NCBI RefSeq assembly: GCF_018069865.1
Contig: NZ_JAGQDG010000008.1
Span: forward strand, 1 to 64,000
DNA from: Ideonella paludis
GTDB taxonomy: Bacteria; Pseudomonadota; Gammaproteobacteria; Burkholderiales; Burkholderiaceae_C
Reading direction: 5' to 3'
Length of the DNA: 64,000 nt
Part shown: one piece after another, positions 1 through 64,000 of the stretch
Layout of the letters: the number at the start of each line of letters is the position of its first letter
How positions within the stretch are numbered: position 1 is the first letter of the stretch
Made by a program: the position numbers and the translations under genes
The notes under the pieces: model-generated
What the model saw: only the letters and a program-made list of their open reading frames with translations
Databases searched by the model: none
What the model was told of the DNA's origin: nothing

Positions 1-1
1 G

Positions 2-1009
2 CAGCACCTGTTCAACATCTGCCAGCCGCAGACGCTGCCTTTCTTGGAGCGCATTCGCGCTTTGATGGACGAGTTCACAACGGAAGAGGCGGGCCGAGCG
101 CCGGGCCGCTCCCAAGCTGGCCCGCATGCCCTCGGGGGATCGACTGACGTACCCGTCAGGCGAGGGGCTCCATTCACTGTGGCGGAGATCGGCTCGGCCA
201 ACAACCTGACCCGCATGGTGGAGTACACCGCTGGCACCCAGCGCCTGCACACCGCCTACTCATTCCTATTGTTAGGCCCCCAGCCCACACCCACCGCCTT
301 GGCCGAGATGCTGAACGCCTGGCAGCAGGGCGAGGGCGCCCAAGCTTGGCCCTCTTGGGCCTTGTCCAACCACGACACGCCGCGCGTGGCCAGCCGCTGG
401 GCCGAGGGCGACCCGCTGCGCATTGCGCAATGCTTGGCTTTGCTGATGGCCCTGCGCGGCACGCTCTTTCTCTACCAAGGCGAGGAGCTGGGCCTGGGTC
501 AAGCCGAGATTGCCCCCGCCGACATGCGCGACCCCTTTGGCATCGCCCATTACCCGCGCATCCCCAGCCGCGACGGCTGCCGCACGCCCATGCCCTGGCA
601 GGCGGAGGCTGCGCATGCGGGCTTCTCACACACCGAGGGCGCCACTTGGCTGCCGCTGTGGGCGCCGCACCGCGCCCTGGCGGTGGACCAGCAGGAGGCC
701 GACCCCGAGAGCCTCTTGCACTGGGCCCGCCGCCTCATCGCGCTGCGCCGCGCCCACCCCGCTTTGCGCTGGGGCGATGTGCAGGTGATGCAGGCAGACG
801 AGCAGGTGCTGGCCCTGCGCCGCCAGCACGGCACGGATGAACTCGTGTGCGTCTTCAACCTCAGCCCCACGCCCGCGCTGTGCCGCCTGAACCTTGATGG
901 GCCCGCCGCGCTGACGTGGCAAGGCAGCGCGCCTCACGAAGGCGGCACCCTGCTTCAACCCTGGGCCGTTTGGATTGGCCCCGTCTCCACCACCGCCACA
1001 CCATCATGA
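2..1009 (+). CDS. GH13 alpha-glucosidase/alpha-amylase family, 5' partial, with in-frame repeat insertion
   Basis: C-terminal 335 residues of a glycoside hydrolase family 13 exo-alpha-glucosidase; the reading frame is open from base 2, so the N-terminus lies outside the window. Visible GH13 landmarks are the beta5 acid/base Glu in TVAEIG (about residue 62) and the transition-state Asp in SNHD (about residue 125), then FLYQGEELGL and the C-terminal beta domain. Such enzymes release glucose from maltose-like oligosaccharides. Odd: between the conserved RALMDEF and TVAEIG stretches are about 30 extra Arg/Gly/Pro-rich residues, which coincide with a short interspersed DNA repeat (bases 93-175). 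The stop overlaps the next start (ATGA), so the cluster is translationally coupled. Family is confident; subfamily and whether the protein is active are not. Confidence 0.85.
   Translation, partial: QHLFNICQPQTLPFLERIRALMDEFTTEEAGRAPGRSQAGPHALGGSTDVPVRRGAPFTVAEIGSANNLTRMVEYTAGTQRLHTAYSFLLLGPQPTPTALAEMLNAWQQGEGAQAWPSWALSNHDTPRVASRWAEGDPLRIAQCLALLMALRGTLFLYQGEELGLGQAEIAPADMRDPFGIAHYPRIPSRDGCRTPMPWQAEAAHAGFSHTEGATWLPLWAPHRALAVDQQEADPESLLHWARRLIALRRAHPALRWGDVQVMQADEQVLALRRQHGTDELVCVFNLSPTPALCRLNLDGPAALTWQGSAPHEGGTLLQPWAVWIGPVSTTATPS
93..175 (+). repeat. Short interspersed repeat inside the GH13 gene (copy A)
   Basis: The segment contains CGCCGGGCCGC(T)CCCAAG near its left end, a CCCTCGGGGG block in the middle and GGGGCTCCATT at its right end. 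The same order of blocks is found, reverse complemented, at 63399-63474 between fdhA and fdhB. Similar elements are, from memory, common intergenic repeats in Comamonadaceae-type genomes. Here it is read in frame and contains no stop codon. Confidence 0.65.
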
Positions 1010-1815
1010 GTGACCTGGACATCGACAGCCTCTACCCCTTAAGCGACGCGCAGATCGCGCAATTCCGCCGCGACGGCTTCATCAAGCTCAAAGACGTGCT
1101 GAGCCCCGCCGCCTTGGCCCACTTTGGCCAAGCCATCACGCGCCTGACGATTGAGCTCAACACCCAGCAGCGCCCGCTGGAAGAGCGCAGCACTTATGAC
1201 AAAGCTTTTCTGCAGGTGATGAACTTGTGGGAGCACAGCCCGCTGGTGGGCCGCTTTGTGATGGGCCAGCGCTTGGGCCGTTTGGCGGCTCAACTGCTGG
1301 AGGTGAACGGTGTGCGGCTCTATCACGACCAGTCACTCTACAAAGAGCCCAGCGGGGGCATCACGCCTGCGCATGCCGACCAGTACTACTGGCCCTTGGA
1401 CAGCGACCGCACCATCACCGCGTGGATCCCCTTGCAGGCCGTGCCTGAGGACATGGGCCCGCTGGGCTTTTATGCCCGCAGCCAGTCGGTGGAGTTTGGC
1501 CGCGACCTGGGCATCAGCGACGAGAGCGAAGAAAAAATCAGCGCCAACATGGCCCGTCACGGCTTTGAGTTTTGCAGCGGTGCTTTTGAGCTGGGCGAGG
1601 TCAGCTTCCACCTGGGCTGGACCTTCCACAAAGCCGGGGCCAACCGCTCCGCCCTGCCGCGTTCGGTGATGACCATCATCTACATGGACGCCGCCATGCG
1701 GCTGGTGCCGGCGCTCAATGCCATCCAGGCCAACGACGCGGCCCAGTGGTGCCCGGGTGTGCAGCCGGGTGAGTTGGCGGCCAGCCGCAAGAACCCGGTG
1801 GTTTATGCCCGCTGA
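1006..1815 (+). CDS. Phytanoyl-CoA dioxygenase (PhyH) family protein
   Basis: 269-residue Fe(II)/2-oxoglutarate-dependent oxygenase of the PhyH family. The facial triad is visible as H123-x-D125 in TPAHADQYYW and H208 in TFHKAGAN, followed by Arg residues suited to 2-oxoglutarate binding. The ATG at 1006 overlaps the upstream stop; the longer in-frame extension is only read-through of the neighbouring gene. It would hydroxylate a small organic substrate in the cytoplasm. Its position between glycoside hydrolases and an isomerase-like protein suggests a sugar-derived or osmolyte-like substrate, but that is inference and the substrate is unknown. Confidence 0.85.
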   Translation: MSDLDIDSLYPLSDAQIAQFRRDGFIKLKDVLSPAALAHFGQAITRLTIELNTQQRPLEERSTYDKAFLQVMNLWEHSPLVGRFVMGQRLGRLAAQLLEVNGVRLYHDQSLYKEPSGGITPAHADQYYWPLDSDRTITAWIPLQAVPEDMGPLGFYARSQSVEFGRDLGISDESEEKISANMARHGFEFCSGAFELGEVSFHLGWTFHKAGANRSALPRSVMTIIYMDAAMRLVPALNAIQANDAAQWCPGVQPGELAASRKNPVVYAR

Positions 1816-2722
1816 CCTGGCTCAAGGACTGCCCGCGCCGCGTCTGCGGCGCGACATCAACCTGGGCACGCTGCTGGCCTTGCCGCCCGATTCCCTGGGT
1901 TGGCGCGCCAGCCTGCCCGAGCAATTGCAGATGCTGCGTGAGGATGGCCACGAGGCCGTGCAAAGCTGGGGCGACGAAGCTGTGTGGGCCGCCACCCAGG
2001 CGGCGGGCTTGCGGGCCACCGGCATGGCGCGCGTGCGCCAGCCGCAGGAGGCCGACGAGGTGGCGCGCCGCCACCAAGCGGCCGGGCTGGAGTTCACCAC
2101 CTTGCATGTGGGCACCGGCTTTGAGAGCGATGCCGAGATGGACGCTCTGGCCCATGCGTTGCTGAACGCGCAGGCCCGCCACGGCCACCCACTGTGGGTG
2201 GAAACCCACCGCGCCACCGCCACCCAAGACATCTGGCGCACGCTGCGCTGGGTGGAGCGCTTTCCTGAGTTGCGCTTTACCGCCGATTTAAGCCATTGGT
2301 ACAGCGGACATGAGCTGACTTATGGCGGCGAGTTTGCACAGCGTATGGCGCACTTGACCCCTGTCTTCGAGCGCACCCGCGCCCTGCATGGCCGCATCGG
2401 CAACAGCGGTTGTCTGCAAACCGCGTTGGACGAGGCCGGTGATTACCTAGCGCATTACCGCGCCCTGTGGACGGCCTGCTGTCTGGGCTTCTTGCAACAC
2501 GCCCAGCCCGGCGAGGTACTGAGCTTCAATGCCGAGCTGCTGCCCATGCGCGCGGGCGACTTGTGGCTGCACTATGCTCAAAGCCGCTCCGGCCACAGCG
2601 CAGCCCGTTGGGCGGGCGAGCCCACCGACCGCTATGCGGACGCCGCCCAACTCTGGCGCTTGGCCCAAGATTGCTTCGTCCAAGCTCAGGCTCAACTGAC
2701 CTTTAACAGACCCACAAGGTGA
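1805..2722 (+). CDS. Sugar phosphate isomerase/epimerase-like TIM-barrel protein
   Basis: 305 residues resembling the xylose-isomerase-like TIM-barrel superfamily (AP endonuclease 2 fold). Recognisable are LHVGTGF, LWVETHRAT and FTADLSHWY, which carry the acidic and His residues that normally bind the divalent metal. The ATG at 1805 overlaps the end of the PhyH gene by 11 bases; an upstream in-frame start at 1718 would lie deep inside that gene and is rejected. The substrate is unknown. Pairing with a PhyH enzyme suggests that the two act in sequence on one compound, which is inference from the overlap. Confidence 0.75.
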   Translation: MPADLAQGLPAPRLRRDINLGTLLALPPDSLGWRASLPEQLQMLREDGHEAVQSWGDEAVWAATQAAGLRATGMARVRQPQEADEVARRHQAAGLEFTTLHVGTGFESDAEMDALAHALLNAQARHGHPLWVETHRATATQDIWRTLRWVERFPELRFTADLSHWYSGHELTYGGEFAQRMAHLTPVFERTRALHGRIGNSGCLQTALDEAGDYLAHYRALWTACCLGFLQHAQPGEVLSFNAELLPMRAGDLWLHYAQSRSGHSAARWAGEPTDRYADAAQLWRLAQDCFVQAQAQLTFNRPTR

Positions 2723-2725
2723 TGC

Positions 2726-3685
2726 ATGCCCCTGACCACTCTGACGCGCCGCTGCGCCCTGATCGCTGCAGCGCTGCTTCTCACTTGGAACGCGCCCGCG
2801 ATGGCCGCCAGCCCTGAACCCTTGCCCCAGCCCGAATCGGGCCGTGTTGAGCGTCTGGCCAACGTGGCTTCGCAGCACGTGGACGCCCGCCATGTGGATG
2901 TCTGGTTGCCCGAGAACTTCGAGGCGCTGAAGGCCGCCGGCCAGCGCTTTCACGTGCTCTACATGCACGACGGTCAAATGCTCTATGACGCCCGCACCAC
3001 GTGGAACAAGCAGGCCTGGAATGTGGACCGCACCGTCAGCCGCCTGATGCGCGAAGGCCGCTTGCCGCCCACCCTGGTGGTGGGCGTGTGGAACAACGGC
3101 AAGTACCGCCACAGCGAGTACTTTCCGCAAAAGTACTTGGCGCATATGCGGCCCGAGGCGCGCGAGCTGCTCATCAGCAAGGGCCTTCAAAACAAGCCGC
3201 AGTCCGACGCCTATCTGCGCTTCTTGGTGCAAGAGCTCAAACCCCTGATCGACGCGCGCTACCCCACCCACACCGGGCCAGAGCACACGGCCATCATGGG
3301 CTCCAGCATGGGCGGGCTGATCTCGGTCTATGCCATGAACGAGTACCCGCAGGTCTTTGGCCGTGCGGCGGGTTTGTCCACCCACTGGATTGGCGGCTTT
3401 GAGCCCAACTCGCACATGCCGCTGGCGGCTTATGTCTATCTGCGAGATCACCTGGCCGACCCCGCCAGCCACCGCCTCTACCAAGACCACGGCACCACCG
3501 AGCTGGACGCGCTTTATGCGCCTTACCAAGTGTTTGTGAACCAGATCGTGCGCGACCGCGGCTATACCGAGAAGGGCGCGCAGGCCAACTTCATGACCCG
3601 CGTGTTTGAAGGCACGGGCCACAACGAAAAGGCCTGGGCCGAGCGGCTGGAGATTCCGCTGCTGTTCTTGTGGGGGGCACGCTGA
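2726..3685 (+). CDS. Secreted alpha/beta-hydrolase esterase (enterochelin-esterase-like, PF00756)
   Basis: 319 residues with a Sec-type signal peptide (MPLTTLTRRC, hydrophobic run, AMA-A cleavage). The fold is that of putative esterases related to Fes/IroE and antigen 85: the strand motif VLYMHDGQ, the nucleophile elbow GSSMGG (Ser about 194), and a late GHNE giving the catalytic His. It would cleave an ester such as an acetyl or feruloyl decoration on sugars in the periplasm or outside the cell. It follows the isomerase gene by 3 bases and overlaps the GH92 start, so it is part of the same coupled cluster. Confidence 0.8.
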   Translation: MPLTTLTRRCALIAAALLLTWNAPAMAASPEPLPQPESGRVERLANVASQHVDARHVDVWLPENFEALKAAGQRFHVLYMHDGQMLYDARTTWNKQAWNVDRTVSRLMREGRLPPTLVVGVWNNGKYRHSEYFPQKYLAHMRPEARELLISKGLQNKPQSDAYLRFLVQELKPLIDARYPTHTGPEHTAIMGSSMGGLISVYAMNEYPQVFGRAAGLSTHWIGGFEPNSHMPLAAYVYLRDHLADPASHRLYQDHGTTELDALYAPYQVFVNQIVRDRGYTEKGAQANFMTRVFEGTGHNEKAWAERLEIPLLFLWGAR

Positions 3686-5958
3686 TGCTGCGCCGCTGGT
3701 GGGGGGCGGCGGCTATGGCGCTCACGGCCTTATCGGTGCTCTCGGCGCAGGCCGCACAGGCCAAGCCAGGCGCTGCCGCGACCGACTTCACCCGCTTGGT
3801 CGACCCCTTTGTGGGCACCCAGGGCACCGGCCACACCTTTCCAGGGGCGGTGCTGCCCTTTGGCATGGTGGCCCCCAGCCCTGACACGAATGACCGCGGC
3901 TGGAGCTACAGCGGTGGCTACCAGCACGCCGACGCCCGCATTCGCGGCTTCTCTAACACCCACATCAGCGGCGCCGGCATCCCCGAATTGGGCGACATCC
4001 TGCTGCAGCCCCACCAAGGCCAGCCCTGGACGGCCGCCACCACCGACTTTTCTTTGGCCAAGAGCCGCGCCAGTGAGCACGCCCGGCCCGGCTACTACCG
4101 CGTGCGCCTGCCCCAAGCCCAGGTGACGGTGGAGCTGAGCGCCACCCAGCGCGTGGCCTGGCACCGCTACACCTTTGCGCGCGGCGGCAAGGTGCAGGTG
4201 CTGGTGGACGGCCAACATGGCCTGAACTTTGTGATGGGCGAGCTGCCCGATGGCCGCCAACCCGAGCGCGTGCTGTCTGTGGCTGACCATGCGCTGCGGC
4301 CCGAGGCAGGCGAGTGGCAGCTCACCGTACATTCGCGTAACTGGGTCGAGCGCCAGGCCTCTGCCGCTGTGCGCTTTGACCACCCCATTCACAGCGTTAT
4401 TGACCTGCCCCTGCGCCCCGGCGAGCGCGCTCCGCGCCAAGTCTTCACGTTTGACTTGAAGGGCGGCCGCGTGCTGCAGGCCAAGGTGGCACTCTCCACC
4501 GTGGACGTGGCCGGCGCCTGGGCCAATATGGCGGCAGACAACGTCGCCAGCTTTGAGGCCGTGCGCCAGCAAGCCCAGGCCATTTGGAACGCGCACCTGG
4601 GCCGCATCCGCCTCCACCAGGCCCCCGCCACCCAGCAGCGCATCTTCTACACCGCGCTCTACCATGTGTTCATCCACCCCAGCGACATCGCCGACGCCGA
4701 CGGCCGCGTGCGTGGCCCGCGCGGTGAGGTGCTTCAAACCCGCAGCGGCCACTACTACAGCACCCTTTCGCTGTGGGACACCTTTCGCGCAGTGCACCCG
4801 CTGTTCACCCTGATCGCGCCCGAGCGGGTGGACGGCATGGTCCAAACCCTGCTGGACCACCATGCCCAACAAGGCTATTTGCCGTTGTGGACGGCCTGGG
4901 GCCGCGAAACCCACACCATGATCGGCAACCCGGCCTTGCCGGTGATCGCCGACGCGATGGCCAAAGGGTTTAAAGGCTTTGACCATCGCGCGGCTCTGCA
5001 AGCCATGGTCGAAACCAGCACCCGGCCCCGCACCCATGCGCCCGAATGGGCGCAGCGCGACTGGACCCTGCTGGATCAATATGGCTACTTGCCCTTTGAC
5101 AAAGAACCGGGCGAGTCCGTCTCCAAAACCCTGGAGCTGGGCTATGGCGACGACGCCGTGGCCCGCGCCGCCGCCCTCTTGGGCGACACGGCCACACAAG
5201 CCCGCTTTGCCGCCCGCGCAAAGGCCGGCTACACGCAGCTCTGGGATGCAAGCACCCAAGTCATGCGCGGCAAAGACAGCCAAGGCCGCTGGCGCGAGCC
5301 CTTCAACCCCGACACGCCCACCTCGCCGCTGAACAACCCCGGCGACTACACCGAGGCCAATGCCTGGCAATACACCCTCACCCCCGCCCTGCACGACCCC
5401 GAAGGCCTGCGCCGCCTGATGGGCGGCGAGCAAGCCCTGGCCCGTTGGCTCGACGCCTACTTCAGCCGCGCCGCGGCTGGCGACAACAAACACCTGGGCC
5501 AAGAAGCCATGATCGGCCAGAACGCCCACGGCAACGAGCCCAGCCACCACGCCGCTTGGCTCTATGCCTACAGCAGCACGCCCTGGAAGGGCCACGCCCT
5601 GGTGCAACGCATCGCCCAGAGCTTTTACCGCGAAGGCCCACGCGGCTTGATCGGCAACGACGACTGCGGCCAAATGAGCGCCTGGCTGGTCTTTGCCACC
5701 CTTGGCCTCTACCCCGTCACCCCCGGCCAAGCCCACTACACCCTGGGCCTGCCCCTGGTGCGCCAAGCCACGCTGCAGTTGGGGCCCACCCAAACCCTGA
5801 CGCTGACCGCGCCGGCTGAAGCCCTAGCGCCTGCGATGCGTGGCCGGGCGCACCGACTGCAAGCGCTGTTGGATGGCCGGCCGGTGGCGGCGGCTGAGCG
5901 GGTGCCGCATAGCGAGTTGGTGGGGGCGCGGACGCTGCGGTTTGGGGTGGCGAGGTGA
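3685..5958 (+). CDS. GH92 family alpha-1,2-mannosidase
   Basis: 757 residues from the ATG at 3685 (TGATG overlap with the esterase stop); a GTG 15 bases upstream is possible. There is a signal peptide (MLRRWWGAAA to AQA-K). GH92 hallmarks are GHTFPGAVLPFGMVAPSPDT near the N-terminus, SGAGIPELGD, GNEPSHH with a catalytic Glu, and NDDCGQMSAW near the C-terminus. GH92 enzymes are Ca2+-dependent exo-alpha-mannosidases, mostly acting on N-glycan or yeast mannan side chains. It closes the cluster, implying that the locus handles mannose-containing as well as glucose-containing glycans. Confidence 0.9.
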   Translation: MLRRWWGAAAMALTALSVLSAQAAQAKPGAAATDFTRLVDPFVGTQGTGHTFPGAVLPFGMVAPSPDTNDRGWSYSGGYQHADARIRGFSNTHISGAGIPELGDILLQPHQGQPWTAATTDFSLAKSRASEHARPGYYRVRLPQAQVTVELSATQRVAWHRYTFARGGKVQVLVDGQHGLNFVMGELPDGRQPERVLSVADHALRPEAGEWQLTVHSRNWVERQASAAVRFDHPIHSVIDLPLRPGERAPRQVFTFDLKGGRVLQAKVALSTVDVAGAWANMAADNVASFEAVRQQAQAIWNAHLGRIRLHQAPATQQRIFYTALYHVFIHPSDIADADGRVRGPRGEVLQTRSGHYYSTLSLWDTFRAVHPLFTLIAPERVDGMVQTLLDHHAQQGYLPLWTAWGRETHTMIGNPALPVIADAMAKGFKGFDHRAALQAMVETSTRPRTHAPEWAQRDWTLLDQYGYLPFDKEPGESVSKTLELGYGDDAVARAAALLGDTATQARFAARAKAGYTQLWDASTQVMRGKDSQGRWREPFNPDTPTSPLNNPGDYTEANAWQYTLTPALHDPEGLRRLMGGEQALARWLDAYFSRAAAGDNKHLGQEAMIGQNAHGNEPSHHAAWLYAYSSTPWKGHALVQRIAQSFYREGPRGLIGNDDCGQMSAWLVFATLGLYPVTPGQAHYTLGLPLVRQATLQLGPTQTLTLTAPAEALAPAMRGRAHRLQALLDGRPVAAAERVPHSELVGARTLRFGVAR

Positions 5959-6145
5959 TTGGGGCGAGTTGGAGGCGAGAAGTCACGCGCAGCAGTTTGA
6001 GTGGCCGAGCGCTGGGATGACTGGCCGCCCCGCCGCTCCGGCGCAGATGGCTTGCAGGAGGTCAGCGTGAGCCCAGCTCATTCCGAGGGTTACTGCCCAG
6101 CCGTCCTCCCTTCAAAACGTGTCCCAAAGTGACCACCCGGGGATA
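5959..6145. other. Non-coding tail between the GH92 gene and the cassette island
   Basis: No supported gene. The sequence shifts from GC-rich to the mixed composition of the island. If an integron integrase once sat left of the LexA-like box, this is where its start would be expected on the minus strand. I can read no integrase-like peptide there. Confidence 0.5.
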
Positions 6146-6185
6146 TAGTGCTGCCCAGCCCTGCGCCAAAATGCCGATCTGTTAA

Positions 6186-6205
6186 TACTGCATGTTTATC
6201 CAGTT
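6186..6205. promoter_or_regulatory. LexA-like SOS box
   Basis: TACTGCATGTTTATCCAGTT has the CTG-N10-CAG core and flanking TA/TT of the proteobacterial LexA operator. Integron integrase promoters are known to be LexA-controlled, and this box lies where the integrase promoter would be relative to the attI-like site. The second leader copy keeps only a degenerate version. Confidence 0.55.
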
Positions 6206-6254
6206 CAAAGCGCAATACGTCTGCAGCGACAAGCACTTAGAGGCTGCTTACCCG

Positions 6255-6320
6255 GCCTGTTGCTGGCGACAGGGTTTTTTCGGGCGACAGGCATCTGTCG
6301 CCACATAAAAAAGTTAGAAA
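6255..6320 (+). other. attI-like recombination site
   Basis: Two GGCGACAGG blocks and an inverted TGTCGCC precede ACATAAAAAAGTTAGAA. The end resembles, from memory, the class 1 attI1 end (AGTCGCC, A-rich, AAAGTTAGG), with the GTTAG core at 6313. It is followed 14 bases later by the first cassette-like gene, as expected for attI. Divergent enough that this stays a candidate. Confidence 0.5.
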
Positions 6321-6333
6321 ACGGTGATAGTTC

Positions 6334-7188
6334 ATGTACCCACAAGTGAATAAACTCGACGAAAACAACAAAGAGAGAATATATAACCTATTGGTATTAA
6401 AGGGCGAGGCCTTGCTGAAGGGGCAGTTCTTGGCCTTGCGCCAAGGTAAAGCTTGCGGCGAGTTACATAGTAATTTTTTCACTGCAATTTCCGATCAAAT
6501 CGACCCACTTCTTATTTATTTAATAAATGATGAAATAACCGCATCTCTACTTGAAAGAGGGCCTTTAACAAAATTAATCGAAGAGGTTAAGAATAGTCAC
6601 TATAGCGATGAGCATTTTAAACGACTGCAATATGCGGAAGATGATTTGCAAGACCTGTTTGCAAACAGAACTGATTTTATCATCGGATCAAATTTACTTG
6701 ATTTCAAAGTAAGCACATTTTCCTCCTTTGAAAAACATGTCGAGGAGCTATATGAAAGGTTATTGCTTAGAAAACCAAGAAGCGATAAAAAAGAAAGAAA
6801 ACTTGTTGAGTTGATTTGCAAATACTCCGAAAGTAGTGACGGTGACAAGAAGGCTTCGATCTTGGAGCAAATCAAAAAAGTTACCTTCTATGTATCCAGC
6901 GCTGAAAAAATAGATTACGTTTTATCTAAATCTGGAATTCAAAAAGATAGGTTAGATGAGGTACGCATTTTTCTGAATTTTTATAGAAACCAAAGAAATA
7001 CAATTCATAACCTAGGGGTTCACAAGGGGAAAAGTCAATCCCTGATTCTTAATGGCGTTGATATAACCTTAGAAAATGGCAAGCCTAGCTACACGGAAAA
7101 TCACAACTCAGCAATTTTTGCTTGCCATGAATTGATGGATATTTATGAGTTAATGCATACTGGCATTACTGGTGAAGCCGTTTTCTAA
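6334..7188 (+). CDS. HEPN-like protein, first gene of the cassette array
   Basis: 284-residue, strongly charged, mostly alpha-helical protein in AT-rich DNA unlike its GC-rich neighbours. Near the C-terminus FYRNQRNTIHN gives R218-x6-H225 (and R221-xxx-H225), matching the R-x4-6-H signature of HEPN domains, which are ribonuclease-like or nucleotide-binding modules frequent in toxin and antiphage proteins. I do not recognise the N-terminal 200 residues. It has no signal peptide or membrane segment. The gene ends in the TAA that opens a clear attC site, so it is a mobile cassette. A defence or toxin role is inference from the motif and setting. Confidence 0.6.
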   Translation: MYPQVNKLDENNKERIYNLLVLKGEALLKGQFLALRQGKACGELHSNFFTAISDQIDPLLIYLINDEITASLLERGPLTKLIEEVKNSHYSDEHFKRLQYAEDDLQDLFANRTDFIIGSNLLDFKVSTFSSFEKHVEELYERLLLRKPRSDKKERKLVELICKYSESSDGDKKASILEQIKKVTFYVSSAEKIDYVLSKSGIQKDRLDEVRIFLNFYRNQRNTIHNLGVHKGKSQSLILNGVDITLENGKPSYTENHNSAIFACHELMDIYELMHTGITGEAVF

Positions 7189-7271
7189 CATGGCGTTCAA
7201 CCGGACTCCAAACATGCTGGCTTCATTTCATTGTGCCAGCATGTTTTCCGCCGGTTAACTAAACGTTGAAC
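7183..7271 (+). other. attC site (integron cassette recombination site)
   Basis: R'' is TTCTAAC (overlapping the stop codon of the preceding gene), L'' lies within GTTCAACCGG, the central arms AAACATGCTGGC and GCCAGCATGTTT are perfectly complementary (7210-7221 and 7235-7246), L' is CCGGTTAACT and R' is GTTGAAC (fits GTTRRRY). Total about 89 bases, in the normal attC range. The next start codon lies five bases after R', typical cassette spacing. Confidence 0.8.
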
Positions 7272-7275
7272 CGAT

Positions 7276-7659
7276 ATGCAACGACTGCTCGTTGAACGAG
7301 TTGCGCCATTCACGCCTGGGTCTGACAGTGCGACTGTGACGCTGCGGAGTGCGCAGGGCGTCATCGAGGCGTTTTGCTGGCAATGCGAATTGGCTCCCGG
7401 CGCCTACGTGGATTGCGCGCTATCTGTTTTGGATGCCGAATTGCAATCTGCCTATTTGGCTGATTGGCCGGAGGATATTCAATGCCAACGCTCTGTAGAG
7501 CGGTTGGAAAAGGTCGGCGAGTATGCTTATAGGGGCGTTGCTCGCGTTGTCGATCAGTCGCTGGGGCTGATTGAAGTGCTCGGGTTCCGGATCGACGTTG
7601 GCGAGGTTCCGTGTGACGGCGCGGTTGAGTTCCGCATTTCTCGGTTCGACGTGCGATGA
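7276..7659 (+). CDS. Hypothetical protein, cassette-borne
   Basis: 127-residue soluble protein that I do not recognise. It is acidic, has no signal peptide and few low-complexity stretches, and has a beta-rich look (alternating short hydrophobic segments, for example RGVARVVDQSLGLIEVLGFRIDV). The ATG is five bases after an attC R' box and the stop runs into a second attC-like site, so it sits as a complete single-gene cassette. GC content is intermediate between the HEPN-like gene and the host flanks. Confidence 0.6.
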   Translation: MQRLLVERVAPFTPGSDSATVTLRSAQGVIEAFCWQCELAPGAYVDCALSVLDAELQSAYLADWPEDIQCQRSVERLEKVGEYAYRGVARVVDQSLGLIEVLGFRIDVGEVPCDGAVEFRISRFDVR

Positions 7660-7720
7660 GTCGGTTCGACCCGTCATTGCATCGGACGGGTGCGTCGCCC
7701 GCTGAGCTTCCACGTTAGGT
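7655..7720 (+). other. Degenerate attC-like site
   Basis: R' is GTTAGGT (7714-7720, fits GTTRRRY), preceded by CCGCTGAGCTTCCAC in the L' position. Complementary arms ACCCGTC and GACGGGT lie at 7669-7675 and 7685-7691. The R'' box is not conserved. The next ATG follows R' by six bases. Confidence 0.5.
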
Positions 7721-7726
7721 CCCACC

Positions 7727-8383
7727 ATGCGACTCCTCTTCCTCCAAGCTGTCGTTCTCTTACTCATGGCTTGTTCCAGTGCCTGGGGATCGGAAACAAC
7801 CGCGCCGATCTACGTGCGCGCAAACAACGTCAAAGCGGCTGTCGTGCTCAGGTTCTCAGCAGATTTGCTTGGCAAAAAAGTATTCATTGACCCGAAGCTA
7901 GGTGAGCAGCAGATCAACGTTCAAGGGGAGTATCGGAGCGAGGAAGTATTCTTTGCTCACTTCGCTTCCCTATTAAGCACTGTCGTAAAACGCGATGCGG
8001 AGGCAATTCAGATTGGTGAAAATCCGGCCGAGCCACAAGTAGCCCTCCCAGTACCGCGCGAAAACAATTGCCCGTATCGATATCCAGATCTTCAGGCGGC
8101 AGTCAAAGCCATGCTTCCCCATCGGCTGCGCATATGCCAGCCGCTCGAGTTCTTTCCACTCGACTCCCTGCGGGTAGGTGCTATTCTCGGTCAAGGTGGT
8201 AGGTTTCAAGCGATCGTTGTTTCACCAGACGGCGTCGCTTGGCGCCTGAAAGAAGGTGATTACCTGGGGCAAGATTTCGGGAGGATATTTCGCATATCAA
8301 GCTCTGAGATTGACCTGAGGGAGATCGTGCAAGATGAAAACGACGAGTGGAACGAAAGGCGATCGGCTCTACCTGTCAAGTGA
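7727..8383 (+). CDS. Exported protein: STN/secretin-N0-like domain plus PilP-like domain
   Basis: 218 residues. An N-terminal signal peptide (hydrophobic run to about residue 22; a MAC context could be a weak lipobox) precedes a domain near 27-100 (VRANNVKAAVVLRFSADLLG, KVFIDPKL, INVQG) resembling the short N-terminal N0/STN domain of secretins. Residues about 145-215 match the type IV pilus protein PilP: LRVGAILGQGGRFQAIVVSP, GDYLGQDFGRI, then LREIVQD and WNERR. PilP is an inner-membrane lipoprotein that contacts the PilQ secretin in the periplasm; here a secretin-like domain is joined to it. There are no pil genes nearby, and it sits between attC-like sites. The domain calls are by eye. Confidence 0.6.
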   Translation: MRLLFLQAVVLLLMACSSAWGSETTAPIYVRANNVKAAVVLRFSADLLGKKVFIDPKLGEQQINVQGEYRSEEVFFAHFASLLSTVVKRDAEAIQIGENPAEPQVALPVPRENNCPYRYPDLQAAVKAMLPHRLRICQPLEFFPLDSLRVGAILGQGGRFQAIVVSPDGVAWRLKEGDYLGQDFGRIFRISSSEIDLREIVQDENDEWNERRSALPVK

Positions 8384-8520
8384 CATCAAACCCTTCACTG
8401 CAGCGGACGGTTTCGCCGCCTGCTAAGCGCTCACGGTTGCTCGCCAACGAGCAGCGCCGTGCCAAAGTGAACTTGAACGACCGGCGGAGGACTCGCCCGC
8501 CGCAGAGGAAGGGGTAGAGC
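8384..8520 (+). other. Intergenic stretch with two hairpins, possible eroded attC
   Basis: No gene. It contains TGCTCG-ccaa-CGAGCA and CGGCGG...CCGCCG inverted repeats and a weak GCTAAGCGCTCACGGTTG that recalls the L'-R' end of attC. It closes with a good ribosome-binding site, GGAAGGGG, ahead of the next ATG. Confidence 0.3.
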
Positions 8521-8850
8521 ATGATTCCTGAAGTCGCGCCACTGCAGGTAAAGGCTGGTCAGGAGAGCCAGTTCGAACTTGCGTTCCTGCAAGCTCAACG
8601 CATCATCTTGTCCATGTCAGGCTACCTGTCACACGACTTGCAGCGTTGTATCGAGCGGCCTCGTGAGTACATCTTGCTGGTGACCTGGCAAACGCTCGAT
8701 GACCATGAAGTTGGCTTCCGGCAATCGGCCGAGTACCAAGAATGGAAGAGGCTGCTTCACCACTTCTACGAGCCGCTTCCCGTCGTGCTGCACTATCAGG
8801 CCGTCCGCGGCGCCTCGTTGACCAGCGCTCCCATCGAAGGGGCGGCTTAA
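8521..8850 (+). CDS. Antibiotic biosynthesis monooxygenase (ABM) domain protein
   Basis: 109 residues forming one ABM-like dimeric alpha/beta-barrel domain. The family pattern is visible in the order PLQVKAGQESQFE, then GYLSHDLQRCIERPREYILL, then WQTLDDHEVGFRQSAEYQEW and a final LPVVLHYQ. Such proteins are cofactor-free oxygenases or small-molecule binding proteins, and are frequent cargo of chromosomal integrons (established knowledge). No signal peptide. The ribosome-binding site GGAAGGGG precedes the ATG. The substrate cannot be inferred. Confidence 0.75.
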   Translation: MIPEVAPLQVKAGQESQFELAFLQAQRIILSMSGYLSHDLQRCIERPREYILLVTWQTLDDHEVGFRQSAEYQEWKRLLHHFYEPLPVVLHYQAVRGASLTSAPIEGAA

Positions 8851-8886
8851 GGACCTCCCATCATTTCAAACGGCAACAATCACGGC

Positions 8887-9510
8887 ATGCATTTCGATCA
8901 CGACGATGTGGTGCGCATGATCGCTGATCTGCAGTACATGCGGGTCATGGACGTGCCTGGCGCGAAGAGGCACGTCGCAAAATTAGCTCGTGATGCTGTT
9001 GAGCTCAAAGGGGTTCTCTCGCAGTACCCACGCGTCCGATACCAGCCGCTGGACCATCACTATGTGTTGCTTAAGTACCTGGCAGCGTTCAATGTGAATG
9101 TTCTGGCGGACCTTTGCTCAGGGCAGTACTCATGGCGCGGCATTGTCATTGCGGGTTGGTTGGCATCCCTTAAACCTAGCAAGGACTACTTGGACCATCT
9201 CTCGTCGGTATCGCCGACGGCCTATCCGCACAACGCTTGGCTGATTCGGCTTGCAATGGCTGAGGCTACTCACGAACGCTGGGCTGAGGATACCGACTTG
9301 CAAGACCAGTTGGTTCAACTCCGCACCTGCCTTGCCCCCATCCCACTGCCAAACTTTTGCTTGCGGCCTGCACTCAGCGACGCGGATGTAAGCCGATGGG
9401 TCACCGAGCGAGACGCCGTTAAAGACGCCAATCGAGCAGGGGGCGCAAGTGCAGCCCTGATTGCTTTAGGACAAACTCGCTTGAATCGTCTCGCTCGCAA
9501 TGGCCTTTAA
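8887..9510 (+). CDS. Hypothetical protein, last gene of the array
   Basis: 207-residue soluble, mainly helical protein that I do not recognise. It has no signal peptide or membrane span. The segment VLADLCSGQYSWRGIVIAGWLASLKPS recalls immunity-type or repeat-helix proteins, but nothing decisive is visible. It follows the ABM gene by only 36 bases without an intervening attC, so the two may share one cassette. The stop TAA lies inside the CTTTAAC box of the next attC-like site. Confidence 0.55.
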   Translation: MHFDHDDVVRMIADLQYMRVMDVPGAKRHVAKLARDAVELKGVLSQYPRVRYQPLDHHYVLLKYLAAFNVNVLADLCSGQYSWRGIVIAGWLASLKPSKDYLDHLSSVSPTAYPHNAWLIRLAMAEATHERWAEDTDLQDQLVQLRTCLAPIPLPNFCLRPALSDADVSRWVTERDAVKDANRAGGASAALIALGQTRLNRLARNGL

Positions 9511-9591
9511 CATGTCGGCTCACACCGACGCACAACATCAGGTTGCCGCCGTGCGGCGCGTGTTGTGCGGCAGTTGTTTCCAACGTTGAGG
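9504..9591 (+). other. attC-like site at the end of the array
   Basis: Begins at CTTTAAC (R''-like, containing the stop codon of the preceding gene) and ends at GTTGAGG (R'-like). The central stem has perfect arms CGCACAACA (9529-9537) and TGTTGTGCG (9561-9569) with an inner GCCGCC/GGCG pairing. The length of about 88 bases matches the attC at 7183. Host-like GC content resumes after it. Confidence 0.6.
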
Positions 9592-9600
9592 AATTTGTTC

Positions 9601-9912
9601 ATGCGCGCTCTCACCACCTCCGCTCTCGCCACCGCAGTGCTGGCTCTGGCTGCTTGCAGCAGCAAGGCGCCACCCGAGCCCACCGGCCCCAAAGTGGTGG
9701 TCGTGACCCCGGCTGCGCCTCAGCCTGTCAAGGTGGGCGGGGACCGCGACGCGAATGGCTGCATCGGCTCTGCCGGCTACCAGTGGTGCGGCCACACCCA
9801 GCAATGCGAGCGCTCGTGGGAGCTGGCCAGCGCCAAGGGCTTTGCCAACACCTCGGCGGGCTTCAAGGCTTATTGCGAACAGGCGCCGCTCAAGCCCGTC
9901 ACCAAGCCTTGA
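9601..9912 (+). CDS. Small cysteine-containing lipoprotein
   Basis: 103 residues from the ATG at 9601. Signal peptide II with lipobox LAAC (LALAACSSK), a Pro-rich linker, then a compact domain GCIGSAGYQWC...CERSWELASAKGF...YC with four Cys that could form two disulfides. This CIGSAGYxWC pattern occurs in small periplasmic proteins of unknown function. The ATG is nine bases after the last attC-like R' box, so it could be host DNA or a final cassette; its GC content favours host. Confidence 0.65.
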   Translation: MRALTTSALATAVLALAACSSKAPPEPTGPKVVVVTPAAPQPVKVGGDRDANGCIGSAGYQWCGHTQQCERSWELASAKGFANTSAGFKAYCEQAPLKPVTKP

Positions 9913-9934
9913 TCAGGCTCTGAAAGGCCACATC

Positions 9935-10321
9935 ATGATCGACCACACCGGCGTCAACGTCAGTGACTTTGCCAAGAGCAAAGCCTTCTACACCCAGGCC
10001 CTCGCGCCCATTGGCTACAGCCTTTTGGCCGACATCCCGGCCAGCGTGACGGGCCACACCGATGCGGCCGGTTTTGGGGTGGCCCCCAAGCCGGACTTTT
10101 GGATCAGCCAAGGCACGCCCAACCACCCACCCATCCATGTGGCGTTTCAGGTGGGCACCCGCGCCGAGGTCAACGCCTTCTATGCCGCCGCCTTGGCGGC
10201 AGGTGGCCGCGACAACGGTGGCCCCGGCCTGCGCCCGCATTACCACCCCGACTACTGGGGCGCCTTTGTGCTGGACCCAGACGGCCACAACATCGAGGCG
10301 GTGTGCCACGTGCCTGGCTGA
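9935..10321 (+). CDS. VOC/glyoxalase family protein
   Basis: 128 residues with a single vicinal-oxygen-chelate domain: IDHTGVNVSDFAKSKAFY at the N-terminus (metal His plus the first beta-alpha-beta), a central IHVAFQV, and the C-terminal YWGAFVLDPDGHNIEAV carrying the metal Glu. Such proteins are small metalloenzymes acting on glutathione conjugates or aromatic compounds, or resistance proteins; the substrate is unknown. The next gene starts two bases after the stop, so they form an operon. Confidence 0.85.
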   Translation: MIDHTGVNVSDFAKSKAFYTQALAPIGYSLLADIPASVTGHTDAAGFGVAPKPDFWISQGTPNHPPIHVAFQVGTRAEVNAFYAAALAAGGRDNGGPGLRPHYHPDYWGAFVLDPDGHNIEAVCHVPG

Positions 10322-10323
10322 GC

Positions 10324-10953
10324 ATGACCCAACTCCTCCTCCTCGGCGCCACCGGCCTCGTCGGCCAACAAGTTTTGGCCCAGGCGCTGGCCAACCCAGC
10401 CGTGGCCCGGGTGGTGGCGCCCACGCGCAGGCCGCTGGCGCCCCACCCCAAGCTGCTCAACCCCATCGTTGACTTTAAAGCCTTGCCGCAGGCCGACTGG
10501 TGGGCGGCGGATGCGGTGGTGTGCTGCCTGGGCACCACGCTGAAGCTGGCCGGCTCGCCCGCCGCCTTCCGGGAGGTGGACCATGACTTTGTGCTGGCCG
10601 CTGCGCGGCTGGCGCGGGCCGCAGGCACGCCGACCTTTGCCTTGAACTCTTCTCTGGGGGCAGCGGCCAGCAGCGGCAATCTGTATCTGCGCACCAAGGG
10701 CGAAACCGAAGACGCCCTGGCTGCCCTGGGCTTTACCTCGCTGACGGTGGTGCGGCCTTCGCTGCTCGATGGCGGCCCTCGGCCCGACTCCCGGCCGGGC
10801 GAGGCCCTGGGCCTGTGGTTCGCCCGCGTGGCCCGCCCACTCATTCCGGCGCGTTATCGCGCGGTGCGCACCGAGGCCGTGGCGCGGGCACTGTTGCAGG
10901 CGGCGCTGCGGCCCGCTGCGGGGCAGTCGGTGGTCGAGAACGACGCGCTGTAG
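10324..10953 (+). CDS. NAD(P)-binding Rossmann oxidoreductase (HTATIP2/NmrA-like)
   Basis: 209 residues. The Rossmann nucleotide-binding loop is GATGLVG at the N-terminus. The motifs VVCCLGTTLKLAGS and SLGAAASSGNLYLRTKGETE carry the YLRTKGE Tyr-Lys pair that replaces the SDR YxxxK. This matches the TIP30-like atypical SDR group. It is coupled to the VOC gene upstream. It has no membrane segment. The role is probably a cytoplasmic reductase; substrate not inferable. Confidence 0.8.
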   Translation: MTQLLLLGATGLVGQQVLAQALANPAVARVVAPTRRPLAPHPKLLNPIVDFKALPQADWWAADAVVCCLGTTLKLAGSPAAFREVDHDFVLAAARLARAAGTPTFALNSSLGAAASSGNLYLRTKGETEDALAALGFTSLTVVRPSLLDGGPRPDSRPGEALGLWFARVARPLIPARYRAVRTEAVARALLQAALRPAAGQSVVENDAL

Positions 10954-11054
10954 CGTTGGTCAGCGCAGCGGACGAGGGCTTGGCAACACACAGCCCGCTC
11001 TGAGGTCTGAGGTGGGCTCTTGCATGTTTTGCATGCAGGCCTGCGCAGGCTTTG

Positions 11055-11843
11055 TCAAAACGTCCCCGGATACGCCCCGCCATCCATGAGGATGTTCTGC
11101 CCGGTGATATAGCCCGCATGGGCGCTGCAGAGAAAGGCGCAGGTGGCGCCAAACTCTGCGGCTTGGCCAAAGCGGCGGCTGGGGTTTTGGGCTGCGCGGG
11201 CGCTCATCACATCGGCCAGCGGGCGGCCGCTGCGCTGGGCTTCGCCGTTCATCACGGCGTGCAGGCGGTCGGTGTCAAAGGGGCCGGGCAGCAGGTTGTT
11301 GAGCGTGACGTTGCGGCTGGCCAATTGGGGCTGGCGGGCCAGGCCGGCCACAAAGCCGGTCAGCCCAGAGCGTGCGCCGTTGGACAGCCCCAAGATGTCG
11401 ATGGGCGCTTTGACGGCGGCCGAAGTGATGTTGACGATGCGGCCAAAGCCGCGCTCTGCCATGCCGTCCACCACGGCTTTGATCAGCTCGATGGGCGTCA
11501 GCATGTTCGCGTCCAGCGCGGCCATCCAGGCCTCGCGGCCCCATTGCCGGAAGTCGCCCGGCGGTGGCCCGCCCGCATTGGTGACCAAGATGTCCACTTG
11601 CGGGGCGGCGGCCAGAGCCTGGGCTCGGCCCTCCGGGGTGGTGATGTCCCCCACAACCGCCTGCACCTGCACGCCGGGGTTCAGGCCGCGCAGCTCGGCG
11701 GCGGTGACTTGCAGCGCCTCGGCCCCACGCGCGGTGATCACCACGTTCACACCCTCTTGCACCAGGGCTGCGGCGCAGCCCCGGCCCAAGCCCTTGCTGG
11801 CGCCGCAGACCAGCGCCCATTTGCCGTTGATGTTCAAGTTCAT
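11055..11843 (-). CDS. Short-chain dehydrogenase with substituted catalytic Tyr/Lys
   Basis: 262 residues. The cofactor motif GASKGLGRG, the NAGG motif and the Ser of NITS are present. At the spacing where the SDR fold has Tyr-xxx-Lys, this protein reads S-N-G-A-R (LGLSNGARSGL), so Tyr is replaced by Ser and Lys by Arg. I recall a subfamily of 3-oxoacyl-reductase-like SDRs with this GLSNGAR signature, so it is a conserved variant rather than damage. Catalytic competence is uncertain. Monocistronic, convergent with the upstream plus-strand gene. Confidence 0.8.
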   Translation of the reverse strand: MNLNINGKWALVCGASKGLGRGCAAALVQEGVNVVITARGAEALQVTAAELRGLNPGVQVQAVVGDITTPEGRAQALAAAPQVDILVTNAGGPPPGDFRQWGREAWMAALDANMLTPIELIKAVVDGMAERGFGRIVNITSAAVKAPIDILGLSNGARSGLTGFVAGLARQPQLASRNVTLNNLLPGPFDTDRLHAVMNGEAQRSGRPLADVMSARAAQNPSRRFGQAAEFGATCAFLCSAHAGYITGQNILMDGGAYPGTF

Positions 11844-11993
11844 GGCGCCATCTTAAGGCGGGCTCGGCGGGGTATGGGTGCAAGGGACCCTGGGCTGCGG
11901 CGCCAGCAAGGGCATGGATTGAGGCCTGAGTGCCGGGTGGGGTTTCGTGCGCGGGACCATAATCGTTAATCTGCTGCCGATGACGGAGAAGCC

Positions 11994-14492
11994 ATGCCGA
12001 ACAAGCCTTTGCCGCTTGCGTTTGTCCTGAGCCCAGAGGTGCCAACGGCTTTGTTGGATGTGCTGCGCACGCATTTCATTGTGTCGATCACCGACGCCCA
12101 AGGGGTGATCGTGGAGGCCAATGACGCGTTTTGTGCCATCAGTCAGTTCAGCCGAGAGGAGTTGTTGGGGGCGACCCATCGGGTGATCAATTCGCATCAG
12201 CACCCGCGCGAGTTCTTTGAAGACATGTGGCGCCGTATCTCGCAGGGCGAGTCTTGGCGGGGCGACATTTGCAACCGTGCCAAAGACGGCTCGCTCTATT
12301 GGGTGGACAGCGTCATCACCCCCTTCAAAGGCCCGGATGGCCAGATCACCCACTACCTGTCGATCCGCAGCGACATCACCCAGCGCAAGGTCCAAGAAGA
12401 GGCGCTGCGCAAAAGTGAGCAGCTCCTGCACCGCACCGGCGCCTTGGCGTCTGTCGGAGGTTGGGAGTTGGAGGTGGCCAGCCGCCGCCTGACCTGGTCT
12501 CCACAAACTTTCGCGATCCACGGCATGCCCAATGACGTGGCGCCCACGCTGGAAGAGGCCTTGGCCCTCTACCCCACCGCCTCCCGGGCCCGCATTCGCT
12601 TGGCCATCGACAAGGCCATGACCACCGGCGAGGGATGGGACATTGAGTTGCCCTTCAACCACCCAGATGGCCGACTGCTGTGGTTTCGCATGGTGGGAGC
12701 CGCCGAGATCGAAGCGGGCCGCATGGTTCGCCTGCATGGTGCGATTCAAGACGTGACGGCGCTGCGCGAGATGTCGGCACGGATGGCGCAGGAGCATGAG
12801 TTGTTGCGGGTGACGCTGCGCTCCATTGGCGATGCGGTCATCACCACCGACGCGCAAGGGCGCATCGCCTGGCTCAACCCGGTGGCCGAGCGCATGACCG
12901 GGTGGATCTCCAACGAAGCCCAGGGCCTGCCTTTGGAGCGGGTGTTCTACATCGTGCATGAGCAAACCCGTCAGCCCGCGCCCAACCCGGTGGCGGATTG
13001 CTTGCGGCGCGGCGAGGTGGTCTCCTTGGCCAGCCAGACGGTCTTGATCTCACGCAGCGGCATGGCCTACGGTATCGAAGACTCTGCCGCACCGATCCGC
13101 AACGAGCATGGCCATGTCTTGGGCGCCGTCTTGGTCTTCCATGATGTGACGGAGCAGCGCCGGCTCAGCGGCGAGATGCGTTACCGTGCCATGCATGACA
13201 CCCTGACGGGCTTGCTCAACCGTGCCGAGTTTGAGACGCGCTTGGGGCGGCTGCTGCAGCGCGTCCAAGAGCATCACAGCGAACACGCCTTGCTCTACAT
13301 CGACCTGGACCAGTTCAAGCTGGTCAACGATGCCTGCGGCCACATGGTCGGCGACCAGCTCCTGCAGCAAGTGGCCAAGCTACTGACCGACACCGTGCGC
13401 ACCCGCGACACCCTGGCCCGCTTGGGCGGCGATGAGTTTGCGGTGATCCTGGAGCACTGCACGGTAGAGCAGGCGCAGCGCGTCGCGCACCAGATTTGCG
13501 AGCGCATGGAGGACTTCCGCTTCACGCATGACGAGCGGCGCTTCCGCATCGGCACCAGCATCGGCTTGGTGCCGCTGGACCACCGCTGGCAAAACACCAC
13601 CGCCGTGATGCAGGCCGCCGACACCGCCTGCTATGCAGCCAAAGAGGCGGGCAGGCACCGGGTGCACGCGTGGTTTGACACCGACCAAGCCATGCGCCTG
13701 CGCCAGGGCGAGATGCAATGGGCCACGCGGCTGGAGCAGGCTTTGGATGAGGATGGCTTTGTGCTTTATGCCCAAGCCATCACGCCCATTGGCGAAGGCC
13801 ATGGCAGCGGCTTGCACTTAGAAGTCTTGCTGCGCTTGATGGACAAGTCGGCCGGCGTGGTGCTGCCGGGGGCCTTTTTGCCCGCGGCTGAGCGCTTTCA
13901 CCTCAGTGGTCGGGTCGACCGTTGGGTCTTGCGCCAAGCCATTGCGCAACTCAGGCAGCAGACCCATCTGAATGACATCGACATGGTGTGCATCAATCTG
14001 TCGGGCCAGTCCGTCGGCGACCGCGCCTTCCACCAACGTGCCATCGACATGCTCACCGCAGCAGGCCCCGAAGTGTGCCGCTGCCTGTGCCTAGAGATCA
14101 CCGAGACGGCGGCCATCACCAACTTGGTCGAAGCGGCGTCGTTCATTGCCCAATTGCATGCCTTGGGCGTGCGCATTGCGCTGGATGACTTTGGCGCCGG
14201 GGCGTCGTCCTTCGGCTATCTGAAATCCTTGTCGGTGGACCTGATCAAGATCGATGGCCAGTTCATCCGAGACCTGATCGACGACCCACTGGACGATGCA
14301 GCCGTGCGCTGCTTTGTCGATGTCGCGCGCGTGGTGGGCGTCAAGACCGTGGCCGAGTATGTGGACAAGCCTGAGGTGTTGAAGCGGGTGGGCGACATCG
14401 GCATCGACTTTGCCCAAGGCTTTTTGCTGCACCGGCCCGAGCCCTTGGAGCAGGTGCTGCGCGAGCGAGCGCTGGAATCGTGCTCAAGCTGA
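11994..14492 (+). CDS. PAS-PAS-PAS-GGDEF-EAL cyclic-di-GMP signalling protein
   Basis: 832 residues, no membrane span. PAS1 is about 30-135 (ANDAFCAISQFSREEL, PAC segment ending in SDITQRK), PAS2 about 145-255, PAS3 about 270-385. The GGDEF domain is about 395-550 with an intact LGGDEFA active site, predicting diguanylate cyclase activity. The EAL domain is about 570-820; its signature reads EVL instead of EAL, while later catalytic stretches (INLSGQS, EITETAA, DDFGAG) are kept. Cytosolic sensing through the PAS domains is likely. Net synthesis or breakdown of c-di-GMP cannot be decided from sequence. Confidence 0.9.
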   Translation: MPNKPLPLAFVLSPEVPTALLDVLRTHFIVSITDAQGVIVEANDAFCAISQFSREELLGATHRVINSHQHPREFFEDMWRRISQGESWRGDICNRAKDGSLYWVDSVITPFKGPDGQITHYLSIRSDITQRKVQEEALRKSEQLLHRTGALASVGGWELEVASRRLTWSPQTFAIHGMPNDVAPTLEEALALYPTASRARIRLAIDKAMTTGEGWDIELPFNHPDGRLLWFRMVGAAEIEAGRMVRLHGAIQDVTALREMSARMAQEHELLRVTLRSIGDAVITTDAQGRIAWLNPVAERMTGWISNEAQGLPLERVFYIVHEQTRQPAPNPVADCLRRGEVVSLASQTVLISRSGMAYGIEDSAAPIRNEHGHVLGAVLVFHDVTEQRRLSGEMRYRAMHDTLTGLLNRAEFETRLGRLLQRVQEHHSEHALLYIDLDQFKLVNDACGHMVGDQLLQQVAKLLTDTVRTRDTLARLGGDEFAVILEHCTVEQAQRVAHQICERMEDFRFTHDERRFRIGTSIGLVPLDHRWQNTTAVMQAADTACYAAKEAGRHRVHAWFDTDQAMRLRQGEMQWATRLEQALDEDGFVLYAQAITPIGEGHGSGLHLEVLLRLMDKSAGVVLPGAFLPAAERFHLSGRVDRWVLRQAIAQLRQQTHLNDIDMVCINLSGQSVGDRAFHQRAIDMLTAAGPEVCRCLCLEITETAAITNLVEAASFIAQLHALGVRIALDDFGAGASSFGYLKSLSVDLIKIDGQFIRDLIDDPLDDAAVRCFVDVARVVGVKTVAEYVDKPEVLKRVGDIGIDFAQGFLLHRPEPLEQVLRERALESCSS

Positions 14493-14542
14493 GGACGGGA
14501 TCGGCCGATATGGGCCTGCATGTCCCCGTCTCTTGCTTCACC

Positions 14543-15019
14543 ATGACTTCACGTCGCCCTGCTCGCGGCTTCACGCTGATCGAACTGATCGTCGTTATTG
14601 TTATTCTTGGAATCTTGGCCGCCACGGCCTTGCCCAAGTTCATGGACATGCGTTCGGAGGCCAACAAGGCTGCTCTCGCGGGCTTGGAGGCCACCATCAA
14701 GTCCAGCATGAACATCGCGCACGGCAAGTGCGTGATGACGCCGAGCTGCTACGTGGGCAATGTGGCGCTGAACATTACTGTGGACGGCGCCACGCGGCGT
14801 TATCTCAATGCCTACCCGGATGGCGGCGACAACATTGGCTCGGGCATCGAGATGTGGTTCAGCGTCTCTGGCGAGTTCACGCGTGTTCACCCCGGCTTCA
14901 CCACCACCCGATGGCAAGTCAATAGCGCCCCCACCCCGGCCAGTTGCTATGTGCAGTACGTGGAGGCCCCCACCTGGGGCTCTGTGCCACAGATCAGCAG
15001 CGTGACCACCGGCTGCTGA
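14543..15019 (+). CDS. Type IV pilin/pseudopilin-like protein
   Basis: 158 residues from the ATG at 14543 (ATG at 14510 also possible). The short leader MTSRRPARG is followed by the FTLIELIVVIVILGILAATA helix, with the Gly-Phe prepilin peptidase site and Glu at +5. The C-terminal part has four Cys and looks like MSHA-type or Tfp pilin heads. It would be processed by PilD and assembled into a pilus or pseudopilus. No other pilus genes are adjacent; it lies 50 bases after the GGDEF/EAL gene, so c-di-GMP-linked attachment is a reasonable guess only. Confidence 0.85.
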   Translation: MTSRRPARGFTLIELIVVIVILGILAATALPKFMDMRSEANKAALAGLEATIKSSMNIAHGKCVMTPSCYVGNVALNITVDGATRRYLNAYPDGGDNIGSGIEMWFSVSGEFTRVHPGFTTTRWQVNSAPTPASCYVQYVEAPTWGSVPQISSVTTGC

Positions 15020-15099
15020 GTCCACACTCTCTCCACAATCCTGTGGTCTGATCGGGTGGCTGCGGCCAGGGGCGGCGGCTCACAAGAGAGGAAGCGGCA

Positions 15100-16623
15100 T
15101 TGCGGGGCTCATTGGCGGTCAAGGTGTTTTGGGCGGTGTTTGGCACCGCTGCGCTGCTGGTGGTCGCCATCACCACCGCGTCGGTGTGGCGGGTGGACCG
15201 CAGCTTTTCACGCTATGTGTTGCAACTGGAGCTGGAGCGCTTGCGCGGCCTGGTCGAGCAGGTGCAGCGCGACCATGCGGTGCGCGGCGACTGGGGCTTT
15301 GTGCCCGACCAGGCGCAAGACCCTGAGGGCTACCGGCGCTGGTTCAACCGCGCCATGGGCCAGCAGCGCCCACCGCGCGGCCCCGCTGCTGATGTGACCC
15401 AGGCCTTGGGCCTGCCCTCGCCCGCACCAGATGGGCCACCGCGCGATGGTCCGAATGAAGGGCCGCTTGATGCAGCGCCGCCCGATGCGCCGCCCCGCGA
15501 CGCCAACCGCCCGCCGCCGCGCCCACCGGACCGCTTGGCCTTGATGCGCCGCGTGGCTTTCTTTGACGCCCAGGGCCGCAATGTGGGCGGTGCACCCGTG
15601 CCACTGAGCCAGTGCGCGACCGTGCCAGTGGAGGTGCACGGCCAGGTGGTGGGCCAAGTGGGGCTGCACATTCAAAAAGATGCCCTGGCCACGGCTGCGC
15701 TGGCCTTTTTGCGCGAGCAATGGCGCGATGCGCTGTGGATGGGCGCAGCAGCCCTGCTGCTGAGCGCGGTGGTCTCGTTGCTGTTTGCGCGCCATCTGCG
15801 CCGCCCGGTGCGCGAGCTGGTGGCCGGCACCCAGGCCCTGACCCGCGGCGCGCTGACCACCCGGCTGCCCACCGACAGGCGCGACGAGTTTGGCCTGCTG
15901 GCCGACCATTTCAACCTGATGGCGGCGCAGTTGGAGCAGCAGGAGCGCAGCCGCCGCGAGTGGCTGGCCAGCACCTCGCACGAGCTGCGCACGCCCTTGA
16001 CGGTGCTGCGCGCCCTGATCGAGGCGCTGCAAGAAGGCATACGCCAAGGTGACCCGGCCACGCTGCAGCGCCTGCACGAGCAGGTGATGTCTCTGACCCG
16101 CTTGGTGGATGACCTGCACCAGTTGGCCCAGCACGATGCCGGCAGCCACGCGCTGGCGCTGGCCCCAGTGCGGCCGCATGACCTGGTGGACGATGTGCTG
16201 GACGCGCTGGCACCCCGCTTGCAGCAGGCGGGCCTGCAACTCAGCCTCGACGACCTGGACCCCGACGTGACACTGCAGGCCGACCCCCAGCGCCTGCGCC
16301 AGTTGGTGCTGAACCTGGTCGAGAACAGCCTACGCTATACCGACGCGCCCGGCCGCCTGCACATCAGCCTGCGGCGCGCGGCCGGCGGTTGGCAGGCCGA
16401 GTTTGAAGACAGCGCGCCCGGCGTTCCGCCCGAGGCGCTGCCGCGCTTGTTCGAGCGCTTCTACCGGGGCGAGGCCTCGCGCAGCCGCGCCACCGGCGGC
16501 AGCGGCCTGGGCCTGGCGATTGGCCGCGCCATGGCCGAGCAACACGGCGGCAGCCTGCAGGCCTTCCCGTCGGCGCTGGGCGGCTTGAAGCTGGTGCTGT
16601 GGCTGCCGATAGGCCCTCCATGA
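15100..16623 (+). CDS. Sensor histidine kinase, BaeS-like
   Basis: 507 residues. The start is TTG at 15100, chosen because GAGAGGAAG lies just upstream and the first membrane helix follows directly. TM1 is about 5-28; the periplasmic loop includes an Asp/Pro-rich run (PPRDGPN, DAPPRDANRPPPRPPDR) about 105-150; TM2 about 205-228, HAMP about 228-280, then HisKA with SHELRTPL (His about 294) and HATPase with NLVENSLRY and GSGLGLAI. It overlaps its response regulator by ATGA. The signal is probably envelope-related, as for BaeS, but the acidic Pro-rich loop could also bind metal. Confidence 0.88.
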   Translation: MRGSLAVKVFWAVFGTAALLVVAITTASVWRVDRSFSRYVLQLELERLRGLVEQVQRDHAVRGDWGFVPDQAQDPEGYRRWFNRAMGQQRPPRGPAADVTQALGLPSPAPDGPPRDGPNEGPLDAAPPDAPPRDANRPPPRPPDRLALMRRVAFFDAQGRNVGGAPVPLSQCATVPVEVHGQVVGQVGLHIQKDALATAALAFLREQWRDALWMGAAALLLSAVVSLLFARHLRRPVRELVAGTQALTRGALTTRLPTDRRDEFGLLADHFNLMAAQLEQQERSRREWLASTSHELRTPLTVLRALIEALQEGIRQGDPATLQRLHEQVMSLTRLVDDLHQLAQHDAGSHALALAPVRPHDLVDDVLDALAPRLQQAGLQLSLDDLDPDVTLQADPQRLRQLVLNLVENSLRYTDAPGRLHISLRRAAGGWQAEFEDSAPGVPPEALPRLFERFYRGEASRSRATGGSGLGLAIGRAMAEQHGGSLQAFPSALGGLKLVLWLPIGPP

Positions 16624-17315
16624 ACCGACCAATTCACATCTGGCTGGTCGAAGACGAGCCCGCCATCGCCGAGGTGGTGGCCGACTACCTGCGCCATGCT
16701 GGCTATGAGGTGCTGCACCTGCTGCACGGCAACGACCTGCCCGCACGGGTGCGCGCCGCGCCGCCCGATGCCCTGCTGCTGGACGTAATGCTGCCCGGCC
16801 GCGATGGCCTGAGCCTGTGCCGCGAGATTCGCCAGTTCAGCCGCGTGCCCATCTTGATGATGACGGCGCGGGTCGACGAGGTCGATCGCCTCTTAGGGCT
16901 GGACCTGGGTGCAGACGACTACATCTGCAAGCCCTTCAGCCCGCGCGAGGTGGTGGCGCGGGTGCGCGCCGTGTTGCGCCGCAGTCAGCCTGAGGCCGAC
17001 GCTGACGCTGCGCTGATGCAGATCGACGAGAGCAGCCGCACGGTGCGGGTGCGCGGCGAGGGCGGCTGGCAGGCGCTGGAGCTGACCGAAACCGAGTTCC
17101 GCCTGCTGCAGGCCTTGGCCGCGCGGCCGGGCCATATCTTGGGCCGGGCTCAGCTGCTGGAGCATGCGCGCGGCCAAGAGGCCGAGGCCTTTGACCGCGC
17201 CATCGACAGCCACATCAAGAACCTGCGGCGCAAGCTGGCCGCGGCCCGCCCTCAGCAGAGCTGCATTCACAGCGTCTACGGCGTGGGCTATCGCTTTGAG
17301 TGGCAAGACGCCTGA
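16620..17315 (+). CDS. OmpR-family response regulator, BaeR-like
   Basis: 231 residues. The receiver domain is 1-120 with acidic pocket VEDE, phospho-acceptor Asp in LLLDVMLPG (about residue 55) and conserved Lys in CKPFSP. The winged-helix DNA-binding domain is about 135-228 (LTETEFRLLQ, DSHIKNLRRKL, YGVGYRFE). It is co-translated with the kinase. The stop codon directly abuts that of the convergent small secreted protein, a possible target gene. Confidence 0.92.
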   Translation: MNRPIHIWLVEDEPAIAEVVADYLRHAGYEVLHLLHGNDLPARVRAAPPDALLLDVMLPGRDGLSLCREIRQFSRVPILMMTARVDEVDRLLGLDLGADDYICKPFSPREVVARVRAVLRRSQPEADADAALMQIDESSRTVRVRGEGGWQALELTETEFRLLQALAARPGHILGRAQLLEHARGQEAEAFDRAIDSHIKNLRRKLAAARPQQSCIHSVYGVGYRFEWQDA

Positions 17316-17666
17316 TCAGCGCTGCGGCGCCTGAGGCGCTGCGCCCTTGGGGTGCTCGGGCTTGCAAGCCAGGGGCTTGTCGGGTGGCGCCCAGCAGCGG
17401 CCCTGCACGGCGCCGTGGGGGCTGGTGAAGCCGCAGGCCGCATCCGCCTTCAGGCCTTTGCAGGCCGCCAGGGCTTCGGGCGGTGGGCCGCGGTGCTCGC
17501 CACCGGGGCCACCCTGAGCGCCAGGCCCTGGATGGCCCCTCATGGGGGCAGATGCGGCCGTGCCGGGTGGCATGGGGTTGGGCTTGCCGGGGGCTGCAGT
17601 TTGGGCCATGGCGCTTGCGCATAGCGCGGCCAGCAGCAAAGCGGTCCAAGGGGTCCAGGATTTCAT
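17316..17666 (-). CDS. Small secreted Pro/Gly- and Cys-containing protein
   Basis: 116 residues: signal peptide (to SAMA-Q), a Pro/Gly/His-rich stretch about 25-62, then ALAACKGLKADAACGF, a GRCWAPPDKPLAC segment and a basic tail. Four Cys suggest disulfides. Function not recognised. It lies tail-to-tail with the BaeSR-like operon. Its Pro-rich acidic composition parallels the kinase sensor loop, hinting at a shared ligand such as a metal (inference). Confidence 0.65.
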   Translation of the reverse strand: MKSWTPWTALLLAALCASAMAQTAAPGKPNPMPPGTAASAPMRGHPGPGAQGGPGGEHRGPPPEALAACKGLKADAACGFTSPHGAVQGRCWAPPDKPLACKPEHPKGAAPQAPQR

Positions 17667-17688
17667 GGGCTTCTCTCCTTCGGGGTGT

Positions 17689-19068
17689 TCAGAACCCGGC
17701 CACTTTGGCCGGGCGGGCGGGGGCGTTGGGGTTGTCGGTCAAGGTGCGCAAGAAGGTGGTCAGGTCGGCGCCATCTTGAGCCGTCAGGCGCGGCGCGGCG
17801 CCGGGCTGCAGGCCAAAGGGTGCGGTTTGGATGACGTTGCCCCGCAGGCTGGGCGGCAGGTCGTTGAACTTGTCGGGCCGGCCATTGACCAGTGGGTACC
17901 AGCGCCCTGGGTTGAGGTCTCGCGTGGTGTAGAAGCTCACCGCCTCGCCCAGCGTGCTGGCTGTGGCGTTATGGAAGTAGGGCGCGGTCAGCGCCACATT
18001 GCGCAGCGTGGGGATCTTGAAGCTGCCGCACAGGTCGGTGCGGGCGCTCAGGTCCGTGCGCTTGGGGCCGCACAAGCCCATGTCGAAAAAGCTAGCGTCC
18101 GCATTGGCTGTGATGTTGGCATTGCGCGGCAAGCCCAGGGCGGCATAGCCGAAGGTGGTGAACAGCGGGCGGCTGCCATCGGCGCCGACCTGGCTGCTGT
18201 GGCAAGACGCACAGTTGCCCTTGGCCGGGTCGTTGAAGATTTGCAGGCCGCGTGTCTCTTGCGGCGTGAGCGCTACCTCTTTGTCGAGGAAGCGGTCGAA
18301 CTTGCTGTTGAACAACGCGTACTCGGGGTCTTCCGCCTGGTAGGTGGCCAGGGCCTGGGTCAAGGTGTCAAACACCGTCTGGTCGCTGGCGCTGGCGGCC
18401 ACACCAAACAAGCGCTGCATGTCGGCCCACCAGGTCGCGGCACGCACTTTGGCGGCGACGGCGGCCACGCTGGGGTTGGCCATTTCAGTCGCATCCAGCA
18501 GCGGGCCACCCGCTTGGATCACTCGACTGGCGGCGCGACCGTCCCAGGTGAAGCCGCCAAAGGGTTGACCGTCCGACGCCAAGCGGAAAGCGGTGTTGGT
18601 GCCCAGGTACATCAAAGACGGGCTGCTGCGAAAGCCCTGGGTGCTGGCCGTGGGCCCACCCAGCGGCAAAAAGCCGCCGGCTGCATCGGCCTTGGCTGTG
18701 GCGGCGGTGTGGCATGTGGCGCAGGACACCCGGCCACTGACGGACAGCGACGCGTCGTTGAAGGCCAATTCGCCCAAGGCCGCCCGAGTCGCCACGGCAG
18801 GTGTGGGGGCTGGGGCTGGCGCGGGCGTGGGTGCAGGTGCTGGGGCGGGTACTGGCGCCGGAGTGGGCGCAGGTGCAGGCACTGGCGCTGGCGAAGGGGC
18901 TGGCACAGGGGTCGGTGGGCGCACGCCATTGGTGGCGTTGGTGTTGCCGGGGTCCGTGGCGGCAGGGTCGGTGCCACCGCCACCGCCGCAGCCGACGAGG
19001 GTCAGAGCCCACAAGCTGAGCAAGAGCGTGGGAAAGAGGGGCTTGGGAGGAGAGGTGGTGGGTGTCAT
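17689..19068 (-). CDS. Di-haem cytochrome c peroxidase family lipoprotein
   Basis: 459 residues from the ATG at 19068 (a longer start at 19086 is possible). The lipobox LVGC is followed by poly-Gly and a long Pro-Ala linker about 55-100, then the peroxidase core with two c-type haem motifs, CATCH and CASCH, and FKIPTLRNVALTAPYFHN typical of the MauG/CcpA superfamily. Periplasmic and membrane-anchored. Such enzymes reduce H2O2 or oxidise substrates using cytochrome or cupredoxin electrons. It follows the small secreted gene on the same strand by 22 bases, so co-transcription is likely. Confidence 0.88.
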   Translation of the reverse strand: MTPTTSPPKPLFPTLLLSLWALTLVGCGGGGGTDPAATDPGNTNATNGVRPPTPVPAPSPAPVPAPAPTPAPVPAPAPAPTPAPAPAPTPAVATRAALGELAFNDASLSVSGRVSCATCHTAATAKADAAGGFLPLGGPTASTQGFRSSPSLMYLGTNTAFRLASDGQPFGGFTWDGRAASRVIQAGGPLLDATEMANPSVAAVAAKVRAATWWADMQRLFGVAASASDQTVFDTLTQALATYQAEDPEYALFNSKFDRFLDKEVALTPQETRGLQIFNDPAKGNCASCHSSQVGADGSRPLFTTFGYAALGLPRNANITANADASFFDMGLCGPKRTDLSARTDLCGSFKIPTLRNVALTAPYFHNATASTLGEAVSFYTTRDLNPGRWYPLVNGRPDKFNDLPPSLRGNVIQTAPFGLQPGAAPRLTAQDGADLTTFLRTLTDNPNAPARPAKVAGF

Positions 19069-19303
19069 GTCGTATCCGTACTGCATCCGGCAAGTCGCCT
19101 GGGTTCACAGCCTAGGCACCCAATGTGGAGAGATTGTGGGGAGGCTGAAGGCCTGCAGGCCTATCGGCATGGCGAGCAGCCGATCCACCGGCGCTGTGGT
19201 GACTTGTCACCATCCGTTCGCAGGTACAGCGCATCGACGCTGTGTCGGGGCCTCGTCGCTGGGTTTGCGTACGCTGTCTGCCATTCATCGACACGCCAAC
19301 ACC

Positions 19304-19894
19304 ATGACTGCCCTGGACCTCATGCCCGTGAGCACCTATTGCCTGCTGATGTCAGGCACGCCTGGCCCCAATAACCTGATGCTGACCAGCTCCGGGGTCC
19401 ACTTCGGCTTGCGCCGCACCCTGCCGCAGATCTTGGGCATTGTCGTGGGCGTGGCCGTGCAGACGGCGCTGGTCTGCTTGGGGCTGGGCGCGGTGTTCAC
19501 GGCCTACCCTGTGGTGCAGCAGGCCCTGCGGGTGGCTGGAGCCTTGTACCTGGTGTTTCTGGCCGTCAAGCTCAGCCGTGCCGCGCTGGGTGAGGCGCGC
19601 GCGGCGCCCACACCCAGCTTTGCGCAAGGCGCGCTGTTTCAAGTGGTCAACCCCAAGTCCTGGGTCAAGGCCTTCACCATGGCGTCTTTATTCATGCCGC
19701 CCGGCTTGAGCCCCTGGGCCGGTGCGTTGGTGTTGGCGCTGGTGGGCGCGGTCATCGCGCTGCCCAGCCTGTCCGTGTGGACGCTGTTCGGCGTGGCCAT
19801 TCGGCGCTGGTTGTCACACCCTCCCGCGCAGCGGGTGTTCAATCTCAGCATGGCGGCGTCCTTGCTGGCGCTGGCGGTGAGCTTTCTGCGCTAA
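19304..19894 (+). CDS. LysE-family amino acid exporter
   Basis: 196 residues, six predicted membrane helices. The family signature SGTPGPNNLMLTSSG is at the N-terminus, and QVVNPKSWVKAF follows the third helix, as in RhtB/LysE/CmaU permeases. It exports small amino acids or related metabolites by proton antiport. The MocR regulator starts nine bases downstream, an arrangement often seen where the regulator controls or is co-controlled with the exporter. Confidence 0.88.
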   Translation: MTALDLMPVSTYCLLMSGTPGPNNLMLTSSGVHFGLRRTLPQILGIVVGVAVQTALVCLGLGAVFTAYPVVQQALRVAGALYLVFLAVKLSRAALGEARAAPTPSFAQGALFQVVNPKSWVKAFTMASLFMPPGLSPWAGALVLALVGAVIALPSLSVWTLFGVAIRRWLSHPPAQRVFNLSMAASLLALAVSFLR

Positions 19895-19903
19895 CCTGAA
19901 GAT

Positions 19904-21340
19904 ATGTTCAGCCTCGACCGCCACGCCACCACGCCCTTGACCGAGCAGGTCGAGCAGGGCTTGCGCGCACTGATCGAGGGCGGCCGCTTGCCGCCGGGTG
20001 CGCGCCTGATGTCCATTCGCCAGTTGGCGCGGCAGTTGGGGGTCAGCGCCAACACGGTGGTCGCTGCCTATGACCGCCTGACGGCGGCCGGCTTGATCGA
20101 CGCGCGGGGCACGGCCGGCTACTTTGTCTGCCGCCCGGCCGATGCGAGCGAAGCGCCAGCAGCCTTGGCCGCAGGCGAGGCACAAGAAGGCGTGTGGCTG
20201 GTGCAGCAGGCCAAAGACCAGCCCCCCGGCATGCTGCTGGCCAGCAGCGGGGCGCTGCCGCCGGCCTGGCTGGAGGACGCCGTGCCCGTAGCCGCTTTAC
20301 AGCGCGCCATGAGTCGGTCGGTGGCCGGCATGGCGTCTCGCTGCCCGCCTCAAGGTTTGCCGGAGCTGCGCGAGCAACTGGCGCAAATCCTGCGTGGCCA
20401 AGGCGTGGCGGTGGATGCAGGGCGGGTGTTGACCACCAGCGGTGGCACCCAGGCCATCGACCTGATTTGCCGCAGCTTTTTGCAGCCGGGCGACACGGTG
20501 CTGGTCGAAGACCCGGGCTACTTCTTGATGTATGACCGCCTGCGCCGGGATGGCCTGCGCATCGTGCCCGTGGCGCGCACACCCGAGGGGCTGGACCTGG
20601 CGCAATTGGAAGCCGCCTGCGAGGCGCATCGGCCGCGCCTGCTCTTCATGCAAACCGTGCTGCACAACCCGACAGGCTGGGGCAGCACGCCGGCCAACCT
20701 CGTCAGGGTCTTGGCCCTGGCCCAGCGCCATGGCTTCTTGGTGGCCGAGGACGATGTGCAGGGCCACTTTCATCCGGGCCATCCCACGCGCTTGGCGGCA
20801 CTCTCGGGGCTGGACCGCGTCATCTACTACTCCAGCTTTTGCAAGGCCCTGAGCCCCGCCCTGCGCATGGGCTATATCGCTGCCGACCCCGCACTGCTGC
20901 GCCCCTTGATGCGCGAAAAGATCTGCGCGGTGTTGACCGGTGCCGCGTTGAATGAGCTGGTGCTGCTGGAGGTGCTGCAGGCCGGGCGCTGGCGCAAGCA
21001 CCTGGACCGCCTCCAGCGCAAGTTGCAGCAGGCTCACCAAGCGGCACGCCGCCACTTGAGCGGCGCCGGCGTGCGCCTGAACCACCCCGGCGAAGGCGGC
21101 CTGTTCCTGTGGGGCCAAGTGCCCGAGGGCGTGGACGTGGACCTGCTGGTCAACGACGCCTTTCACAACCACATCTTGCTGGCCCGGGGAGCCACCTTTT
21201 CAGCGAGCAGCGAGGCTGACCAACACCTGCGCTTCAATGTGGCAGTCTGCCAAACCCCGGCCGTGGCGCACTACCTGCGCAGCCGCTTTGAGGCCTGCCA
21301 TCAAGCCCAATCTGTGCTCGACCGCATGGGACACCCTTGA
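19904..21340 (+). CDS. MocR/PdxR-type GntR regulator with aminotransferase domain
   Basis: 478 residues. Winged-helix GntR DNA-binding domain about 5-75 (TEQVEQGLRALI, GARLMSIRQLARQLGVSANTV), a linker, then a fold-type I aminotransferase domain about 115-470. The PLP lysine is K314 in YYSSFCKALSP. Such proteins sense PLP or amino-compounds and regulate neighbouring metabolic or transport genes. Short spacing to the LysE gene suggests that the exporter is a target. The GNAT gene follows with no gap. Confidence 0.9.
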   Translation: MFSLDRHATTPLTEQVEQGLRALIEGGRLPPGARLMSIRQLARQLGVSANTVVAAYDRLTAAGLIDARGTAGYFVCRPADASEAPAALAAGEAQEGVWLVQQAKDQPPGMLLASSGALPPAWLEDAVPVAALQRAMSRSVAGMASRCPPQGLPELREQLAQILRGQGVAVDAGRVLTTSGGTQAIDLICRSFLQPGDTVLVEDPGYFLMYDRLRRDGLRIVPVARTPEGLDLAQLEAACEAHRPRLLFMQTVLHNPTGWGSTPANLVRVLALAQRHGFLVAEDDVQGHFHPGHPTRLAALSGLDRVIYYSSFCKALSPALRMGYIAADPALLRPLMREKICAVLTGAALNELVLLEVLQAGRWRKHLDRLQRKLQQAHQAARRHLSGAGVRLNHPGEGGLFLWGQVPEGVDVDLLVNDAFHNHILLARGATFSASSEADQHLRFNVAVCQTPAVAHYLRSRFEACHQAQSVLDRMGHP

Positions 21341-21781
21341 ATGCCGGCATTACCCGTTGCTTACCGACTGAGTTTTGATGCGGCCGAGCTGGACCTCGCC
21401 GCCATCCACGCCTTTCTGAGCCAGAGCTATTGGTCGCCCGATATTCCTCTGGACGTGGTGCAGCGAGCCGTGGCCGGCTCGCAATGCGCGGGCTTGTTCC
21501 ACGGTGCGGCGCAAGTCGGCTTTGCGCGGGCGGTGAGCGACTGCGCCACCTTTGCCTATTTGGCCGATGTCTATGTTTTGCCCGAGCATCGAGGCCAGGG
21601 CTTGGCGCAGGCGATGGTGGCAGGGCTGATGGCGCAACCGGCGTTGCAAGGCCTGCGCCGCTGGATGCTGGCGACGCGTGACGCCCACAGTTTGTATGCG
21701 CGATTGGGCTTTGCACCGGTTTCTCAGCCTGACCGCTTGATGGAAATCCGGAAAATGAACGCCTACCAAGCCATGTCCTAA
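21341..21781 (+). CDS. GNAT family N-acetyltransferase
   Basis: 146 residues, one GNAT domain. The acetyl-CoA loop is in VLPEHRGQGLAQAMV (R/Q-x-x-G-x-G/A). The C-terminal strand-helix ends in SLYARLGFAPV. The ATG immediately follows the MocR stop, so it belongs to the LysE-MocR operon. It may modify the exporter's substrate or an amino compound, which is inference from the operon. Confidence 0.88.
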   Translation: MPALPVAYRLSFDAAELDLAAIHAFLSQSYWSPDIPLDVVQRAVAGSQCAGLFHGAAQVGFARAVSDCATFAYLADVYVLPEHRGQGLAQAMVAGLMAQPALQGLRRWMLATRDAHSLYARLGFAPVSQPDRLMEIRKMNAYQAMS

Positions 21782-21816
21782 CATCTGGCTCTCTTGGAGT
21801 GCGGAGTCGGACGGTC

Positions 21817-22455
21817 ATGTCATTGCTGAAATCACAAGGGCTGGAGCGAGCCCTGCTGACGATCATGTTGAGCAGCTCGCTGATCCAGGCCGCACACGCC
21901 ACCGAGGTGGAGTCGGTCACCCTGCCCGGTGGACGTGTGATGGTGGTGGCGTCGACCCGGGTCTATGTGGCGCCCAGCTATCAGCCGTCCATCCGCAACG
22001 TCGAGTTCTTGATGGGCTTGCGTGAAAAAGGCCTTGCCTTGCCGCGGGTGTTGTTCGACCAGACCGGTGCCGCGCGGGTGCTCTTGTGTCGCGAGGGCTA
22101 CCCGGTGTTTGGCACTGGGCGAGACACGTTCTCGGCCATGCTGGAGCGTGGGCTCAATACCGAGTCGACGATGGCGGGTTTGCTGAACAGCCAGGTGCCA
22201 CCGCTGCGGGCCACGCTGGATGACATCGCTTTGGAGCCTGGCACCCAAGTGGGCACCCAGCAATGGCGGCTCAAGCTCACGTTATGGCCGTTTGAGCAGC
22301 CGCCTCTGCCGGTGCAACACATCCACACCTTCGCTGCCTCTGCCTTTCTGCCCCAGGGCTGCAACGACGCGGTGGCCGCCTTGACGCCCGCGCTGCAAGA
22401 GACCTTGTGGGTGCTCTATGGCTCGGCGGGCTTGGAGGCGGCGGCGCGTCCGTAG
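21817..22455 (+). CDS. Exported hypothetical protein
   Basis: 212 residues from the ATG at 21817 (GTG at 21799 is an alternative). A signal peptide ends near AAHA-T. The body is beta-rich (ESVTLPGGRVMVVASTRVYVAPSYQPS) with two Cys and no domain that I can name. Periplasmic or outer-membrane associated by prediction. It stands alone, with a minus-strand gene ending two bases after its stop. Confidence 0.6.
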   Translation: MSLLKSQGLERALLTIMLSSSLIQAAHATEVESVTLPGGRVMVVASTRVYVAPSYQPSIRNVEFLMGLREKGLALPRVLFDQTGAARVLLCREGYPVFGTGRDTFSAMLERGLNTESTMAGLLNSQVPPLRATLDDIALEPGTQVGTQQWRLKLTLWPFEQPPLPVQHIHTFAASAFLPQGCNDAVAALTPALQETLWVLYGSAGLEAAARP

Positions 22456-22457
22456 GG

Positions 22458-24119
22458 CTACAGCGGCTTCAACCCTTCTCCACGCAAGCCCACCAACAAG
22501 GCTTTGCCCTTGGCGTCGACACGGAACTCGCCAAAGCGCGCGGCGGCCCAGCGCTCGGCTTCGCCCTCCTTGAAATAGAAGGCGTCGGTCACCAAGATCC
22601 AGCGGCCATTCTTGGGCACGAGTTGGATGGCGACTTCGTCGGCTGCCAGGGCTTGGCCCTGGTCTGGGCCTTGAGCGCTGAGGATGCCTTGGGCGTCGCG
22701 CTTGAAGACCATGCGCGGGTGCTCGAAGTTGAAGGCTTCGCGCTCCATGTCCAGCTCGGGGGCGTTGGCACTGAAGCGAGGCAGGAAGTTCAGGGTCATG
22801 TAGTCGCCTTGCATCAGCGAGCGCGGGTCTGCCGGGGCCAAGGGCACGAACACGGCTTGGCCGTGTTGGATGAGCTGCTCTTTTTGCCAGATGCTGCCAT
22901 TGGCGGCCACCAGCGTCAGCAGCAGGCTCAGCGCAATGCCCCAATGGGCACGACGGGATGTGCGCTGAGCGGAGCTTGCCGCTGCTGCTTCTGGTGAAGG
23001 TGCTGCGCGCTGGCTGCGCAAGCCCCACACGGCCAAGCCGGCCAACACGGCGGCGGCCATCACCAGGGCTGCGGCTTTGGTGGCCAAGGGCCAACTCAGC
23101 GCATAGTAGAAGGCGCCCAGAATCCACACGGCCGCCACCGCAGCCGCAGCGCCCAAGCGCCAACGCTGGGTGCCCACGCACAGGGCCAAGACCAGCCAAC
23201 AGGCGCCCAGCGTGGGCATCATCCACGCCAGCGCCATCAGCACCAGCACCACGCCACCGCACCAGGCCTGGCGCAACACCGGCCAACGTTGGGCGAGCCA
23301 CAGCCCGCCCAGCCCCGTCAGCACGGCAGACACCGCGTTGCTGAGGCCGAGGTAAAGCCAGGGCTCTTGGTGGCGGAGGGCCTCACCGGCCAAGTCTTGG
23401 GCAGCCGAGGCACCCAGGCTGGCACCGACCAGGAAGGTCATGCCGGCCCACCAAGCCAAACCTGCCAAGGTCGCCAACAGCCAGCCGCTGCCCACGGTTT
23501 CGGCCCAGGCGGCTGCGCGGGCTTGCGGGCCGGCGGGCGCTTGGCGCAGCAGGGCTGCCGCCAAGGCCAGCACGACGGCCAGCAGCAGGTGCAAGGTGAG
23601 CCAAGGCGACAGGCCAGCATCGCGGCGCTCCCAGCCCATATTGCTCATCAGCGCAAAGCCACCCAAGGCCGCGCTGGCGGCGCCCAGCAGGGCTCGCAGC
23701 CAAGTTTGCGGCAGCGTGGCAGACAACAGCAAGAGCAGGGGGCAGAGCACGGCGGCCGCACCTTGGGCGTCGTCCAGCTGCTCGGCCACCATCCAGGTGA
23801 TCAGGCCCACGCCCGTCATCAAGCCCGGGATGGCCAATTGTTCTAAGAAGAGGGGAATCGCTTTGGAGCGCAGCATCACCACGGACCAGGCCAACAGCAG
23901 CGCGCCCACAAAGCCGGCCGTGCCGCTGTGCCGAAAGGCATCTCCCAACAAAAAGCCCACCACGATCAGCAAGGGCACGGCCGCCAGCCAGGCGCCTAAA
24001 GCGGTGAGCAGCACCACGGGCCAAGGGCGGCTGTCGGTGTCCAGCGGCGCCAAGGTGTTGGGCAGCAGGCCCTCGGCCTGGGCGGCGGCCAGCGCCGCGT
24101 CAAGACGGGTCGTGCTCAT
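22458..24119 (-). CDS. DUF4401/GDYXXLXY membrane protein
   Basis: 553 residues with a long polytopic membrane region of about 11-12 helices, then a soluble C-terminal domain with GDYMTLNF, the signature of GDYXXLXY proteins. The N-terminal part corresponds to DUF4401. The start at 24119 overlaps the stop of the DUF2157 gene, so both are co-translated. Function unknown; these pairs are widespread in proteobacterial inner membranes. The start was shortened from an upstream in-frame methionine that lies inside the partner gene. Confidence 0.8.
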   Translation of the reverse strand: MSTTRLDAALAAAQAEGLLPNTLAPLDTDSRPWPVVLLTALGAWLAAVPLLIVVGFLLGDAFRHSGTAGFVGALLLAWSVVMLRSKAIPLFLEQLAIPGLMTGVGLITWMVAEQLDDAQGAAAVLCPLLLLLSATLPQTWLRALLGAASAALGGFALMSNMGWERRDAGLSPWLTLHLLLAVVLALAAALLRQAPAGPQARAAAWAETVGSGWLLATLAGLAWWAGMTFLVGASLGASAAQDLAGEALRHQEPWLYLGLSNAVSAVLTGLGGLWLAQRWPVLRQAWCGGVVLVLMALAWMMPTLGACWLVLALCVGTQRWRLGAAAAVAAVWILGAFYYALSWPLATKAAALVMAAAVLAGLAVWGLRSQRAAPSPEAAAASSAQRTSRRAHWGIALSLLLTLVAANGSIWQKEQLIQHGQAVFVPLAPADPRSLMQGDYMTLNFLPRFSANAPELDMEREAFNFEHPRMVFKRDAQGILSAQGPDQGQALAADEVAIQLVPKNGRWILVTDAFYFKEGEAERWAAARFGEFRVDAKGKALLVGLRGEGLKPL

Positions 24120-25096
24120 GCGCTGGCTCCTTGAGTGGCGGTGTGCTGCCGATGGCAACGCAAGATGAGGGAGACCGTCCCCGCCAACAGGCCTGCGGCG
24201 CAAATGCCCAGCAGGAACAGCGCACCCACCCAATCGCTGCTGTGGCCGCTGAAGAGCGCGTCGCCCAAGCCAAAGACCAAGAGCACATTCAGGCCCAGGG
24301 CTGCCACGCTGAGTGCAAACACATCAAAGAAGCGGGCTTGTGTCAGCAGGGCCGCAGCAGCGCCTAGCATCATCAGGCCGACTGCATAGAGGGCGGAGGC
24401 TTCGCGGCTGAACAAGCCGCCCAGGGCGGTCAGGGTCAAGGTGATGGCCGCCAGGGTCAGCCCCAGCCGGAAGGCCCACACCCCGGCGCCGGTCCAGCGG
24501 CTCAGGCTGGGGCTGAGGGCTGCGCACAGGGCCAGCGCACCCGCCCAGGCGGTGAAATGCACACCCAGGTCGGTGCGCTCCACCCGCCACGAGTGGTCGG
24601 TGTGGGCATGGACCCAGAGCGACAGTGCGGTCATCACCACCAGGGCCCAGGGTGTCCAGGTGATGTCGCTGCGGGTGCCCAAGCACAGCGGCAGCGTCAG
24701 CGCCGCCCACACCGCGAAGAGCTGCCAGGGGTCGGCGCCGGTTTGATAGGTCTGGCCAAAATAGGCGAACAAGCCACCGGTGGCCAGCAAGGCCAGCAGG
24801 CTCAGCGGCGCGCGCCACACAGGCCGCAGCCACGCGCCCAGGCTCATGGCCACGATCACCCCTTCGAGCAGCGCAAAGCGACCGAAGCGCCCCAGAGTGT
24901 CCCAGTTGGCGGCCAGCCACAAGATCAGGCCGAAGCCGCCCAGTGCTGCGGCCAGCACGGCCACGCCCCGCGCGACGCGCTGTGCCAGTCGCTCAGGCGT
25001 GTGCTGCAAGCCTGCCAAGGTCTCCAACCGCCGGGCGCCTTCGGCACTTAAGCCGTGGCGGGCGCTCAACTCATACAAGGCCAATCTCAAGTCCAT
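24116..25096 (-). CDS. DUF2157 membrane protein
   Basis: 326 residues. A short helical N-terminal domain (DLRLALYELSARHGLS) is followed by about ten hydrophobic helices, as in DUF2157. The ATG at 25096 was chosen because AGAGGAG lies six bases upstream. It is coupled to the DUF4401/GDYXXLXY gene by a four-base overlap. The two probably make one membrane complex; biochemical role unknown. Confidence 0.8.
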   Translation of the reverse strand: MDLRLALYELSARHGLSAEGARRLETLAGLQHTPERLAQRVARGVAVLAAALGGFGLILWLAANWDTLGRFGRFALLEGVIVAMSLGAWLRPVWRAPLSLLALLATGGLFAYFGQTYQTGADPWQLFAVWAALTLPLCLGTRSDITWTPWALVVMTALSLWVHAHTDHSWRVERTDLGVHFTAWAGALALCAALSPSLSRWTGAGVWAFRLGLTLAAITLTLTALGGLFSREASALYAVGLMMLGAAAALLTQARFFDVFALSVAALGLNVLLVFGLGDALFSGHSSDWVGALFLLGICAAGLLAGTVSLILRCHRQHTATQGASA

Positions 25097-25387
25097 CCCC
25101 AACTCCTCTGGTGTGGGTCAGCATGGTAGTCGGCGGCCTGCACAAGTTTCGGTGGTGAGTTGGGGATGGCCGGGGATGCGACCGGACGTCTCGGCTGGCG
25201 ATACTTGAGCTTTGGGGCTTGCAGTTCGTCGGCCAACACGGCATCTGACCCCTCAAAAACCCCCAATCGTCACGACTGCCTGCCAAATTCGTCGCGCTTC
25301 ACCTACAGTCCGTGGCCTTAAGCCTGGCTTCAGGCGTGGCGGTCTGCGTGTTGTGGCCGACCTCAAGAGTTCAGAGGAGATATCTGT

Positions 25388-26635
25388 ATGCCCGCGTCCC
25401 TATACACCCCCGCACCGTCAGCACAGCGCACGGTCTTGGCCTTGGCGGCTTTGCTGCTGCTCGGCGGCCTTGCAGCTTGCGGGGGCGGCGGCAAAGATGG
25501 CCCGGCTGCAGCGTCTGCAGCCACGGCGGCGTCTGCGGCTGCGAAAGCGCCGGTGGAGCTGTTGGTGTCGCCCGAAGACATCCTGACCGTGGGCCAGGCC
25601 GGTGCGGCGGGCCGAGGTGCCTTGATAACCGGCGCCATCGTGCCTGAGAAGCGGGCCGACGTGCGGGCCGAGCTGGGCGCGGTGGTGCAGCAGGTGCTTA
25701 AGGAGAACGGAGACACCGTGCAGCGCGGCGATGTGCTGGTGAAGTTGGACGAGTCGACGGTGCGTGACAGCCTGAATGCCGCTGAAGAATCGCTGCGCGC
25801 GGCCACCTTGTCGTTTGAGCAAAGCGAGCGCCAGCTGCAACGCGTCAAGTCCTTGCAAGCCCAAGGCATGGTGTCGCAGCAGGCCGCTGAAGACGCTGAA
25901 GTCCGCCGCAACAATGCCAACAGCGATGTGCTGGCCGCCAAAGCCCGGGTGGTCAATGCCCGCCAGCAATTGCAACGCACGGAAGTGCGTGCGCCGTTTG
26001 ATGGCGTGGTGGTGGAGCGCAAGGTCTCGGTGGGTGACACCGTGCAGGTGGGTCGTGAGTTGCTCAAGGTGATGGACCCGCGCACCTTGCGCCTGGAAGG
26101 CCGGATCTCGGCGGACCAACTGCGCGAAGTGCGTGTGGGGCAAAGTGTGCGCTTCAGCCTGAATGGCTATGGCGCACAGCGCTTTGAAGGCCGGGTGCAG
26201 CGCGTGGACGCCGTGGCCAATGCCAGCACCCGCCAGGTGGAAGTGGTGGTGGCCTTGGTGGGCGAGGCGCCGACGGTGGCCGGCCTGTTCGCCGAAGGCG
26301 AGGTGCTGACCCAAGCCGAAGCCGCCCAAGGCAAGCTGGTGCTGCCGCAAGGCGCCGTGCAACCCCTGGAAGGCAAGCAGATGGTCTGGCGCTTGGGCGC
26401 CGACAACAAGCTGCAACGAGTGGAAGTGACCTTGGGCGAGCTGGACCCGCGCCACGGCTGGTGGCCGGTGAAGACCGGGGTGCAAGCCGGTGACCGCTTG
26501 CTGCGCAACCCCACTGCGTCCTTGAGCCCGGGTCAGCCCTTCCGCCTAGGGGGGGCGGGTGCTGCGGTGGTCAGCGCCCCAGCCTCCGGGGCCAAGGCCG
26601 GCGCACAGGCCGCATCGGCAGCTTCGGCTCAGTAA
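25388..26635 (+). CDS. RND efflux periplasmic adaptor (membrane fusion lipoprotein)
   Basis: 415 residues. Lipobox LAAC (LGGLAACGGGG), then the HlyD-type order: lipoyl half, coiled-coil hairpin about 120-200 (RDSLNAAEESLRA, QAQGMVSQQAAED), lipoyl half with VRAPFDGVVVERKVSVGD, beta-barrel and membrane-proximal domain. It links the RND pump to an outer-membrane channel. The permease starts 12 bases after its stop. No outer-membrane factor gene follows in this window, so the channel is encoded elsewhere. Confidence 0.9.
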   Translation: MPASLYTPAPSAQRTVLALAALLLLGGLAACGGGGKDGPAAASAATAASAAAKAPVELLVSPEDILTVGQAGAAGRGALITGAIVPEKRADVRAELGAVVQQVLKENGDTVQRGDVLVKLDESTVRDSLNAAEESLRAATLSFEQSERQLQRVKSLQAQGMVSQQAAEDAEVRRNNANSDVLAAKARVVNARQQLQRTEVRAPFDGVVVERKVSVGDTVQVGRELLKVMDPRTLRLEGRISADQLREVRVGQSVRFSLNGYGAQRFEGRVQRVDAVANASTRQVEVVVALVGEAPTVAGLFAEGEVLTQAEAAQGKLVLPQGAVQPLEGKQMVWRLGADNKLQRVEVTLGELDPRHGWWPVKTGVQAGDRLLRNPTASLSPGQPFRLGGAGAAVVSAPASGAKAGAQAASAASAQ

Positions 26636-26647
26636 GGACAGCCCACC

Positions 26648-29600
26648 ATGTTCTTATCCAATTTCAGTGTGAAGCAGCCGATCGCCACGATCGTGCTCAT
26701 CATCTCCTTGATGGCGATGGGCCTGTTGGCGCTGTCCAAGCTCAAGGTCAACCAAAACCCCGATGTCACGCCGCCCGTGTTGGTGGTGGTGATCAGCTAC
26801 CCCGGGGCTTCGCCCGAATCGGTGGAGCGCGAAATCATCAATCGCTTGGAGAAGTCTTTTCAGACCATCCCTGGCGTGGACGAGGTCAACTCCACGGCAA
26901 AAGAAGGCAATGCTGAGCTGGTGCTGCAGTTCCAGTTTGGCAAGAACATGATCGAGGCCGGTGACGAGGTGCGCAATGCCATTGCCTCGGTGCGGCACAA
27001 GCTGCCGGTGGAGATGCGCGAACCCAACCTCTTCCGCTGGCAGATGTCGGACGAGCCCATCGTGCAGGTGGCGCTGTCGTCGGCCAACCAAACCCATGCC
27101 CAACTCTCTCGGCTGGCCGAAGACCAACTGGCGGACCGCTTCCGGGCCATCAAGGGCGTGTCGTCGGTGGAGGTCGGTGGGGCGCTGCGTCGTGAGCTGT
27201 CGGTGCTGCTGCATGCCGGCAAATTGAGGGAGTTTGGCGTCTCGGTCACCGAGGTGGTCAACGCCCTGCGCACGCAGAACACCACCTCACCGGTGGGCAA
27301 GGTCAAAGGCCCCTTGGAAGACCAGAGCATTCGCTTGGTGGGGCGTGTTGAGAGCCCGGCGGAGTTTGAGCAGATTGTGGTGCGCCGCAGTGGTGATCAA
27401 CTCGTCCGCCTGGGCCAAGTGGCCACGGTGCAAGACGGTTTTGCCGAGCGCGCCAGCCTGTCCTATCGCAACGGCGGCCCCAATGTGGCCATCTTCATCA
27501 AGCGGGCGCGCGATGCTTCCACGGTGACGGTGGCCAGCGATGTGCGCAAGGAAGTGGAGGAGATCCGCAAGACTTTGCCCAAGGGCACGACGCTGGAAGT
27601 CACGCGCGACGGCGGCAAAGAGGCTGAGAACAGCCTGAACAACGTGATTCACGCCCTGGTGTTTGGCGCGGGCCTGACCATCTTTGTGGTCTATGCCTTC
27701 CTGAACTCTTGGCGCTCCACGCTCATCACCGCCTTGTCTCTGCCCACGTCGGTGTTGGCGGCTTTCATTGCGGTGTGGTTGTGCGGCTTCACGCTCAACT
27801 TCATGAGCTTGCTGGGCCTGTCCCTGGCCATTGGGGTGCTGATCGACGACGCCATCGTGGTGCGCGAGAACATCGTGCGGCACATGGAAATGGGCGCTGA
27901 CAGGCGCACCGCAGCGCTCAACGGCACGGCCGAAATTGGCTTGGCCGTGACGGCCACGACCTTGTCCATCGTCGCTGTGTTTGTGCCGGTGGCCTTCATG
28001 GGTGGCGGTGCGGGCGAGTGGTTCCGCCCCTTCGGCTTGACCGTGGTGGCTTCTGTGCTGGTGAGCTTGCTGATCAGCTTCACCCTGGACCCGATGCTGT
28101 CGGCCTTCTGGGGCGACCCTCCGGGCCACCACCATGCGCCCAAGCGCGGCATCTCTTTGGTGCTGAAGCGCTTTAACGACTGGTTCGACGCGCAAGCGGA
28201 TGCCTATGGCCGAGTGATCGCGTGGGCCTTGCACCATCGCCGTTGGATGGGGTTCTTTGCCGTGCTGAGCTTTGTGGCGGCGATTGGCCTGCAGTCCAAG
28301 TTTGGCGGCACCAGCTTTCTGCCCAGCGGCGACTGGGGCACCCTGGCCATTGAGGTGCGCACACCCGCCAGCGCCAGCCTGGAATATGCCCGCCTGAAGA
28401 TGGAGGCCGCCGCCGCAGTGGCGCGCCAGATGCCCGAGACCAAGGCCACCAACAGTTGGATCAACCCGACGGGCGGCCGTATCTATGTGGACATTGGCAA
28501 GAGCACCGAGCGCAAGCGCTCGGGCCAAGACATCGCACAGGACTTGCGCAAGCGCGTGGCCCAGTTGGTCGGCGCAGAGTATGTGGTCTTGGACGACCTG
28601 AACAACGGCGCGCAAAAGCCGGTGCAGGTCCGCTTCACCGGGCCAGACTCGCGCAAGCTGGTGGAGATCACCAGCGACTTCATGGACAAACTGCGCAAGG
28701 TTCCCGGCGCGGTCGATGTCGGCTTGTCTCAGCAAGACCCGCAGTCCGAGCTGCAGATTGAGCTCAACCGCAGCCTGGCCAATTCCATGGGCATCTCGGT
28801 GAGCGACACGGCCAGTGCGCTGCGCGTGGCTTTTGCCGGCGTCGAAGTGGGGGACTGGGTGGACCCACAGGGCGAGACCCGCGACGTGGCGGTGCGCCTG
28901 CACCCCGCCGAGCGTGTTGAGGCGTCCAACATTGAGCGTTTGCCCATCACCGTGGCGGGCACTGGCATGCAGGTGCCGCTGGAGCAAATCGCCAAGATCA
29001 GCACCGGCAAAGGCCCGGCGCGCATTGAGCACCGCGATGGCAAACGTGTCATCACCGTGTCGGCCAATGCGCAGGGCCGCTCGCCCGGTGAGGTCACCAG
29101 CGATGCGCTCAAACTGGCCAAGAGCATGACCTTCCCCGAGGGCTATGGCATTGAGTTGGGCGGCGCGTCCAAAGACCAGCAAGAGGTCTTCTCAGAGATG
29201 GGCATTGCCTTGGTTTCGGGCATTGCGCTGATGTACTTCATCTTGGTGATTCAGTTCGGCAGCTTCACCGCACCCTTGGGCGTGATGCTCTCGCAGCCGC
29301 TGTCCCTCATTGGGGTGGTGCTGGCGCTGCTGATGACCAAGGGCACGCTGAACTTGATGAGCTTCATCGGCATCATCATGCTGGCGGGCTTGGTGGCCAA
29401 GAATGCCATCCTGCTGCTGGACGCCGCACGCCAAGAAGAAGCCAAGGGTGTGCCGCGTGAAGAGGCTTTGATGCATGCGGGGCGCAAGCGCTTCCGTCCC
29501 ATCTTGATGACCACCTTTGCCCTGGTGGCCGGCATGCTGCCGGTGGCCATCGGCGTCGGTGAGGGCGGTGAGTTCTACCGTCCCATGGCCGTGGCCATCA

Positions 29601-29848
29601 TCGGCGGCACCATCACCTCCACCTTCCTGACCCTGCTGATGGTGCCCAGCTTCTACGACAGCATCGAGATCGCGCGGGACCGCATGGCCGCCAAATACCG
29701 CCGCCGCAGCGAGCGCCGGGGTGGGGCCTTTGTGGCCTTCATCCAGACCTTCATCGAGGCGATCTTGACGCTGGTGTTGGTGCGCTTTGTGTGGCGCTGC
29801 TTGGTGTGGGTGTTCCTGCGCTTGCGGGGGCAGCGTTTGGCGGTCTGA
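26648..29848 (+). CDS. RND efflux permease (HAE1/AcrB-like family)
   Basis: 1,066 residues, full length for AcrB-type pumps. Twelve membrane helices in the RND pattern with two large periplasmic loops. TM4 carries the proton-relay Asp pair in LIDDAIVVREN; the C-terminal repeat shows GLVAKNAILLLD and RFRPILMTT. Exports hydrophobic or cationic drugs, dyes or lipids in exchange for protons. Operon with the adaptor, closed by a terminator at 29881-29911. Confidence 0.93.
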   Translation: MFLSNFSVKQPIATIVLIISLMAMGLLALSKLKVNQNPDVTPPVLVVVISYPGASPESVEREIINRLEKSFQTIPGVDEVNSTAKEGNAELVLQFQFGKNMIEAGDEVRNAIASVRHKLPVEMREPNLFRWQMSDEPIVQVALSSANQTHAQLSRLAEDQLADRFRAIKGVSSVEVGGALRRELSVLLHAGKLREFGVSVTEVVNALRTQNTTSPVGKVKGPLEDQSIRLVGRVESPAEFEQIVVRRSGDQLVRLGQVATVQDGFAERASLSYRNGGPNVAIFIKRARDASTVTVASDVRKEVEEIRKTLPKGTTLEVTRDGGKEAENSLNNVIHALVFGAGLTIFVVYAFLNSWRSTLITALSLPTSVLAAFIAVWLCGFTLNFMSLLGLSLAIGVLIDDAIVVRENIVRHMEMGADRRTAALNGTAEIGLAVTATTLSIVAVFVPVAFMGGGAGEWFRPFGLTVVASVLVSLLISFTLDPMLSAFWGDPPGHHHAPKRGISLVLKRFNDWFDAQADAYGRVIAWALHHRRWMGFFAVLSFVAAIGLQSKFGGTSFLPSGDWGTLAIEVRTPASASLEYARLKMEAAAAVARQMPETKATNSWINPTGGRIYVDIGKSTERKRSGQDIAQDLRKRVAQLVGAEYVVLDDLNNGAQKPVQVRFTGPDSRKLVEITSDFMDKLRKVPGAVDVGLSQQDPQSELQIELNRSLANSMGISVSDTASALRVAFAGVEVGDWVDPQGETRDVAVRLHPAERVEASNIERLPITVAGTGMQVPLEQIAKISTGKGPARIEHRDGKRVITVSANAQGRSPGEVTSDALKLAKSMTFPEGYGIELGGASKDQQEVFSEMGIALVSGIALMYFILVIQFGSFTAPLGVMLSQPLSLIGVVLALLMTKGTLNLMSFIGIIMLAGLVAKNAILLLDAARQEEAKGVPREEALMHAGRKRFRPILMTTFALVAGMLPVAIGVGEGGEFYRPMAVAIIGGTITSTFLTLLMVPSFYDSIEIARDRMAAKYRRRSERRGGAFVAFIQTFIEAILTLVLVRFVWRCLVWVFLRLRGQRLAV

Positions 29849-29880
29849 CGCATAGACAGATCATTCATCTGCCCTGAGAG

Positions 29881-29911
29881 CAAGCCCTCCTCTGTGAGGG
29901 CTTGTTTTCTT
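29881..29911 (+). terminator. Rho-independent terminator after the RND operon
   Basis: Arms CAAGCCCTC (29881-29889) and GAGGGCTTG (29896-29904), six-base loop, then TTTTCTT. Confidence 0.85.
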
Positions 29912-29994
29912 GTGAGTGAGCCCAGCGCTGCGCCCTGCTGAACAAGGGATTCCACCCGCGAAAACCGGCCTTCCAGGAATGAGACACTGAGGGC

Positions 29995-30888
29995 ATGAAC
30001 AAATTCACAGCGCTGGATGACATGGCGCTTTTTGTGGCGGTGGCCCAAGCGGGCAGCCTGAACAAGGCGAGTACCCAGACGGGTGTGCCATTGGCCACGC
30101 TGTCGCGGCGCATTGCGCAGATGGAGCAGCGCTTGGCGGTGCGCTTGTTTGAGCGCAGCACCCGCCGCCTGACGCTGACGGCAGCGGCCCAGCGCTTCTA
30201 CGAGCGTTGTGAGCCGGTGGTGGCGCAAGCGCTCTTGGCCGAAGAAGCCTTGCGCGAGACTGCCGAACGCCCCGAAGGCCATGTGCGCGTGACCATGCCG
30301 GTGGACTTTGGGCAGTTCTGGGTGGCGCCCTTGGTGCCGGAGTTCCTGGCCCGCTTTCCGGGCATCAGCCTGGATTTGGATTTATCGGCCCAGGTGGTGG
30401 ACCTGCGTGCAGAAGCTGTGGATGTGGCGCTGCGCTTGGGCACCGTGAGGGGCGAGCAGTTGGTGGTGCGTCGGCTGGGCAGGGTGGAGCAGGCCTTGTT
30501 TGCCTCACCGCAGTACTTGGCTCGTGCAGGGCGGCCCAAGCAACCGGCCGACCTCTCCGCTCATCAAGCGCTGGTGTTGGGCAGCGCGCAACGCAGCAGC
30601 CGCTGGCGCCTGAGCCAAGGCAAAGAGGTGGTGGAGGTGCCGGTGCGCGGGCCACTGGGGCTGAACAATATTGGCATGGTGCAGCGCCTGACCGAGCAAG
30701 GTCTGGGGGTGGCCATGCTGCCGCCGCAACAGGTGCGCGACAGCGTGCTCGCCGGTCGCCTGGAGCCGGTGCTGCCGGCTTGGGCCGCCCCCAGCTTGCC
30801 CCTGCAGGCCGTCACCACCACGCGTTTGGTGTCGGCCGCGGTGCGGGCTTGGTTGGATTTTCTGGCGCAGCGCCTGTCTCTGGATTAA
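29995..30888 (+). CDS. LysR-family transcriptional regulator
   Basis: 297 residues. N-terminal winged helix-turn-helix about 5-65 (FVAVAQAGSLNKASTQTGVPLATLSRRIAQMEQRLAVRLFERS; CrgA/AaeR-like), then the periplasmic-binding-like effector domain. It follows the RND operon but after a terminator, so it has its own promoter. It may act on the pump or on the next gene; no divergent partner is present to guide the target. Confidence 0.9.
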   Translation: MNKFTALDDMALFVAVAQAGSLNKASTQTGVPLATLSRRIAQMEQRLAVRLFERSTRRLTLTAAAQRFYERCEPVVAQALLAEEALRETAERPEGHVRVTMPVDFGQFWVAPLVPEFLARFPGISLDLDLSAQVVDLRAEAVDVALRLGTVRGEQLVVRRLGRVEQALFASPQYLARAGRPKQPADLSAHQALVLGSAQRSSRWRLSQGKEVVEVPVRGPLGLNNIGMVQRLTEQGLGVAMLPPQQVRDSVLAGRLEPVLPAWAAPSLPLQAVTTTRLVSAAVRAWLDFLAQRLSLD

Positions 30889-30980
30889 GGGTTTGTCAAG
30901 TCGGCGGGCGTGGTGGGGCGCTGTTGCAGCCCTTGCCAGCGCACGCACACTGAGCTTTTCATTGTCCAGAGGTTTGCTCC

Positions 30981-31472
30981 ATGTCTTTTCGTCGAATGCT
31001 GGCTGTGGTCGTGCTGGGTGCAACGGCTCCCGTGTGGGCCCAAAGCTCCGCGCCCACAGCCGCTCAGCGCGCGCTGATCGACCTGCACTACAGCGCTTAT
31101 GGCGTGGCAGGGGATGCCGCCAAGGTTTTTGCTCAAACCACCACGCCAGACTTTCAGTCTTGTGGTGCCAACGGCAGCGACTGCCAAGGCCGCGAGCCTT
31201 TGGCGGGGCAGTTGGGCGGCATCAAGAAAGGCCTGCCCGACATGAAGTGGGAGGTGTTGGAAGTGATCGCAGCGGGTGACCGCATCGTGGTGCGCGGCCA
31301 AGGCTCGGGCACACCGGCGGGCCCGTTCTTTGGCGTGCCTCACACCGGCCGCAGCTTCAAGGTGATGTCCATCGACATCCACACCTTGCGGGACGGTAAG
31401 ATCGCCTACACCCACCATTTGGAAGACTGGGCCGGGGCGATCCGCCAACTCACCGGCCAATCGGGTCATTGA
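30981..31472 (+). CDS. Exported SnoaL/NTF2-like ester cyclase family protein
   Basis: 163 residues: signal peptide (to VWA-Q), then an NTF2-like cone fold of the SnoaL polyketide cyclase type (RALIDLHYSAYGVAGDAAKVF, DRIVVRGQGSGTP, DGKIAYTHHLEDW). Two Cys near residues 53-62 may form a disulfide in the periplasm. Enzyme substrate unknown. It ends seven bases from the convergent cation transporter gene. Confidence 0.75.
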   Translation: MSFRRMLAVVVLGATAPVWAQSSAPTAAQRALIDLHYSAYGVAGDAAKVFAQTTTPDFQSCGANGSDCQGREPLAGQLGGIKKGLPDMKWEVLEVIAAGDRIVVRGQGSGTPAGPFFGVPHTGRSFKVMSIDIHTLRDGKIAYTHHLEDWAGAIRQLTGQSGH

Positions 31473-31479
31473 GTTCTCA

Positions 31480-32133
31480 TCAGGTGCCGTGGGTGCGATG
31501 AGCCTCGGCACCGCCGTGCTCCCAGCGCAGCTCAGCCTGCGCTTGGCGCATCACCGACACCCCGCCCGTCAAGGCCAGGGCTGCCATGCCCGCTGCCACC
31601 GCCAGGTCTGGCCAGGCTTGTCCCGTGAGCATCACCAGCCCAGCGGCCACCAGCACGGCCACATTGCCAATCGCGTCATTGCGGGTGCACAGCCACACCG
31701 CGCGCATATTGGCGTCGCCCTCGCGGAAGGCGTAGAGCAGTGCGGCGACGCTGAGGTTGGCCGCGAGCGCCAGCGCGCCGATCAAGCCCATGCTGGCGGC
31801 CTCGGGTGTGCTGCCTTGCCACCACTGCCAGCCTGCGACCGCCAAGACGCCCAGGCCGTACAGGCCCATGCTCAGGCCTTTGAGCCACGCCGTGCGTGCC
31901 CGCCAAACGGCCGCCACGCCCAAGACCCACAGCGAGACACCGTAGTTGGCCGCATCCCCCATGAAGTCCGCTGCGTCCGCGAGCAGCGACACCGAACCTG
32001 TCAATCGGCTGCTGATGATCTCCACCACCGCCATGCCCAAGTTGATCAAAAGGGCTGCCCACAGCACGCGTCGATAACGGGGCGAGCTGGTGGCCGAAGG
32101 GGCATGGTCATGGTCACAGCAATGGCCGCTCAT
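31480..32133 (-). CDS. Cation diffusion facilitator (metal efflux)
   Basis: 217 residues, about six membrane helices. The N-terminus MSGHCCDHDH and the C-terminal EHGGAEAHRTHGT are His/Cys-rich, suited to metal binding. TM2 has the CDF metal-site pattern LLADAADFMGDAA and TM5 the CTRNDAIGN motif. It lacks the long cytoplasmic C-terminal domain of typical CDF exporters, as in small DmeF/ZitB-like variants. It is divergent from a MerR regulator with a strong operator between (32168-32188). The metal is probably Zn, Cd, Co or Pb. Confidence 0.85.
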   Translation of the reverse strand: MSGHCCDHDHAPSATSSPRYRRVLWAALLINLGMAVVEIISSRLTGSVSLLADAADFMGDAANYGVSLWVLGVAAVWRARTAWLKGLSMGLYGLGVLAVAGWQWWQGSTPEAASMGLIGALALAANLSVAALLYAFREGDANMRAVWLCTRNDAIGNVAVLVAAGLVMLTGQAWPDLAVAAGMAALALTGGVSVMRQAQAELRWEHGGAEAHRTHGT

Positions 32134-32167
32134 GGGTCTCTCCAAAGGGTTGATGCCTGCATTGGAA

Positions 32168-32188
32168 ACGTTGAAGCCGCTGCAAGGT
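32168..32188 (-). promoter_or_regulatory. MerR-type operator/promoter for the CDF gene
   Basis: 21-base dyad centred on G, read on the minus strand as ACCTTGCAGC-G-GCTTCAACGT, with 8 of 10 symmetric pairs matching. A TTGACC -35 element overlaps its left edge, giving the long spacer that MerR activators act on. It lies between the divergent CDF and MerR genes. Confidence 0.7.
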
Positions 32189-32212
32189 CAAGAGCGTCGG
32201 TAGCATGCGCGC

Positions 32213-32665
32213 ATGAAGATCAGCGACCTGGCCCGTGCCACCGACACCCCCACCGAGACCATTCGCTACTACGAGCGCGAAGGGCTATTGCCTGCGCCTG
32301 CGCGGGGTGACAACAACTACCGGCGCTACAGCGCGGCGCATTTGCAGCGCCTGCAGGTGATACGCCGCAGCCGCGCGCTGGGGCTGAGCTTGGACGAGGT
32401 CCGGGCGCTCTTGGCGGTGATGGATGAGCCTGAGGCGTCTTGCGATCGGGTGAGCGCCTTGATTGACGCGCACCTGGGCCATGTGGCCGAGCGCTTGCGT
32501 GAGCTTGAAGCGCTGCAGCAGCAATTGCAAGCGTTGCAGGCCGCCTGCCATCACAGCGGGCCGGCGCAGGCGTGCGGGATATTGCAAGAGTTGTGGGCCG
32601 GAACCAGTTTGGCAACTGCGGCTGTGCGGGTGCATGGGCCGCAAGAGGAGGGCAGGCAGGGGTGA
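32213..32665 (+). CDS. MerR-family metal-responsive regulator (CadR/PbrR-like)
   Basis: 150 residues. N-terminal MerR helix-turn-helix (MKISDLARATDTPTETIRYY), long dimerisation helix, and a C-terminal metal-binding loop with Cys and His (AACHHSGPAQACGIL). One more Cys at EASCDRVS matches the Cys that bridges the dimer site in CadR/PbrR. By family rule, it would bind the 21-base dyad and switch on the CDF exporter when metal is bound. Confidence 0.88.
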   Translation: MKISDLARATDTPTETIRYYEREGLLPAPARGDNNYRRYSAAHLQRLQVIRRSRALGLSLDEVRALLAVMDEPEASCDRVSALIDAHLGHVAERLRELEALQQQLQALQAACHHSGPAQACGILQELWAGTSLATAAVRVHGPQEEGRQG

Positions 32666-32856
32666 TGCATCGCTTTCCCTGGGGATGTTGATGTGTGACC
32701 GTTTGGTAATAAAAAATACCACACAGTTCACATGGAGAACTTTGTAGTTCATACTCCGCTCCGTGACCTCGCCATTCGGGTGAGGTCTCCGGCGGTGAAG
32801 CCACGGTGCGTGGCGCTTCTGCTGCTCTGACATTCCCCTACCAACTGAGAGACACC
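32666..32856 (+). promoter_or_regulatory. Leader/promoter region of the fasciclin gene
   Basis: AT-richer than its surroundings. It contains GGTA-ATAAAAAA-TACC, a GTTC...GAAC repeat and a GACCTC...GAGGTC hairpin in the probable 5' untranslated region. No gene fits. A specific sigma factor cannot be assigned. Confidence 0.35.
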
Positions 32857-33309
32857 ATGAAGAAACTGATCATTGCTGCCGCCCTGTGCGCCTCTGCTGT
32901 GGCCGCCCAAGCCAAGGACATCGTGGACACCGCCGTCGCTGCGGGCTCCTTCAAGACATTGGCCACCGCGCTGCAGGCCGCTGGCTTGGTGGACACGCTC
33001 AAGGGCAAGGGCCCGTTCACCGTGTTCGCGCCTACCGACGAAGCCTTCGCCAAGATCCCCAAGGCGGACCTGGATGCCCTGCTCAAAGACAAGGCCAAGC
33101 TGACCGCTGTGCTGACCTACCACGTGGTCAGCGGCAAGGTGATGGCCAAGGACGTCAAGGCTGGCAAGGTCAAGACCGTGCAAGGCGGTGAGTTGACCCT
33201 GGCCACCACGGGTGGCGTCACCGTCAACGGCGCTAAAGTGATCAGCGCCGATGTGGTGGCCGACAACGGCGTGATCCACGTGATCGACACGGTGGTGCTG
33301 CCGAAGTAA
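32857..33309 (+). CDS. Secreted fasciclin (FAS1) domain protein
   Basis: 150 residues: signal peptide (to AQA-K), then one FAS1 domain with the H1/H2 signatures ([14 protein letters not shown] and [11 protein letters not shown]). A bacterial cell-surface or periplasmic adhesion/stress protein. The start at 32857 is the first ATG before the signal peptide; an earlier ATG lacks one. It faces ArsA tail to tail, with a shared palindromic terminator. Confidence 0.9.
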
Positions 33310-33370
33310 GCGGGCGCGCAGGCAGGCCGCAGGGCTGAAGTTTGCCCCGCGGTCTGCGCCGCATGAATGC

Positions 33371-33396
33371 AAAGAGCGCTGACGTCAGCGCTCTTT
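33371..33396. terminator. Perfect palindromic bidirectional terminator
   Basis: Arms AAAGAGCGCTGA and TCAGCGCTCTTT around a central CG, 26 bases with complete symmetry and A/T ends on both sides. It lies between the convergent fasciclin and arsA genes and includes the arsA stop codon. Confidence 0.8.
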
Positions 33397-35163
33397 GGCC
33401 GTCAGGCCCCTCAGCGCCGCCACCCCAACGGGAGGCGTGGCCTGCCAGGCGATGACATGGGTGTGTGCCGCCAAGCGGGTGCTGACGCGCAAGAGTTGCG
33501 CGCGCTCCCCGGCCAGCCGCTGCAGCAGCATGGGGTGGCGGCTGCCCGAGGCCAGCAAGCTGCGGTTGACCACCCAGGCCGACGGCTCAATCTGCGCACG
33601 GCGCAGGTCTTCTTGCAAGGCGGCCGCCTCAGAGACTGGGGTGGTCTCTGGCAAGGTCACTAGCACGATGTGGGTGTAGGCGGCGTCTTGCAGGCGCGTC
33701 AGCGGTGTCTTGAAGTGATGGCGCTGGTTGTCGGGCAGCCCAGCCACCACTTGGCGGTGGTAGGCACCGGTTGCATCCATCAGCAGCAAGGTGTGGCCAG
33801 TGGGGGCGGTGTCCAGCACCACAAAGGCACTGCGGGCCTCGGCCACCGTGCGCGAAAAGGCATGAAAGACCGCCACTTCCTCTGTGCAGGGCGAGCGCAG
33901 GTCTTCCAGCATCAGCGCTTGCTGCTCGGCGCTCAGTCCGGCAGCGCGGGTGGCCATCATCTTGTCGATATAACGTTCGGTTTCAAGCACTGGGTCAATA
34001 CGGTCGACTTGCAAGCCTGGCACCTCGGCACCCAGCGTGGCCGTCAGGTGGGCGGCGGGGTCGGTGGTGCTCAGGTGCACGCTCTTGCCCCGGTCGGCCA
34101 AAGCCACGGCCAAGGCGGCGGCCACGGTGGTTTTGCCGACGCCGCCCTTGCCCATCACCATCACCAAAGCATGGTCTTGCTGGGCCAAGCGGTCGACCAA
34201 GTCGCACAAGTCTTCGGTGCCGTGCACAGGCTCCAGCGCTCCTTGGGTGGTGGGCGGCAGTGGCGCGTCGTCTTGCAGCAAGGCCCGAAGCGCGGGCAGG
34301 CCCACCATATCAAAAGGTTTGAGCGGCAGGTCGTCGCGCGGTAAGAGCTTGAGGGCCTGCGGCATATCCGCCAGTGCTTGGGCTTGCTGGCACTGCAACG
34401 CAGCGGCTACAGCATCGCCTTGCGGGTCCGCCATGAAGCGGCCATTCACCGCCAGCCACAAGTGGCTCAAACCCAGGCCTTGCAACTCATGATGGGTACG
34501 AGCGGCTTCCTTGAGGGCGGATGCATCTGCGCGAGTCACCAAGACCAAGCGCGTGCGCTCTGGTGCGGCCAAGGCCTGCATAGCCGCCCGAAAGCGCGCC
34601 TCTTGCATCTTGAGGCCGGAGTGCGGGCCTAGGCAGGACGCACCGCGGTCATTGCCTTCCAGAAAGCCGCTCCAGGCTTTGGGCAGGCTCAGCAGACGCA
34701 GCGTGTGGCCGGTGGGCGCGGTGTCAAAGACGATGTGGTCGTACTCGGGCAGTGGGTCGGCCAGCAGGGCAACAAACTCATCAAACGCCGCAATCTCGGT
34801 GGTGCAGGCGCCTGAGAGCTGCTCGTGCACGGTGCGGCGCTCTTCCAGTGTGCTTCGCTCCGACATCTGCGCCAGCACCCGGTCCCGATAGGCTTCTGCT
34901 GCCCGCTCAGGGTCGATGTTTAGCGCCCACAAGGTCCTCACCCCCGGCACCGCCTGCGGCTTGGCCTTGAGCGGCAAGCCCAGCATTTCATCCAAGTTGG
35001 AGGCCGGGTCCGTGCTGACAATCAACACCCGCCGCCCGGCATCCGCCAGCGCAATGGCGCTCGCGCAGGCCAGCGAGGTCTTGCCCACGCCGCCCTTGCC
35101 GGTGAAGAACAAAAAGCGTGGGGGCTGTTGCAACAGGCCCAGCGATGAAGTGGTGGTGTTCAT
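33385..35163 (-). CDS. arsA: Two-domain ArsA-family ATPase
   Basis: 592 residues, like the full-length arsenite-pump ATPase. Two deviant Walker A motifs are visible: TGKGGVGKTSLA (N half) and MGKGGVGKTTVAA (C half), and both halves have DTAPTGHTL switch motifs. Cys residues occur in SGACTTEI, GASCLGP and RSPCTEEV, the positions that bind As(III)/Sb(III) in E. coli ArsA. It normally powers ArsB, but no arsR, arsB, arsC or arsD is in this window. The start at 35163 was chosen over an upstream in-frame codon by homology to the N-terminus. Tail-anchored protein insertion (Get3-like) is a less likely role. Confidence 0.85.
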   Translation of the reverse strand: MNTTTSSLGLLQQPPRFLFFTGKGGVGKTSLACASAIALADAGRRVLIVSTDPASNLDEMLGLPLKAKPQAVPGVRTLWALNIDPERAAEAYRDRVLAQMSERSTLEERRTVHEQLSGACTTEIAAFDEFVALLADPLPEYDHIVFDTAPTGHTLRLLSLPKAWSGFLEGNDRGASCLGPHSGLKMQEARFRAAMQALAAPERTRLVLVTRADASALKEAARTHHELQGLGLSHLWLAVNGRFMADPQGDAVAAALQCQQAQALADMPQALKLLPRDDLPLKPFDMVGLPALRALLQDDAPLPPTTQGALEPVHGTEDLCDLVDRLAQQDHALVMVMGKGGVGKTTVAAALAVALADRGKSVHLSTTDPAAHLTATLGAEVPGLQVDRIDPVLETERYIDKMMATRAAGLSAEQQALMLEDLRSPCTEEVAVFHAFSRTVAEARSAFVVLDTAPTGHTLLLMDATGAYHRQVVAGLPDNQRHHFKTPLTRLQDAAYTHIVLVTLPETTPVSEAAALQEDLRRAQIEPSAWVVNRSLLASGSRHPMLLQRLAGERAQLLRVSTRLAAHTHVIAWQATPPVGVAALRGLTAKER

Positions 35164-35237
35164 CGCTTGATTGTGCGGCGGCGCTGCAGGCGCCGTCTGT
35201 GCGCTAGCGCAAGGGCTGCAGGGCGAGAGACTGGAAC

Positions 35238-35864
35238 CTACCCCACACGCCGCCAATGCATGACCCAGTCGTGCTCCCAAGTTTGGCCGCCGTCGGCCGA
35301 ATAGACCTGGCGCCAGCGGCATTGGTCAGGGCCTATTTGGTCCCAGATGCCCATGGAGTGAATGAGCTTGCCGCTGTCTTCATAGGTGCTGGTGAACAGC
35401 CCAACCCCGTTTTCAAAGCTGCCCAATTGCCCGGGCGTGGTGAGCACACCGCTCTTGGCATTGACCCAGTGGTCTGACCATTGGCGCTTCTCGACATCCA
35501 GCATGCGCAAGCCCATGCCGCTGAAGTCGCGGGCCGGGATCAGCAGCTCTTCCACGCTGCCGATGCCGCCCAAGATGCTGACGCAGCGGGCCTCGCCGTC
35601 AAAGCGATCCCAACCGGTGCTGCGCCGCTTTAAGTTGCGGATGCGCCAACGGCCGTCGAGAAATGCAAAGTCGCCGGGCTGGCCCGGCGTGGGCGTGGCG
35701 GGGCGTGCCGGCACCGGGCTGAAGCGCTTCGGCTCGGCGTTGATCATGTCGTCGTCAGGCATGGTGCGGTGGTGCTCCTTCAAAACAGAGGCGGCGCCTG
35801 CCAGGGGGGCGGCTGCCAGCGTGGCCGAGCCGGCGATCAAGCAGTCACGTCGAGTCAGCGTCAT
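35238..35864 (-). CDS. TAT-exported hypothetical protein
   Basis: 208 residues. Twin-arginine-like leader MTLTRRDCLIAG with a hydrophobic run to AGA-A. The rest (GDFAFLDGRWRIRNLKRRS, SVEELLIP, GQTWEHDWVMHW) resembles DUF1579-type lipocalin-like proteins. Function unknown. It is divergent from the WYL regulator gene, with a palindrome between, so it is the likely regulated target. Confidence 0.65.
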   Translation of the reverse strand: MTLTRRDCLIAGSATLAAAPLAGAASVLKEHHRTMPDDDMINAEPKRFSPVPARPATPTPGQPGDFAFLDGRWRIRNLKRRSTGWDRFDGEARCVSILGGIGSVEELLIPARDFSGMGLRMLDVEKRQWSDHWVNAKSGVLTTPGQLGSFENGVGLFTSTYEDSGKLIHSMGIWDQIGPDQCRWRQVYSADGGQTWEHDWVMHWRRVG

Positions 35865-35922
35865 GGTGGCGGCGTCCTGGGCAGAGGTTGAGGATCAGGG
35901 TCTGCATGATGGGCCTTTAAAC

Positions 35923-35939
35923 ATGACATCGAATGTCAT
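35923..35939. promoter_or_regulatory. Palindromic operator between divergent genes
   Basis: ATGACAT-CGA-ATGTCAT: seven-base arms, three-base spacer, 13 bases before the WYL regulator start and close to the start of the exported protein gene. Probable binding site of the WYL regulator. Confidence 0.65.
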
Positions 35940-35951
35940 CTAATCGAGGCC

Positions 35952-36968
35952 ATGCGTTCCAGTCGATTGCTTTCCATCTTGTTGAGGTTGCAGATGCGCG
36001 GGCGCTGCACGGCGGCCGACCTGGCGGCCGAGTTCGAGGTCGCCGTCCGCACCATCTATCGAGACCTGGACGCGCTCAGCGCCGCCGGTGTGCCGGTTCA
36101 TGCTGAGAGGGGTCGGGGCGGTGGCATGGTGTTGGCGCGGGGCTGGCGCACCTCGCTCACCGGCCTGACCGAGCAAGAGGCCCGCAGCCTGCCGTTGGCG
36201 GGTTTGGCGGACGCCATGCGCGACCTGGGCTGGGGCGTCGAAGCCGCCGATGTGCAGCTCAAGCTGTTGGCCAGCTTGCCCCCCGATGCGGCGGCGGATG
36301 CGGGGCGCATTGCCGAGCGATTTCATGTGGACCCACTGCCGTGGTATCACCGCCCCGAGGCGCTGCCGCACTTGCCGGAGTTGGCGCAGGCGGTGTGGGA
36401 AGCGCGCCGCGTGCGCGTGGCCTATGAAAGCTGGACCGACCTCACGGAGCGCACACTCTCGCCGCTGGGCCTCGTGCTCAAAGGCGGGCTGTGGTACCTC
36501 GTGGCCTGTGCGGAGGGGCGCGGCAAAGCCGGCGCGGTGCGCACCTACCGCGTCAGCGGCATCGTGAGCTTACGGGTGCTGAGCACGGCCGCTCAGCGCC
36601 CTGCAGGCTTTGTGTTGGCGGCGCATTGGCCGGCCTCGGTGGCCGAATTTGAAGCGCGCCTGATGTCCGGCCGGGCCACGGTGCGGCTCTCGCCCGCGGG
36701 CTTGGAAATCTTGCGCGCCACCCAGCCGGCCGTCGCGGCTTGGGCTGTGCGCACAGCAACCCACACTGAAGGCTCTGCGTCAGCCAGCGGTTGGATCACG
36801 GCCGAGCTGCCCACCGAGACCGAGGCCTATGCAGCGCGGCAGCTCCTGCGCTTAGGCACCGAGGTGGAAGTACTGGCGCCAGCGTCCTTGCGAGCCGCCG
36901 TGGCCCAAGAGGCGGCGGCGGTGGCCCGCCTCTACCGAGCCTCTCGGCGCCAGGCAAGGTCTGGATGA
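35952..36968 (+). CDS. YafY-type HTH_11/WYL transcriptional regulator
   Basis: 338 residues. N-terminal winged helix about 5-60 (RLLSILLRLQ, TAADLAAEFEVAVRTIYRDLDAL), then the WYL ligand-binding domain about 140-215 (RVRVAYESW, LSPLGLVLKGGLWYLVA), and a WCX-like C-terminal domain. Such regulators sense nucleotides or small ligands and often repress a neighbour; here the divergent exported protein. Confidence 0.88.
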   Translation: MRSSRLLSILLRLQMRGRCTAADLAAEFEVAVRTIYRDLDALSAAGVPVHAERGRGGGMVLARGWRTSLTGLTEQEARSLPLAGLADAMRDLGWGVEAADVQLKLLASLPPDAAADAGRIAERFHVDPLPWYHRPEALPHLPELAQAVWEARRVRVAYESWTDLTERTLSPLGLVLKGGLWYLVACAEGRGKAGAVRTYRVSGIVSLRVLSTAAQRPAGFVLAAHWPASVAEFEARLMSGRATVRLSPAGLEILRATQPAVAAWAVRTATHTEGSASASGWITAELPTETEAYAARQLLRLGTEVEVLAPASLRAAVAQEAAAVARLYRASRRQARSG

Positions 36969-36972
36969 ACAA

Positions 36973-38373
36973 TCACTTCACCGCATCCATCACCTGCTTG
37001 ACCAGCGCCTGCGGCTGATACCCCAGCTTGGAAGGCGTGAGCCCCAAGCGCACCACGATGAGTTGCTTGGAGGGGATGACGGCGATGTACTGGCCGTCAT
37101 GGCCGCGCATCCACCAGGTGTCCGCGGGCAGGCCTGCGGCGACGTCGGGGTCTTGGCCTTCGGGGGTGGCGCCTTGCGGGCCATGCAGCCACAGATGCCC
37201 TTGGCCGTAGCTGCCGGGCTTGGCGGCAGAGGCTGCGGTCATCCGCGCCACAAAGCCCTCCGGCAAGAGGCGTTGGCCCATCCACACGCCATCGTTCAGC
37301 AGGAACAGGGCGAGCCGAGCCCAGTCTTTGGCCGTGGCATACAGATAGGATGAGCCGACAGGGGTGCCGCGTGCGTCGCTCTCCAGCGTGGCACTGCGCA
37401 TGCCCAAAGGCGCAAAGAGCAGGCGCCGGGCGTCGGTGTTGGCGCCTTGGGTCCACCAACGCGACAGCAGCAGCGAACTGCCACTGGCATAGTTGAACTG
37501 CGTGCCCGGTGGATGCAGCAGGGGCTGCTGCGCCGCAAAGGCCGCCATATCAGGCTCCAGATAGAGCATGCGCGTGACATCGGAGACGCTGCCATAGCTC
37601 TCGTCGAACTTCAGGCCGCTGGACATGGCCAGCAGTTGCGAGGCGGTGATGGCGGCACGTGGGTCGCTGCTCTCCCACCCGAGGGCGGGGGCCAGCGGGC
37701 GCTCTAGCGTCAAGCCGCCCTCGTGCAAGCGGCGGCCGATCAGTGTGGCCGTAGCGGTTTTGGTCATGGACCAGCCTAGCAGTGGGGTGTCTGGGCCAAA
37801 GCCTGGGCCATAGGTCTCGCCCACGATCTGGCCTTTATGCACCACCACCACCGCCCGCATGCCCGGCCCTTGTAGGGCGGATTGGTTGACGAGTGCAGCC
37901 AATTGGCCGCCCGTCGGCGCCGCGTCGACCTGCGGCCAATTCGGTGGTGGCGCATGGGGCGCCGGTGCGGGGGGCATGGGTGGAGGGGCGGACGCGGTTT
38001 GCTCAATGGCTGGGGCTGCCGCCCGCGCCGCTGCCAAGTCACCGTCGGGCACCACGGCACAGCCATGTCCTGGCCGGTGCAGCGCCAAGCCTTTGCCCAC
38101 CACGCCCAACAAGGCGGCGTGGACTTCGCCGCGTTCGCGGTCGACGGTGACGCGCATGTATTTCAACAGCGGGTGTCCGTGGTTTTGAACGTCATCACGC
38201 AGCACGGCCTGCGCGTCGCGCTGGGCCAAGAAGACGTTGGAGCAGACGATCTTGGCGGCATAGCTGGCGCCCACGCGCAAGATCGCGGGCGGGTTCAGCC
38301 AGAGCCACAGCAGCGCCAAGATGAGCAGGCCCAAGAGGCCCAGCGCCACGCGCTTGATCCACAGGCGTGCCAT
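36973..38373 (-). CDS. Serine hydrolase, class C beta-lactamase/PBP4* family
   Basis: 466 residues. A single N-terminal membrane helix (RVALGLLGLLILALLWLWL) anchors it facing the periplasm; a Pro/Ala-rich linker about 130-150 leads to the beta-lactamase-like domain. The nucleophile motif is SMTK (SxxK); the second motif is YAS in place of YxN and the third HDG in place of KTG. More likely a D-amino-acid peptidase or esterase than a drug-hydrolysing lactamase. The VOC gene upstream on the same strand starts the pair. Confidence 0.85.
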   Translation of the reverse strand: MARLWIKRVALGLLGLLILALLWLWLNPPAILRVGASYAAKIVCSNVFLAQRDAQAVLRDDVQNHGHPLLKYMRVTVDRERGEVHAALLGVVGKGLALHRPGHGCAVVPDGDLAAARAAAPAIEQTASAPPPMPPAPAPHAPPPNWPQVDAAPTGGQLAALVNQSALQGPGMRAVVVVHKGQIVGETYGPGFGPDTPLLGWSMTKTATATLIGRRLHEGGLTLERPLAPALGWESSDPRAAITASQLLAMSSGLKFDESYGSVSDVTRMLYLEPDMAAFAAQQPLLHPPGTQFNYASGSSLLLSRWWTQGANTDARRLLFAPLGMRSATLESDARGTPVGSSYLYATAKDWARLALFLLNDGVWMGQRLLPEGFVARMTAASAAKPGSYGQGHLWLHGPQGATPEGQDPDVAAGLPADTWWMRGHDGQYIAVIPSKQLIVVRLGLTPSKLGYQPQALVKQVMDAVK

Positions 38374-38375
38374 GT

Positions 38376-38771
38376 TTAAGCGCCTCCCATCGGGCTGCAT
38401 AGCTCCACCAAGCAGCCGTCGGGGCAGCGCAGGTAGGACACCGTCTGGCCCCACGGCCGCTCGGTGGGCGGGCACAACTCCTGTGCGCCAGCGGCCAGCG
38501 CTCGGGCATGGGCCGCCACCACGGCGGTGGTCACCAAGCCAATCTCCATGCCCAAGGGTTGGGGCGAACGGTGGGCCTCCACATGGCCGCCGGGGAAGTT
38601 GTGTTCGCCCAAAGCATGATCGGCAAAGGCCAAGGTGGTGGCCCCGGTCTCCAACTCGCCGTAGGTACCGCTCTCATGCAAAAAGCGGCGGTGCAGGCCA
38701 AAGGCGCGCTCAAAAAAGTCGAGCGAGGCTGCGACATCGGGCACATAGAGGATGGTGTAGCCAAGCTTCAT
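38376..38771 (-). CDS. VOC/glyoxalase family protein
   Basis: 131 residues from the ATG at 38771, which has AAGGA five bases upstream. One VOC domain: MKLGYTILYVPDVAASLDFFERAFG at the N-terminus, GQTVSYLRCPDGCLVELCSP at the C-terminus carrying a metal Glu. Substrate unknown. It is two bases upstream of the serine hydrolase gene on the same strand. Confidence 0.82.
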   Translation of the reverse strand: MKLGYTILYVPDVAASLDFFERAFGLHRRFLHESGTYGELETGATTLAFADHALGEHNFPGGHVEAHRSPQPLGMEIGLVTTAVVAAHARALAAGAQELCPPTERPWGQTVSYLRCPDGCLVELCSPMGGA

Positions 38772-38819
38772 GGGCATCCTTATCAGGCAAGGGATAGCAG
38801 CGACGGGGACGGGACGGTC

Positions 38820-39434
38820 TCAGGCCAGGCGCTGCAACTCGTCCAAGGTGTTGGCGTTGAAGAATGCGTCGGCATCCTCAAACACCACCGTGGCACAGCG
38901 ATGCTGGGCGGTCCAGCGGTCGATTTTGCGCTCTCCAGCGGCCGTGGCTTTGACCAAGCTTTCCATCAAGCTGGCCTTCATCAAACAGAACACCGGCTGC
39001 ACCTGCAGGCGCAGCGCGCCGTCCGGCCCTGGCTCGCGGGTGGCGGCCATCGCCACGTCAGCGTCTTCGGCCAACAGGGCTTGGCCCAGGCGTTCCACCA
39101 GGTCGAGCGGGAAGTGCGGCGTGTCGCAGGGCACCGTCACCAGATAGGGGGTTTCGCAGTGCTCCAAGCCGGCCAGGAAGCCGGCCAAGGGGCCGGGGTA
39201 GTCAGCCAGCGCGTCGGGCCAAACGGGCACCCCAAAGGACTCATAGGCCCCGAGGTTTCGGTTGGCATTGATCATCACTTCGCCCACCTGCAGGCCCAGG
39301 CGCATCAAGGCATGCAGGGCCAGGGCTTGGCCGCGGTGTTTTTGCAGGCCTTTGTCGACGCCGCCCATGCGGCTGCCACGGCCACCGGCCAAGACCAAGC
39401 CGGTGATGTCAGAGGGAGAAAGTGCGGTACTCAT
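38820..39434 (-). CDS. mobA: Molybdenum cofactor guanylyltransferase
   Basis: 204 residues from MSTAL (a start nine bases earlier is possible). MobA transfers GMP from GTP to Mo-molybdopterin to make the bis-MGD cofactor. The nucleotide-binding motif is [18 protein letters not shown], with VPCDTPHFP and QPVFCLMK typical of MobA. Bis-MGD is the cofactor of the formate dehydrogenase at 60-64 kb, so this gene supports that enzyme even though it lies outside the operon. Confidence 0.93.
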
Positions 39435-39455
39435 GGGCGGCATGATGCCGCGTTT

Positions 39456-39821
39456 TCAGTCCAGCTGCGTCTCGCCAAACACAAAAGACGCGGTCTGGAT
39501 GAGCCCATCCTCCACCACGTAGATGCAGACCAGCTCGATGCTGCCAGGGCCTTCCGGAAAGGTGCGGGTCACGACCTCATGGTCGATCACCACATTCGCA
39601 GCCACCGAGCGCTGCAGCAGCTTGGCATGCAGATTGGGCTCAGCAAAGCGGGGCTCGGTGCGGGCGCGGATCTCGTCGCGGCCCATGGCCAGCAAGGTGG
39701 CCGGGTGCTCGTACTGGCGGGCTTCTGGCGCATAGGTGGCCAGCCACGCGTCCAGGTCCTTGGCGTTGTAGGCATCCAACTGGCGCTGGACGACGGCTGC
39801 TGGGCTGGTGTCTGCTGACAT
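39456..39821 (-). CDS. SnoaL/NTF2-like protein
   Basis: 121 residues, one NTF2-like domain: VVQRQLDAYNAKDLDAWLATYAP at the start, then a beta-rich second half with EVVTRTFPEGPG and VEDGLIQTASF. Similar to steroid isomerase-like proteins of unknown substrate. ATG at 39821 preceded by TGGAGTGCCC. It lies downstream of mobA only by position, 22 bases before the mobA start on the same strand. Confidence 0.8.
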   Translation of the reverse strand: MSADTSPAAVVQRQLDAYNAKDLDAWLATYAPEARQYEHPATLLAMGRDEIRARTEPRFAEPNLHAKLLQRSVAANVVIDHEVVTRTFPEGPGSIELVCIYVVEDGLIQTASFVFGETQLD

Positions 39822-39961
39822 GGGCACTCCAAAACTCGAGTCAGGTCAGACAGTGTGACATGCTTCTAGCCGACGTCTCAGGTGAGGCAGGTCTGCCACT
39901 TAGGGATGCCGTTAGCTTTGGCCTTGTCGTAGCGGCTTGCTCGCTTTGGTTAGTAGGGCTC

Positions 39962-39971
39962 GGGGGGGGGG
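39962..39971. repeat. Run of ten G residues
   Basis: A homopolymer G10 upstream of the NTF2-like gene (C10 on its coding strand, about 140 bases before its start), followed by C and GGGG. Such tracts can slip in replication, but could be a sequencing artefact. Confidence 0.5.
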
Positions 39972-40003
39972 CGGGGCAGGTCACGACCTCTTGCGCACGA
40001 GGC

Positions 40004-40318
40004 CTACCTTTGCGCCACTGCGAGCAGTGCCTTCGGGTTAGAACTCGCAATGGCCAGCAAGGTGCGAGCTGCACCGCTTGGCTGTTTGCGCCCTTGCTCC
40101 CAACCCTGTAGGGTACGAACAGACACGCCCATCAGTGAGGCAAACTGCGACTGAGAAAGCCCAGTTTTTTTCCGCGCCTCAATGACAGGCGACGACACAA
40201 CACGGACTTGCCCCGCCTTCATTTCGTTGATGGACTGCAGAAGCTCAGCAGCAAGATCTCGTTTGGATTCGTAAGCGGTCAGTTCCGCATCTGTCAGGGG
40301 TTTACGCTTCGAGGGCAC
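40004..40318 (-). CDS. XRE-family antitoxin (NadS/HigA-like)
   Basis: 104 residues. Start GTG at 40318 with AAAGGAG seven bases upstream. Helical N-terminus, then a helix-turn-helix (KKTGLSQSQFASLMGVSVRTLQGWEQGRKQPSG) in the C-terminal half, as in NadS-type antitoxins. It overlaps the toxin gene by 17 bases, in toxin-first order. By family rule, it binds the operator upstream of the toxin and represses the pair. Confidence 0.88.
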   Translation of the reverse strand: MPSKRKPLTDAELTAYESKRDLAAELLQSINEMKAGQVRVVSSPVIEARKKTGLSQSQFASLMGVSVRTLQGWEQGRKQPSGAARTLLAIASSNPKALLAVAQR

Positions 40319-40613
40319 GGCGAATCTCCTTTAACTTTGGGCCGGTCAGGTTGTCTGTTTTTGACTTCGCATAGAGCGTGAGCAAGACAACTTCACCATG
40401 TTCCGTCCGAGTGAAGTAGATCACTCGCACGCCACCAGACTTGCCCGAACCTGCGCGACCCCAGCGCACTTTTCGAATGCCGCCGGATTCGGGCACGACG
40501 TCTCCGGCAGTAGGGTGCTCAGCAATGTAGGCCGCAAACACGCCACGCTCTTCCTCTGTCCAATAGAGCGGCCACTGCCGTTGGAAGAGTAGGGTTTCGA
40601 CGACAGTGAGCAT
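40302..40613 (-). CDS. RelE/HigB-like toxin
   Basis: 103 residues from the ATG at 40613. Compact basic protein of the HigB/RelE mRNA-interferase type: AAYIAEHPTAGDVVPESGGIRKVRW, then GKSGGVRVIYFTRTEHGEVVLL and KSKTDNL. Inhibits translation by ribosome-dependent mRNA cleavage (family knowledge). Translationally linked to the antitoxin. A 15-base palindrome overlapping a TATAGT -10 box sits just ahead of its start. Confidence 0.88.
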   Translation of the reverse strand: MLTVVETLLFQRQWPLYWTEEERGVFAAYIAEHPTAGDVVPESGGIRKVRWGRAGSGKSGGVRVIYFTRTEHGEVVLLTLYAKSKTDNLTGPKLKEIRRALEA

Positions 40614-40623
40614 TGCTGGACTA

Positions 40624-40638
40624 TACGCCTTGGGCGTA
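40624..40638. promoter_or_regulatory. Toxin-antitoxin operator
   Basis: TACGCC-TTG-GGCGTA, perfect arms, lying 11-25 bases upstream of the toxin ATG. On the coding strand it runs directly into TATAGT, so repressor binding would cover the -10 box. Confidence 0.75.
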
Positions 40639-40950
40639 CAAATTCCCAGGGCCAAAGTTCACGAGGCGGGATCGGTCGGGGCTGGAACTCGTTCAAAGCT
40701 AGACCTGAAGCAGCCTCAACGCATCCCCCGTCCAAGCCTGTGTGTCGCTGATCATCAGCGGCCCACTCTCCCCGATCCCAGCGCCCCACGCCGCCAGTCT
40801 GGAGCCTCGGATCAATCTACGGTGGCAACTCCCGCCATCTCAAGCTCACCGGGAATATCTAACAAACGGCTAGGTAGCGGCTTCGCGCTACCTAGCCTTC
40901 ATCGGCAGGGATCATGCAAATGAAAATTTATTCCACGAAATCTATGTTTG
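40639..40950. other. Non-coding stretch with a hairpin between the toxin operon and the membrane-protein gene
   Basis: No gene is supported on either strand. Bases 40639-40855 show nothing recognisable. At 40857-40897 is an attC-like end with a 12-base stem (separate entry), and 40905-40950 is AT-rich tail of the small membrane-protein gene. Confidence 0.5.
40857..40897 (-). other. attC-like 3' end or terminator hairpin
   Basis: Read on the minus strand: stem GGCTAGGTAGCG / CGCTACCTAGCC around a six-base loop, then GTTTGTTAGAT, whose last seven bases fit the attC R' box GTTRRRY. It lies just downstream of the membrane-protein gene on that strand, the position of an attC. No R'' box is found, so a simple terminator is an alternative. 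Confidence 0.4.
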
Positions 40951-41256
40951 TCATTTTTTGGATCGTGACATTCCAAAAAAAGCACCAATCCAATACAGAG
41001 GAGTCATCAGAAGTGGGGTTAGGACGGGTCCTATATCCGTGTCCCCACCACTTTCCCAAACACCTATTTCATTGAGGGTTGCCATGATTGCATTCATGGC
41101 TATGGCCGGTAGAAAACCATAAAAGCTATACACCACTAAAGTTCCAATGACACCACCATGTCGTATTGGGCTCTTGGTTCTGTAGCCGAGGTAACAAGCC
41201 AGACCTGCAGCAGCAAAAACAGTTAACCATGAAACCAACATTTTTGGGTCGTGCAT
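40951..41256 (-). CDS. Small membrane protein, cassette-like
   Basis: 101 residues in AT-richer DNA than its neighbours; a GTG three bases upstream is an alternative start. Three hydrophobic segments: LVSWLTVFAAAGLACYLGY, GVIGTLVVYSFYGFLPAIAM, and LLMTPLYWIGAFFGM near a basic C-terminus. I do not recognise it. It is preceded by a leader resembling that of the cassette island at 6.1 kb, and followed by an attC-like hairpin, so it is best read as a foreign single-gene cassette. Confidence 0.55.
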   Translation of the reverse strand: MHDPKMLVSWLTVFAAAGLACYLGYRTKSPIRHGGVIGTLVVYSFYGFLPAIAMNAIMATLNEIGVWESGGDTDIGPVLTPLLMTPLYWIGAFFGMSRSKK

Positions 41257-41440
41257 CACCTTCCCTTCAATTTTTTGCGTGGCAAATGCTCCTGTCGCCC
41301 GGGTCGCCCGAGAAGCCCTGTTCCCTGCAACAGGCGGAGCGCGGTGTCACCAAATGCTGATCAATATTGACCTATTGCATCGCTGGCCAGATTTTTCGCA
41401 GCATTAACAACCCGACATTTTGGCGCAGGGCTGAGAAGTA
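41257..41440 (-). repeat. Integron leader-like module, copy 2 (inverted relative to copy 1)
   Basis: The reverse complement repeats the order of blocks in 6146-6330: CAGCCCTGCGCCAAAATG (here 41416-41433), TTGTTAAT, CCTGTTGC...ACAGGG...TCGGGCGAC, GCGACAGG, GCCAC plus A-run, and GGTGAT before the start codon. The LexA-like core is degraded (CTG and CAG no longer ten bases apart) and the GTTAG core reads ATTGAAG. No integrase gene lies beside it; the TorD-like gene ends at 41472. Confidence 0.6.
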
Positions 41441-41471
41441 CTAGTGCCGCGGGCTTGTCGCAGTCCCCCGC

Positions 41472-42098
41472 TCACTCCACCAAATCAAAGCCTTGGGTTT
41501 CGACCTGTACAAAGGCCCGGGTCATGTCGGCCACGGCGCGCCAGAGTTGGGCGCGGGGGTGGGCATCCACGGCGTTGCAGAGCTGCTCCACCCAGGGCTG
41601 CACATGGGTGCGGAAGAAGCGCCGCTGCTGCTCCAGGTTGCACACGGCCACATCGTCGCCCGCAATCAGGTAGCGCATCACTTCAAAGACCCCGGCGATG
41701 TGGTCTTCAGTTTGGCCGCTTTGCGCATCCCCCTGCAGGCCCAGTTGGGCCATGTCTTGGCGCAGCAGGGCCAGCGGCTTCTCGTTCAAGAAACCGGCCA
41801 GGTAGTGCGAGCCATAGACCAGCACATCGGGCTTGCCCACGCCGCCAAACAGTGCGTCGAACTCGTCTTGCGCCTGCGCCACCGTGGTGCTGCGCAGGGC
41901 GCCCACCAAGGCTTCCCAGGGGCCTTGCAAAAAGGCGCCGGCCTCGGGGGCCTCGGTCACGGCCACGCGGAACTGGGCCAGCAGCTCGTCGCTGGGGGGC
42001 GCCAGCCACAGCAGGGCCAGCACGCCATAGAGCTCGGCGCGGGCGCCTTCTTCGGCCTGGTCGGCCGTGGCAAAAGAGAGGGCTTGGGATGCGGTCAT
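41472..42098 (-). CDS. TorD/DmsD-family molybdoenzyme chaperone
   Basis: 208 residues, all-helical TorD-type fold: ARAELYGVLALLWLAPPSDELL, then the family-typical FDALFGG...GSHYLAGFLNEKPL and a C-terminal WVEQLCNAVDAHP. Such chaperones hold the unfolded molybdoenzyme and its TAT signal until the Mo cofactor is inserted. The formate dehydrogenase alpha subunit, with its TAT signal, is the obvious client. It ends the minus-strand accessory operon. Confidence 0.85.
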   Translation of the reverse strand: MTASQALSFATADQAEEGARAELYGVLALLWLAPPSDELLAQFRVAVTEAPEAGAFLQGPWEALVGALRSTTVAQAQDEFDALFGGVGKPDVLVYGSHYLAGFLNEKPLALLRQDMAQLGLQGDAQSGQTEDHIAGVFEVMRYLIAGDDVAVCNLEQQRRFFRTHVQPWVEQLCNAVDAHPRAQLWRAVADMTRAFVQVETQGFDLVE

Positions 42099-42108
42099 GG
42101 CTGGGGGC

Positions 42109-44295
42109 TCAGAGGTCGGTGATGCGGGTCTGACGCTGGTCGTTGAACATGTCGATCACGCGGCAGTCGTTGCACATTTTGAGGCGCTCCAAAGCCGCGC
42201 CCTGGAAGGCGCTGTGGCCGGCCAGCTTGCCCAGCATGTTCTCAATGGCCTTGAGCGTGCCAAAGGGTTTGCCGCAGCGGATGCAGGCATAGGGCGGCAC
42301 CTCGTGCAGCACGCGGGTGGTCTTGCGGGCTTGGCCGCCTTCGGCCAAGAGCAGGCGCGGCTGCAGGGTGATGGCTTGCTCAGGGCAGGTGCTGGCGCAC
42401 AGGCCGCATTGCACGCAATTGCTTTCGGTGAAGCGCAACTGCGGGCGCTCGGTGTTGTCGGCCAGGGCGCTTTCAGGGCAAGCGCCCACGCAAGACAGGC
42501 ACAGCGTGCAGCGATCCGTGTCCACGCTCAGGCTGCCCAAGGGCGAGCCCTGGGCGGGCAGGGCGATGGCCTCGGGCAGGGCGGCGCGGGCTGGCGCCTG
42601 GGCCAGCAGATGCTCCAGCGCCAAGTCCAGCGTGGCGCGCTTTTCTGCTTGCACCGCAAAGCGCGCGGCTTGTGCCACGCCTTGGGCGGGCGGGCAGCGC
42701 AGGGCGGCGTCCAGATCGGCCAGGTCGCGGGCGTCGCGGGCCTGCAGCAGGTGCAGATGCACACCGCTGTAGCCCAGGCCGCTCAAGATGGCTTGGGCGA
42801 TGTCCATTTGCGCGCGCAGGGCGTCGCGGTACTGCGGCGCTTCTTCGTCGGTGACCAACACCATCACTTGGTTGGCGCCGTAAGCGATGGCACTGAGCCA
42901 CAACTCCACCCCCACGCTGGCGCTGTGCCACAGGGCTTGCGGCAGCACGCGGGCAGGCACGCCGTGCACGGCTTTGTCCACAGCGGCCGCGCGGCCTAGC
43001 TCGTCGATCAGGCGCGCACCTGTACCTTGGCTGTGCAGCAACACGGCCGCATCGCGGCCCCCGGCGGCTTGGTAGGCGGTCAGCAGGCGGCGCAGGCGCT
43101 GGCCGGTCTCGCCTGCCGTGGGCGTGGCATAGGTCAGGGCGCCGCTGGGGCAAACGGTTGTGCAGGCGCCGCAGCCTACGCACAGCGCTGGCTCCACGAT
43201 GATGCCGCCCGGCGCATGGCCGGTGGCCGCCTGCAGCTTGGTGGCGCCCTTGGCCGAAGCATTGGAGCGGATGGCGCTGGCCGAGCAGACATCGATGCAG
43301 GCCTGGCAGCCGATCTTCTCGTTGCGGCTGTGGGCGCACAGGCGCTGCTTGTAATGGAAGAACTTGGGCTTGTCGAACTCGCCCACTAACTCCCTTAAGT
43401 TGAGCGTTGCTTTCAAGAGCAGGGCGGGGTCACTGCCGACATGCGCATAGCCCTGAGGGGGCTGGTGCTGGCTGAAGGCCGGCGTGGCGCGCAGGTCCAG
43501 CACTAAGTCGAACTCGTCGCTGCTGCGCTGAGGCGCACGTTTGAAGTCAATCGCCCCGATCACCTCGCAGGCGGCTTCGCAGGCGCGGTGGCTGCGGCAG
43601 GTGTCCAAGTCCACTTGGTAGCTGAAGTCGATGGCGCCTTCGGGGCAGGCGGCAATGCAGGCATTGCAGCGCGTGCAGAGTTCGGCATCAATCGGGTTGC
43701 TGCTTTCCCACTCGGCGGTGAAGTGGCCCAGCCAACCGGTCAGACTCTTCAGCGTGCCGGTGTGCACAGCCTGCGCCCGCACCTGGGGCAAGGCGCCGCC
43801 GACGCGGGTGATCAGCAGCGTGACCTCCAGCTTGTCGGCCAGCAGGTTGGCGGCGGCTTGGGCGGCATCCGCCGCGCCGATCACCAGCACGCGGCCTTGG
43901 CTGCGATAGGTGTGGGTGGCCACCGGCTCGGGGGCTGGGCCTTGGGCTGCGGCCAGCAAGGCGGCCATCTTGGGCGTGGCTTTGGCGCCGTCACGGCTCC
44001 AGCCGCCGGTCTCGCGCAGGTTCACAAAGCGGATGGGGCGCTCGCTGACCGGCTGCGCACCCACGGTGGCGTCGTTCAGCGCCAAGAACAGGTGCTGCTC
44101 TTGGGTGCAGGCGATCAGCAGGTCTTCGCCCGATTTCGCGGCTTGCTGAAAGCTCGCCGCTTCGCGGCGGCACAAGGCGGTGTGGACGGCCGACAGGCCG
44201 GCGCCGTCAGCCCCGGGTGTCTGGGCCAGGGCTTGGCTCAGGGCTTGGGGGTTGAGCGGCAGGGTCTTGTTGCAGTCGCAGATCAGCGTCTTCAT
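42109..44295 (-). CDS. Multi-[4Fe-4S] polyferredoxin of the formate dehydrogenase locus
   Basis: 728 residues. Ferredoxin-type Cys clusters are visible in order: CTRCNACIAACPEG, CRSHRACEAACE, CQACIDVC, CVGCGACTTVCPSG, CTLCLSCVGACPES, CVQCGLCASTCPEQ, plus CIRCG and CNDC near the C-terminus. The N-terminus MKTLICDCNKT marks the start. It is soluble and probably passes electrons, or builds clusters for the dehydrogenase. Its first 89 bases lie inside the end of the DUF3306 gene in another frame, and its own ribosome-binding site is weak, so translation depends on that gene. Confidence 0.85.
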   Translation of the reverse strand: MKTLICDCNKTLPLNPQALSQALAQTPGADGAGLSAVHTALCRREAASFQQAAKSGEDLLIACTQEQHLFLALNDATVGAQPVSERPIRFVNLRETGGWSRDGAKATPKMAALLAAAQGPAPEPVATHTYRSQGRVLVIGAADAAQAAANLLADKLEVTLLITRVGGALPQVRAQAVHTGTLKSLTGWLGHFTAEWESSNPIDAELCTRCNACIAACPEGAIDFSYQVDLDTCRSHRACEAACEVIGAIDFKRAPQRSSDEFDLVLDLRATPAFSQHQPPQGYAHVGSDPALLLKATLNLRELVGEFDKPKFFHYKQRLCAHSRNEKIGCQACIDVCSASAIRSNASAKGATKLQAATGHAPGGIIVEPALCVGCGACTTVCPSGALTYATPTAGETGQRLRRLLTAYQAAGGRDAAVLLHSQGTGARLIDELGRAAAVDKAVHGVPARVLPQALWHSASVGVELWLSAIAYGANQVMVLVTDEEAPQYRDALRAQMDIAQAILSGLGYSGVHLHLLQARDARDLADLDAALRCPPAQGVAQAARFAVQAEKRATLDLALEHLLAQAPARAALPEAIALPAQGSPLGSLSVDTDRCTLCLSCVGACPESALADNTERPQLRFTESNCVQCGLCASTCPEQAITLQPRLLLAEGGQARKTTRVLHEVPPYACIRCGKPFGTLKAIENMLGKLAGHSAFQGAALERLKMCNDCRVIDMFNDQRQTRITDL

Positions 44296-44860
44296 GGAGG
44301 GGCTCTTGGGCGATGGGCGCAGGGGCTGCGGGGGTGTCGGGTGCGTCAGGCGCGGGGGCCGGCGGGTGGTCAGAGGGGGTAGCCAAGGCTTGAAGCTCCG
44401 CCTGCGCGGTGGCCAGGCGTTGGCGCTCGGCGTCTTCGGCCGCCTTTTCTTCTGCAAACAAGCCGAGGAATTCGCCTTGCACCAATTGGCGCAGCATGGC
44501 CTGCGGGATGGGGTCGGGCTGGCTGTAGTCGTCGATGTAGGTGTCCAGGCCGTCCATCACATTGAAGTGAGGGTCGGCAAAGAGCTTTTTCATGGCCGCA
44601 TTCTTGACCTGCGGGTCCACCCCGCGTTGCATGAAGCGGCTGACCTCTTGGCCGGGCTCCAGGCTTTGCACATCGGCCAGTGTGGGCGCATCGGCGGGCG
44701 CGGGCTCGGTGGCCGGTGGCTTGCTGTCGGCCTGGGCCACAGGGGCTGCATCGGCTGCAGCAGGCGGCAAAGGCGCTGCCTTCTGTGCTGCCTGGGCCTG
44801 CCGCACCTCGGCCTTGCGCTGCGACCAGCGCGAGAAAAACCCTTGACCCTCGCCACTCAT
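44207..44860 (-). CDS. DUF3306 protein
   Basis: 217 residues: basic N-terminus (FFSRWSQRKAEVRQ), Ala/Pro-rich linker, the conserved core about 70-135 (FMQRGVDPQVKNAAMKKLFADPHFNVMDGLDTYIDDYS), and a Pro-rich tail. DUF3306 occurs almost only next to formate dehydrogenase genes with DUF3305 (family knowledge), where it probably helps assembly. The start overlaps the DUF3305 stop by four bases. Confidence 0.85.
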   Translation of the reverse strand: MSGEGQGFFSRWSQRKAEVRQAQAAQKAAPLPPAAADAAPVAQADSKPPATEPAPADAPTLADVQSLEPGQEVSRFMQRGVDPQVKNAAMKKLFADPHFNVMDGLDTYIDDYSQPDPIPQAMLRQLVQGEFLGLFAEEKAAEDAERQRLATAQAELQALATPSDHPPAPAPDAPDTPAAPAPIAQEPLHEDADLRLQQDPAAQPPSPEPSPGPDTRG

Positions 44861-45357
44861 GACTGTGGCCGCTGGTCAGGCGCTTGGAAGGACACCGGGC
44901 GTTTGCGCTTCTTGGGCTCGGGCTTGTAGTGCTCGTCGGTGTAGGCTTGCAGCCAAGCGCAGAGTTCGGCAGGCAGCGGGCAGTTGTCCACCCGCTCTTG
45001 GGCATCCAGCAAGCGCCCGGCCTCGTTGTAGGACAGGGTCACAAACTCGGGCTGGGCTTCAGAGGGGTCTTCCTCCCGCGGGCGCCACATCACAAACCAG
45101 ACGGGCGAGCCGCTGCTGAGGTTGAGGTGGTAGCCCTCGGCCTCGTCGCGGTGCAGGCTGAGCGTGAAGCCGGGGTAGAGCATTTGGCGCTGGCGGCCGT
45201 CGTCGCGCAGCACCAGGGGCTGCTCGCCCCACTGGCCCTCGTCTACAAGTACGTCCACCAGGCTGTGCCGCCAGTCTTCCCAGCGGTTGGGCTGGGTGTC
45301 GCGGGCCATGACCACGGCCACGCGCAAAGTGGGGAGGGGACTGCTCACAGGGGCCAA
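44857..45357 (-). CDS. DUF3305 protein
   Basis: 166 residues if started at TTG 45357; GTG at 45348 is the other candidate, and no ATG fits. Core motifs: RVAVVMARDTQPNRWEDWRH, GFTLSLHRDEAEGYHLNLSS, WFVMWR. It pairs with DUF3306 in Mo-formate dehydrogenase loci and presumably acts in maturation. It is immediately downstream of the Mrp gene. Confidence 0.8.
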   Translation of the reverse strand: MAPVSSPLPTLRVAVVMARDTQPNRWEDWRHSLVDVLVDEGQWGEQPLVLRDDGRQRQMLYPGFTLSLHRDEAEGYHLNLSSGSPVWFVMWRPREEDPSEAQPEFVTLSYNEAGRLLDAQERVDNCPLPAELCAWLQAYTDEHYKPEPKKRKRPVSFQAPDQRPQS

Positions 45358-45362
45358 GGCTC

Positions 45363-46454
45363 TCAGGTGCTCTTGGAGACGGTGATGGTGGGGAATTTGG
45401 ACGAAAAATCCTTGGCCCGCTGCGCCACCTTGACCGCCACTTGACGGGCCACTTGCTTGTAGATCCCGGCGATCTCGCCATCGGGCTCGCTGACCACCGT
45501 GGGGCGGCCGGCATCGGCCTGCACGCGGATGCTGAGGTTCAGCGGCAAGGCGCCCAGGTAGTCCACCCCGTATTGGGTGGCCATGGCTTTGCCGCCATCG
45601 GCGCCAAAGATGTGCTCGGTGTGGCCGCAGTTGGGGCAGCAGTAGACCGCCATGTTCTCGACCACGCCCAAGATGGGCACGCCGACCTTCTCGAACATCT
45701 TCAAGCCCTTCTTGGCGTCGAGCAGGGCGATGTCTTGCGGCGTGGTGACGATGACTGCGCCGGTGATGGGCACGCGCTGGCTGAGCGTGAGCTGGATGTC
45801 GCCGGTGCCCGGGGGCATGTCGACGATCAGATAGTCCAGTTCGCCCCAGTTGGTTTGGCGCAGCAGTTGCTCCAATGCCTGGGTGGCCATGGGGCCGCGC
45901 CAGATCATCGCGTCGTCCACATTGATCAAGAAGCCGATGGAAGCGACCTTGACGCCATAGTTCTCCAGCGGCTCCATGGTCTGGCCGTCCAGGCTCTCAG
46001 GGCGGCCATTGATGCCCATCATCATGGGCTGGCTGGGGCCGTAGATGTCGGCGTCCAGGATGCCGACGGTGGCGCCTTCGGCCGCCAGCGCCAGGGCCAG
46101 GTTGACGGCCGTGGTGCTCTTGCCCACGCCGCCCTTGCCCGAGGCCACGGCGATGATGTTCTTCACGCCCGGCAGCAGCGACACGCCGCGCTGCACCTGG
46201 TGGGCGACGATCTTGGTGCTGAGATTGACGCTGACGTTCTCGACGCCGCTTTGCGTGCGCACGGCCGCAATCAGGCGCTTGCGCAGCTCCGCCACTTGGC
46301 TCTTGGCCGGATAGCCCAGCTCCACATCAAAAGAGACATCGCCCCCGTCGACCCGCAGGTTCTTGACCTGCTTGGTGGATACAAAGTCTTTGCCCGTATT
46401 CGGGTCAACAACAGCTTGAAGCGCAGCCAGAACGGCTTGATCGGTGAGGGCCAT
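45363..46454 (-). CDS. mrp: Mrp/NBP35-family Fe-S cluster carrier ATPase
   Basis: 363 residues from the ATG at 46454. N-terminal MIP18-like domain about 1-90, then the P-loop GKGGVGKS and the Mrp signatures DADIYGPSQP and VDMPPGTGD. CCPNC near residue 265 is the CxxC that holds a bridging [4Fe-4S] cluster. ApbC-type carriers hand clusters to apo-enzymes; here it heads the accessory operon of an Fe-S-rich formate dehydrogenase, although Mrp is also a general factor. Confidence 0.92.
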   Translation of the reverse strand: MALTDQAVLAALQAVVDPNTGKDFVSTKQVKNLRVDGGDVSFDVELGYPAKSQVAELRKRLIAAVRTQSGVENVSVNLSTKIVAHQVQRGVSLLPGVKNIIAVASGKGGVGKSTTAVNLALALAAEGATVGILDADIYGPSQPMMMGINGRPESLDGQTMEPLENYGVKVASIGFLINVDDAMIWRGPMATQALEQLLRQTNWGELDYLIVDMPPGTGDIQLTLSQRVPITGAVIVTTPQDIALLDAKKGLKMFEKVGVPILGVVENMAVYCCPNCGHTEHIFGADGGKAMATQYGVDYLGALPLNLSIRVQADAGRPTVVSEPDGEIAGIYKQVARQVAVKVAQRAKDFSSKFPTITVSKST

Positions 46455-46566
46455 GAGAGTGGTGTGCACAAGAGATGAAATCGCGTGCAGTCTACCGGCT
46501 GCGGAGCAGGCTTCACGGGCTCAGGGTGATATCGCGCCTCAGCCAGGGACAACCCTAGGCGTGTCT

Positions 46567-47193
46567 TCAGCGAGGACGCAACGTTGGCGCCTGGCCCAGC
46601 AGGGCTTCCTTGAGCTGCCAATCGGCCGGCCGGGGGCCCAGCCAGATCAGCATCAGCGCGTTGAAGAACTCAGGCTCTTTAAAGGGCTCGCCCTCGACCT
46701 GGCCTTTGACCGTGATGACGGTGCCAGCGCCGGGCACCCAATCGACCTGGAAAGTCTCGCCCGTGCGCAGCTGCTTGTGGCGAGAGAACAGGTCACTCAT
46801 GCGCATCACGCCGGGGATCAGGCGCGAGAAGATGCTGCGGTCCATATTGTCTTCCATGCCCCGCGCAAACAGCTTGCCCAGCTCGCCAGAGTCGATGTCG
46901 CGCAGCATGGTGATGCTCAGGCGTTTGGGGCCGGGGGCGCTGAGCACGCCCTCGGGGGTGTCGGCTTTGCGGCTCAGGTAGAGCCCGGCGGCATAGACCT
47001 TGAACACCGCTTTGTGGCGGATGCCGGCGCCGTTCAGGCCCAGGTTGACCCCGGCGACGGTGATGCGCTCGTCAAACTTGACACCGGCGACTTCAGCGGC
47101 GGGGGCAGCCAGGGGCCAAGCGGCGCAGGCCCCGGCATAAACCAGGGCCTTGCGGCGGGAGAAAGACGACGTGGGACAAACGGGGTGGGGCAC
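46567..47193 (-). CDS. Chalcone-isomerase-like exported protein
   Basis: 208 residues from GTG 47193, chosen because GAGG lies seven bases upstream. A TAT-like leader (FSRRKALVYAG) and hydrophobic run end at APA-A, followed by a chalcone isomerase-like domain (PF16036-type): AVFKVYAAGLYLSRKADTP, RDIDSGELGK and WLGPRPADWQLKEALLG. Bacterial members are periplasmic and lack isomerase activity as far as is known. Not obviously tied to formate metabolism. Confidence 0.75.
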   Translation of the reverse strand: MPHPVCPTSSFSRRKALVYAGACAAWPLAAPAAEVAGVKFDERITVAGVNLGLNGAGIRHKAVFKVYAAGLYLSRKADTPEGVLSAPGPKRLSITMLRDIDSGELGKLFARGMEDNMDRSIFSRLIPGVMRMSDLFSRHKQLRTGETFQVDWVPGAGTVITVKGQVEGEPFKEPEFFNALMLIWLGPRPADWQLKEALLGQAPTLRPR

Positions 47194-47275
47194 TGCAGAA
47201 CCTCGACAAAATAGCACGACCGTACTTTTTTGAAGTCGAGATTCTGCCCGCGCCCCCCAGCGCGGTGGATTGGGG

Positions 47276-50200
47276 TTAACCGCCGTTGTCCGTCAGCAGC
47301 TTGCCTTGGTTGAGCAGGGTCTGGATCAACTGGCTGTCGCTGGAGTTGGCGCCCAAGCCCATGGCGCTGCGCAGGTCCACGCCGTCGAGCACGATGGTCT
47401 GGTCGCTCGCCCCCGGGGTGTATTCGCCATTGGCGAATTGGCCCGTGGTCGAGACATGCACCACGGTGCTGCCCGGCTGGCTGGTGGTGTCGAAGTCCAG
47501 GTAAGTGGACAGATCTATCCCTTGCTCGGGCGAGAGCAGGTCGCGCAGGTCCAGCGCATCGCCCGTGGCCGGGTTGAAGTCACTGATGTGCACCACACCC
47601 GCTTCTTCACCCTGGGCCGCGCCGGCCGAGCTGTTGTTGCGCAGCCAGACGTCAGAGATCTCCAGCACTGAGCCATCCGACTTCAGGTAGGTCGACTCCA
47701 TGGTGATGAAGTTGCCGGCCTGCTTTTCATTGCCGGTGCTGTGGCTGAGGTTGATCTCCACCACGCCCATCTCCGTCAGGGACTTCAGCTCGCCGGTGTC
47801 GGTCAGGCCGTCGCTGTCCGCGTCTTGCCAGATCTTCAGCACATTGAAGTTGGTATCCGCCGCGCTGATCTTGCCGTCTTGGTTGCTGTCCATGTCGGCC
47901 AGGGCTTCAAAGCCGTGCTTGGCTTGGCTGCCATCGGCCTTGATCGTGGCATCGCCAAACAGCTCGCGCCCGCTGTCGATGGTGCCGCTGTTGTCCAGGT
48001 CGGCCACCAGCAAGCCATCGTCTTTGCCCACCCAGCCGGTGCGGTCCTTGACGCCATCGCCGTTGAGGTCAAAGTTGACCCCCTCGCTGATGGCCATGGT
48101 TTCCACCCCGTCGCCGTCCAGGTCCAGGATCAGCGGGTCATAGAAGGTGACACTGTCGCTGCCCGTGCCCGAGCGATTGCCTGCCACATCGGTGATGTAG
48201 GCCTGTGCCGTGGCCGAGCCCGAGAAGGCCATGCTGAAGGAGGTGGCCACGAAGCCTTGGTTCAGATGCGCTTGGCTGACGGTGATGTGCTGCCAGGATT
48301 GGCCATTGGTGACCGAGACCACATCGCCCACCGCGGTGCCGCCCGGCAGGCCGACACGCACGTCCAAGGCGCCGGCGAACTCGCCCGGTGTGATCCAGCC
48401 GTCGTTGGCCGAGTCGTCGGTGATGGTCACGGTCGGTGTCGCCACCGCGGTGGTGTCCACACCGTAGCCCTTGTTGGCGGTGATGTCGGCCTGGTTGCCT
48501 GCAGCATCAGTGGCGCGCAGGCTGGCATCGATGCGGCGGTCGCCGTCGGCGGCCAGGTCGCTGCCCGGCACGGCCACGCTGAAGCTGCCATTGGCCGCCA
48601 AGGTGCCGCTGAAGGTCCTGCCGTTCACGGTCAGGGTGATGGTGTCGCCCTGACGGAACTCGCCGGCCACCGTGCCTGTGACGTTCACACTGCCGCCCGA
48701 CTCCGCCGCGTTGACAACGTTGTCGGCCGTCACGTTGCCAAAGCTGATGGAGGTGGTCGCGTTGCTCGGGCCGGTGGTGTCAATGCGGGCCGAATCCAGC
48801 CCCTGCGCGGAGGTGTTGCCGGCCACGTCGGTGAGCGTGGCCGTGACGCTGATGGTGCCGCCTTCGGCCGGCGCGGCAAAGCTGGTGTCAATGAAGCCAT
48901 TGGCCAGTTGCGCCGCATTCAGCACATAGCGGTCGGTGGTGGTGCCATCCGACACCGTCAGCGTGTCGCCCAACTGCGCCCCTGCAGGCAAGGTGATGCG
49001 CACGCCGATGTCGCCACTCAACTCTGCTGCACTGATGAAGGCATTGTTGTTGGCGTCTTCGGTGATGGTCACCGTGGGGGCGCCGGTGGCGGTAGTGTCC
49101 ACCGTGTAGGCGCGCGAGGCGGTGATCTCGGCCTGGTTACCGGCGGCGTCGGTCGCCCGCAGGCTCGCGTCCAGGGTCTTGTCGCCGTCGGCCGCCAAGT
49201 CGGCACCGGGCACATTCACGCTGAAATTGCCGTTCGCCGCCACCGTGCCGGTGAAGGTCTTGCCGTTGACCGTCAAGGTGATGCGGTCGCCCTCGGCAAA
49301 CTCGCCCGTGGCGCGGCCGGTCACCGCGACGGTGCCACCGGCCTCGGCGGCGTTGATCACGTTGTCGGCGGTCAGTGGGTCCAGCGTCACGCCGGTGCCG
49401 GCACCCGAGGGGCCGGTGGTGTCGAGCTGAGCGCTGTCGCTGCCTGGCGCCGAGGTGTTGCCCGCCATGTCACGCAAGGTGGCGGTGACGTTCAGCACCT
49501 CACCTTCCGCCGGGGGCGGGAAGTCGGTCAGCACCTGCCCGGCGCTGACCTGGGCCGCCGTCAGCGTGAAGGTGCGCTGGGTGGTGCCGTCGGTCACGGT
49601 CAGGGTGTCGCCCGCGGCCGCACCGGCGGGCAGGGTGATGCGCACATCCACCTGGCCGGCCAGCTCGGCCGCGTTGATGAAGCCGTTGTTGTTCAGGTCT
49701 TCCGCAATGGTGACGGTGGGGGCGGCCGTGGCGGTGGTGTCCAGGCGAGCGCTGTCGCTGCCTTGCGGCGAGCTGTTGCCAGCCATGTCGGTCAGCACCG
49801 CCGTGACATTGATCATCGCGCCCTCGGCCGGGGCCGCAAAGCTGGTGTCAATGAAGCCAGCGGCCACTTGGGCGGCCGTTAAGGTGAACGGTGTGGTGGT
49901 CGTGCCGTTGGACACCGTCAGGGTGTCGCCGACCACCGCGCCTGCGGGCAGGCTGACGCGCACATCGATCACGCCATTCAACTCAGCGCGGTTGATGAAG
50001 CCGTTGTTATTGCTGTCCTCACCAATGGTGACGGTGGGCGCTCCGGTGGCGGTGGTGTCCACCGAGTAGACGCGGCTCGCGCCAATGTCGGCCTGGTTGC
50101 CTGCAGCGTCGGTGGCGCGCAGGCTGGCGTCCAGCGTGCGGTCGCCATCGGCAGCCAGGTCAGCCCCCGGCACATTGATGCTGAAGTTGCCGTTGGCCGC

Positions 50201-53200
50201 GACGGTGCCTGTGAAAGGCTTGCCATTGACCGTCAAGGTCACGGTGTCACCGGGGGTGAACTCGCCGGTGGCACGGCCGGTCACGGCCACGGTGCCGCCG
50301 GCTTCCGCCGCGTTGACCACGTTGTCCGCGGTCAGTGCGTCCAGCACCAAGCCCGTGCCTGCTGCGCTCGGGCCGCTGGTGTCCACACGCGCGGTATCCA
50401 GGCCTTGCGGCGAAGCATTGCCCGCGATGTCGGTGAGGATGGCGGTGATGTTGACCATCTGGCCATCGGCGGGCGCCGCAAAGCTGGTGTCCACAAAGCC
50501 TGCGGCCACATGCGCTGCAGTCACGGTGATCGGGGTCGTCGTTGTGCCGTTGGAGACGGTCAAGGTATCCCCCGCCACAGTGCCTGCGGGCAGGCCCACG
50601 CGCACATCGATCACGCCATTCAACTCGGCGCGGCTGATGAAGCCGTTGTTGTTGGCGTCCTCAGCAATCGTCACGGTGGGCGCGCCCGTGGCGGTGGTGT
50701 CCACCGAGTAAGCGCGGGTGGCGCCGATGTCGGCTTGGTTGCCGGCCGGGTCGGTGATGCGGATGGAGACATCGAGTGTCTTGTCGCCATCGGCCACCAA
50801 ATCGGCACCGGGCACGGCCACGGTGAAGGAGCCATCCGCGCCCAGCGTGCCGGTGTAGGGCTTGCCGTTGGCGGTGATGGTGACCACATCGCCGGGGGTG
50901 AACTCGCCCGTGGCTTGGCCGGTCACATTGACCGGGCCTGCCGCTTCTGCCGCATTGACGATGTTGTCCGCCGAGACCGGGTTGACGGTGATGCCGGTCG
51001 TGGCCGAAGACGGGCCGGTCGTGTCGATGCGCGCGGCATCCGTGCCTTGCGGCGAAGCATTGCCCGCGATGTCGGTGAGGATGGCGGTGATGTTGACCAT
51101 CTGGCCATCGGCCGGCGCCGCAAAGCTGGTGTCCACAAAGCCTGCAGCCACATGCGCTGCGGTCACGGTGATCGGGGTCGTCGTCGTGCCGTTGGAGACG
51201 GTCAGCGTGTCGCCCGCCACAGTGCCTGCGGGCAGGCCCACGCGCACATCGACCACGCCATTCAGCTCAGCGCGGCTGATGAAGCCGTTGTTGTTGGCGT
51301 CCTCAGCAATCGTCACGGTGGGCGCGCCGGTGGCGGCGGTGTCCACCGAGTAAGCGCGGGTGGCGCCGATGTCGGCTTGGTTGCCGGCCGGGTCGGTGAT
51401 GCGGATGGAGACATCGAGTGTCTTGTCGCCATCGGCCACCAAATCGGCACCGGGCACGGCCACGGTGAAGGAGCCATCCGCACCCAGCGTGCCGGTGTAG
51501 GGCTTGCCGTTGGCGGTGATGGTGACCACATCGCCGGGGGTGAACTCACCCGTGGCTTGGCCGGTCACATTGACCGGGCCTGCCGCTTCTGCCGCATTGA
51601 CGATGTTGTCGGCCGAGACCGGGTTGACGGTGATGCCGGTGGTGGCCGAAGACGGACCGGTGGTGTCGATGCGCGCGGCATCAGCACCTTGCGGCGAAGC
51701 ATTGCCCGCGATGTCGGTCAGGATGGCCGTGACGTTGATGGTTTGGCCATCGGCCGGCGCGGCAAAGCTGGTGTCCACAAAGCCTGCGGCCACATGCGCT
51801 GCGGTCACGGTGATCGGGGTCGTCGTCGTGCCGTTGGAGACGGTCAAGGTATCCCCCGCCACAGTGCCTGCGGGCAGGCCCACGCGCACATCGACCACGC
51901 CATTCAACTCGGCGCGGCTGATGAAGCCGTTGTTGTTCGCGTCCTCGGCAATCGTGACGGTGGGCGCGCCCGTGGCGGCGGTGTCCACCGAGTAAGCGCG
52001 GGTAGCGCCGATGTCGGCTTGGTTGCCGGCCGGGTCGGTGATGCGGATGGAGACATCGAGTGTCTTGTCGCCATCGGCCACCAAATCGGCACCGGGCACG
52101 GCCACGGTGAAGGAGCCATCGGCGCCCAGCGTGCCGGTGTAGGGCTTGCCGTTGGCGGTGATGGTGACCACATCGCCGGGGGTGAACTCGCCCGTGGCTT
52201 GGCCGGTCACATTGACCGGGCCTGCAGCTTCTGCCGCATTGACGATGTTGTCGGCCGAGACCGGGTTGACGGTGATGCCGGTCGTGGCCGAAGACGGGCC
52301 GGTCGTGTCGATGCGCGCGGCATCCGTGCCTTGCGGCGAGGCATTGCCCGCGATGTCGGTGAGGATGGCGGTGATGTTGACCATCTGGCCATCGGCGGGC
52401 GCCGCAAAGCTGGTGTCCACAAAGCCTGCGGCCACATGCGCTGCAGTCACGGTGATCGGGGTCGTCGTTGTGCCGTTGGAGACGGTCAAGGTATCCCCCG
52501 CCACAGTGCCTGCGGGCAGGCCCACGCGCACATCGACCACGCCATTCAACTCGGCGCGGCTGATGAAGCCGTTGTTGTTGGCGTCCTCAGCAATCGTCAC
52601 GGTGGGCGCGCCCGTGGCGGTGGTGTCCACCGAGTAAGCGCGGGTGGCGCCGATGTCGGCTTGGTTGCCGGCCGGGTCGGTGATGCGGATGGAGACATCG
52701 AGTGTCTTGTCGCCATCGGCCACCAAATCGGCACCGGGCACGGCCACGGTGAAGGAGCCATCGGCGCCCAGCGTGCCGGTGTAGGGCTTGCCGTTGGCGG
52801 TGATGGTGACCACATCGCCGGGGGTGAACTCGCCCGTGGCTTGGCCGGTCACATTGACCGGGCCTGCCGCTTCTGCCGCATTGACGATGTTGTCGGCCGA
52901 GACCGGGTTGACGGTGATGCCGGTGGTGGCCGAAGACGGGCCGGTCGTGTCGATGCGCGCGGCATCCGTGCCTTGCGGCGAAGCATTGCCCGCGATGTCG
53001 GTGAGGATGGCGGTGATGTTGACCATCTGGCCATCGGCCGGCGCGGCAAAGCTGGTGTCGATGTGGCCTGCGGCCACTTGAGCGGCCGTCACCACAAAGC
53101 TGGCGGTGGTGCTGCCGTTGGAGACGGTCAGCGTGTCGCCCGCCACGGTGCCTGCGGGCAGGCCCACGCGCACATCGATCACGCCATTCAACTCAGCGCG

Positions 53201-56200
53201 GTTGATGAAGCCGTTGTTGTTGGCGTCTTCGGCAATGGCCACCGTGGGTGCGCCCGTGGCGCTGATGTCCACGGCATAGGCACGGCTGGCGCTGATGTCG
53301 GTCTGGTTGCCGGCAGGGTCGGTGGCACGCAAAGACGCCTGCACTGTCTTGTCCGCATCCACCGCCAATTCGGCGCCAGGCACGGCGATGCTGAAGCTGC
53401 CATCGGCGGCGACTTGGCCGCTGAAGCTTTGGCCGTTGATGTCCAGGGTGACGGTGTCGCCCGCGGTGAACTCGCCCGTGGCATGGCCGGTGACGCGCAC
53501 CGTGTCACCCGCCTCGGCGGCGTTGATCACATTGTCCGCGCTCAGGCTGTCCAGCACCAAGCCGGTGGTGCCGCCAGGGCCGCCGCTGGGGCCGGTGGTG
53601 TCGATGCGCGCGGCATCCGAGCCCTGGGCCGAGGCGTTGCCGGCGATGTCGGTGAGGATGGCGGTGACGTTGACGGTCTGCCCTTCAGCCGGGGCTGCAA
53701 AGCTGGTGTTGACAAAGCCTGCCGCCACTTGCTCGGGGGTCAGGGTGAAGGTCGACGTGGTGCTGCCATTGGAGACGCTCAAGCTGTCGCCGGCCACGGT
53801 GCCTGCGGGCAGATCGACCCGCACGTCGATGACACCATTCAACTCCGCGCGGCTGATGAAGCCGTTGTTGTTCGCGTCCTCGGCGATGGTGACGGTGGGC
53901 GCGCCGGTGGCTGCGGTGTCCACGCCATAAGGGCGGGTGGCGGTGATGTCTGCCTGGTTGCCGGCGGGGTCGGTGATGCGGATCGAGACCTCCAGCGTCT
54001 TGTCGCCGTCGGCCGCCAGGTCTGAGCCAGGGACGGACACGGTGAAGCTGCCGTCTGCCCCCAAGGTGCCGGTGAAGGTCTTGCCGTTGGCGGTGAGGGT
54101 CACCACGTCGCCGGGGGTGAACTCACCCGTGGCTTGGCCGGTGACGGGCACCGTGCCGCCAGCTTCTGCGGCGTTGATCACGTTGTCCGCCGTCAGCGGG
54201 TTGAGACTGATGCCGGTGGTCGCGCTGCTGGGGCCGCTGGTGTCCACGCGGGCGCTGTCGCTGCCCTGCGGCGAGGTGTTACCCGCCACATCGGTGAGGG
54301 TGGCGGTGATGGTCACGGTGCCGCCGGTGGGCGGGGCAACAAAGCCGGTGAGCACATGGCCTGCGCTCAGGTCTTGGGCCGTCAACACGATGCTGTTGGT
54401 GACCTCCCCATTGGAGACATCGATGCGGTCGCCCACGGCGGCGCCTTGCGGCAGGTCGACCCGCGTGATGATCAAACCATTGAGCTCCGCACGGTTGATG
54501 AAGCCGTCGTTATTGGCGTCCTCGACCAAGGTGACGGTGGGTGCGCCGGTGGCGCTGGTGTCCACACTGAAGAGGCGGCTGGCGCCGATGTCGGCTTGGT
54601 TGCCGGCGGGGTCGGTGGCACGCAAAGAGCCGGCCACGCTGTGGTCCGGGTCGGCGGCCAAGTCGGCACCCGGCACGGCAATGCTGAAGCTGCCATCTTG
54701 CGCGACGATGCCGGTGAAGTTTTTGCCATTGACGCTCAGCGTGACGGTGTCGCCGGTGCTGAACTCACCTTGGGCTTGGCCGGTGACCTGCAAGGTCTGG
54801 CCGGCCTCCGCCGCATTGACGATGTTGTCGGCCGAGATGGAGTTGATGACCAGGGCGGTGGTGCTGGCGTCTGGGGTGGTGTAGTCGAACTCTGCCGCAT
54901 CGCCGGCTGAAGCCGAGGTGTTGCCGGCCTCGTCCGTCAGCGTGACGCGGGCGATCAAGGCTTCGCCCGAGGCCGGGGCGTCCACCTGCGTCAACACGCG
55001 GCCCGCGGCGAGCTGCTCGGCGGTGATGGTGAGTGTCTGGTTGCCGGTGGAGGTGCTCAGGTTGAGCACATCGCCCACGCGAGCGCCCGCAGGCAGGCCA
55101 ATGGTGATGTCCACCTTGCCGGACAGTTCCGCCAGGTTGACCACACCGTTGTCGTTGGCGTCCTCGGCAATGGTGAGGGTGGGCGCGGCTGTGGCCGTCA
55201 GGTCCACCACCAAAGACTGCACCGGGCTGGCCGGGCCGGTGTTCCCGGCGGGGTCGGTGGCGGTGGCGGTGAAGCTGTGCGGGCCTTCGCTCAGCGGCGT
55301 GGCCGGGGTCAGCGTCCAGCGGCCGTCTGGGTCCACGGTGGCGGTGCCGATCAGGTCGCTGCCGTCATAGACCTTGATGGTGGCACCGGGCTCGCCCGTG
55401 CCGCTCAAGGTGGGGGTGGTGTCGTCGGTGCGCGCGCCTTCGGTCAGTGCGCCTTGCACCGTGCCCACATCGTCGCCCAAGCTGGTGATGGCGGGCGCAG
55501 CCGGGCCTTGGGTGTCCACGGTCACTGCATAGGGGGCGGTGGCGGGGCTCACCACACCGGCGGCGTTGGTGGCGGTGGCGCTGAAGCTGTGCGGGCCGTC
55601 GGCCAACGGGCTGCTGGGGGTGAAGCTCCAGCGCCCGGCGCTGTCTGCCGGCACGGTGCCCAGCAAGGTCGTGCCGTCATAAACGCTGACCGTGGTGCCT
55701 GCAGGGGCTGTGCCTTGCAGCGTGGGCAGGGTGTCGTCCGTGACGCCGTCGGGCTGCACCGCGCCTTGCACCGCGCCCACGTCATCGCGCAGCGCGGTGA
55801 TGGTGGGGGCCGTGACGTCCTTGGTGTCCAGGGTGAAGGTGGTCGGTGCCGAGGCCGGGCTGGTGTTGCCCGCCACATCGGTTTGGGTGGTGCTCAGGCT
55901 GTGCTCACCGTCCTGCAGCGGTGTGGTGGGGGTGAACTGCCAGGTGCCGTTGGGTTTGACCACGGTGCTGCCAATGGGCTGGCCCAGGTCGTAGATGGTG
56001 ACCGTGGCACCGGGCTCACCGGTGCCGCTGAGGCTGGGGGTGGCGTCGTCGGTGGTTTGGCCGTTGCTGATGGTGCCGACCACGGGGCCGACGTTGTCCA
56101 GCGCGATGACGGAGTTGGGCGCGTCGGGGTTTTGGGTGTCCACCACAAAGTCATAGACGCCAGTGGGCGCGCTGACATTGCCGGCCGCATTGGTGGCGGT

Positions 56201-59200
56201 GACGGTGATGGCATGCGGGCCATCGGCCAGCGGCGTGGCGGGCGTGAAGGCCCAGCGGCCGCTGCTGTCGGCGTTGGCGGTGCCCAGCACCCTGCTGCCG
56301 TCGCGCACGGTGATCAGTGCGCCGGGCTCGGCCGTGCCGCGAATGCTGGGCTGGGTGTCGTCGGTGATGCCGGTGCTCTTGGCCACATGGCCCTGCACCG
56401 TGCCTTGGTCGTCCATGACATTGACGATGGCCGGCGCCGAGGGCGGTGCATCATCCATCAGGTTGAAGTCGCGCGGCGCACTGGGGGCGCTGGTGTTGCC
56501 GGCTTCGTCCACGGCGCGGGCGCTGATCTCGTGCTCACCCAGCAGCAGCGGCAGCGTGGGGGTGAAGGTCCAATAGCCATCCGGTCCGGTGGTGACGCGG
56601 CCCAGCAGGGTATCGCCGTCAAAGACTTCAACGGTGGAGCCAGGCTCGGCCGAGCCCCAGATGGTGGGCTTGGCGTCGTCCGTGGTGGCGCCAGGCGCGA
56701 TCTCGCCGACGACGGCGCCGGTGTTGTCAAAAATGCCGCCAATCGTGGGCGCATCCGGCGGCGCAATGTCGATGGTCAGCGCAAACGGTGCGCTGGGCGC
56801 AGAGGTGTTGCCCGCCGGGTCGGTGGCGGTCAGCGTGAACTCGTGCGCGCCGGGTGTCAGCGGTGTGAGAGGCGTGAGGCTCCAGGTGCCGTTGGGCTTG
56901 ACCACGGCGGTGCCCACGGGCTGTCCGCCGTCCAGCACCGTGATGGTGTCGCCGGGGTTGGCGCCGCTGCCGCTGAAGGTGGGCGTGTTGTCGTCAGTGC
57001 TGTCACCGCTCTGCAGGCTGCCTTGAACGCGGCCCACGTCGTCGCTGATTTGCAGGCTGGGCGGGGCATCGGGGGCTTGGGTGTCCACCACCACACGGAA
57101 GGCGTTGGAAGGCTCGCTGGGCACGCCGGCTGCGTTCAGGCTCACAGCCACAAAGTCATGCGGGCCATCGGGCAGCGGCGTGCTGGGCGTGAAGCGCCAT
57201 TGGCCGCTCGCATCGGCGCGGGTCTCCCCCAGCAGGGTCTCGCCGTCAAACACCTGCACCACTTGGTTGGGCTTGCTGCTGCCGCTGAGGGTGGGGGTGG
57301 TGTCCTTGCTGGCCTGGTTGAAAGCCATGGGCACTTCGCCACTGGCCCCTGCTTCGGTGACGCTGTCGATGGTGGGGCTGGACACCACGCTGGTGTCGAT
57401 GCTGAAGTTCAGCGGCGCGGTGGGCGTGCTGACATTGCCCACGGCATCGGTGGCGGTCACCGTCAGGCTGTGCGGGCCATCAGGCAGGGCGACGGGCGGC
57501 GTGAAGCGCCAGGTGCCATCGGGGCCCACCGTGGTGCTGCCCAGGGCCACGCCCTTGTCATAAACAGTGATGGTGCTGCCGGGCTCGGCATTCTTGCCTT
57601 GCCAGGTGGGGGTCGCGTCGTCCGTGGTGCTGCCTTCGGTGATCTCGCCACGCACGGGGCCGGCGTTGTCGGTCACGGTGTCCACCGCCACTTGGCGCGG
57701 CGCCTGCGTGTCGATGGTTAGCGGCCAGGCGCCGGTGACGGGGCTGTGCACGCCGTGGATGTTCACCGCCTCGGCCGTGAAGGCCCAGGTTTTGTCGGCC
57801 AAGGCACCGGGTGTGATGCTCCATTCGCCCTTGGCATTGACCACCGCGCTGCCGACGGGCTGGCCATCGGCAAACAGGGTCACGGTCTCACCGGGGCGGC
57901 CACTGCCGTTCAGGGTGGGCGTGTTGTCGTTGGTGCCGCTGCCCTTGGTCAGCAGGCCTTCAACGGGCGTGACGTTGTCGGTGGCGCTGATGATGCTGGG
58001 CACCTGGGGCGCGCCGACATCAACCGTGAGCGCAAAGGGCTGGCTGCTCGGGCCAGTGTTGCCGGCCGGGTCGGTGGCGGTGGTGGTGACGCTGTTGGGG
58101 CCTGCAGGCAGCGGCACTTCGGGTGTGAAGGTCCAGGTGCCATTGGGGCCGACCGGGGCGGTGCCGATGGGCACGCCGTTGGTGTAGACCGTGACGGTGC
58201 TGCCGGGCTCCGCGCTGCCGCTGAAGGTGGGGCGGCTGTCGTCGGTGGCGCCGCCAGGGTTGAGTTGGCCTTGAATGGGGCCGTGGTCATCGACCACGCT
58301 GCCGATGCTGGGCGACAGCGGCGCGGTGCTGTCCACCGTGCCGGTGCTGGTGCTGGTGCTGGGGTTGCCGGCGGCATCGCGGCCGGTGACCTCTACCGTG
58401 AACTTGCCGTCGGGCAGCGGTGTGCTGGGTGTCAGGCTGAAGCTGCCATCCGGGCGCACGGTGGCCTGAGCCGTTTGGGTCTGGCCGTTGGCGTCGGTGA
58501 TCTTGACCTCCACCGGGGTGCCGCTGGGCAGGTCGGTGCGGCCGGACACCGTGGGCTGGGTGCTGTTGCTGAGGTCCGGCGCATCCACGCTCACGCTCGG
58601 CGCCTGGGTGTCCACCACCCCCGTGGTGGTGTTGGTCTGGGCATTGCCCGCAGCGTCCGTGGCCACGACCTGCACGGTGTAGCGGCCATCGCTCAAGGTT
58701 TGAGGGGGGCTGACCGAGAAGCGGCCATCGCTGCCGATGGTGGCGGTCAGCTCCTGGCTGCGGCCCACCGCGTCCACCACGGTGACCTGCACCGTGCTGC
58801 CGGGGGGCAGATTGCTCTGGCCGGTGATGGCCGGGGTGTTGTCGCCCGTGATGGCGACCGGGTCCAGGCGCAGCGTGGGTGGTGTGGTGTCCACGGTGCC
58901 GCCCGTGGTGACGGTGGTGTTCTCGGCCTGCACATTGACCGAGAAGTTGCCGTCGGGCAGAGGGGCGGTGTCGACCGCAAAGCGGCCGTCGCTGCCGACC
59001 GTGGCCGTGATGACCTGCACCTGGCCATTGGCGTCGGTGACCGTGACGGTGACCAAGGAGCCCGGCGCCAGGTCGGTGCTGCCGGAGATGCGTGGCGTGG
59101 CGTCGCCGGTCAGGCCGGGGTTATCCAGCACGATGTTGGGCGGGGTGGTCGGGGTGGTGCCGTCGGGTGTGCCGCCCGCTGTGCCTGCGGTGGGGAACTC

Positions 59201-59746
59201 GGCGCCGTTGCTGCCGCTGCCGCTGCCATTGGTGCCCAGCCCCGCGGTGGTGGTGGCTTCGCTGACGCGGTCCACCCGCAGGCCGCCTTCGGCGGTGGTC
59301 TCATCACCACCGGCCACACCCGCCGCGGTGGCGGTGTCGCCTGTGCCCTTGTCAAAGTCGGCAATCAGTTTGTCCAGCCCGCTCTTGGCCGCCATCTTGG
59401 CGCCCACGCTTTGCGGGCGGCTCAGGCGCACCACGGCGTCTGCGGCGGCCAGCATCACCGCGCCCGGTGGCACGTTGGCGCCAGCGCTCAAGGGCTGGGG
59501 CGCTTGGCCAGGCACTTGCAGCCATGCCGAGCCCTCAACGGCCAAGACTTGACCGCCGGGCAGCACCGCCGCCGCCAAGCCCGCACTGCCGGCCACAGCC
59601 GCCGCCTGCGCGTCGCCTGCGGCTCCGCCCGCTGCAGCGGCAGCGGCGTCGGCTGCACTCAACCCGGACGAGGGGGCCGCGCGTTGGGCGCTGGCGGATG
59701 TGGCTGGGGCTGCGGTCGTGGTCGCGGGGGTGTTCTTGGCGCTCAT
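47276..59746 (-). CDS. Giant Ig-repeat adhesin with EF-hand region and type I secretion C-terminus
   Basis: 4,156 residues. N-terminal ~190: BapA/LapA-like retention-type region (VLPGGQVLAVEGSAWLQVPG, then a Ser/Thr/Gly-rich linker). About 200-1515: roughly 95-residue Ig-like domains (DTQAP, TDDxTPT, EPGSTVTVYDNG, GNTSAPS). About 1515-3860: 214-residue double-Ig units with EDANNNGF motifs, including a near-identical block. About 3868-4000: DPLILDLDGDGVET and several DxDxDG EF-hand calcium motifs. From about 4040: ISDFNPATGDALDLRDLL, a T1SS C-terminal target domain. Predicted to be exported by a type I secretion system and held on the surface for biofilm adhesion; no T1SS genes are in the window. 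Confidence 0.9.
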   Translation of the reverse strand: MSAKNTPATTTAAPATSASAQRAAPSSGLSAADAAAAAAGGAAGDAQAAAVAGSAGLAAAVLPGGQVLAVEGSAWLQVPGQAPQPLSAGANVPPGAVMLAAADAVVRLSRPQSVGAKMAAKSGLDKLIADFDKGTGDTATAAGVAGGDETTAEGGLRVDRVSEATTTAGLGTNGSGSGSNGAEFPTAGTAGGTPDGTTPTTPPNIVLDNPGLTGDATPRISGSTDLAPGSLVTVTVTDANGQVQVITATVGSDGRFAVDTAPLPDGNFSVNVQAENTTVTTGGTVDTTPPTLRLDPVAITGDNTPAITGQSNLPPGSTVQVTVVDAVGRSQELTATIGSDGRFSVSPPQTLSDGRYTVQVVATDAAGNAQTNTTTGVVDTQAPSVSVDAPDLSNSTQPTVSGRTDLPSGTPVEVKITDANGQTQTAQATVRPDGSFSLTPSTPLPDGKFTVEVTGRDAAGNPSTSTSTGTVDSTAPLSPSIGSVVDDHGPIQGQLNPGGATDDSRPTFSGSAEPGSTVTVYTNGVPIGTAPVGPNGTWTFTPEVPLPAGPNSVTTTATDPAGNTGPSSQPFALTVDVGAPQVPSIISATDNVTPVEGLLTKGSGTNDNTPTLNGSGRPGETVTLFADGQPVGSAVVNAKGEWSITPGALADKTWAFTAEAVNIHGVHSPVTGAWPLTIDTQAPRQVAVDTVTDNAGPVRGEITEGSTTDDATPTWQGKNAEPGSTITVYDKGVALGSTTVGPDGTWRFTPPVALPDGPHSLTVTATDAVGNVSTPTAPLNFSIDTSVVSSPTIDSVTEAGASGEVPMAFNQASKDTTPTLSGSSKPNQVVQVFDGETLLGETRADASGQWRFTPSTPLPDGPHDFVAVSLNAAGVPSEPSNAFRVVVDTQAPDAPPSLQISDDVGRVQGSLQSGDSTDDNTPTFSGSGANPGDTITVLDGGQPVGTAVVKPNGTWSLTPLTPLTPGAHEFTLTATDPAGNTSAPSAPFALTIDIAPPDAPTIGGIFDNTGAVVGEIAPGATTDDAKPTIWGSAEPGSTVEVFDGDTLLGRVTTGPDGYWTFTPTLPLLLGEHEISARAVDEAGNTSAPSAPRDFNLMDDAPPSAPAIVNVMDDQGTVQGHVAKSTGITDDTQPSIRGTAEPGALITVRDGSRVLGTANADSSGRWAFTPATPLADGPHAITVTATNAAGNVSAPTGVYDFVVDTQNPDAPNSVIALDNVGPVVGTISNGQTTDDATPSLSGTGEPGATVTIYDLGQPIGSTVVKPNGTWQFTPTTPLQDGEHSLSTTQTDVAGNTSPASAPTTFTLDTKDVTAPTITALRDDVGAVQGAVQPDGVTDDTLPTLQGTAPAGTTVSVYDGTTLLGTVPADSAGRWSFTPSSPLADGPHSFSATATNAAGVVSPATAPYAVTVDTQGPAAPAITSLGDDVGTVQGALTEGARTDDTTPTLSGTGEPGATIKVYDGSDLIGTATVDPDGRWTLTPATPLSEGPHSFTATATDPAGNTGPASPVQSLVVDLTATAAPTLTIAEDANDNGVVNLAELSGKVDITIGLPAGARVGDVLNLSTSTGNQTLTITAEQLAAGRVLTQVDAPASGEALIARVTLTDEAGNTSASAGDAAEFDYTTPDASTTALVINSISADNIVNAAEAGQTLQVTGQAQGEFSTGDTVTLSVNGKNFTGIVAQDGSFSIAVPGADLAADPDHSVAGSLRATDPAGNQADIGASRLFSVDTSATGAPTVTLVEDANNDGFINRAELNGLIITRVDLPQGAAVGDRIDVSNGEVTNSIVLTAQDLSAGHVLTGFVAPPTGGTVTITATLTDVAGNTSPQGSDSARVDTSGPSSATTGISLNPLTADNVINAAEAGGTVPVTGQATGEFTPGDVVTLTANGKTFTGTLGADGSFTVSVPGSDLAADGDKTLEVSIRITDPAGNQADITATRPYGVDTAATGAPTVTIAEDANNNGFISRAELNGVIDVRVDLPAGTVAGDSLSVSNGSTTSTFTLTPEQVAAGFVNTSFAAPAEGQTVNVTAILTDIAGNASAQGSDAARIDTTGPSGGPGGTTGLVLDSLSADNVINAAEAGDTVRVTGHATGEFTAGDTVTLDINGQSFSGQVAADGSFSIAVPGAELAVDADKTVQASLRATDPAGNQTDISASRAYAVDISATGAPTVAIAEDANNNGFINRAELNGVIDVRVGLPAGTVAGDTLTVSNGSTTASFVVTAAQVAAGHIDTSFAAPADGQMVNITAILTDIAGNASPQGTDAARIDTTGPSSATTGITVNPVSADNIVNAAEAAGPVNVTGQATGEFTPGDVVTITANGKPYTGTLGADGSFTVAVPGADLVADGDKTLDVSIRITDPAGNQADIGATRAYSVDTTATGAPTVTIAEDANNNGFISRAELNGVVDVRVGLPAGTVAGDTLTVSNGTTTTPITVTAAHVAAGFVDTSFAAPADGQMVNITAILTDIAGNASPQGTDAARIDTTGPSSATTGITVNPVSADNIVNAAEAAGPVNVTGQATGEFTPGDVVTITANGKPYTGTLGADGSFTVAVPGADLVADGDKTLDVSIRITDPAGNQADIGATRAYSVDTAATGAPTVTIAEDANNNGFISRAELNGVVDVRVGLPAGTVAGDTLTVSNGTTTTPITVTAAHVAAGFVDTSFAAPADGQTINVTAILTDIAGNASPQGADAARIDTTGPSSATTGITVNPVSADNIVNAAEAAGPVNVTGQATGEFTPGDVVTITANGKPYTGTLGADGSFTVAVPGADLVADGDKTLDVSIRITDPAGNQADIGATRAYSVDTAATGAPTVTIAEDANNNGFISRAELNGVVDVRVGLPAGTVAGDTLTVSNGTTTTPITVTAAHVAAGFVDTSFAAPADGQMVNITAILTDIAGNASPQGTDAARIDTTGPSSATTGITVNPVSADNIVNAAEAAGPVNVTGQATGEFTPGDVVTITANGKPYTGTLGADGSFTVAVPGADLVADGDKTLDVSIRITDPAGNQADIGATRAYSVDTTATGAPTVTIAEDANNNGFISRAELNGVIDVRVGLPAGTVAGDTLTVSNGTTTTPITVTAAHVAAGFVDTSFAAPADGQMVNITAILTDIAGNASPQGLDTARVDTSGPSAAGTGLVLDALTADNVVNAAEAGGTVAVTGRATGEFTPGDTVTLTVNGKPFTGTVAANGNFSINVPGADLAADGDRTLDASLRATDAAGNQADIGASRVYSVDTTATGAPTVTIGEDSNNNGFINRAELNGVIDVRVSLPAGAVVGDTLTVSNGTTTTPFTLTAAQVAAGFIDTSFAAPAEGAMINVTAVLTDMAGNSSPQGSDSARLDTTATAAPTVTIAEDLNNNGFINAAELAGQVDVRITLPAGAAAGDTLTVTDGTTQRTFTLTAAQVSAGQVLTDFPPPAEGEVLNVTATLRDMAGNTSAPGSDSAQLDTTGPSGAGTGVTLDPLTADNVINAAEAGGTVAVTGRATGEFAEGDRITLTVNGKTFTGTVAANGNFSVNVPGADLAADGDKTLDASLRATDAAGNQAEITASRAYTVDTTATGAPTVTITEDANNNAFISAAELSGDIGVRITLPAGAQLGDTLTVSDGTTTDRYVLNAAQLANGFIDTSFAAPAEGGTISVTATLTDVAGNTSAQGLDSARIDTTGPSNATTSISFGNVTADNVVNAAESGGSVNVTGTVAGEFRQGDTITLTVNGRTFSGTLAANGSFSVAVPGSDLAADGDRRIDASLRATDAAGNQADITANKGYGVDTTAVATPTVTITDDSANDGWITPGEFAGALDVRVGLPGGTAVGDVVSVTNGQSWQHITVSQAHLNQGFVATSFSMAFSGSATAQAYITDVAGNRSGTGSDSVTFYDPLILDLDGDGVETMAISEGVNFDLNGDGVKDRTGWVGKDDGLLVADLDNSGTIDSGRELFGDATIKADGSQAKHGFEALADMDSNQDGKISAADTNFNVLKIWQDADSDGLTDTGELKSLTEMGVVEINLSHSTGNEKQAGNFITMESTYLKSDGSVLEISDVWLRNNSSAGAAQGEEAGVVHISDFNPATGDALDLRDLLSPEQGIDLSTYLDFDTTSQPGSTVVHVSTTGQFANGEYTPGASDQTIVLDGVDLRSAMGLGANSSDSQLIQTLLNQGKLLTDNGG
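50395..53065 (-). repeat. 642-bp near-identical tandem repeats in the adhesin gene
   Basis: Four-plus copies with a period of exactly 642 bases (214 codons): for example the block starting at 50862 recurs at 51504, 52146 and 52788 with only scattered substitutions, and ends of the array diverge at about 50395 and 53065. Each unit codes for two Ig-like domains. Such homogeneity implies recent unequal recombination or gene conversion. Confidence 0.9.
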
Positions 59747-60071
59747 GGTGTGACTTCAGGGCTGGGTTGGCAGAAAAAGGCCGTCCAAGGGGCGGCTTGG
59801 CCCCTTCGACGTCTCGACTTCAGCGTCATCGGCCAATCGCTAGGGCACTGAAGCGCAAGTGCCCCAAAGTGGCCACATCAGCCTTGAGCGGCCAAGAAAG
59901 TCACACAAAAAGTCCTTTGGAGGGCCTGCATTGACGCCGTGCTAACGGCCTCCAGGGGCGCATCGGGTTGCGCCTGATTGCCAAAAATTTGGCGCTCTTC
60001 CCTAATCTCTAGTTAACATGCAGGCGTTTGCATAACGCTGTGCAGGGCCTAACTGACCAAGGGACCCCAAG
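59747..60071. promoter_or_regulatory. Divergent intergenic region between adhesin and formate dehydrogenase genes
   Basis: 325 bases without a gene. Holds two palindromes: GCCAAA-AA-TTTGGC (59980-59993) and ATGCA-GGCGTT-TGCAT (60018-60033), plausible operators or promoter parts for one or both genes. AGGGACCCCAAG lies just before the start at 60072. No clear -35/-10 pair can be assigned. Confidence 0.4.
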
Positions 60072-60284
60072 ATGAACGAATCCAAGAAGACGTCGACCAT
60101 TTCCCGCCGCACCGTGTTTGGCGGTGTGGGTGCCGCCGGTGCACTGGCCGCTGTGGCCGCTGTGCTGCCCAAGGCAGAGCCCGCCTCTGAAGTGGCCGCC
60201 GCGCCCGTGGCCCCTGCCCAAGAGGCTGAAGGCTACCGATTGACGGCCCACATCCAGCGCTACTACCAGACCGCTCGCGTCTGA
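60072..60284 (+). CDS. Formate dehydrogenase region TAT-target peptide
   Basis: 70 residues: twin-arginine signal (ISRRTVFGGVGAAGALAAVAAV) followed by a short Ala/Pro/Glu-rich stretch and RLTAHIQRYYQTARV. The small TAT-target protein that precedes fdhA in many proteobacterial loci (TIGR02811-like). Its function is unproven; a role in export or stability of the FdhA complex is assumed. 127 bases before fdhA. Confidence 0.85.
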   Translation: MNESKKTSTISRRTVFGGVGAAGALAAVAAVLPKAEPASEVAAAPVAPAQEAEGYRLTAHIQRYYQTARV

Positions 60285-60411
60285 GGCCGCTTGGGCCTGC
60301 ATGGCCCGTTTTGTCGGTTCGCCGCCCCTGAAGGCGGCGCTGGCTCGATCCCATTGCTTGAATGACAGCGCGGCAGCCTGAGGGCTGCGGCTCGACCCCC
60401 AAGGAGACACT

Positions 60412-63396
60412 ATGCTGCTGACCCGCAGATCCACGACGCCTCAAGCTTCGGCTTCATCCTCGCTGGTGAACAGTTTGGCCCGAGGCATCACGCGTGCCAT
60501 TCCGACCATGGACCGTCGGTCCTTCCTGCGCCGCTCCGGTTTGGGTGTGGGGGCGGGTATCGCGGCGGGCCAATTGACCCTGGTGAAGAAGGCCGAAGCC
60601 GCCAGCTCGGCCCGTGCTGCGGCCGATGGCTCCGGCAAGGTGGAAGTCAAGCGCACCGTGTGCGGCCACTGCTCGGTGGGCTGCGCCATTGATGCGGTGG
60701 TGGAAAACGGCGTCTGGGTGCGCCAAGAGCCGGTGTTCGACTCCCCCATCAACCTGGGTGCACACTGCGCCAAGGGTGCGGCGGTTCGTGAGCACGGCCA
60801 CGGCGAGTACCGCCTGCGCACCCCCATGAAGCTGGTGGACGGCAAGTACCAGCGCATCTCCTGGGATCAGGCCTACGAAGAGATCGCGGCCAAGATGCTG
60901 GAGCTGCGCAAGGAAAGTGGCCCGGACAGCCTGTTCTTTGTGGGCTCCTCCAAGCACAACAACGAGCAGGCCTATCTGCTGCGCAAGTGGGTCAGCTTCT
61001 GGGGCACCAACAACACCGACCACCAGGCCCGTATTTGCCACTCCACCACCGTGGCGGGTGTGGCGAACACCTGGGGGTATGGGGCCATGACCAACTCCTA
61101 CAACGATATGCAGAACGCCCGCGCGGCGCTCTACATCGGCTCCAATGCGGCCGAGGCCCACCCGGTCTCCATGCTGCACATGCTGCATGCCAAGGAGAAC
61201 GGCTGCAAGATGATCGTGGTCGACCCACGCTTCACCCGCACCGCAGCCAAGGCCGACGACTATGTGCGTATCCGCTCCGGCACCGACATTCCTTTCTTGT
61301 TCGGGGTGATGCACCACATCTTCAAGAACGGCTGGGAAGACAAGAAGTACATCGAGGACCGTGTCTATGGCATGGACAAGGTGCGCGAAGAAGCGCTGAA
61401 CTTCTGGACGCCTGAGAAGGTGCAAGAGGCCTGCGGCGTCGATGAAGCCACGGTGCTGAAAGTGGCCAAGACCATGGCCGAGAACCGCCCCAGCACCATC
61501 GTTTGGTGCATGGGTCAAACCCAGCACACCATTGGCAACGCCATCGTGCGGGCGTCTTGCTTGCTGCAACTGGTCTTGGGCAATGTGGGCAAGAGTGGCG
61601 GCGGCACCAACATCTTCCGGGGCCACGACAACGTGCAAGGCGCGACTGACGTCGGCCCCAACCCTGACTCCCTGCCTGGCTATTACGGCTTGGCCGAAGG
61701 CTCTTGGAAGCACTTTGCCAAGGCCTGGGGCGTGGACTACGAGTGGATCAAGAAGCAGTACGCCTCGCCCGCGATGATGACCAAGTCCGGCATGACCGTC
61801 TCTCGCTGGATCGACGGTGTGCTCGAAAAGAACGAGCTGATCGACCAAGACAGCAATCTGCGCGGCATGTTCTTCTGGGGCCATGCGCCCAACTCCCAGA
61901 CCCGCGGCCTGGAGATGAAGAAGGCCATGGACAAGCTGGACCTGCTGGTGGTCATCGACCCCTTCCCCAGCGCCACGGCCGCCATGGCGGCTATGCCGGG
62001 CAAGGCTGAAGACCTGAACCCCAAGCGTGCGGTCTACCTGCTGCCCACCACCACCCAGTTCGAAACCAGCGGTTCTTGCACCGCCTCCAACCGCTCTATT
62101 CAGTGGCGCGAGAAGGTCATTGAGCCGCTGTGGGAGAGCCGCACCGACCACATGATCATGACTCAGCTGGCCGAGAAGCTGGGCTTTGGCAAAGAGCTGG
62201 TCAAGAACTACAAGATGGTGCAAGGCAAGGGCGGCATGGAGCCTGAGACCGAGTCCATCCTGCGCGAGATCAACAGCTGTGTCTGGACCATCGGCTACAC
62301 CGGCCAAAGCCCAGAGCGCCTGAAGGCCCACATGCGCAATATGAACGTCTTCGATGTGAAGACGCTCAAGGCCAAGGGCGGCATCGACAAAGAAACCGGC
62401 TACAGCTTTGACGGTGACTACTTCGGCCTGCCTTGGCCCTGCTACGGCACTCCGGCCATGAAGCACCCGGGCAGCCCCAACCTCTACGACACCTCTAAGC
62501 ATGTGATGGACGGTGGCGGTAACTTCCGCGCCAACTTCGGCGTGGAGCGCGAAGGCGTGTCGCTGCTGGCTGCAGATGGCTCGCATTCGGTGGGGGCCGA
62601 CATCACCACCGGCTATCCTGAGTTCGACCACATCTTGCTCAAGAAGCTGGGCTGGTGGGGCGAGCTGACCGAAGCCGAGCAAAAAGCGGCCGAGGGCAAG
62701 AACTGGAAGACCGACAGCTCCGGCGGCATCATCCGCGTGGCCATGAAGAACCATGGCTGCCACCCCTTTGGCAATGCCAAGGCGCGGGCCATCGTCTGGA
62801 ACTTCCCGGACCCTATCCCGAAGCATCGCGAGCCGCTGTTCAGCAACCGGCCCGACATGATTGCCAAGTACCCGACCCACGACGACAAGAAGGCCTTCTG
62901 GCGCTTGCCCACTCTCTACAAGACGGTGCAGGAAAAGAACAAGGACATCGGCAAGAGCTTCCCGCTGATCATGACCAGCGGTCGTTTGGTGGAGTACGAG
63001 GGCGGCGGCGAGGAAACCCGCTCCAACCCGTGGCTCGCCGAATTGCAGCAGGACATGTTCGTCGAGATCAACCCCAAGGCCGCCAACGACCGGGGCATTC
63101 GCAACGGCGAATATGTGTGGGTCAAGACCCCGCCGATGGCTGCCGTGCCTGAGTTCAAGGGCCTGCGTGTCAAGGCGCTGGTCACCGAGCGGGTGGGTGC
63201 GGACACGGTCTTCCTGCCTTTCCACTTCTCGGGCCGCTGGGGCGGCATGGACATGGCACCGTTCTATCCGGCAGGCGCCATGCCCATCGTGCGTGGCGAG
63301 GCCATCAACACGGCCACGACCTACGGTTACGACAGTGTGACCATGATGCAAGAAACCAAAACCACGCTCTGCCAGATCGAGCGCGACGCGGCGTAA
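60412..63396 (+). CDS. fdhA: Formate dehydrogenase, catalytic alpha subunit (molybdenum, TAT-exported)
   Basis: 994 residues. AAGGAG lies seven bases before the ATG. A roughly 32-residue N-terminal extension precedes the TAT motif DRRSFLRRSG. The [4Fe-4S] cluster Cys are C84-x2-C87-x3-C91 and C120 (AHCAKG). The molybdenum ligand is Cys209 in HQARICHSTTVAG, where E. coli FdnG has selenocysteine. The rest is the bis-MGD oxidoreductase fold, with the C-terminal molydopterin-binding region ending in TTLCQIERDAA. Oxidises formate to CO2 in the periplasm, passing electrons to FdhB. Operon with the TAT peptide and fdhB. Confidence 0.93.
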   Translation: MLLTRRSTTPQASASSSLVNSLARGITRAIPTMDRRSFLRRSGLGVGAGIAAGQLTLVKKAEAASSARAAADGSGKVEVKRTVCGHCSVGCAIDAVVENGVWVRQEPVFDSPINLGAHCAKGAAVREHGHGEYRLRTPMKLVDGKYQRISWDQAYEEIAAKMLELRKESGPDSLFFVGSSKHNNEQAYLLRKWVSFWGTNNTDHQARICHSTTVAGVANTWGYGAMTNSYNDMQNARAALYIGSNAAEAHPVSMLHMLHAKENGCKMIVVDPRFTRTAAKADDYVRIRSGTDIPFLFGVMHHIFKNGWEDKKYIEDRVYGMDKVREEALNFWTPEKVQEACGVDEATVLKVAKTMAENRPSTIVWCMGQTQHTIGNAIVRASCLLQLVLGNVGKSGGGTNIFRGHDNVQGATDVGPNPDSLPGYYGLAEGSWKHFAKAWGVDYEWIKKQYASPAMMTKSGMTVSRWIDGVLEKNELIDQDSNLRGMFFWGHAPNSQTRGLEMKKAMDKLDLLVVIDPFPSATAAMAAMPGKAEDLNPKRAVYLLPTTTQFETSGSCTASNRSIQWREKVIEPLWESRTDHMIMTQLAEKLGFGKELVKNYKMVQGKGGMEPETESILREINSCVWTIGYTGQSPERLKAHMRNMNVFDVKTLKAKGGIDKETGYSFDGDYFGLPWPCYGTPAMKHPGSPNLYDTSKHVMDGGGNFRANFGVEREGVSLLAADGSHSVGADITTGYPEFDHILLKKLGWWGELTEAEQKAAEGKNWKTDSSGGIIRVAMKNHGCHPFGNAKARAIVWNFPDPIPKHREPLFSNRPDMIAKYPTHDDKKAFWRLPTLYKTVQEKNKDIGKSFPLIMTSGRLVEYEGGGEETRSNPWLAELQQDMFVEINPKAANDRGIRNGEYVWVKTPPMAAVPEFKGLRVKALVTERVGADTVFLPFHFSGRWGGMDMAPFYPAGAMPIVRGEAINTATTYGYDSVTMMQETKTTLCQIERDAA

Positions 63397-63398
63397 AT

Positions 63399-63474
63399 GT
63401 TGACCCCCATCTGCTTCGCATCTGCCCCCCAAGGGGGCGCGCAGCAGACTTGGGGCGGCCCGGCGTCTGCTGCG
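63399..63474 (-). repeat. Short interspersed repeat between fdhA and fdhB (copy B)
   Basis: Read on the minus strand it shows CGCCGGGCCGCCCCAAG, then CCCTTGGGGGGCAG and GGGGGTCAACATT, the same block order as in the GH13 gene insertion at 93-175. It fills most of the 106-base gap between two co-transcribed genes, so it is transcribed and could fold or affect the subunit ratio. Confidence 0.65.
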
Positions 63475-63502
63475 CTGTCCCACTTTCACAGGAGTTTGTG
63501 AT

Positions 63503-64000
63503 ATGGCCAGAATGAAATTCATCTGCGACTCGGAGCGCTGCATCGAGTGCAACGGTTGCGTCACCGCCTGCAAGGCCGAGCATGACGTGCCCTGGGGCGT
63601 GAACCGCCGCCGCGTCGTCACCCTGAACGACGGTGTGCCCGGCGAGAAGAGCATCTCGGTGGCCTGCATGCATTGCAGCGATGCGCCTTGCATGGCGGTC
63701 TGCCCGGTGGACTGCTTCTACCGCACCGACGAAGGTGTGGTGCTGCACGACAAGGATGTCTGCATTGGCTGCGGCTACTGCTCTTATGCCTGCCCGTTTG
63801 GCGCGCCGCAGTTCCCGACCAACGGCACCTTCGGCCTGCGCGGCAAGATGGACAAGTGCACCTTCTGTGCCGGTGGCCCCGAAGCCAATGGCTCAACCGC
63901 CGAGAACGAAAAGTACGGCCGCAACCGCCTGGCCGAAGGCAAGCTGCCGGCCTGCGCGGAAATGTGCTCGACCAAGGCTTTGTTGGGTGGCGACGGCGAC
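63503..64000 (+). CDS. fdhB: Formate dehydrogenase, iron-sulfur beta subunit (3' partial)
   Basis: First 166 residues; the gene runs off the window. AGGAGTTTG precedes the ATG. Ferredoxin-type cluster motifs are visible: CIECNGCVTACK, CMHCSDAPCMAVCP, CIGCGYCSYACP and the start of the fourth (CTFCAGG and later ACAEMCSTKAL), the four [4Fe-4S] sites of the FDH/DMSO-reductase electron-transfer subunit. It takes electrons from FdhA and passes them to a membrane cytochrome subunit, expected downstream. Confidence 0.93.
   Translation, partial: MARMKFICDSERCIECNGCVTACKAEHDVPWGVNRRRVVTLNDGVPGEKSISVACMHCSDAPCMAVCPVDCFYRTDEGVVLHDKDVCIGCGYCSYACPFGAPQFPTNGTFGLRGKMDKCTFCAGGPEANGSTAENEKYGRNRLAEGKLPACAEMCSTKALLGGDGD

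Follow-up and report, generated by a model that had tools for sequence, protein, structure and literature searches.

Two leaders in the window and their neighboring genes

The window, by which we mean the whole 64-kb stretch of Ideonella paludis DNA that was analyzed, carries two copies of a leader sequence in opposite orientation, one near 6 kb and the other near 41 kb (Table 1). The earlier note had described the same order of sequence blocks in 6146-6330 and in the reverse complement of 41257-41440, and pairwise alignment bore this out, with 41266-41444 of the minus strand being a diverged copy of the 6144-6321 leader. The two share the 18-mer CAGCCCTGCGCCAAAATG, found at 6156-6173 on the plus strand and at 41416-41433 on the minus strand, and this block would be within the 5' UTR of an integrase gene, intI. 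The copies aligned with a local score of 48, compared with a mean of 16.5 and a maximum of 32 for shuffled sequences (0/1000 reaching 48), each such control consisting of 1000 dinucleotide-preserving shuffles. Similarity outside the shared 18-mer, on which the note had staked its reading beforehand, was likewise found; the part after the 18-mer scored 36, compared with a mean of 15.6 and a maximum of 29 for the shuffles (0/1000 reaching 36). The low-GC orphan gene said to follow each copy is also present, the GC content being 36.4% for the gene at 6334-7188 and 45.3% for that at 40951-41259 in a window of 65.4%. Neither gene had a Pfam family at E 0.001.

The 6 kb copy is 88% identical to a leader adjoining an intI gene on contig C17 of the same genome. 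Next to it is a relic of an intI start, whose alignment scored 49 compared with a maximum of 7 in 12 shuffles. The element at 6188-6203 is what we take to be a LexA box. The core of this copy fits G-T-T followed by purines, but has A as the last base instead of a pyrimidine. With three clear attC sites and no intI, the 6 kb locus is a CALIN in the sense of two or more attC sites without intI. Between attC 2 and attC 3 is a gene for a PilP-domain protein (PF04351, E 1.1e-23; 7727-8383), an unusual cassette cargo. The gene to the left of this locus was matched in five genomes of the genus, and inspection by eye of the sequence following it in three of these (G001, G002, and G013) revealed no empty site for the 6 kb copy.

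The 41 kb copy begins about 27 bases past the stop codon of torD. Its LexA-type box is not intact, and a GTTRRRY core was not found at its end. Following the 102-aa gene no attC was found, the best match in 39400-41480 reaching 4.9 bits (attC model, filters off), and this locus, having no attC, lies outside the CALIN definition. Promoter scans found no promoter consensus at either window copy, no Rfam family matched in the 64-kb window at gathering threshold, and the TIGR02249 (IntI) profile had no match in the window at E up to 10, which therefore holds no complete integron with intI in the same locus.

Table 1. Features of the two window loci and sites of the 287-bp repeat. Coordinates are window positions unless a locus (L) is named.
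Feature	Position	Strand	Evidence or remark
Better preserved orphan attI leader (first copy of the earlier note)	6144..6321	+	R1 match, 149.7 bits, E 1.1e-43
Relic of intI 5' UTR and about 17 codons of intI start	6050..6143	-	Anchored extension alignment
LexA-type box of integrase promoter	6188..6203	.	CTGCATGTTTATCCAG, one base off the C17 version CTGTATGTTTATCCAG
attI core GTTAGAA	6313..6319	+	Exact reverse complement of R'' box TTCTAAC (7183-7189) of first attC
First cassette gene, 284 aa	6334..7188	+	No Pfam or PADLOC match
attC 1	7183..7271	+	20.7 bits, E 5.9e-4 in 4.1 kb, filters off
attC 2	7664..7720	+	27.7 bits, E 1.4e-5
attC 3	8385..8441	+	18.9 bits, E 0.0015
Possible decayed attC 4, close to background	8826..8874	+	11.3 bits, E 0.086; best opposite-strand match 9.8 bits
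Orphan attI leader, decayed	41266..41444	-	R1 match, 103.7 bits, E 1.9e-29 (one of the 11 copies from which R1 was built); extent as matched by R1
attI core position, reading ATTGAAG instead of GTTRRRY	41265..41271	-	Leader tail sequence
TorD/NarJ-like chaperone gene	41472..42098	-	PF02613, E 2.3e-22
102-aa gene adjoining leader	40951..41259	-	ORF; no Pfam family
RelE-like toxin gene of toxin-antitoxin pair	40302..40655	-	PF06296, 28.5 bits, cut-off 27
Helix-turn-helix gene, presumed antitoxin	40004..40318	-	PF01381, E 1.1e-9
Gene at far end of insert, SnoaL-like by eye only	39456..39827	-	Common to I. paludis and Ideonella sp. MAG2
mobA-like gene, named from motif by eye	38820..39443	-	ORF; synteny with Ideonella sp. 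MAG2
287-bp repeat	L012:4075-4361
287-bp repeat	L011:6972-7256
287-bp repeat	L046:7636-7920
287-bp repeat	L096:12164-12571
287-bp repeat	L098:8058-8266

Identity of the leader and state of the integrases

In the window's own genome (G000; 4.8 Mb in 22 contigs) and in that of the congener Ideonella sp. MAG2 (G011; PTEU01), one leader lies directly upstream of an intI gene, at C17:201 kb and C2:1288-1289 kb, respectively, and the window copies align to these intI-adjoining leaders. Both intI genes are broken, and their products are 92% identical over the first 182 residues. Because one leader in each genome abuts intI, the leader is the intergenic region between the integrase gene and attI, comprising a LexA-type box and then attI ending at a GTT core. 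The term integron leader used in the earlier note is thus supported, several copies also ending at a GTT core that is followed by attC-bearing genes. The names LexA box, R'', and core, like the signature of attI x attC recombination, are used here in their established sense, in agreement with the papers cited. Among the 18 intI genes or fragments of the genus, all have a CTGT-N8-CAG type box upstream (with up to 2 mismatches) and 13 have a GTT core no more than 430 bases from where the segment starts; the core consensus GTTRRRY is that given in PMC10127599 and PMC12901181.

An IntI match above the TIGR02249 cut-off was present in 14 of 16 genus genomes. The I. paludis genome gave none above this cut-off, its intI at C18:86 kb being frame-shifted and those on C17 and at C18:181 kb truncated. 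A single frameshift, either real or a sequencing error, splits the C18:86 kb gene (L049:8201-9171) between two reading frames. In MAG2, the IntI of the first type is a 251-aa frame covering model positions 1-181 and 270-315, and since it lacks the LRHCFATH stretch of intact relatives and has this gap against the model, we take it to be inactive. Searching the 1.5 kb that precede the orphan leaders with tblastn gave no credible IntI match. G028, from another genus, has an intact IntI on its contig C5 (459.7 bits), and the leader of that gene is unmatched by the leader model and differs from the three orphan leaders of the same genome. The MAG2 integron locus has a second tyrosine-recombinase gene, and a block close to it (L043:15951-18505) recurs twice in I. 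paludis, at C16:443 kb and C20:117 kb (L051:7193-8026 and L052:5754-8000), in one case beside the last 29 codons of an intI.

Number and distribution of the leaders

A plain DNA search revealed six leader copies in the I. paludis genome at E < 0.001. A sequence-only leader model (R1) was built from 11 copies, six from I. paludis and five from MAG2, which match it by construction. With this model, eight leaders were found in I. paludis at E <= 1.5e-6, at C21:6 kb, C21:41 kb, C17:201 kb, C11:852 kb, C11:226 kb, C20:261 kb, C20:277 kb, and C19:228 kb. The model also matched, as the ninth and at E 0.007, a leader of a second type on contig C18. Both copies counted in the earlier note are therefore real, but the count fell short, the genome holding eight by the leader model and the second leader type twice on C18.

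The search for further copies in the same family that the note had proposed found ten with the leader model in MAG2, three in G028, and one in G241, the last two genomes belonging to another genus. By plain DNA search the leader is in 2 of 16 genus genomes, and by the model in at least three of 299 family genomes; the family survey gives lower bounds, as the best 8 candidates per genome were scored and MAG2 evidently fell outside that draw. The plasmid collection had no match to the leader or to a 287-bp repeat at the limits used.

This dispersed 287-bp repeat is on the intI side of five leaders, 59-122 bases away, and among the 36 sequences searched (610 kb) it was present only at these five loci. 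The repeat might have hitchhiked with the leaders, might have served as their landing site, or might belong to the copying mechanism.

attC sites and core matches at orphan leaders

A strict attC finder was tried and set aside, as it gave 3 matches in the window compared with 1-2 in three shuffles and none near the leaders, though it found canonical arrays. It was replaced by a covariance model built on 19 attC sites from intI-linked arrays, with none from orphan loci. All 16 matches of this model in the orphan loci (E up to 5) were downstream of the leader and on its strand, the weak ones being those at C20:277 (E 0.15), G011 C2:649 (E 0.84), and window position 8826 (E 4.6).

The end of each leader was then compared with the reverse complement of the R'' box of the first attC for 20 leaders, 18 of them orphans (a set that excludes the G241 copy and G011 C1:1872). 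Six of the 20 matched at 7/7 positions, with six different 7-mers; these are the MAG2 intI locus and five orphans, namely, the 6 kb copy, C20:261, C20:277, G011 C1:477, and G028 C11. Since an exact core match is what attI x attC recombination leaves, it is the mark of cassette capture at these five orphans, and such clean traces are borne by some of the younger copies. An attC without a 7/7 match was present at C17, where a partial attC comes first, and at C11:852, G011 C2:1011, C2:649, and C2:573. Nine leaders had no attC downstream (41 kb, C19:228, C11:226, G011 C5:166, C1:472, C1:920, and C2:1258, and G028 C9 and C4). The 13 of 18 orphans lacking an exact match thus comprise these nine and four with a decayed or non-matching junction. 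From these patterns we predict that orphan leaders act, or acted, as attI.

Some genes downstream of the leaders resemble defense genes. In locus L044, where the leader is at 7812-7984, three consecutive short genes downstream appear TIR-like by eye and are perhaps defense cassettes, the first matching PF13676 at E 4.4e-5, below the cut-off of that family. The first gene after the C11:852 leader (L054:11364-12173) matched DUF6602 (E 6.4e-18) and PADLOC NucC-type models (E 5.5e-14 and 2.5e-8).

History of the leader sites in two species

TorD was matched in 9 of 16 genus genomes, the match in the ninth, G013, being weak. In six relatives (G001, G002, G007, G008, G012, and G014) torD and the mobA-like gene are directly adjacent, and the gene found at the far end of the insert is absent between them. 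In I. paludis and MAG2, torD and the mobA-like gene are separated by the leader and other genes, with the leader starting no more than about 30 bases past the torD stop. The far-end genes of the two species are 94% identical over 125 aa as stop-to-stop frames. The 102-aa gene and the RelE/helix-turn-helix pair form the species-specific part of the I. paludis insert and have no counterpart in that of MAG2. As the same insertion is present in both, it is older than the split of the two species. The torD of MAG2 is split, with part repeated, beside an N and a transposase-like ORF (L045:7900-9650), probably an assembly join.

Flank synteny paired six of the eight I. paludis sites with sites in MAG2 (6 kb, 41 kb, C20:277, C17, C11:226, and C19:228). 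C19:228 was paired by its left flank only, as the MAG2 contig ends there, and was left out of the gene comparison. In the five pairs compared, no ORF of at least 60 aa near the leader is common to both species, whereas distal or flanking ones are; on the leader's strand, the first shared ORFs are at about +3.4 kb (6 kb), +1.4 kb (41 kb), +1.3 kb (C20:277), +0.8 kb (C17), and +2.3 kb (C11:226). The different first genes at shared sites could alternatively result from unequal loss from a once larger array.

C11:852 and G011 C2:1011 were considered as species-specific insertions with clean empty sites, and this was rejected, the other species having different DNA there. No recognizable leader was found at the other species' counterpart of either site (best 6.3 bits), nor was a clean boundary. 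In G002, the flanks of C11:852 are 28 bases apart.

Leader identities, to C17 or to one another, range from 27 to 88%, and a leader tree was mostly unresolved, with one of 19 inner branches well supported. For the majority of orphans, identity to the intI-linked leaders equals or exceeds that to the orthologue. Identities to C17 and to the orthologue are 61% and 53% for the 41 kb copy, 88% and 60% for the 6 kb copy, and 46% and 47% for C19:228.

Possible selective decay inside the orphan leaders

Conservation along the leader is uneven. In nine aligned orphans the alignment window at TGCGCCAAAATG was the most conserved (0.95, permutation p 0.0025) and that at the LexA-type box the least (0.56, p 0.0005), which is what would follow once intI need not be controlled any more; the caveat applies that several copies were found via the conserved block. 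The six older ones among these nine behaved alike, with 0.96 for TGCGCCAAAATG and 0.42 for the LexA-type box (0/2000 permutations). In seven further orphans of I. paludis and MAG2 outside the model alignment, the LexA region was again low (0.39-0.50) but not lowest, the lowest window (0.21) being the intI-side edge and the best (0.80) being GACAAGCACTTA and not the TGCGCC block. The four copies of the other genus had 0.44-0.58 in the LexA region, and no window was significantly low. The pattern suggests that intI control was freed from constraint, which persisted elsewhere in the leader.

Origin of the orphan leaders

The earlier note had offered duplicated integron loci, a mobile leader unit, or cassettes carrying their own promoter module. 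The last is not supported and was rejected, as leaders precede serial attC sites wherever arrays are visible, the 6 kb leader with three clear ones being an example, and the promoter scans of the two window copies were empty. Duplicated loci fit best, given the intI-start remains at two orphans and a duplicated platform on C18. There, two loci of the second integron type 95 kb apart, C18:86 kb (L049:8114-9465) and C18:181 kb (L050:8894-9680), have 679 bp in common at 98.4%, a stretch whose end is a few bases at most from the attI core. One locus lacks about 566 bp of intI; past this gap the two are again similar (82% over 110 bp) over the stop codon of the gene. The long identity together with the partial loss of intI indicates that a whole platform was copied and intI then lost from one copy. 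Such platform copying is documented for the second type only. Among 20 first-type orphans tested, intI-start remains are present at the 6 kb copy (about 17 codons) and at C11:852 (about 23 codons), weak traces are present at C20:261 and G028 C4, and no intI start was found at the other 16. Homology on the intI side varies from about 113 bases at C11:852 and 94 at 6 kb to 16 or fewer at C2:1011 and C2:649, and no fixed left boundary of a leader unit was found when one was looked for.

The reading we favor, and hold to be reasonably probable, is that an integron platform was copied to many loci, where intI was lost and attI was kept as a docking site. Whole platforms with intI and attI would have been copied around the chromosome by a mechanism that is itself part of the proposal, and intI would have been deleted at each copy. 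An integrase produced elsewhere in the cell may then have continued to dock cassettes at the stranded attI sites, until it presumably broke as well. A point against this reading is that I. paludis and MAG2 both lack an intact IntI of the first type today, so that capture in trans is not observed. For the 41 kb copy, fossil docking site is the most fitting name; it is apparently among the older, now inactive copies, and the working picture of docking sites rests on its siblings.

Alternatively, the leader might travel without intI. IntI would act at a cryptic site close to where intI starts and release a circle holding the leader, attI, and the first cassettes, which would insert elsewhere as a long version of a delta-attI cassette. 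Such cassettes exist and are moved by IntI1, and one of them contains 238 bases of the attI2 region (PMC12901181); the 16 of 20 orphans without an intI start would be accounted for, as would the leaders at torD and at G011 C2:1011 kb, each of which begins no more than about 30 bases from a resident stop codon. The left ends of the copies differ, however, as expected from deletion, inspection of the torD junction by eye showed no GTT-type crossover, and the C18 pair is a case of a whole platform being copied; we regard this route as unlikely. It is quite improbable that each orphan is the independent arrival of a related integron from outside that later lost intI. About a fifth of integron-bearing genomes have more than one intI (PMC9024848, PMC2426708), and the spread of leader identities indicates strongly differing ages or rates, but the orphans of I. 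paludis and MAG2 form one leader family of the narrow distribution described above, and most are as close or closer to an intI-linked leader than to their orthologue. That the leader is an ordinary intergenic repeat unrelated to integrons, for which the missing promoter consensus and the separate 287-bp repeat might speak, is hardly credible given the two copies that abut intI, the orientation of the attC sites, the exact core matches, and the orthologous placement in two separately assembled genomes.

A further reading is that of a distributed integron, in which a single trans-acting integrase would serve numerous attI docking stations scattered over the chromosome, every one holding an array of its own at a fixed address. 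We put this extension forward tentatively and with some doubt. G028 could be a living example, with its intact IntI on C5 and orphans on C4, C9, and C11, the last having the exact core match.

Relation to known integron structures

Like a sedentary chromosomal integron, the loci have a leader with a LexA-type box and GTT core followed by attC-bearing genes; unlike one, they have attI leaders at 8-10 loci per genome, nearly all without intI, whereas integrons typically have one attI near the integrase (PMC9024848). The loci resemble CALINs in having attC-bearing genes with no intI nearby, and CALINs of Xanthomonas recur at seven loci (PMC12444791), but here a recognizable attI leader heads the arrays, and the CALIN definition makes no mention of attI (PMC9024848). 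Stray insertion, intI loss, or rearrangement have been proposed as the origin of CALINs (PMC8618304). Pseudo-integrons arising by duplication have been proposed for several genomes (PMC2426708) and share with our loci a duplicated integron and a dead intI; here, in contrast, most copies have lost intI entirely or almost so, and what is left, many times over, is attI. Delta-attI cassettes, which occur in integrons of classes 1 and 2 (PMC12901181), likewise have attI sequence away from intI, but this replaces the attC downstream of a gene, whereas the leaders described here are upstream of the gene and before attC where this is seen. IntI also acts on attI-like secondary sites (PMC10127599). In the literature searched, which leaves most subscription journals outside, we found no description of repeated or integrase-less attI leaders, a weak sign of novelty.

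Integrase-less arrays are common; here the retained attI leader makes their origin readable, and for one site the empty locus is present in relatives. If attI stations can be served in trans, cassette capture would not be confined to one chromosomal place, which might simply explain why arrays recur at certain loci, as they do in Xanthomonas. Current annotation would miss this, because IntegronFinder leaves attI undetected outside class 1 (PMC9024848).

Other observations in the window

ARAGORN reported a tRNA of undetermined identity with a two-base anticodon at 35672-35762, which is perhaps false. A reading frame of 4156 aa occupies 47276-59746 and has internal repeats at 642-base spacing, seen as offset self-similar matches to MAG2.
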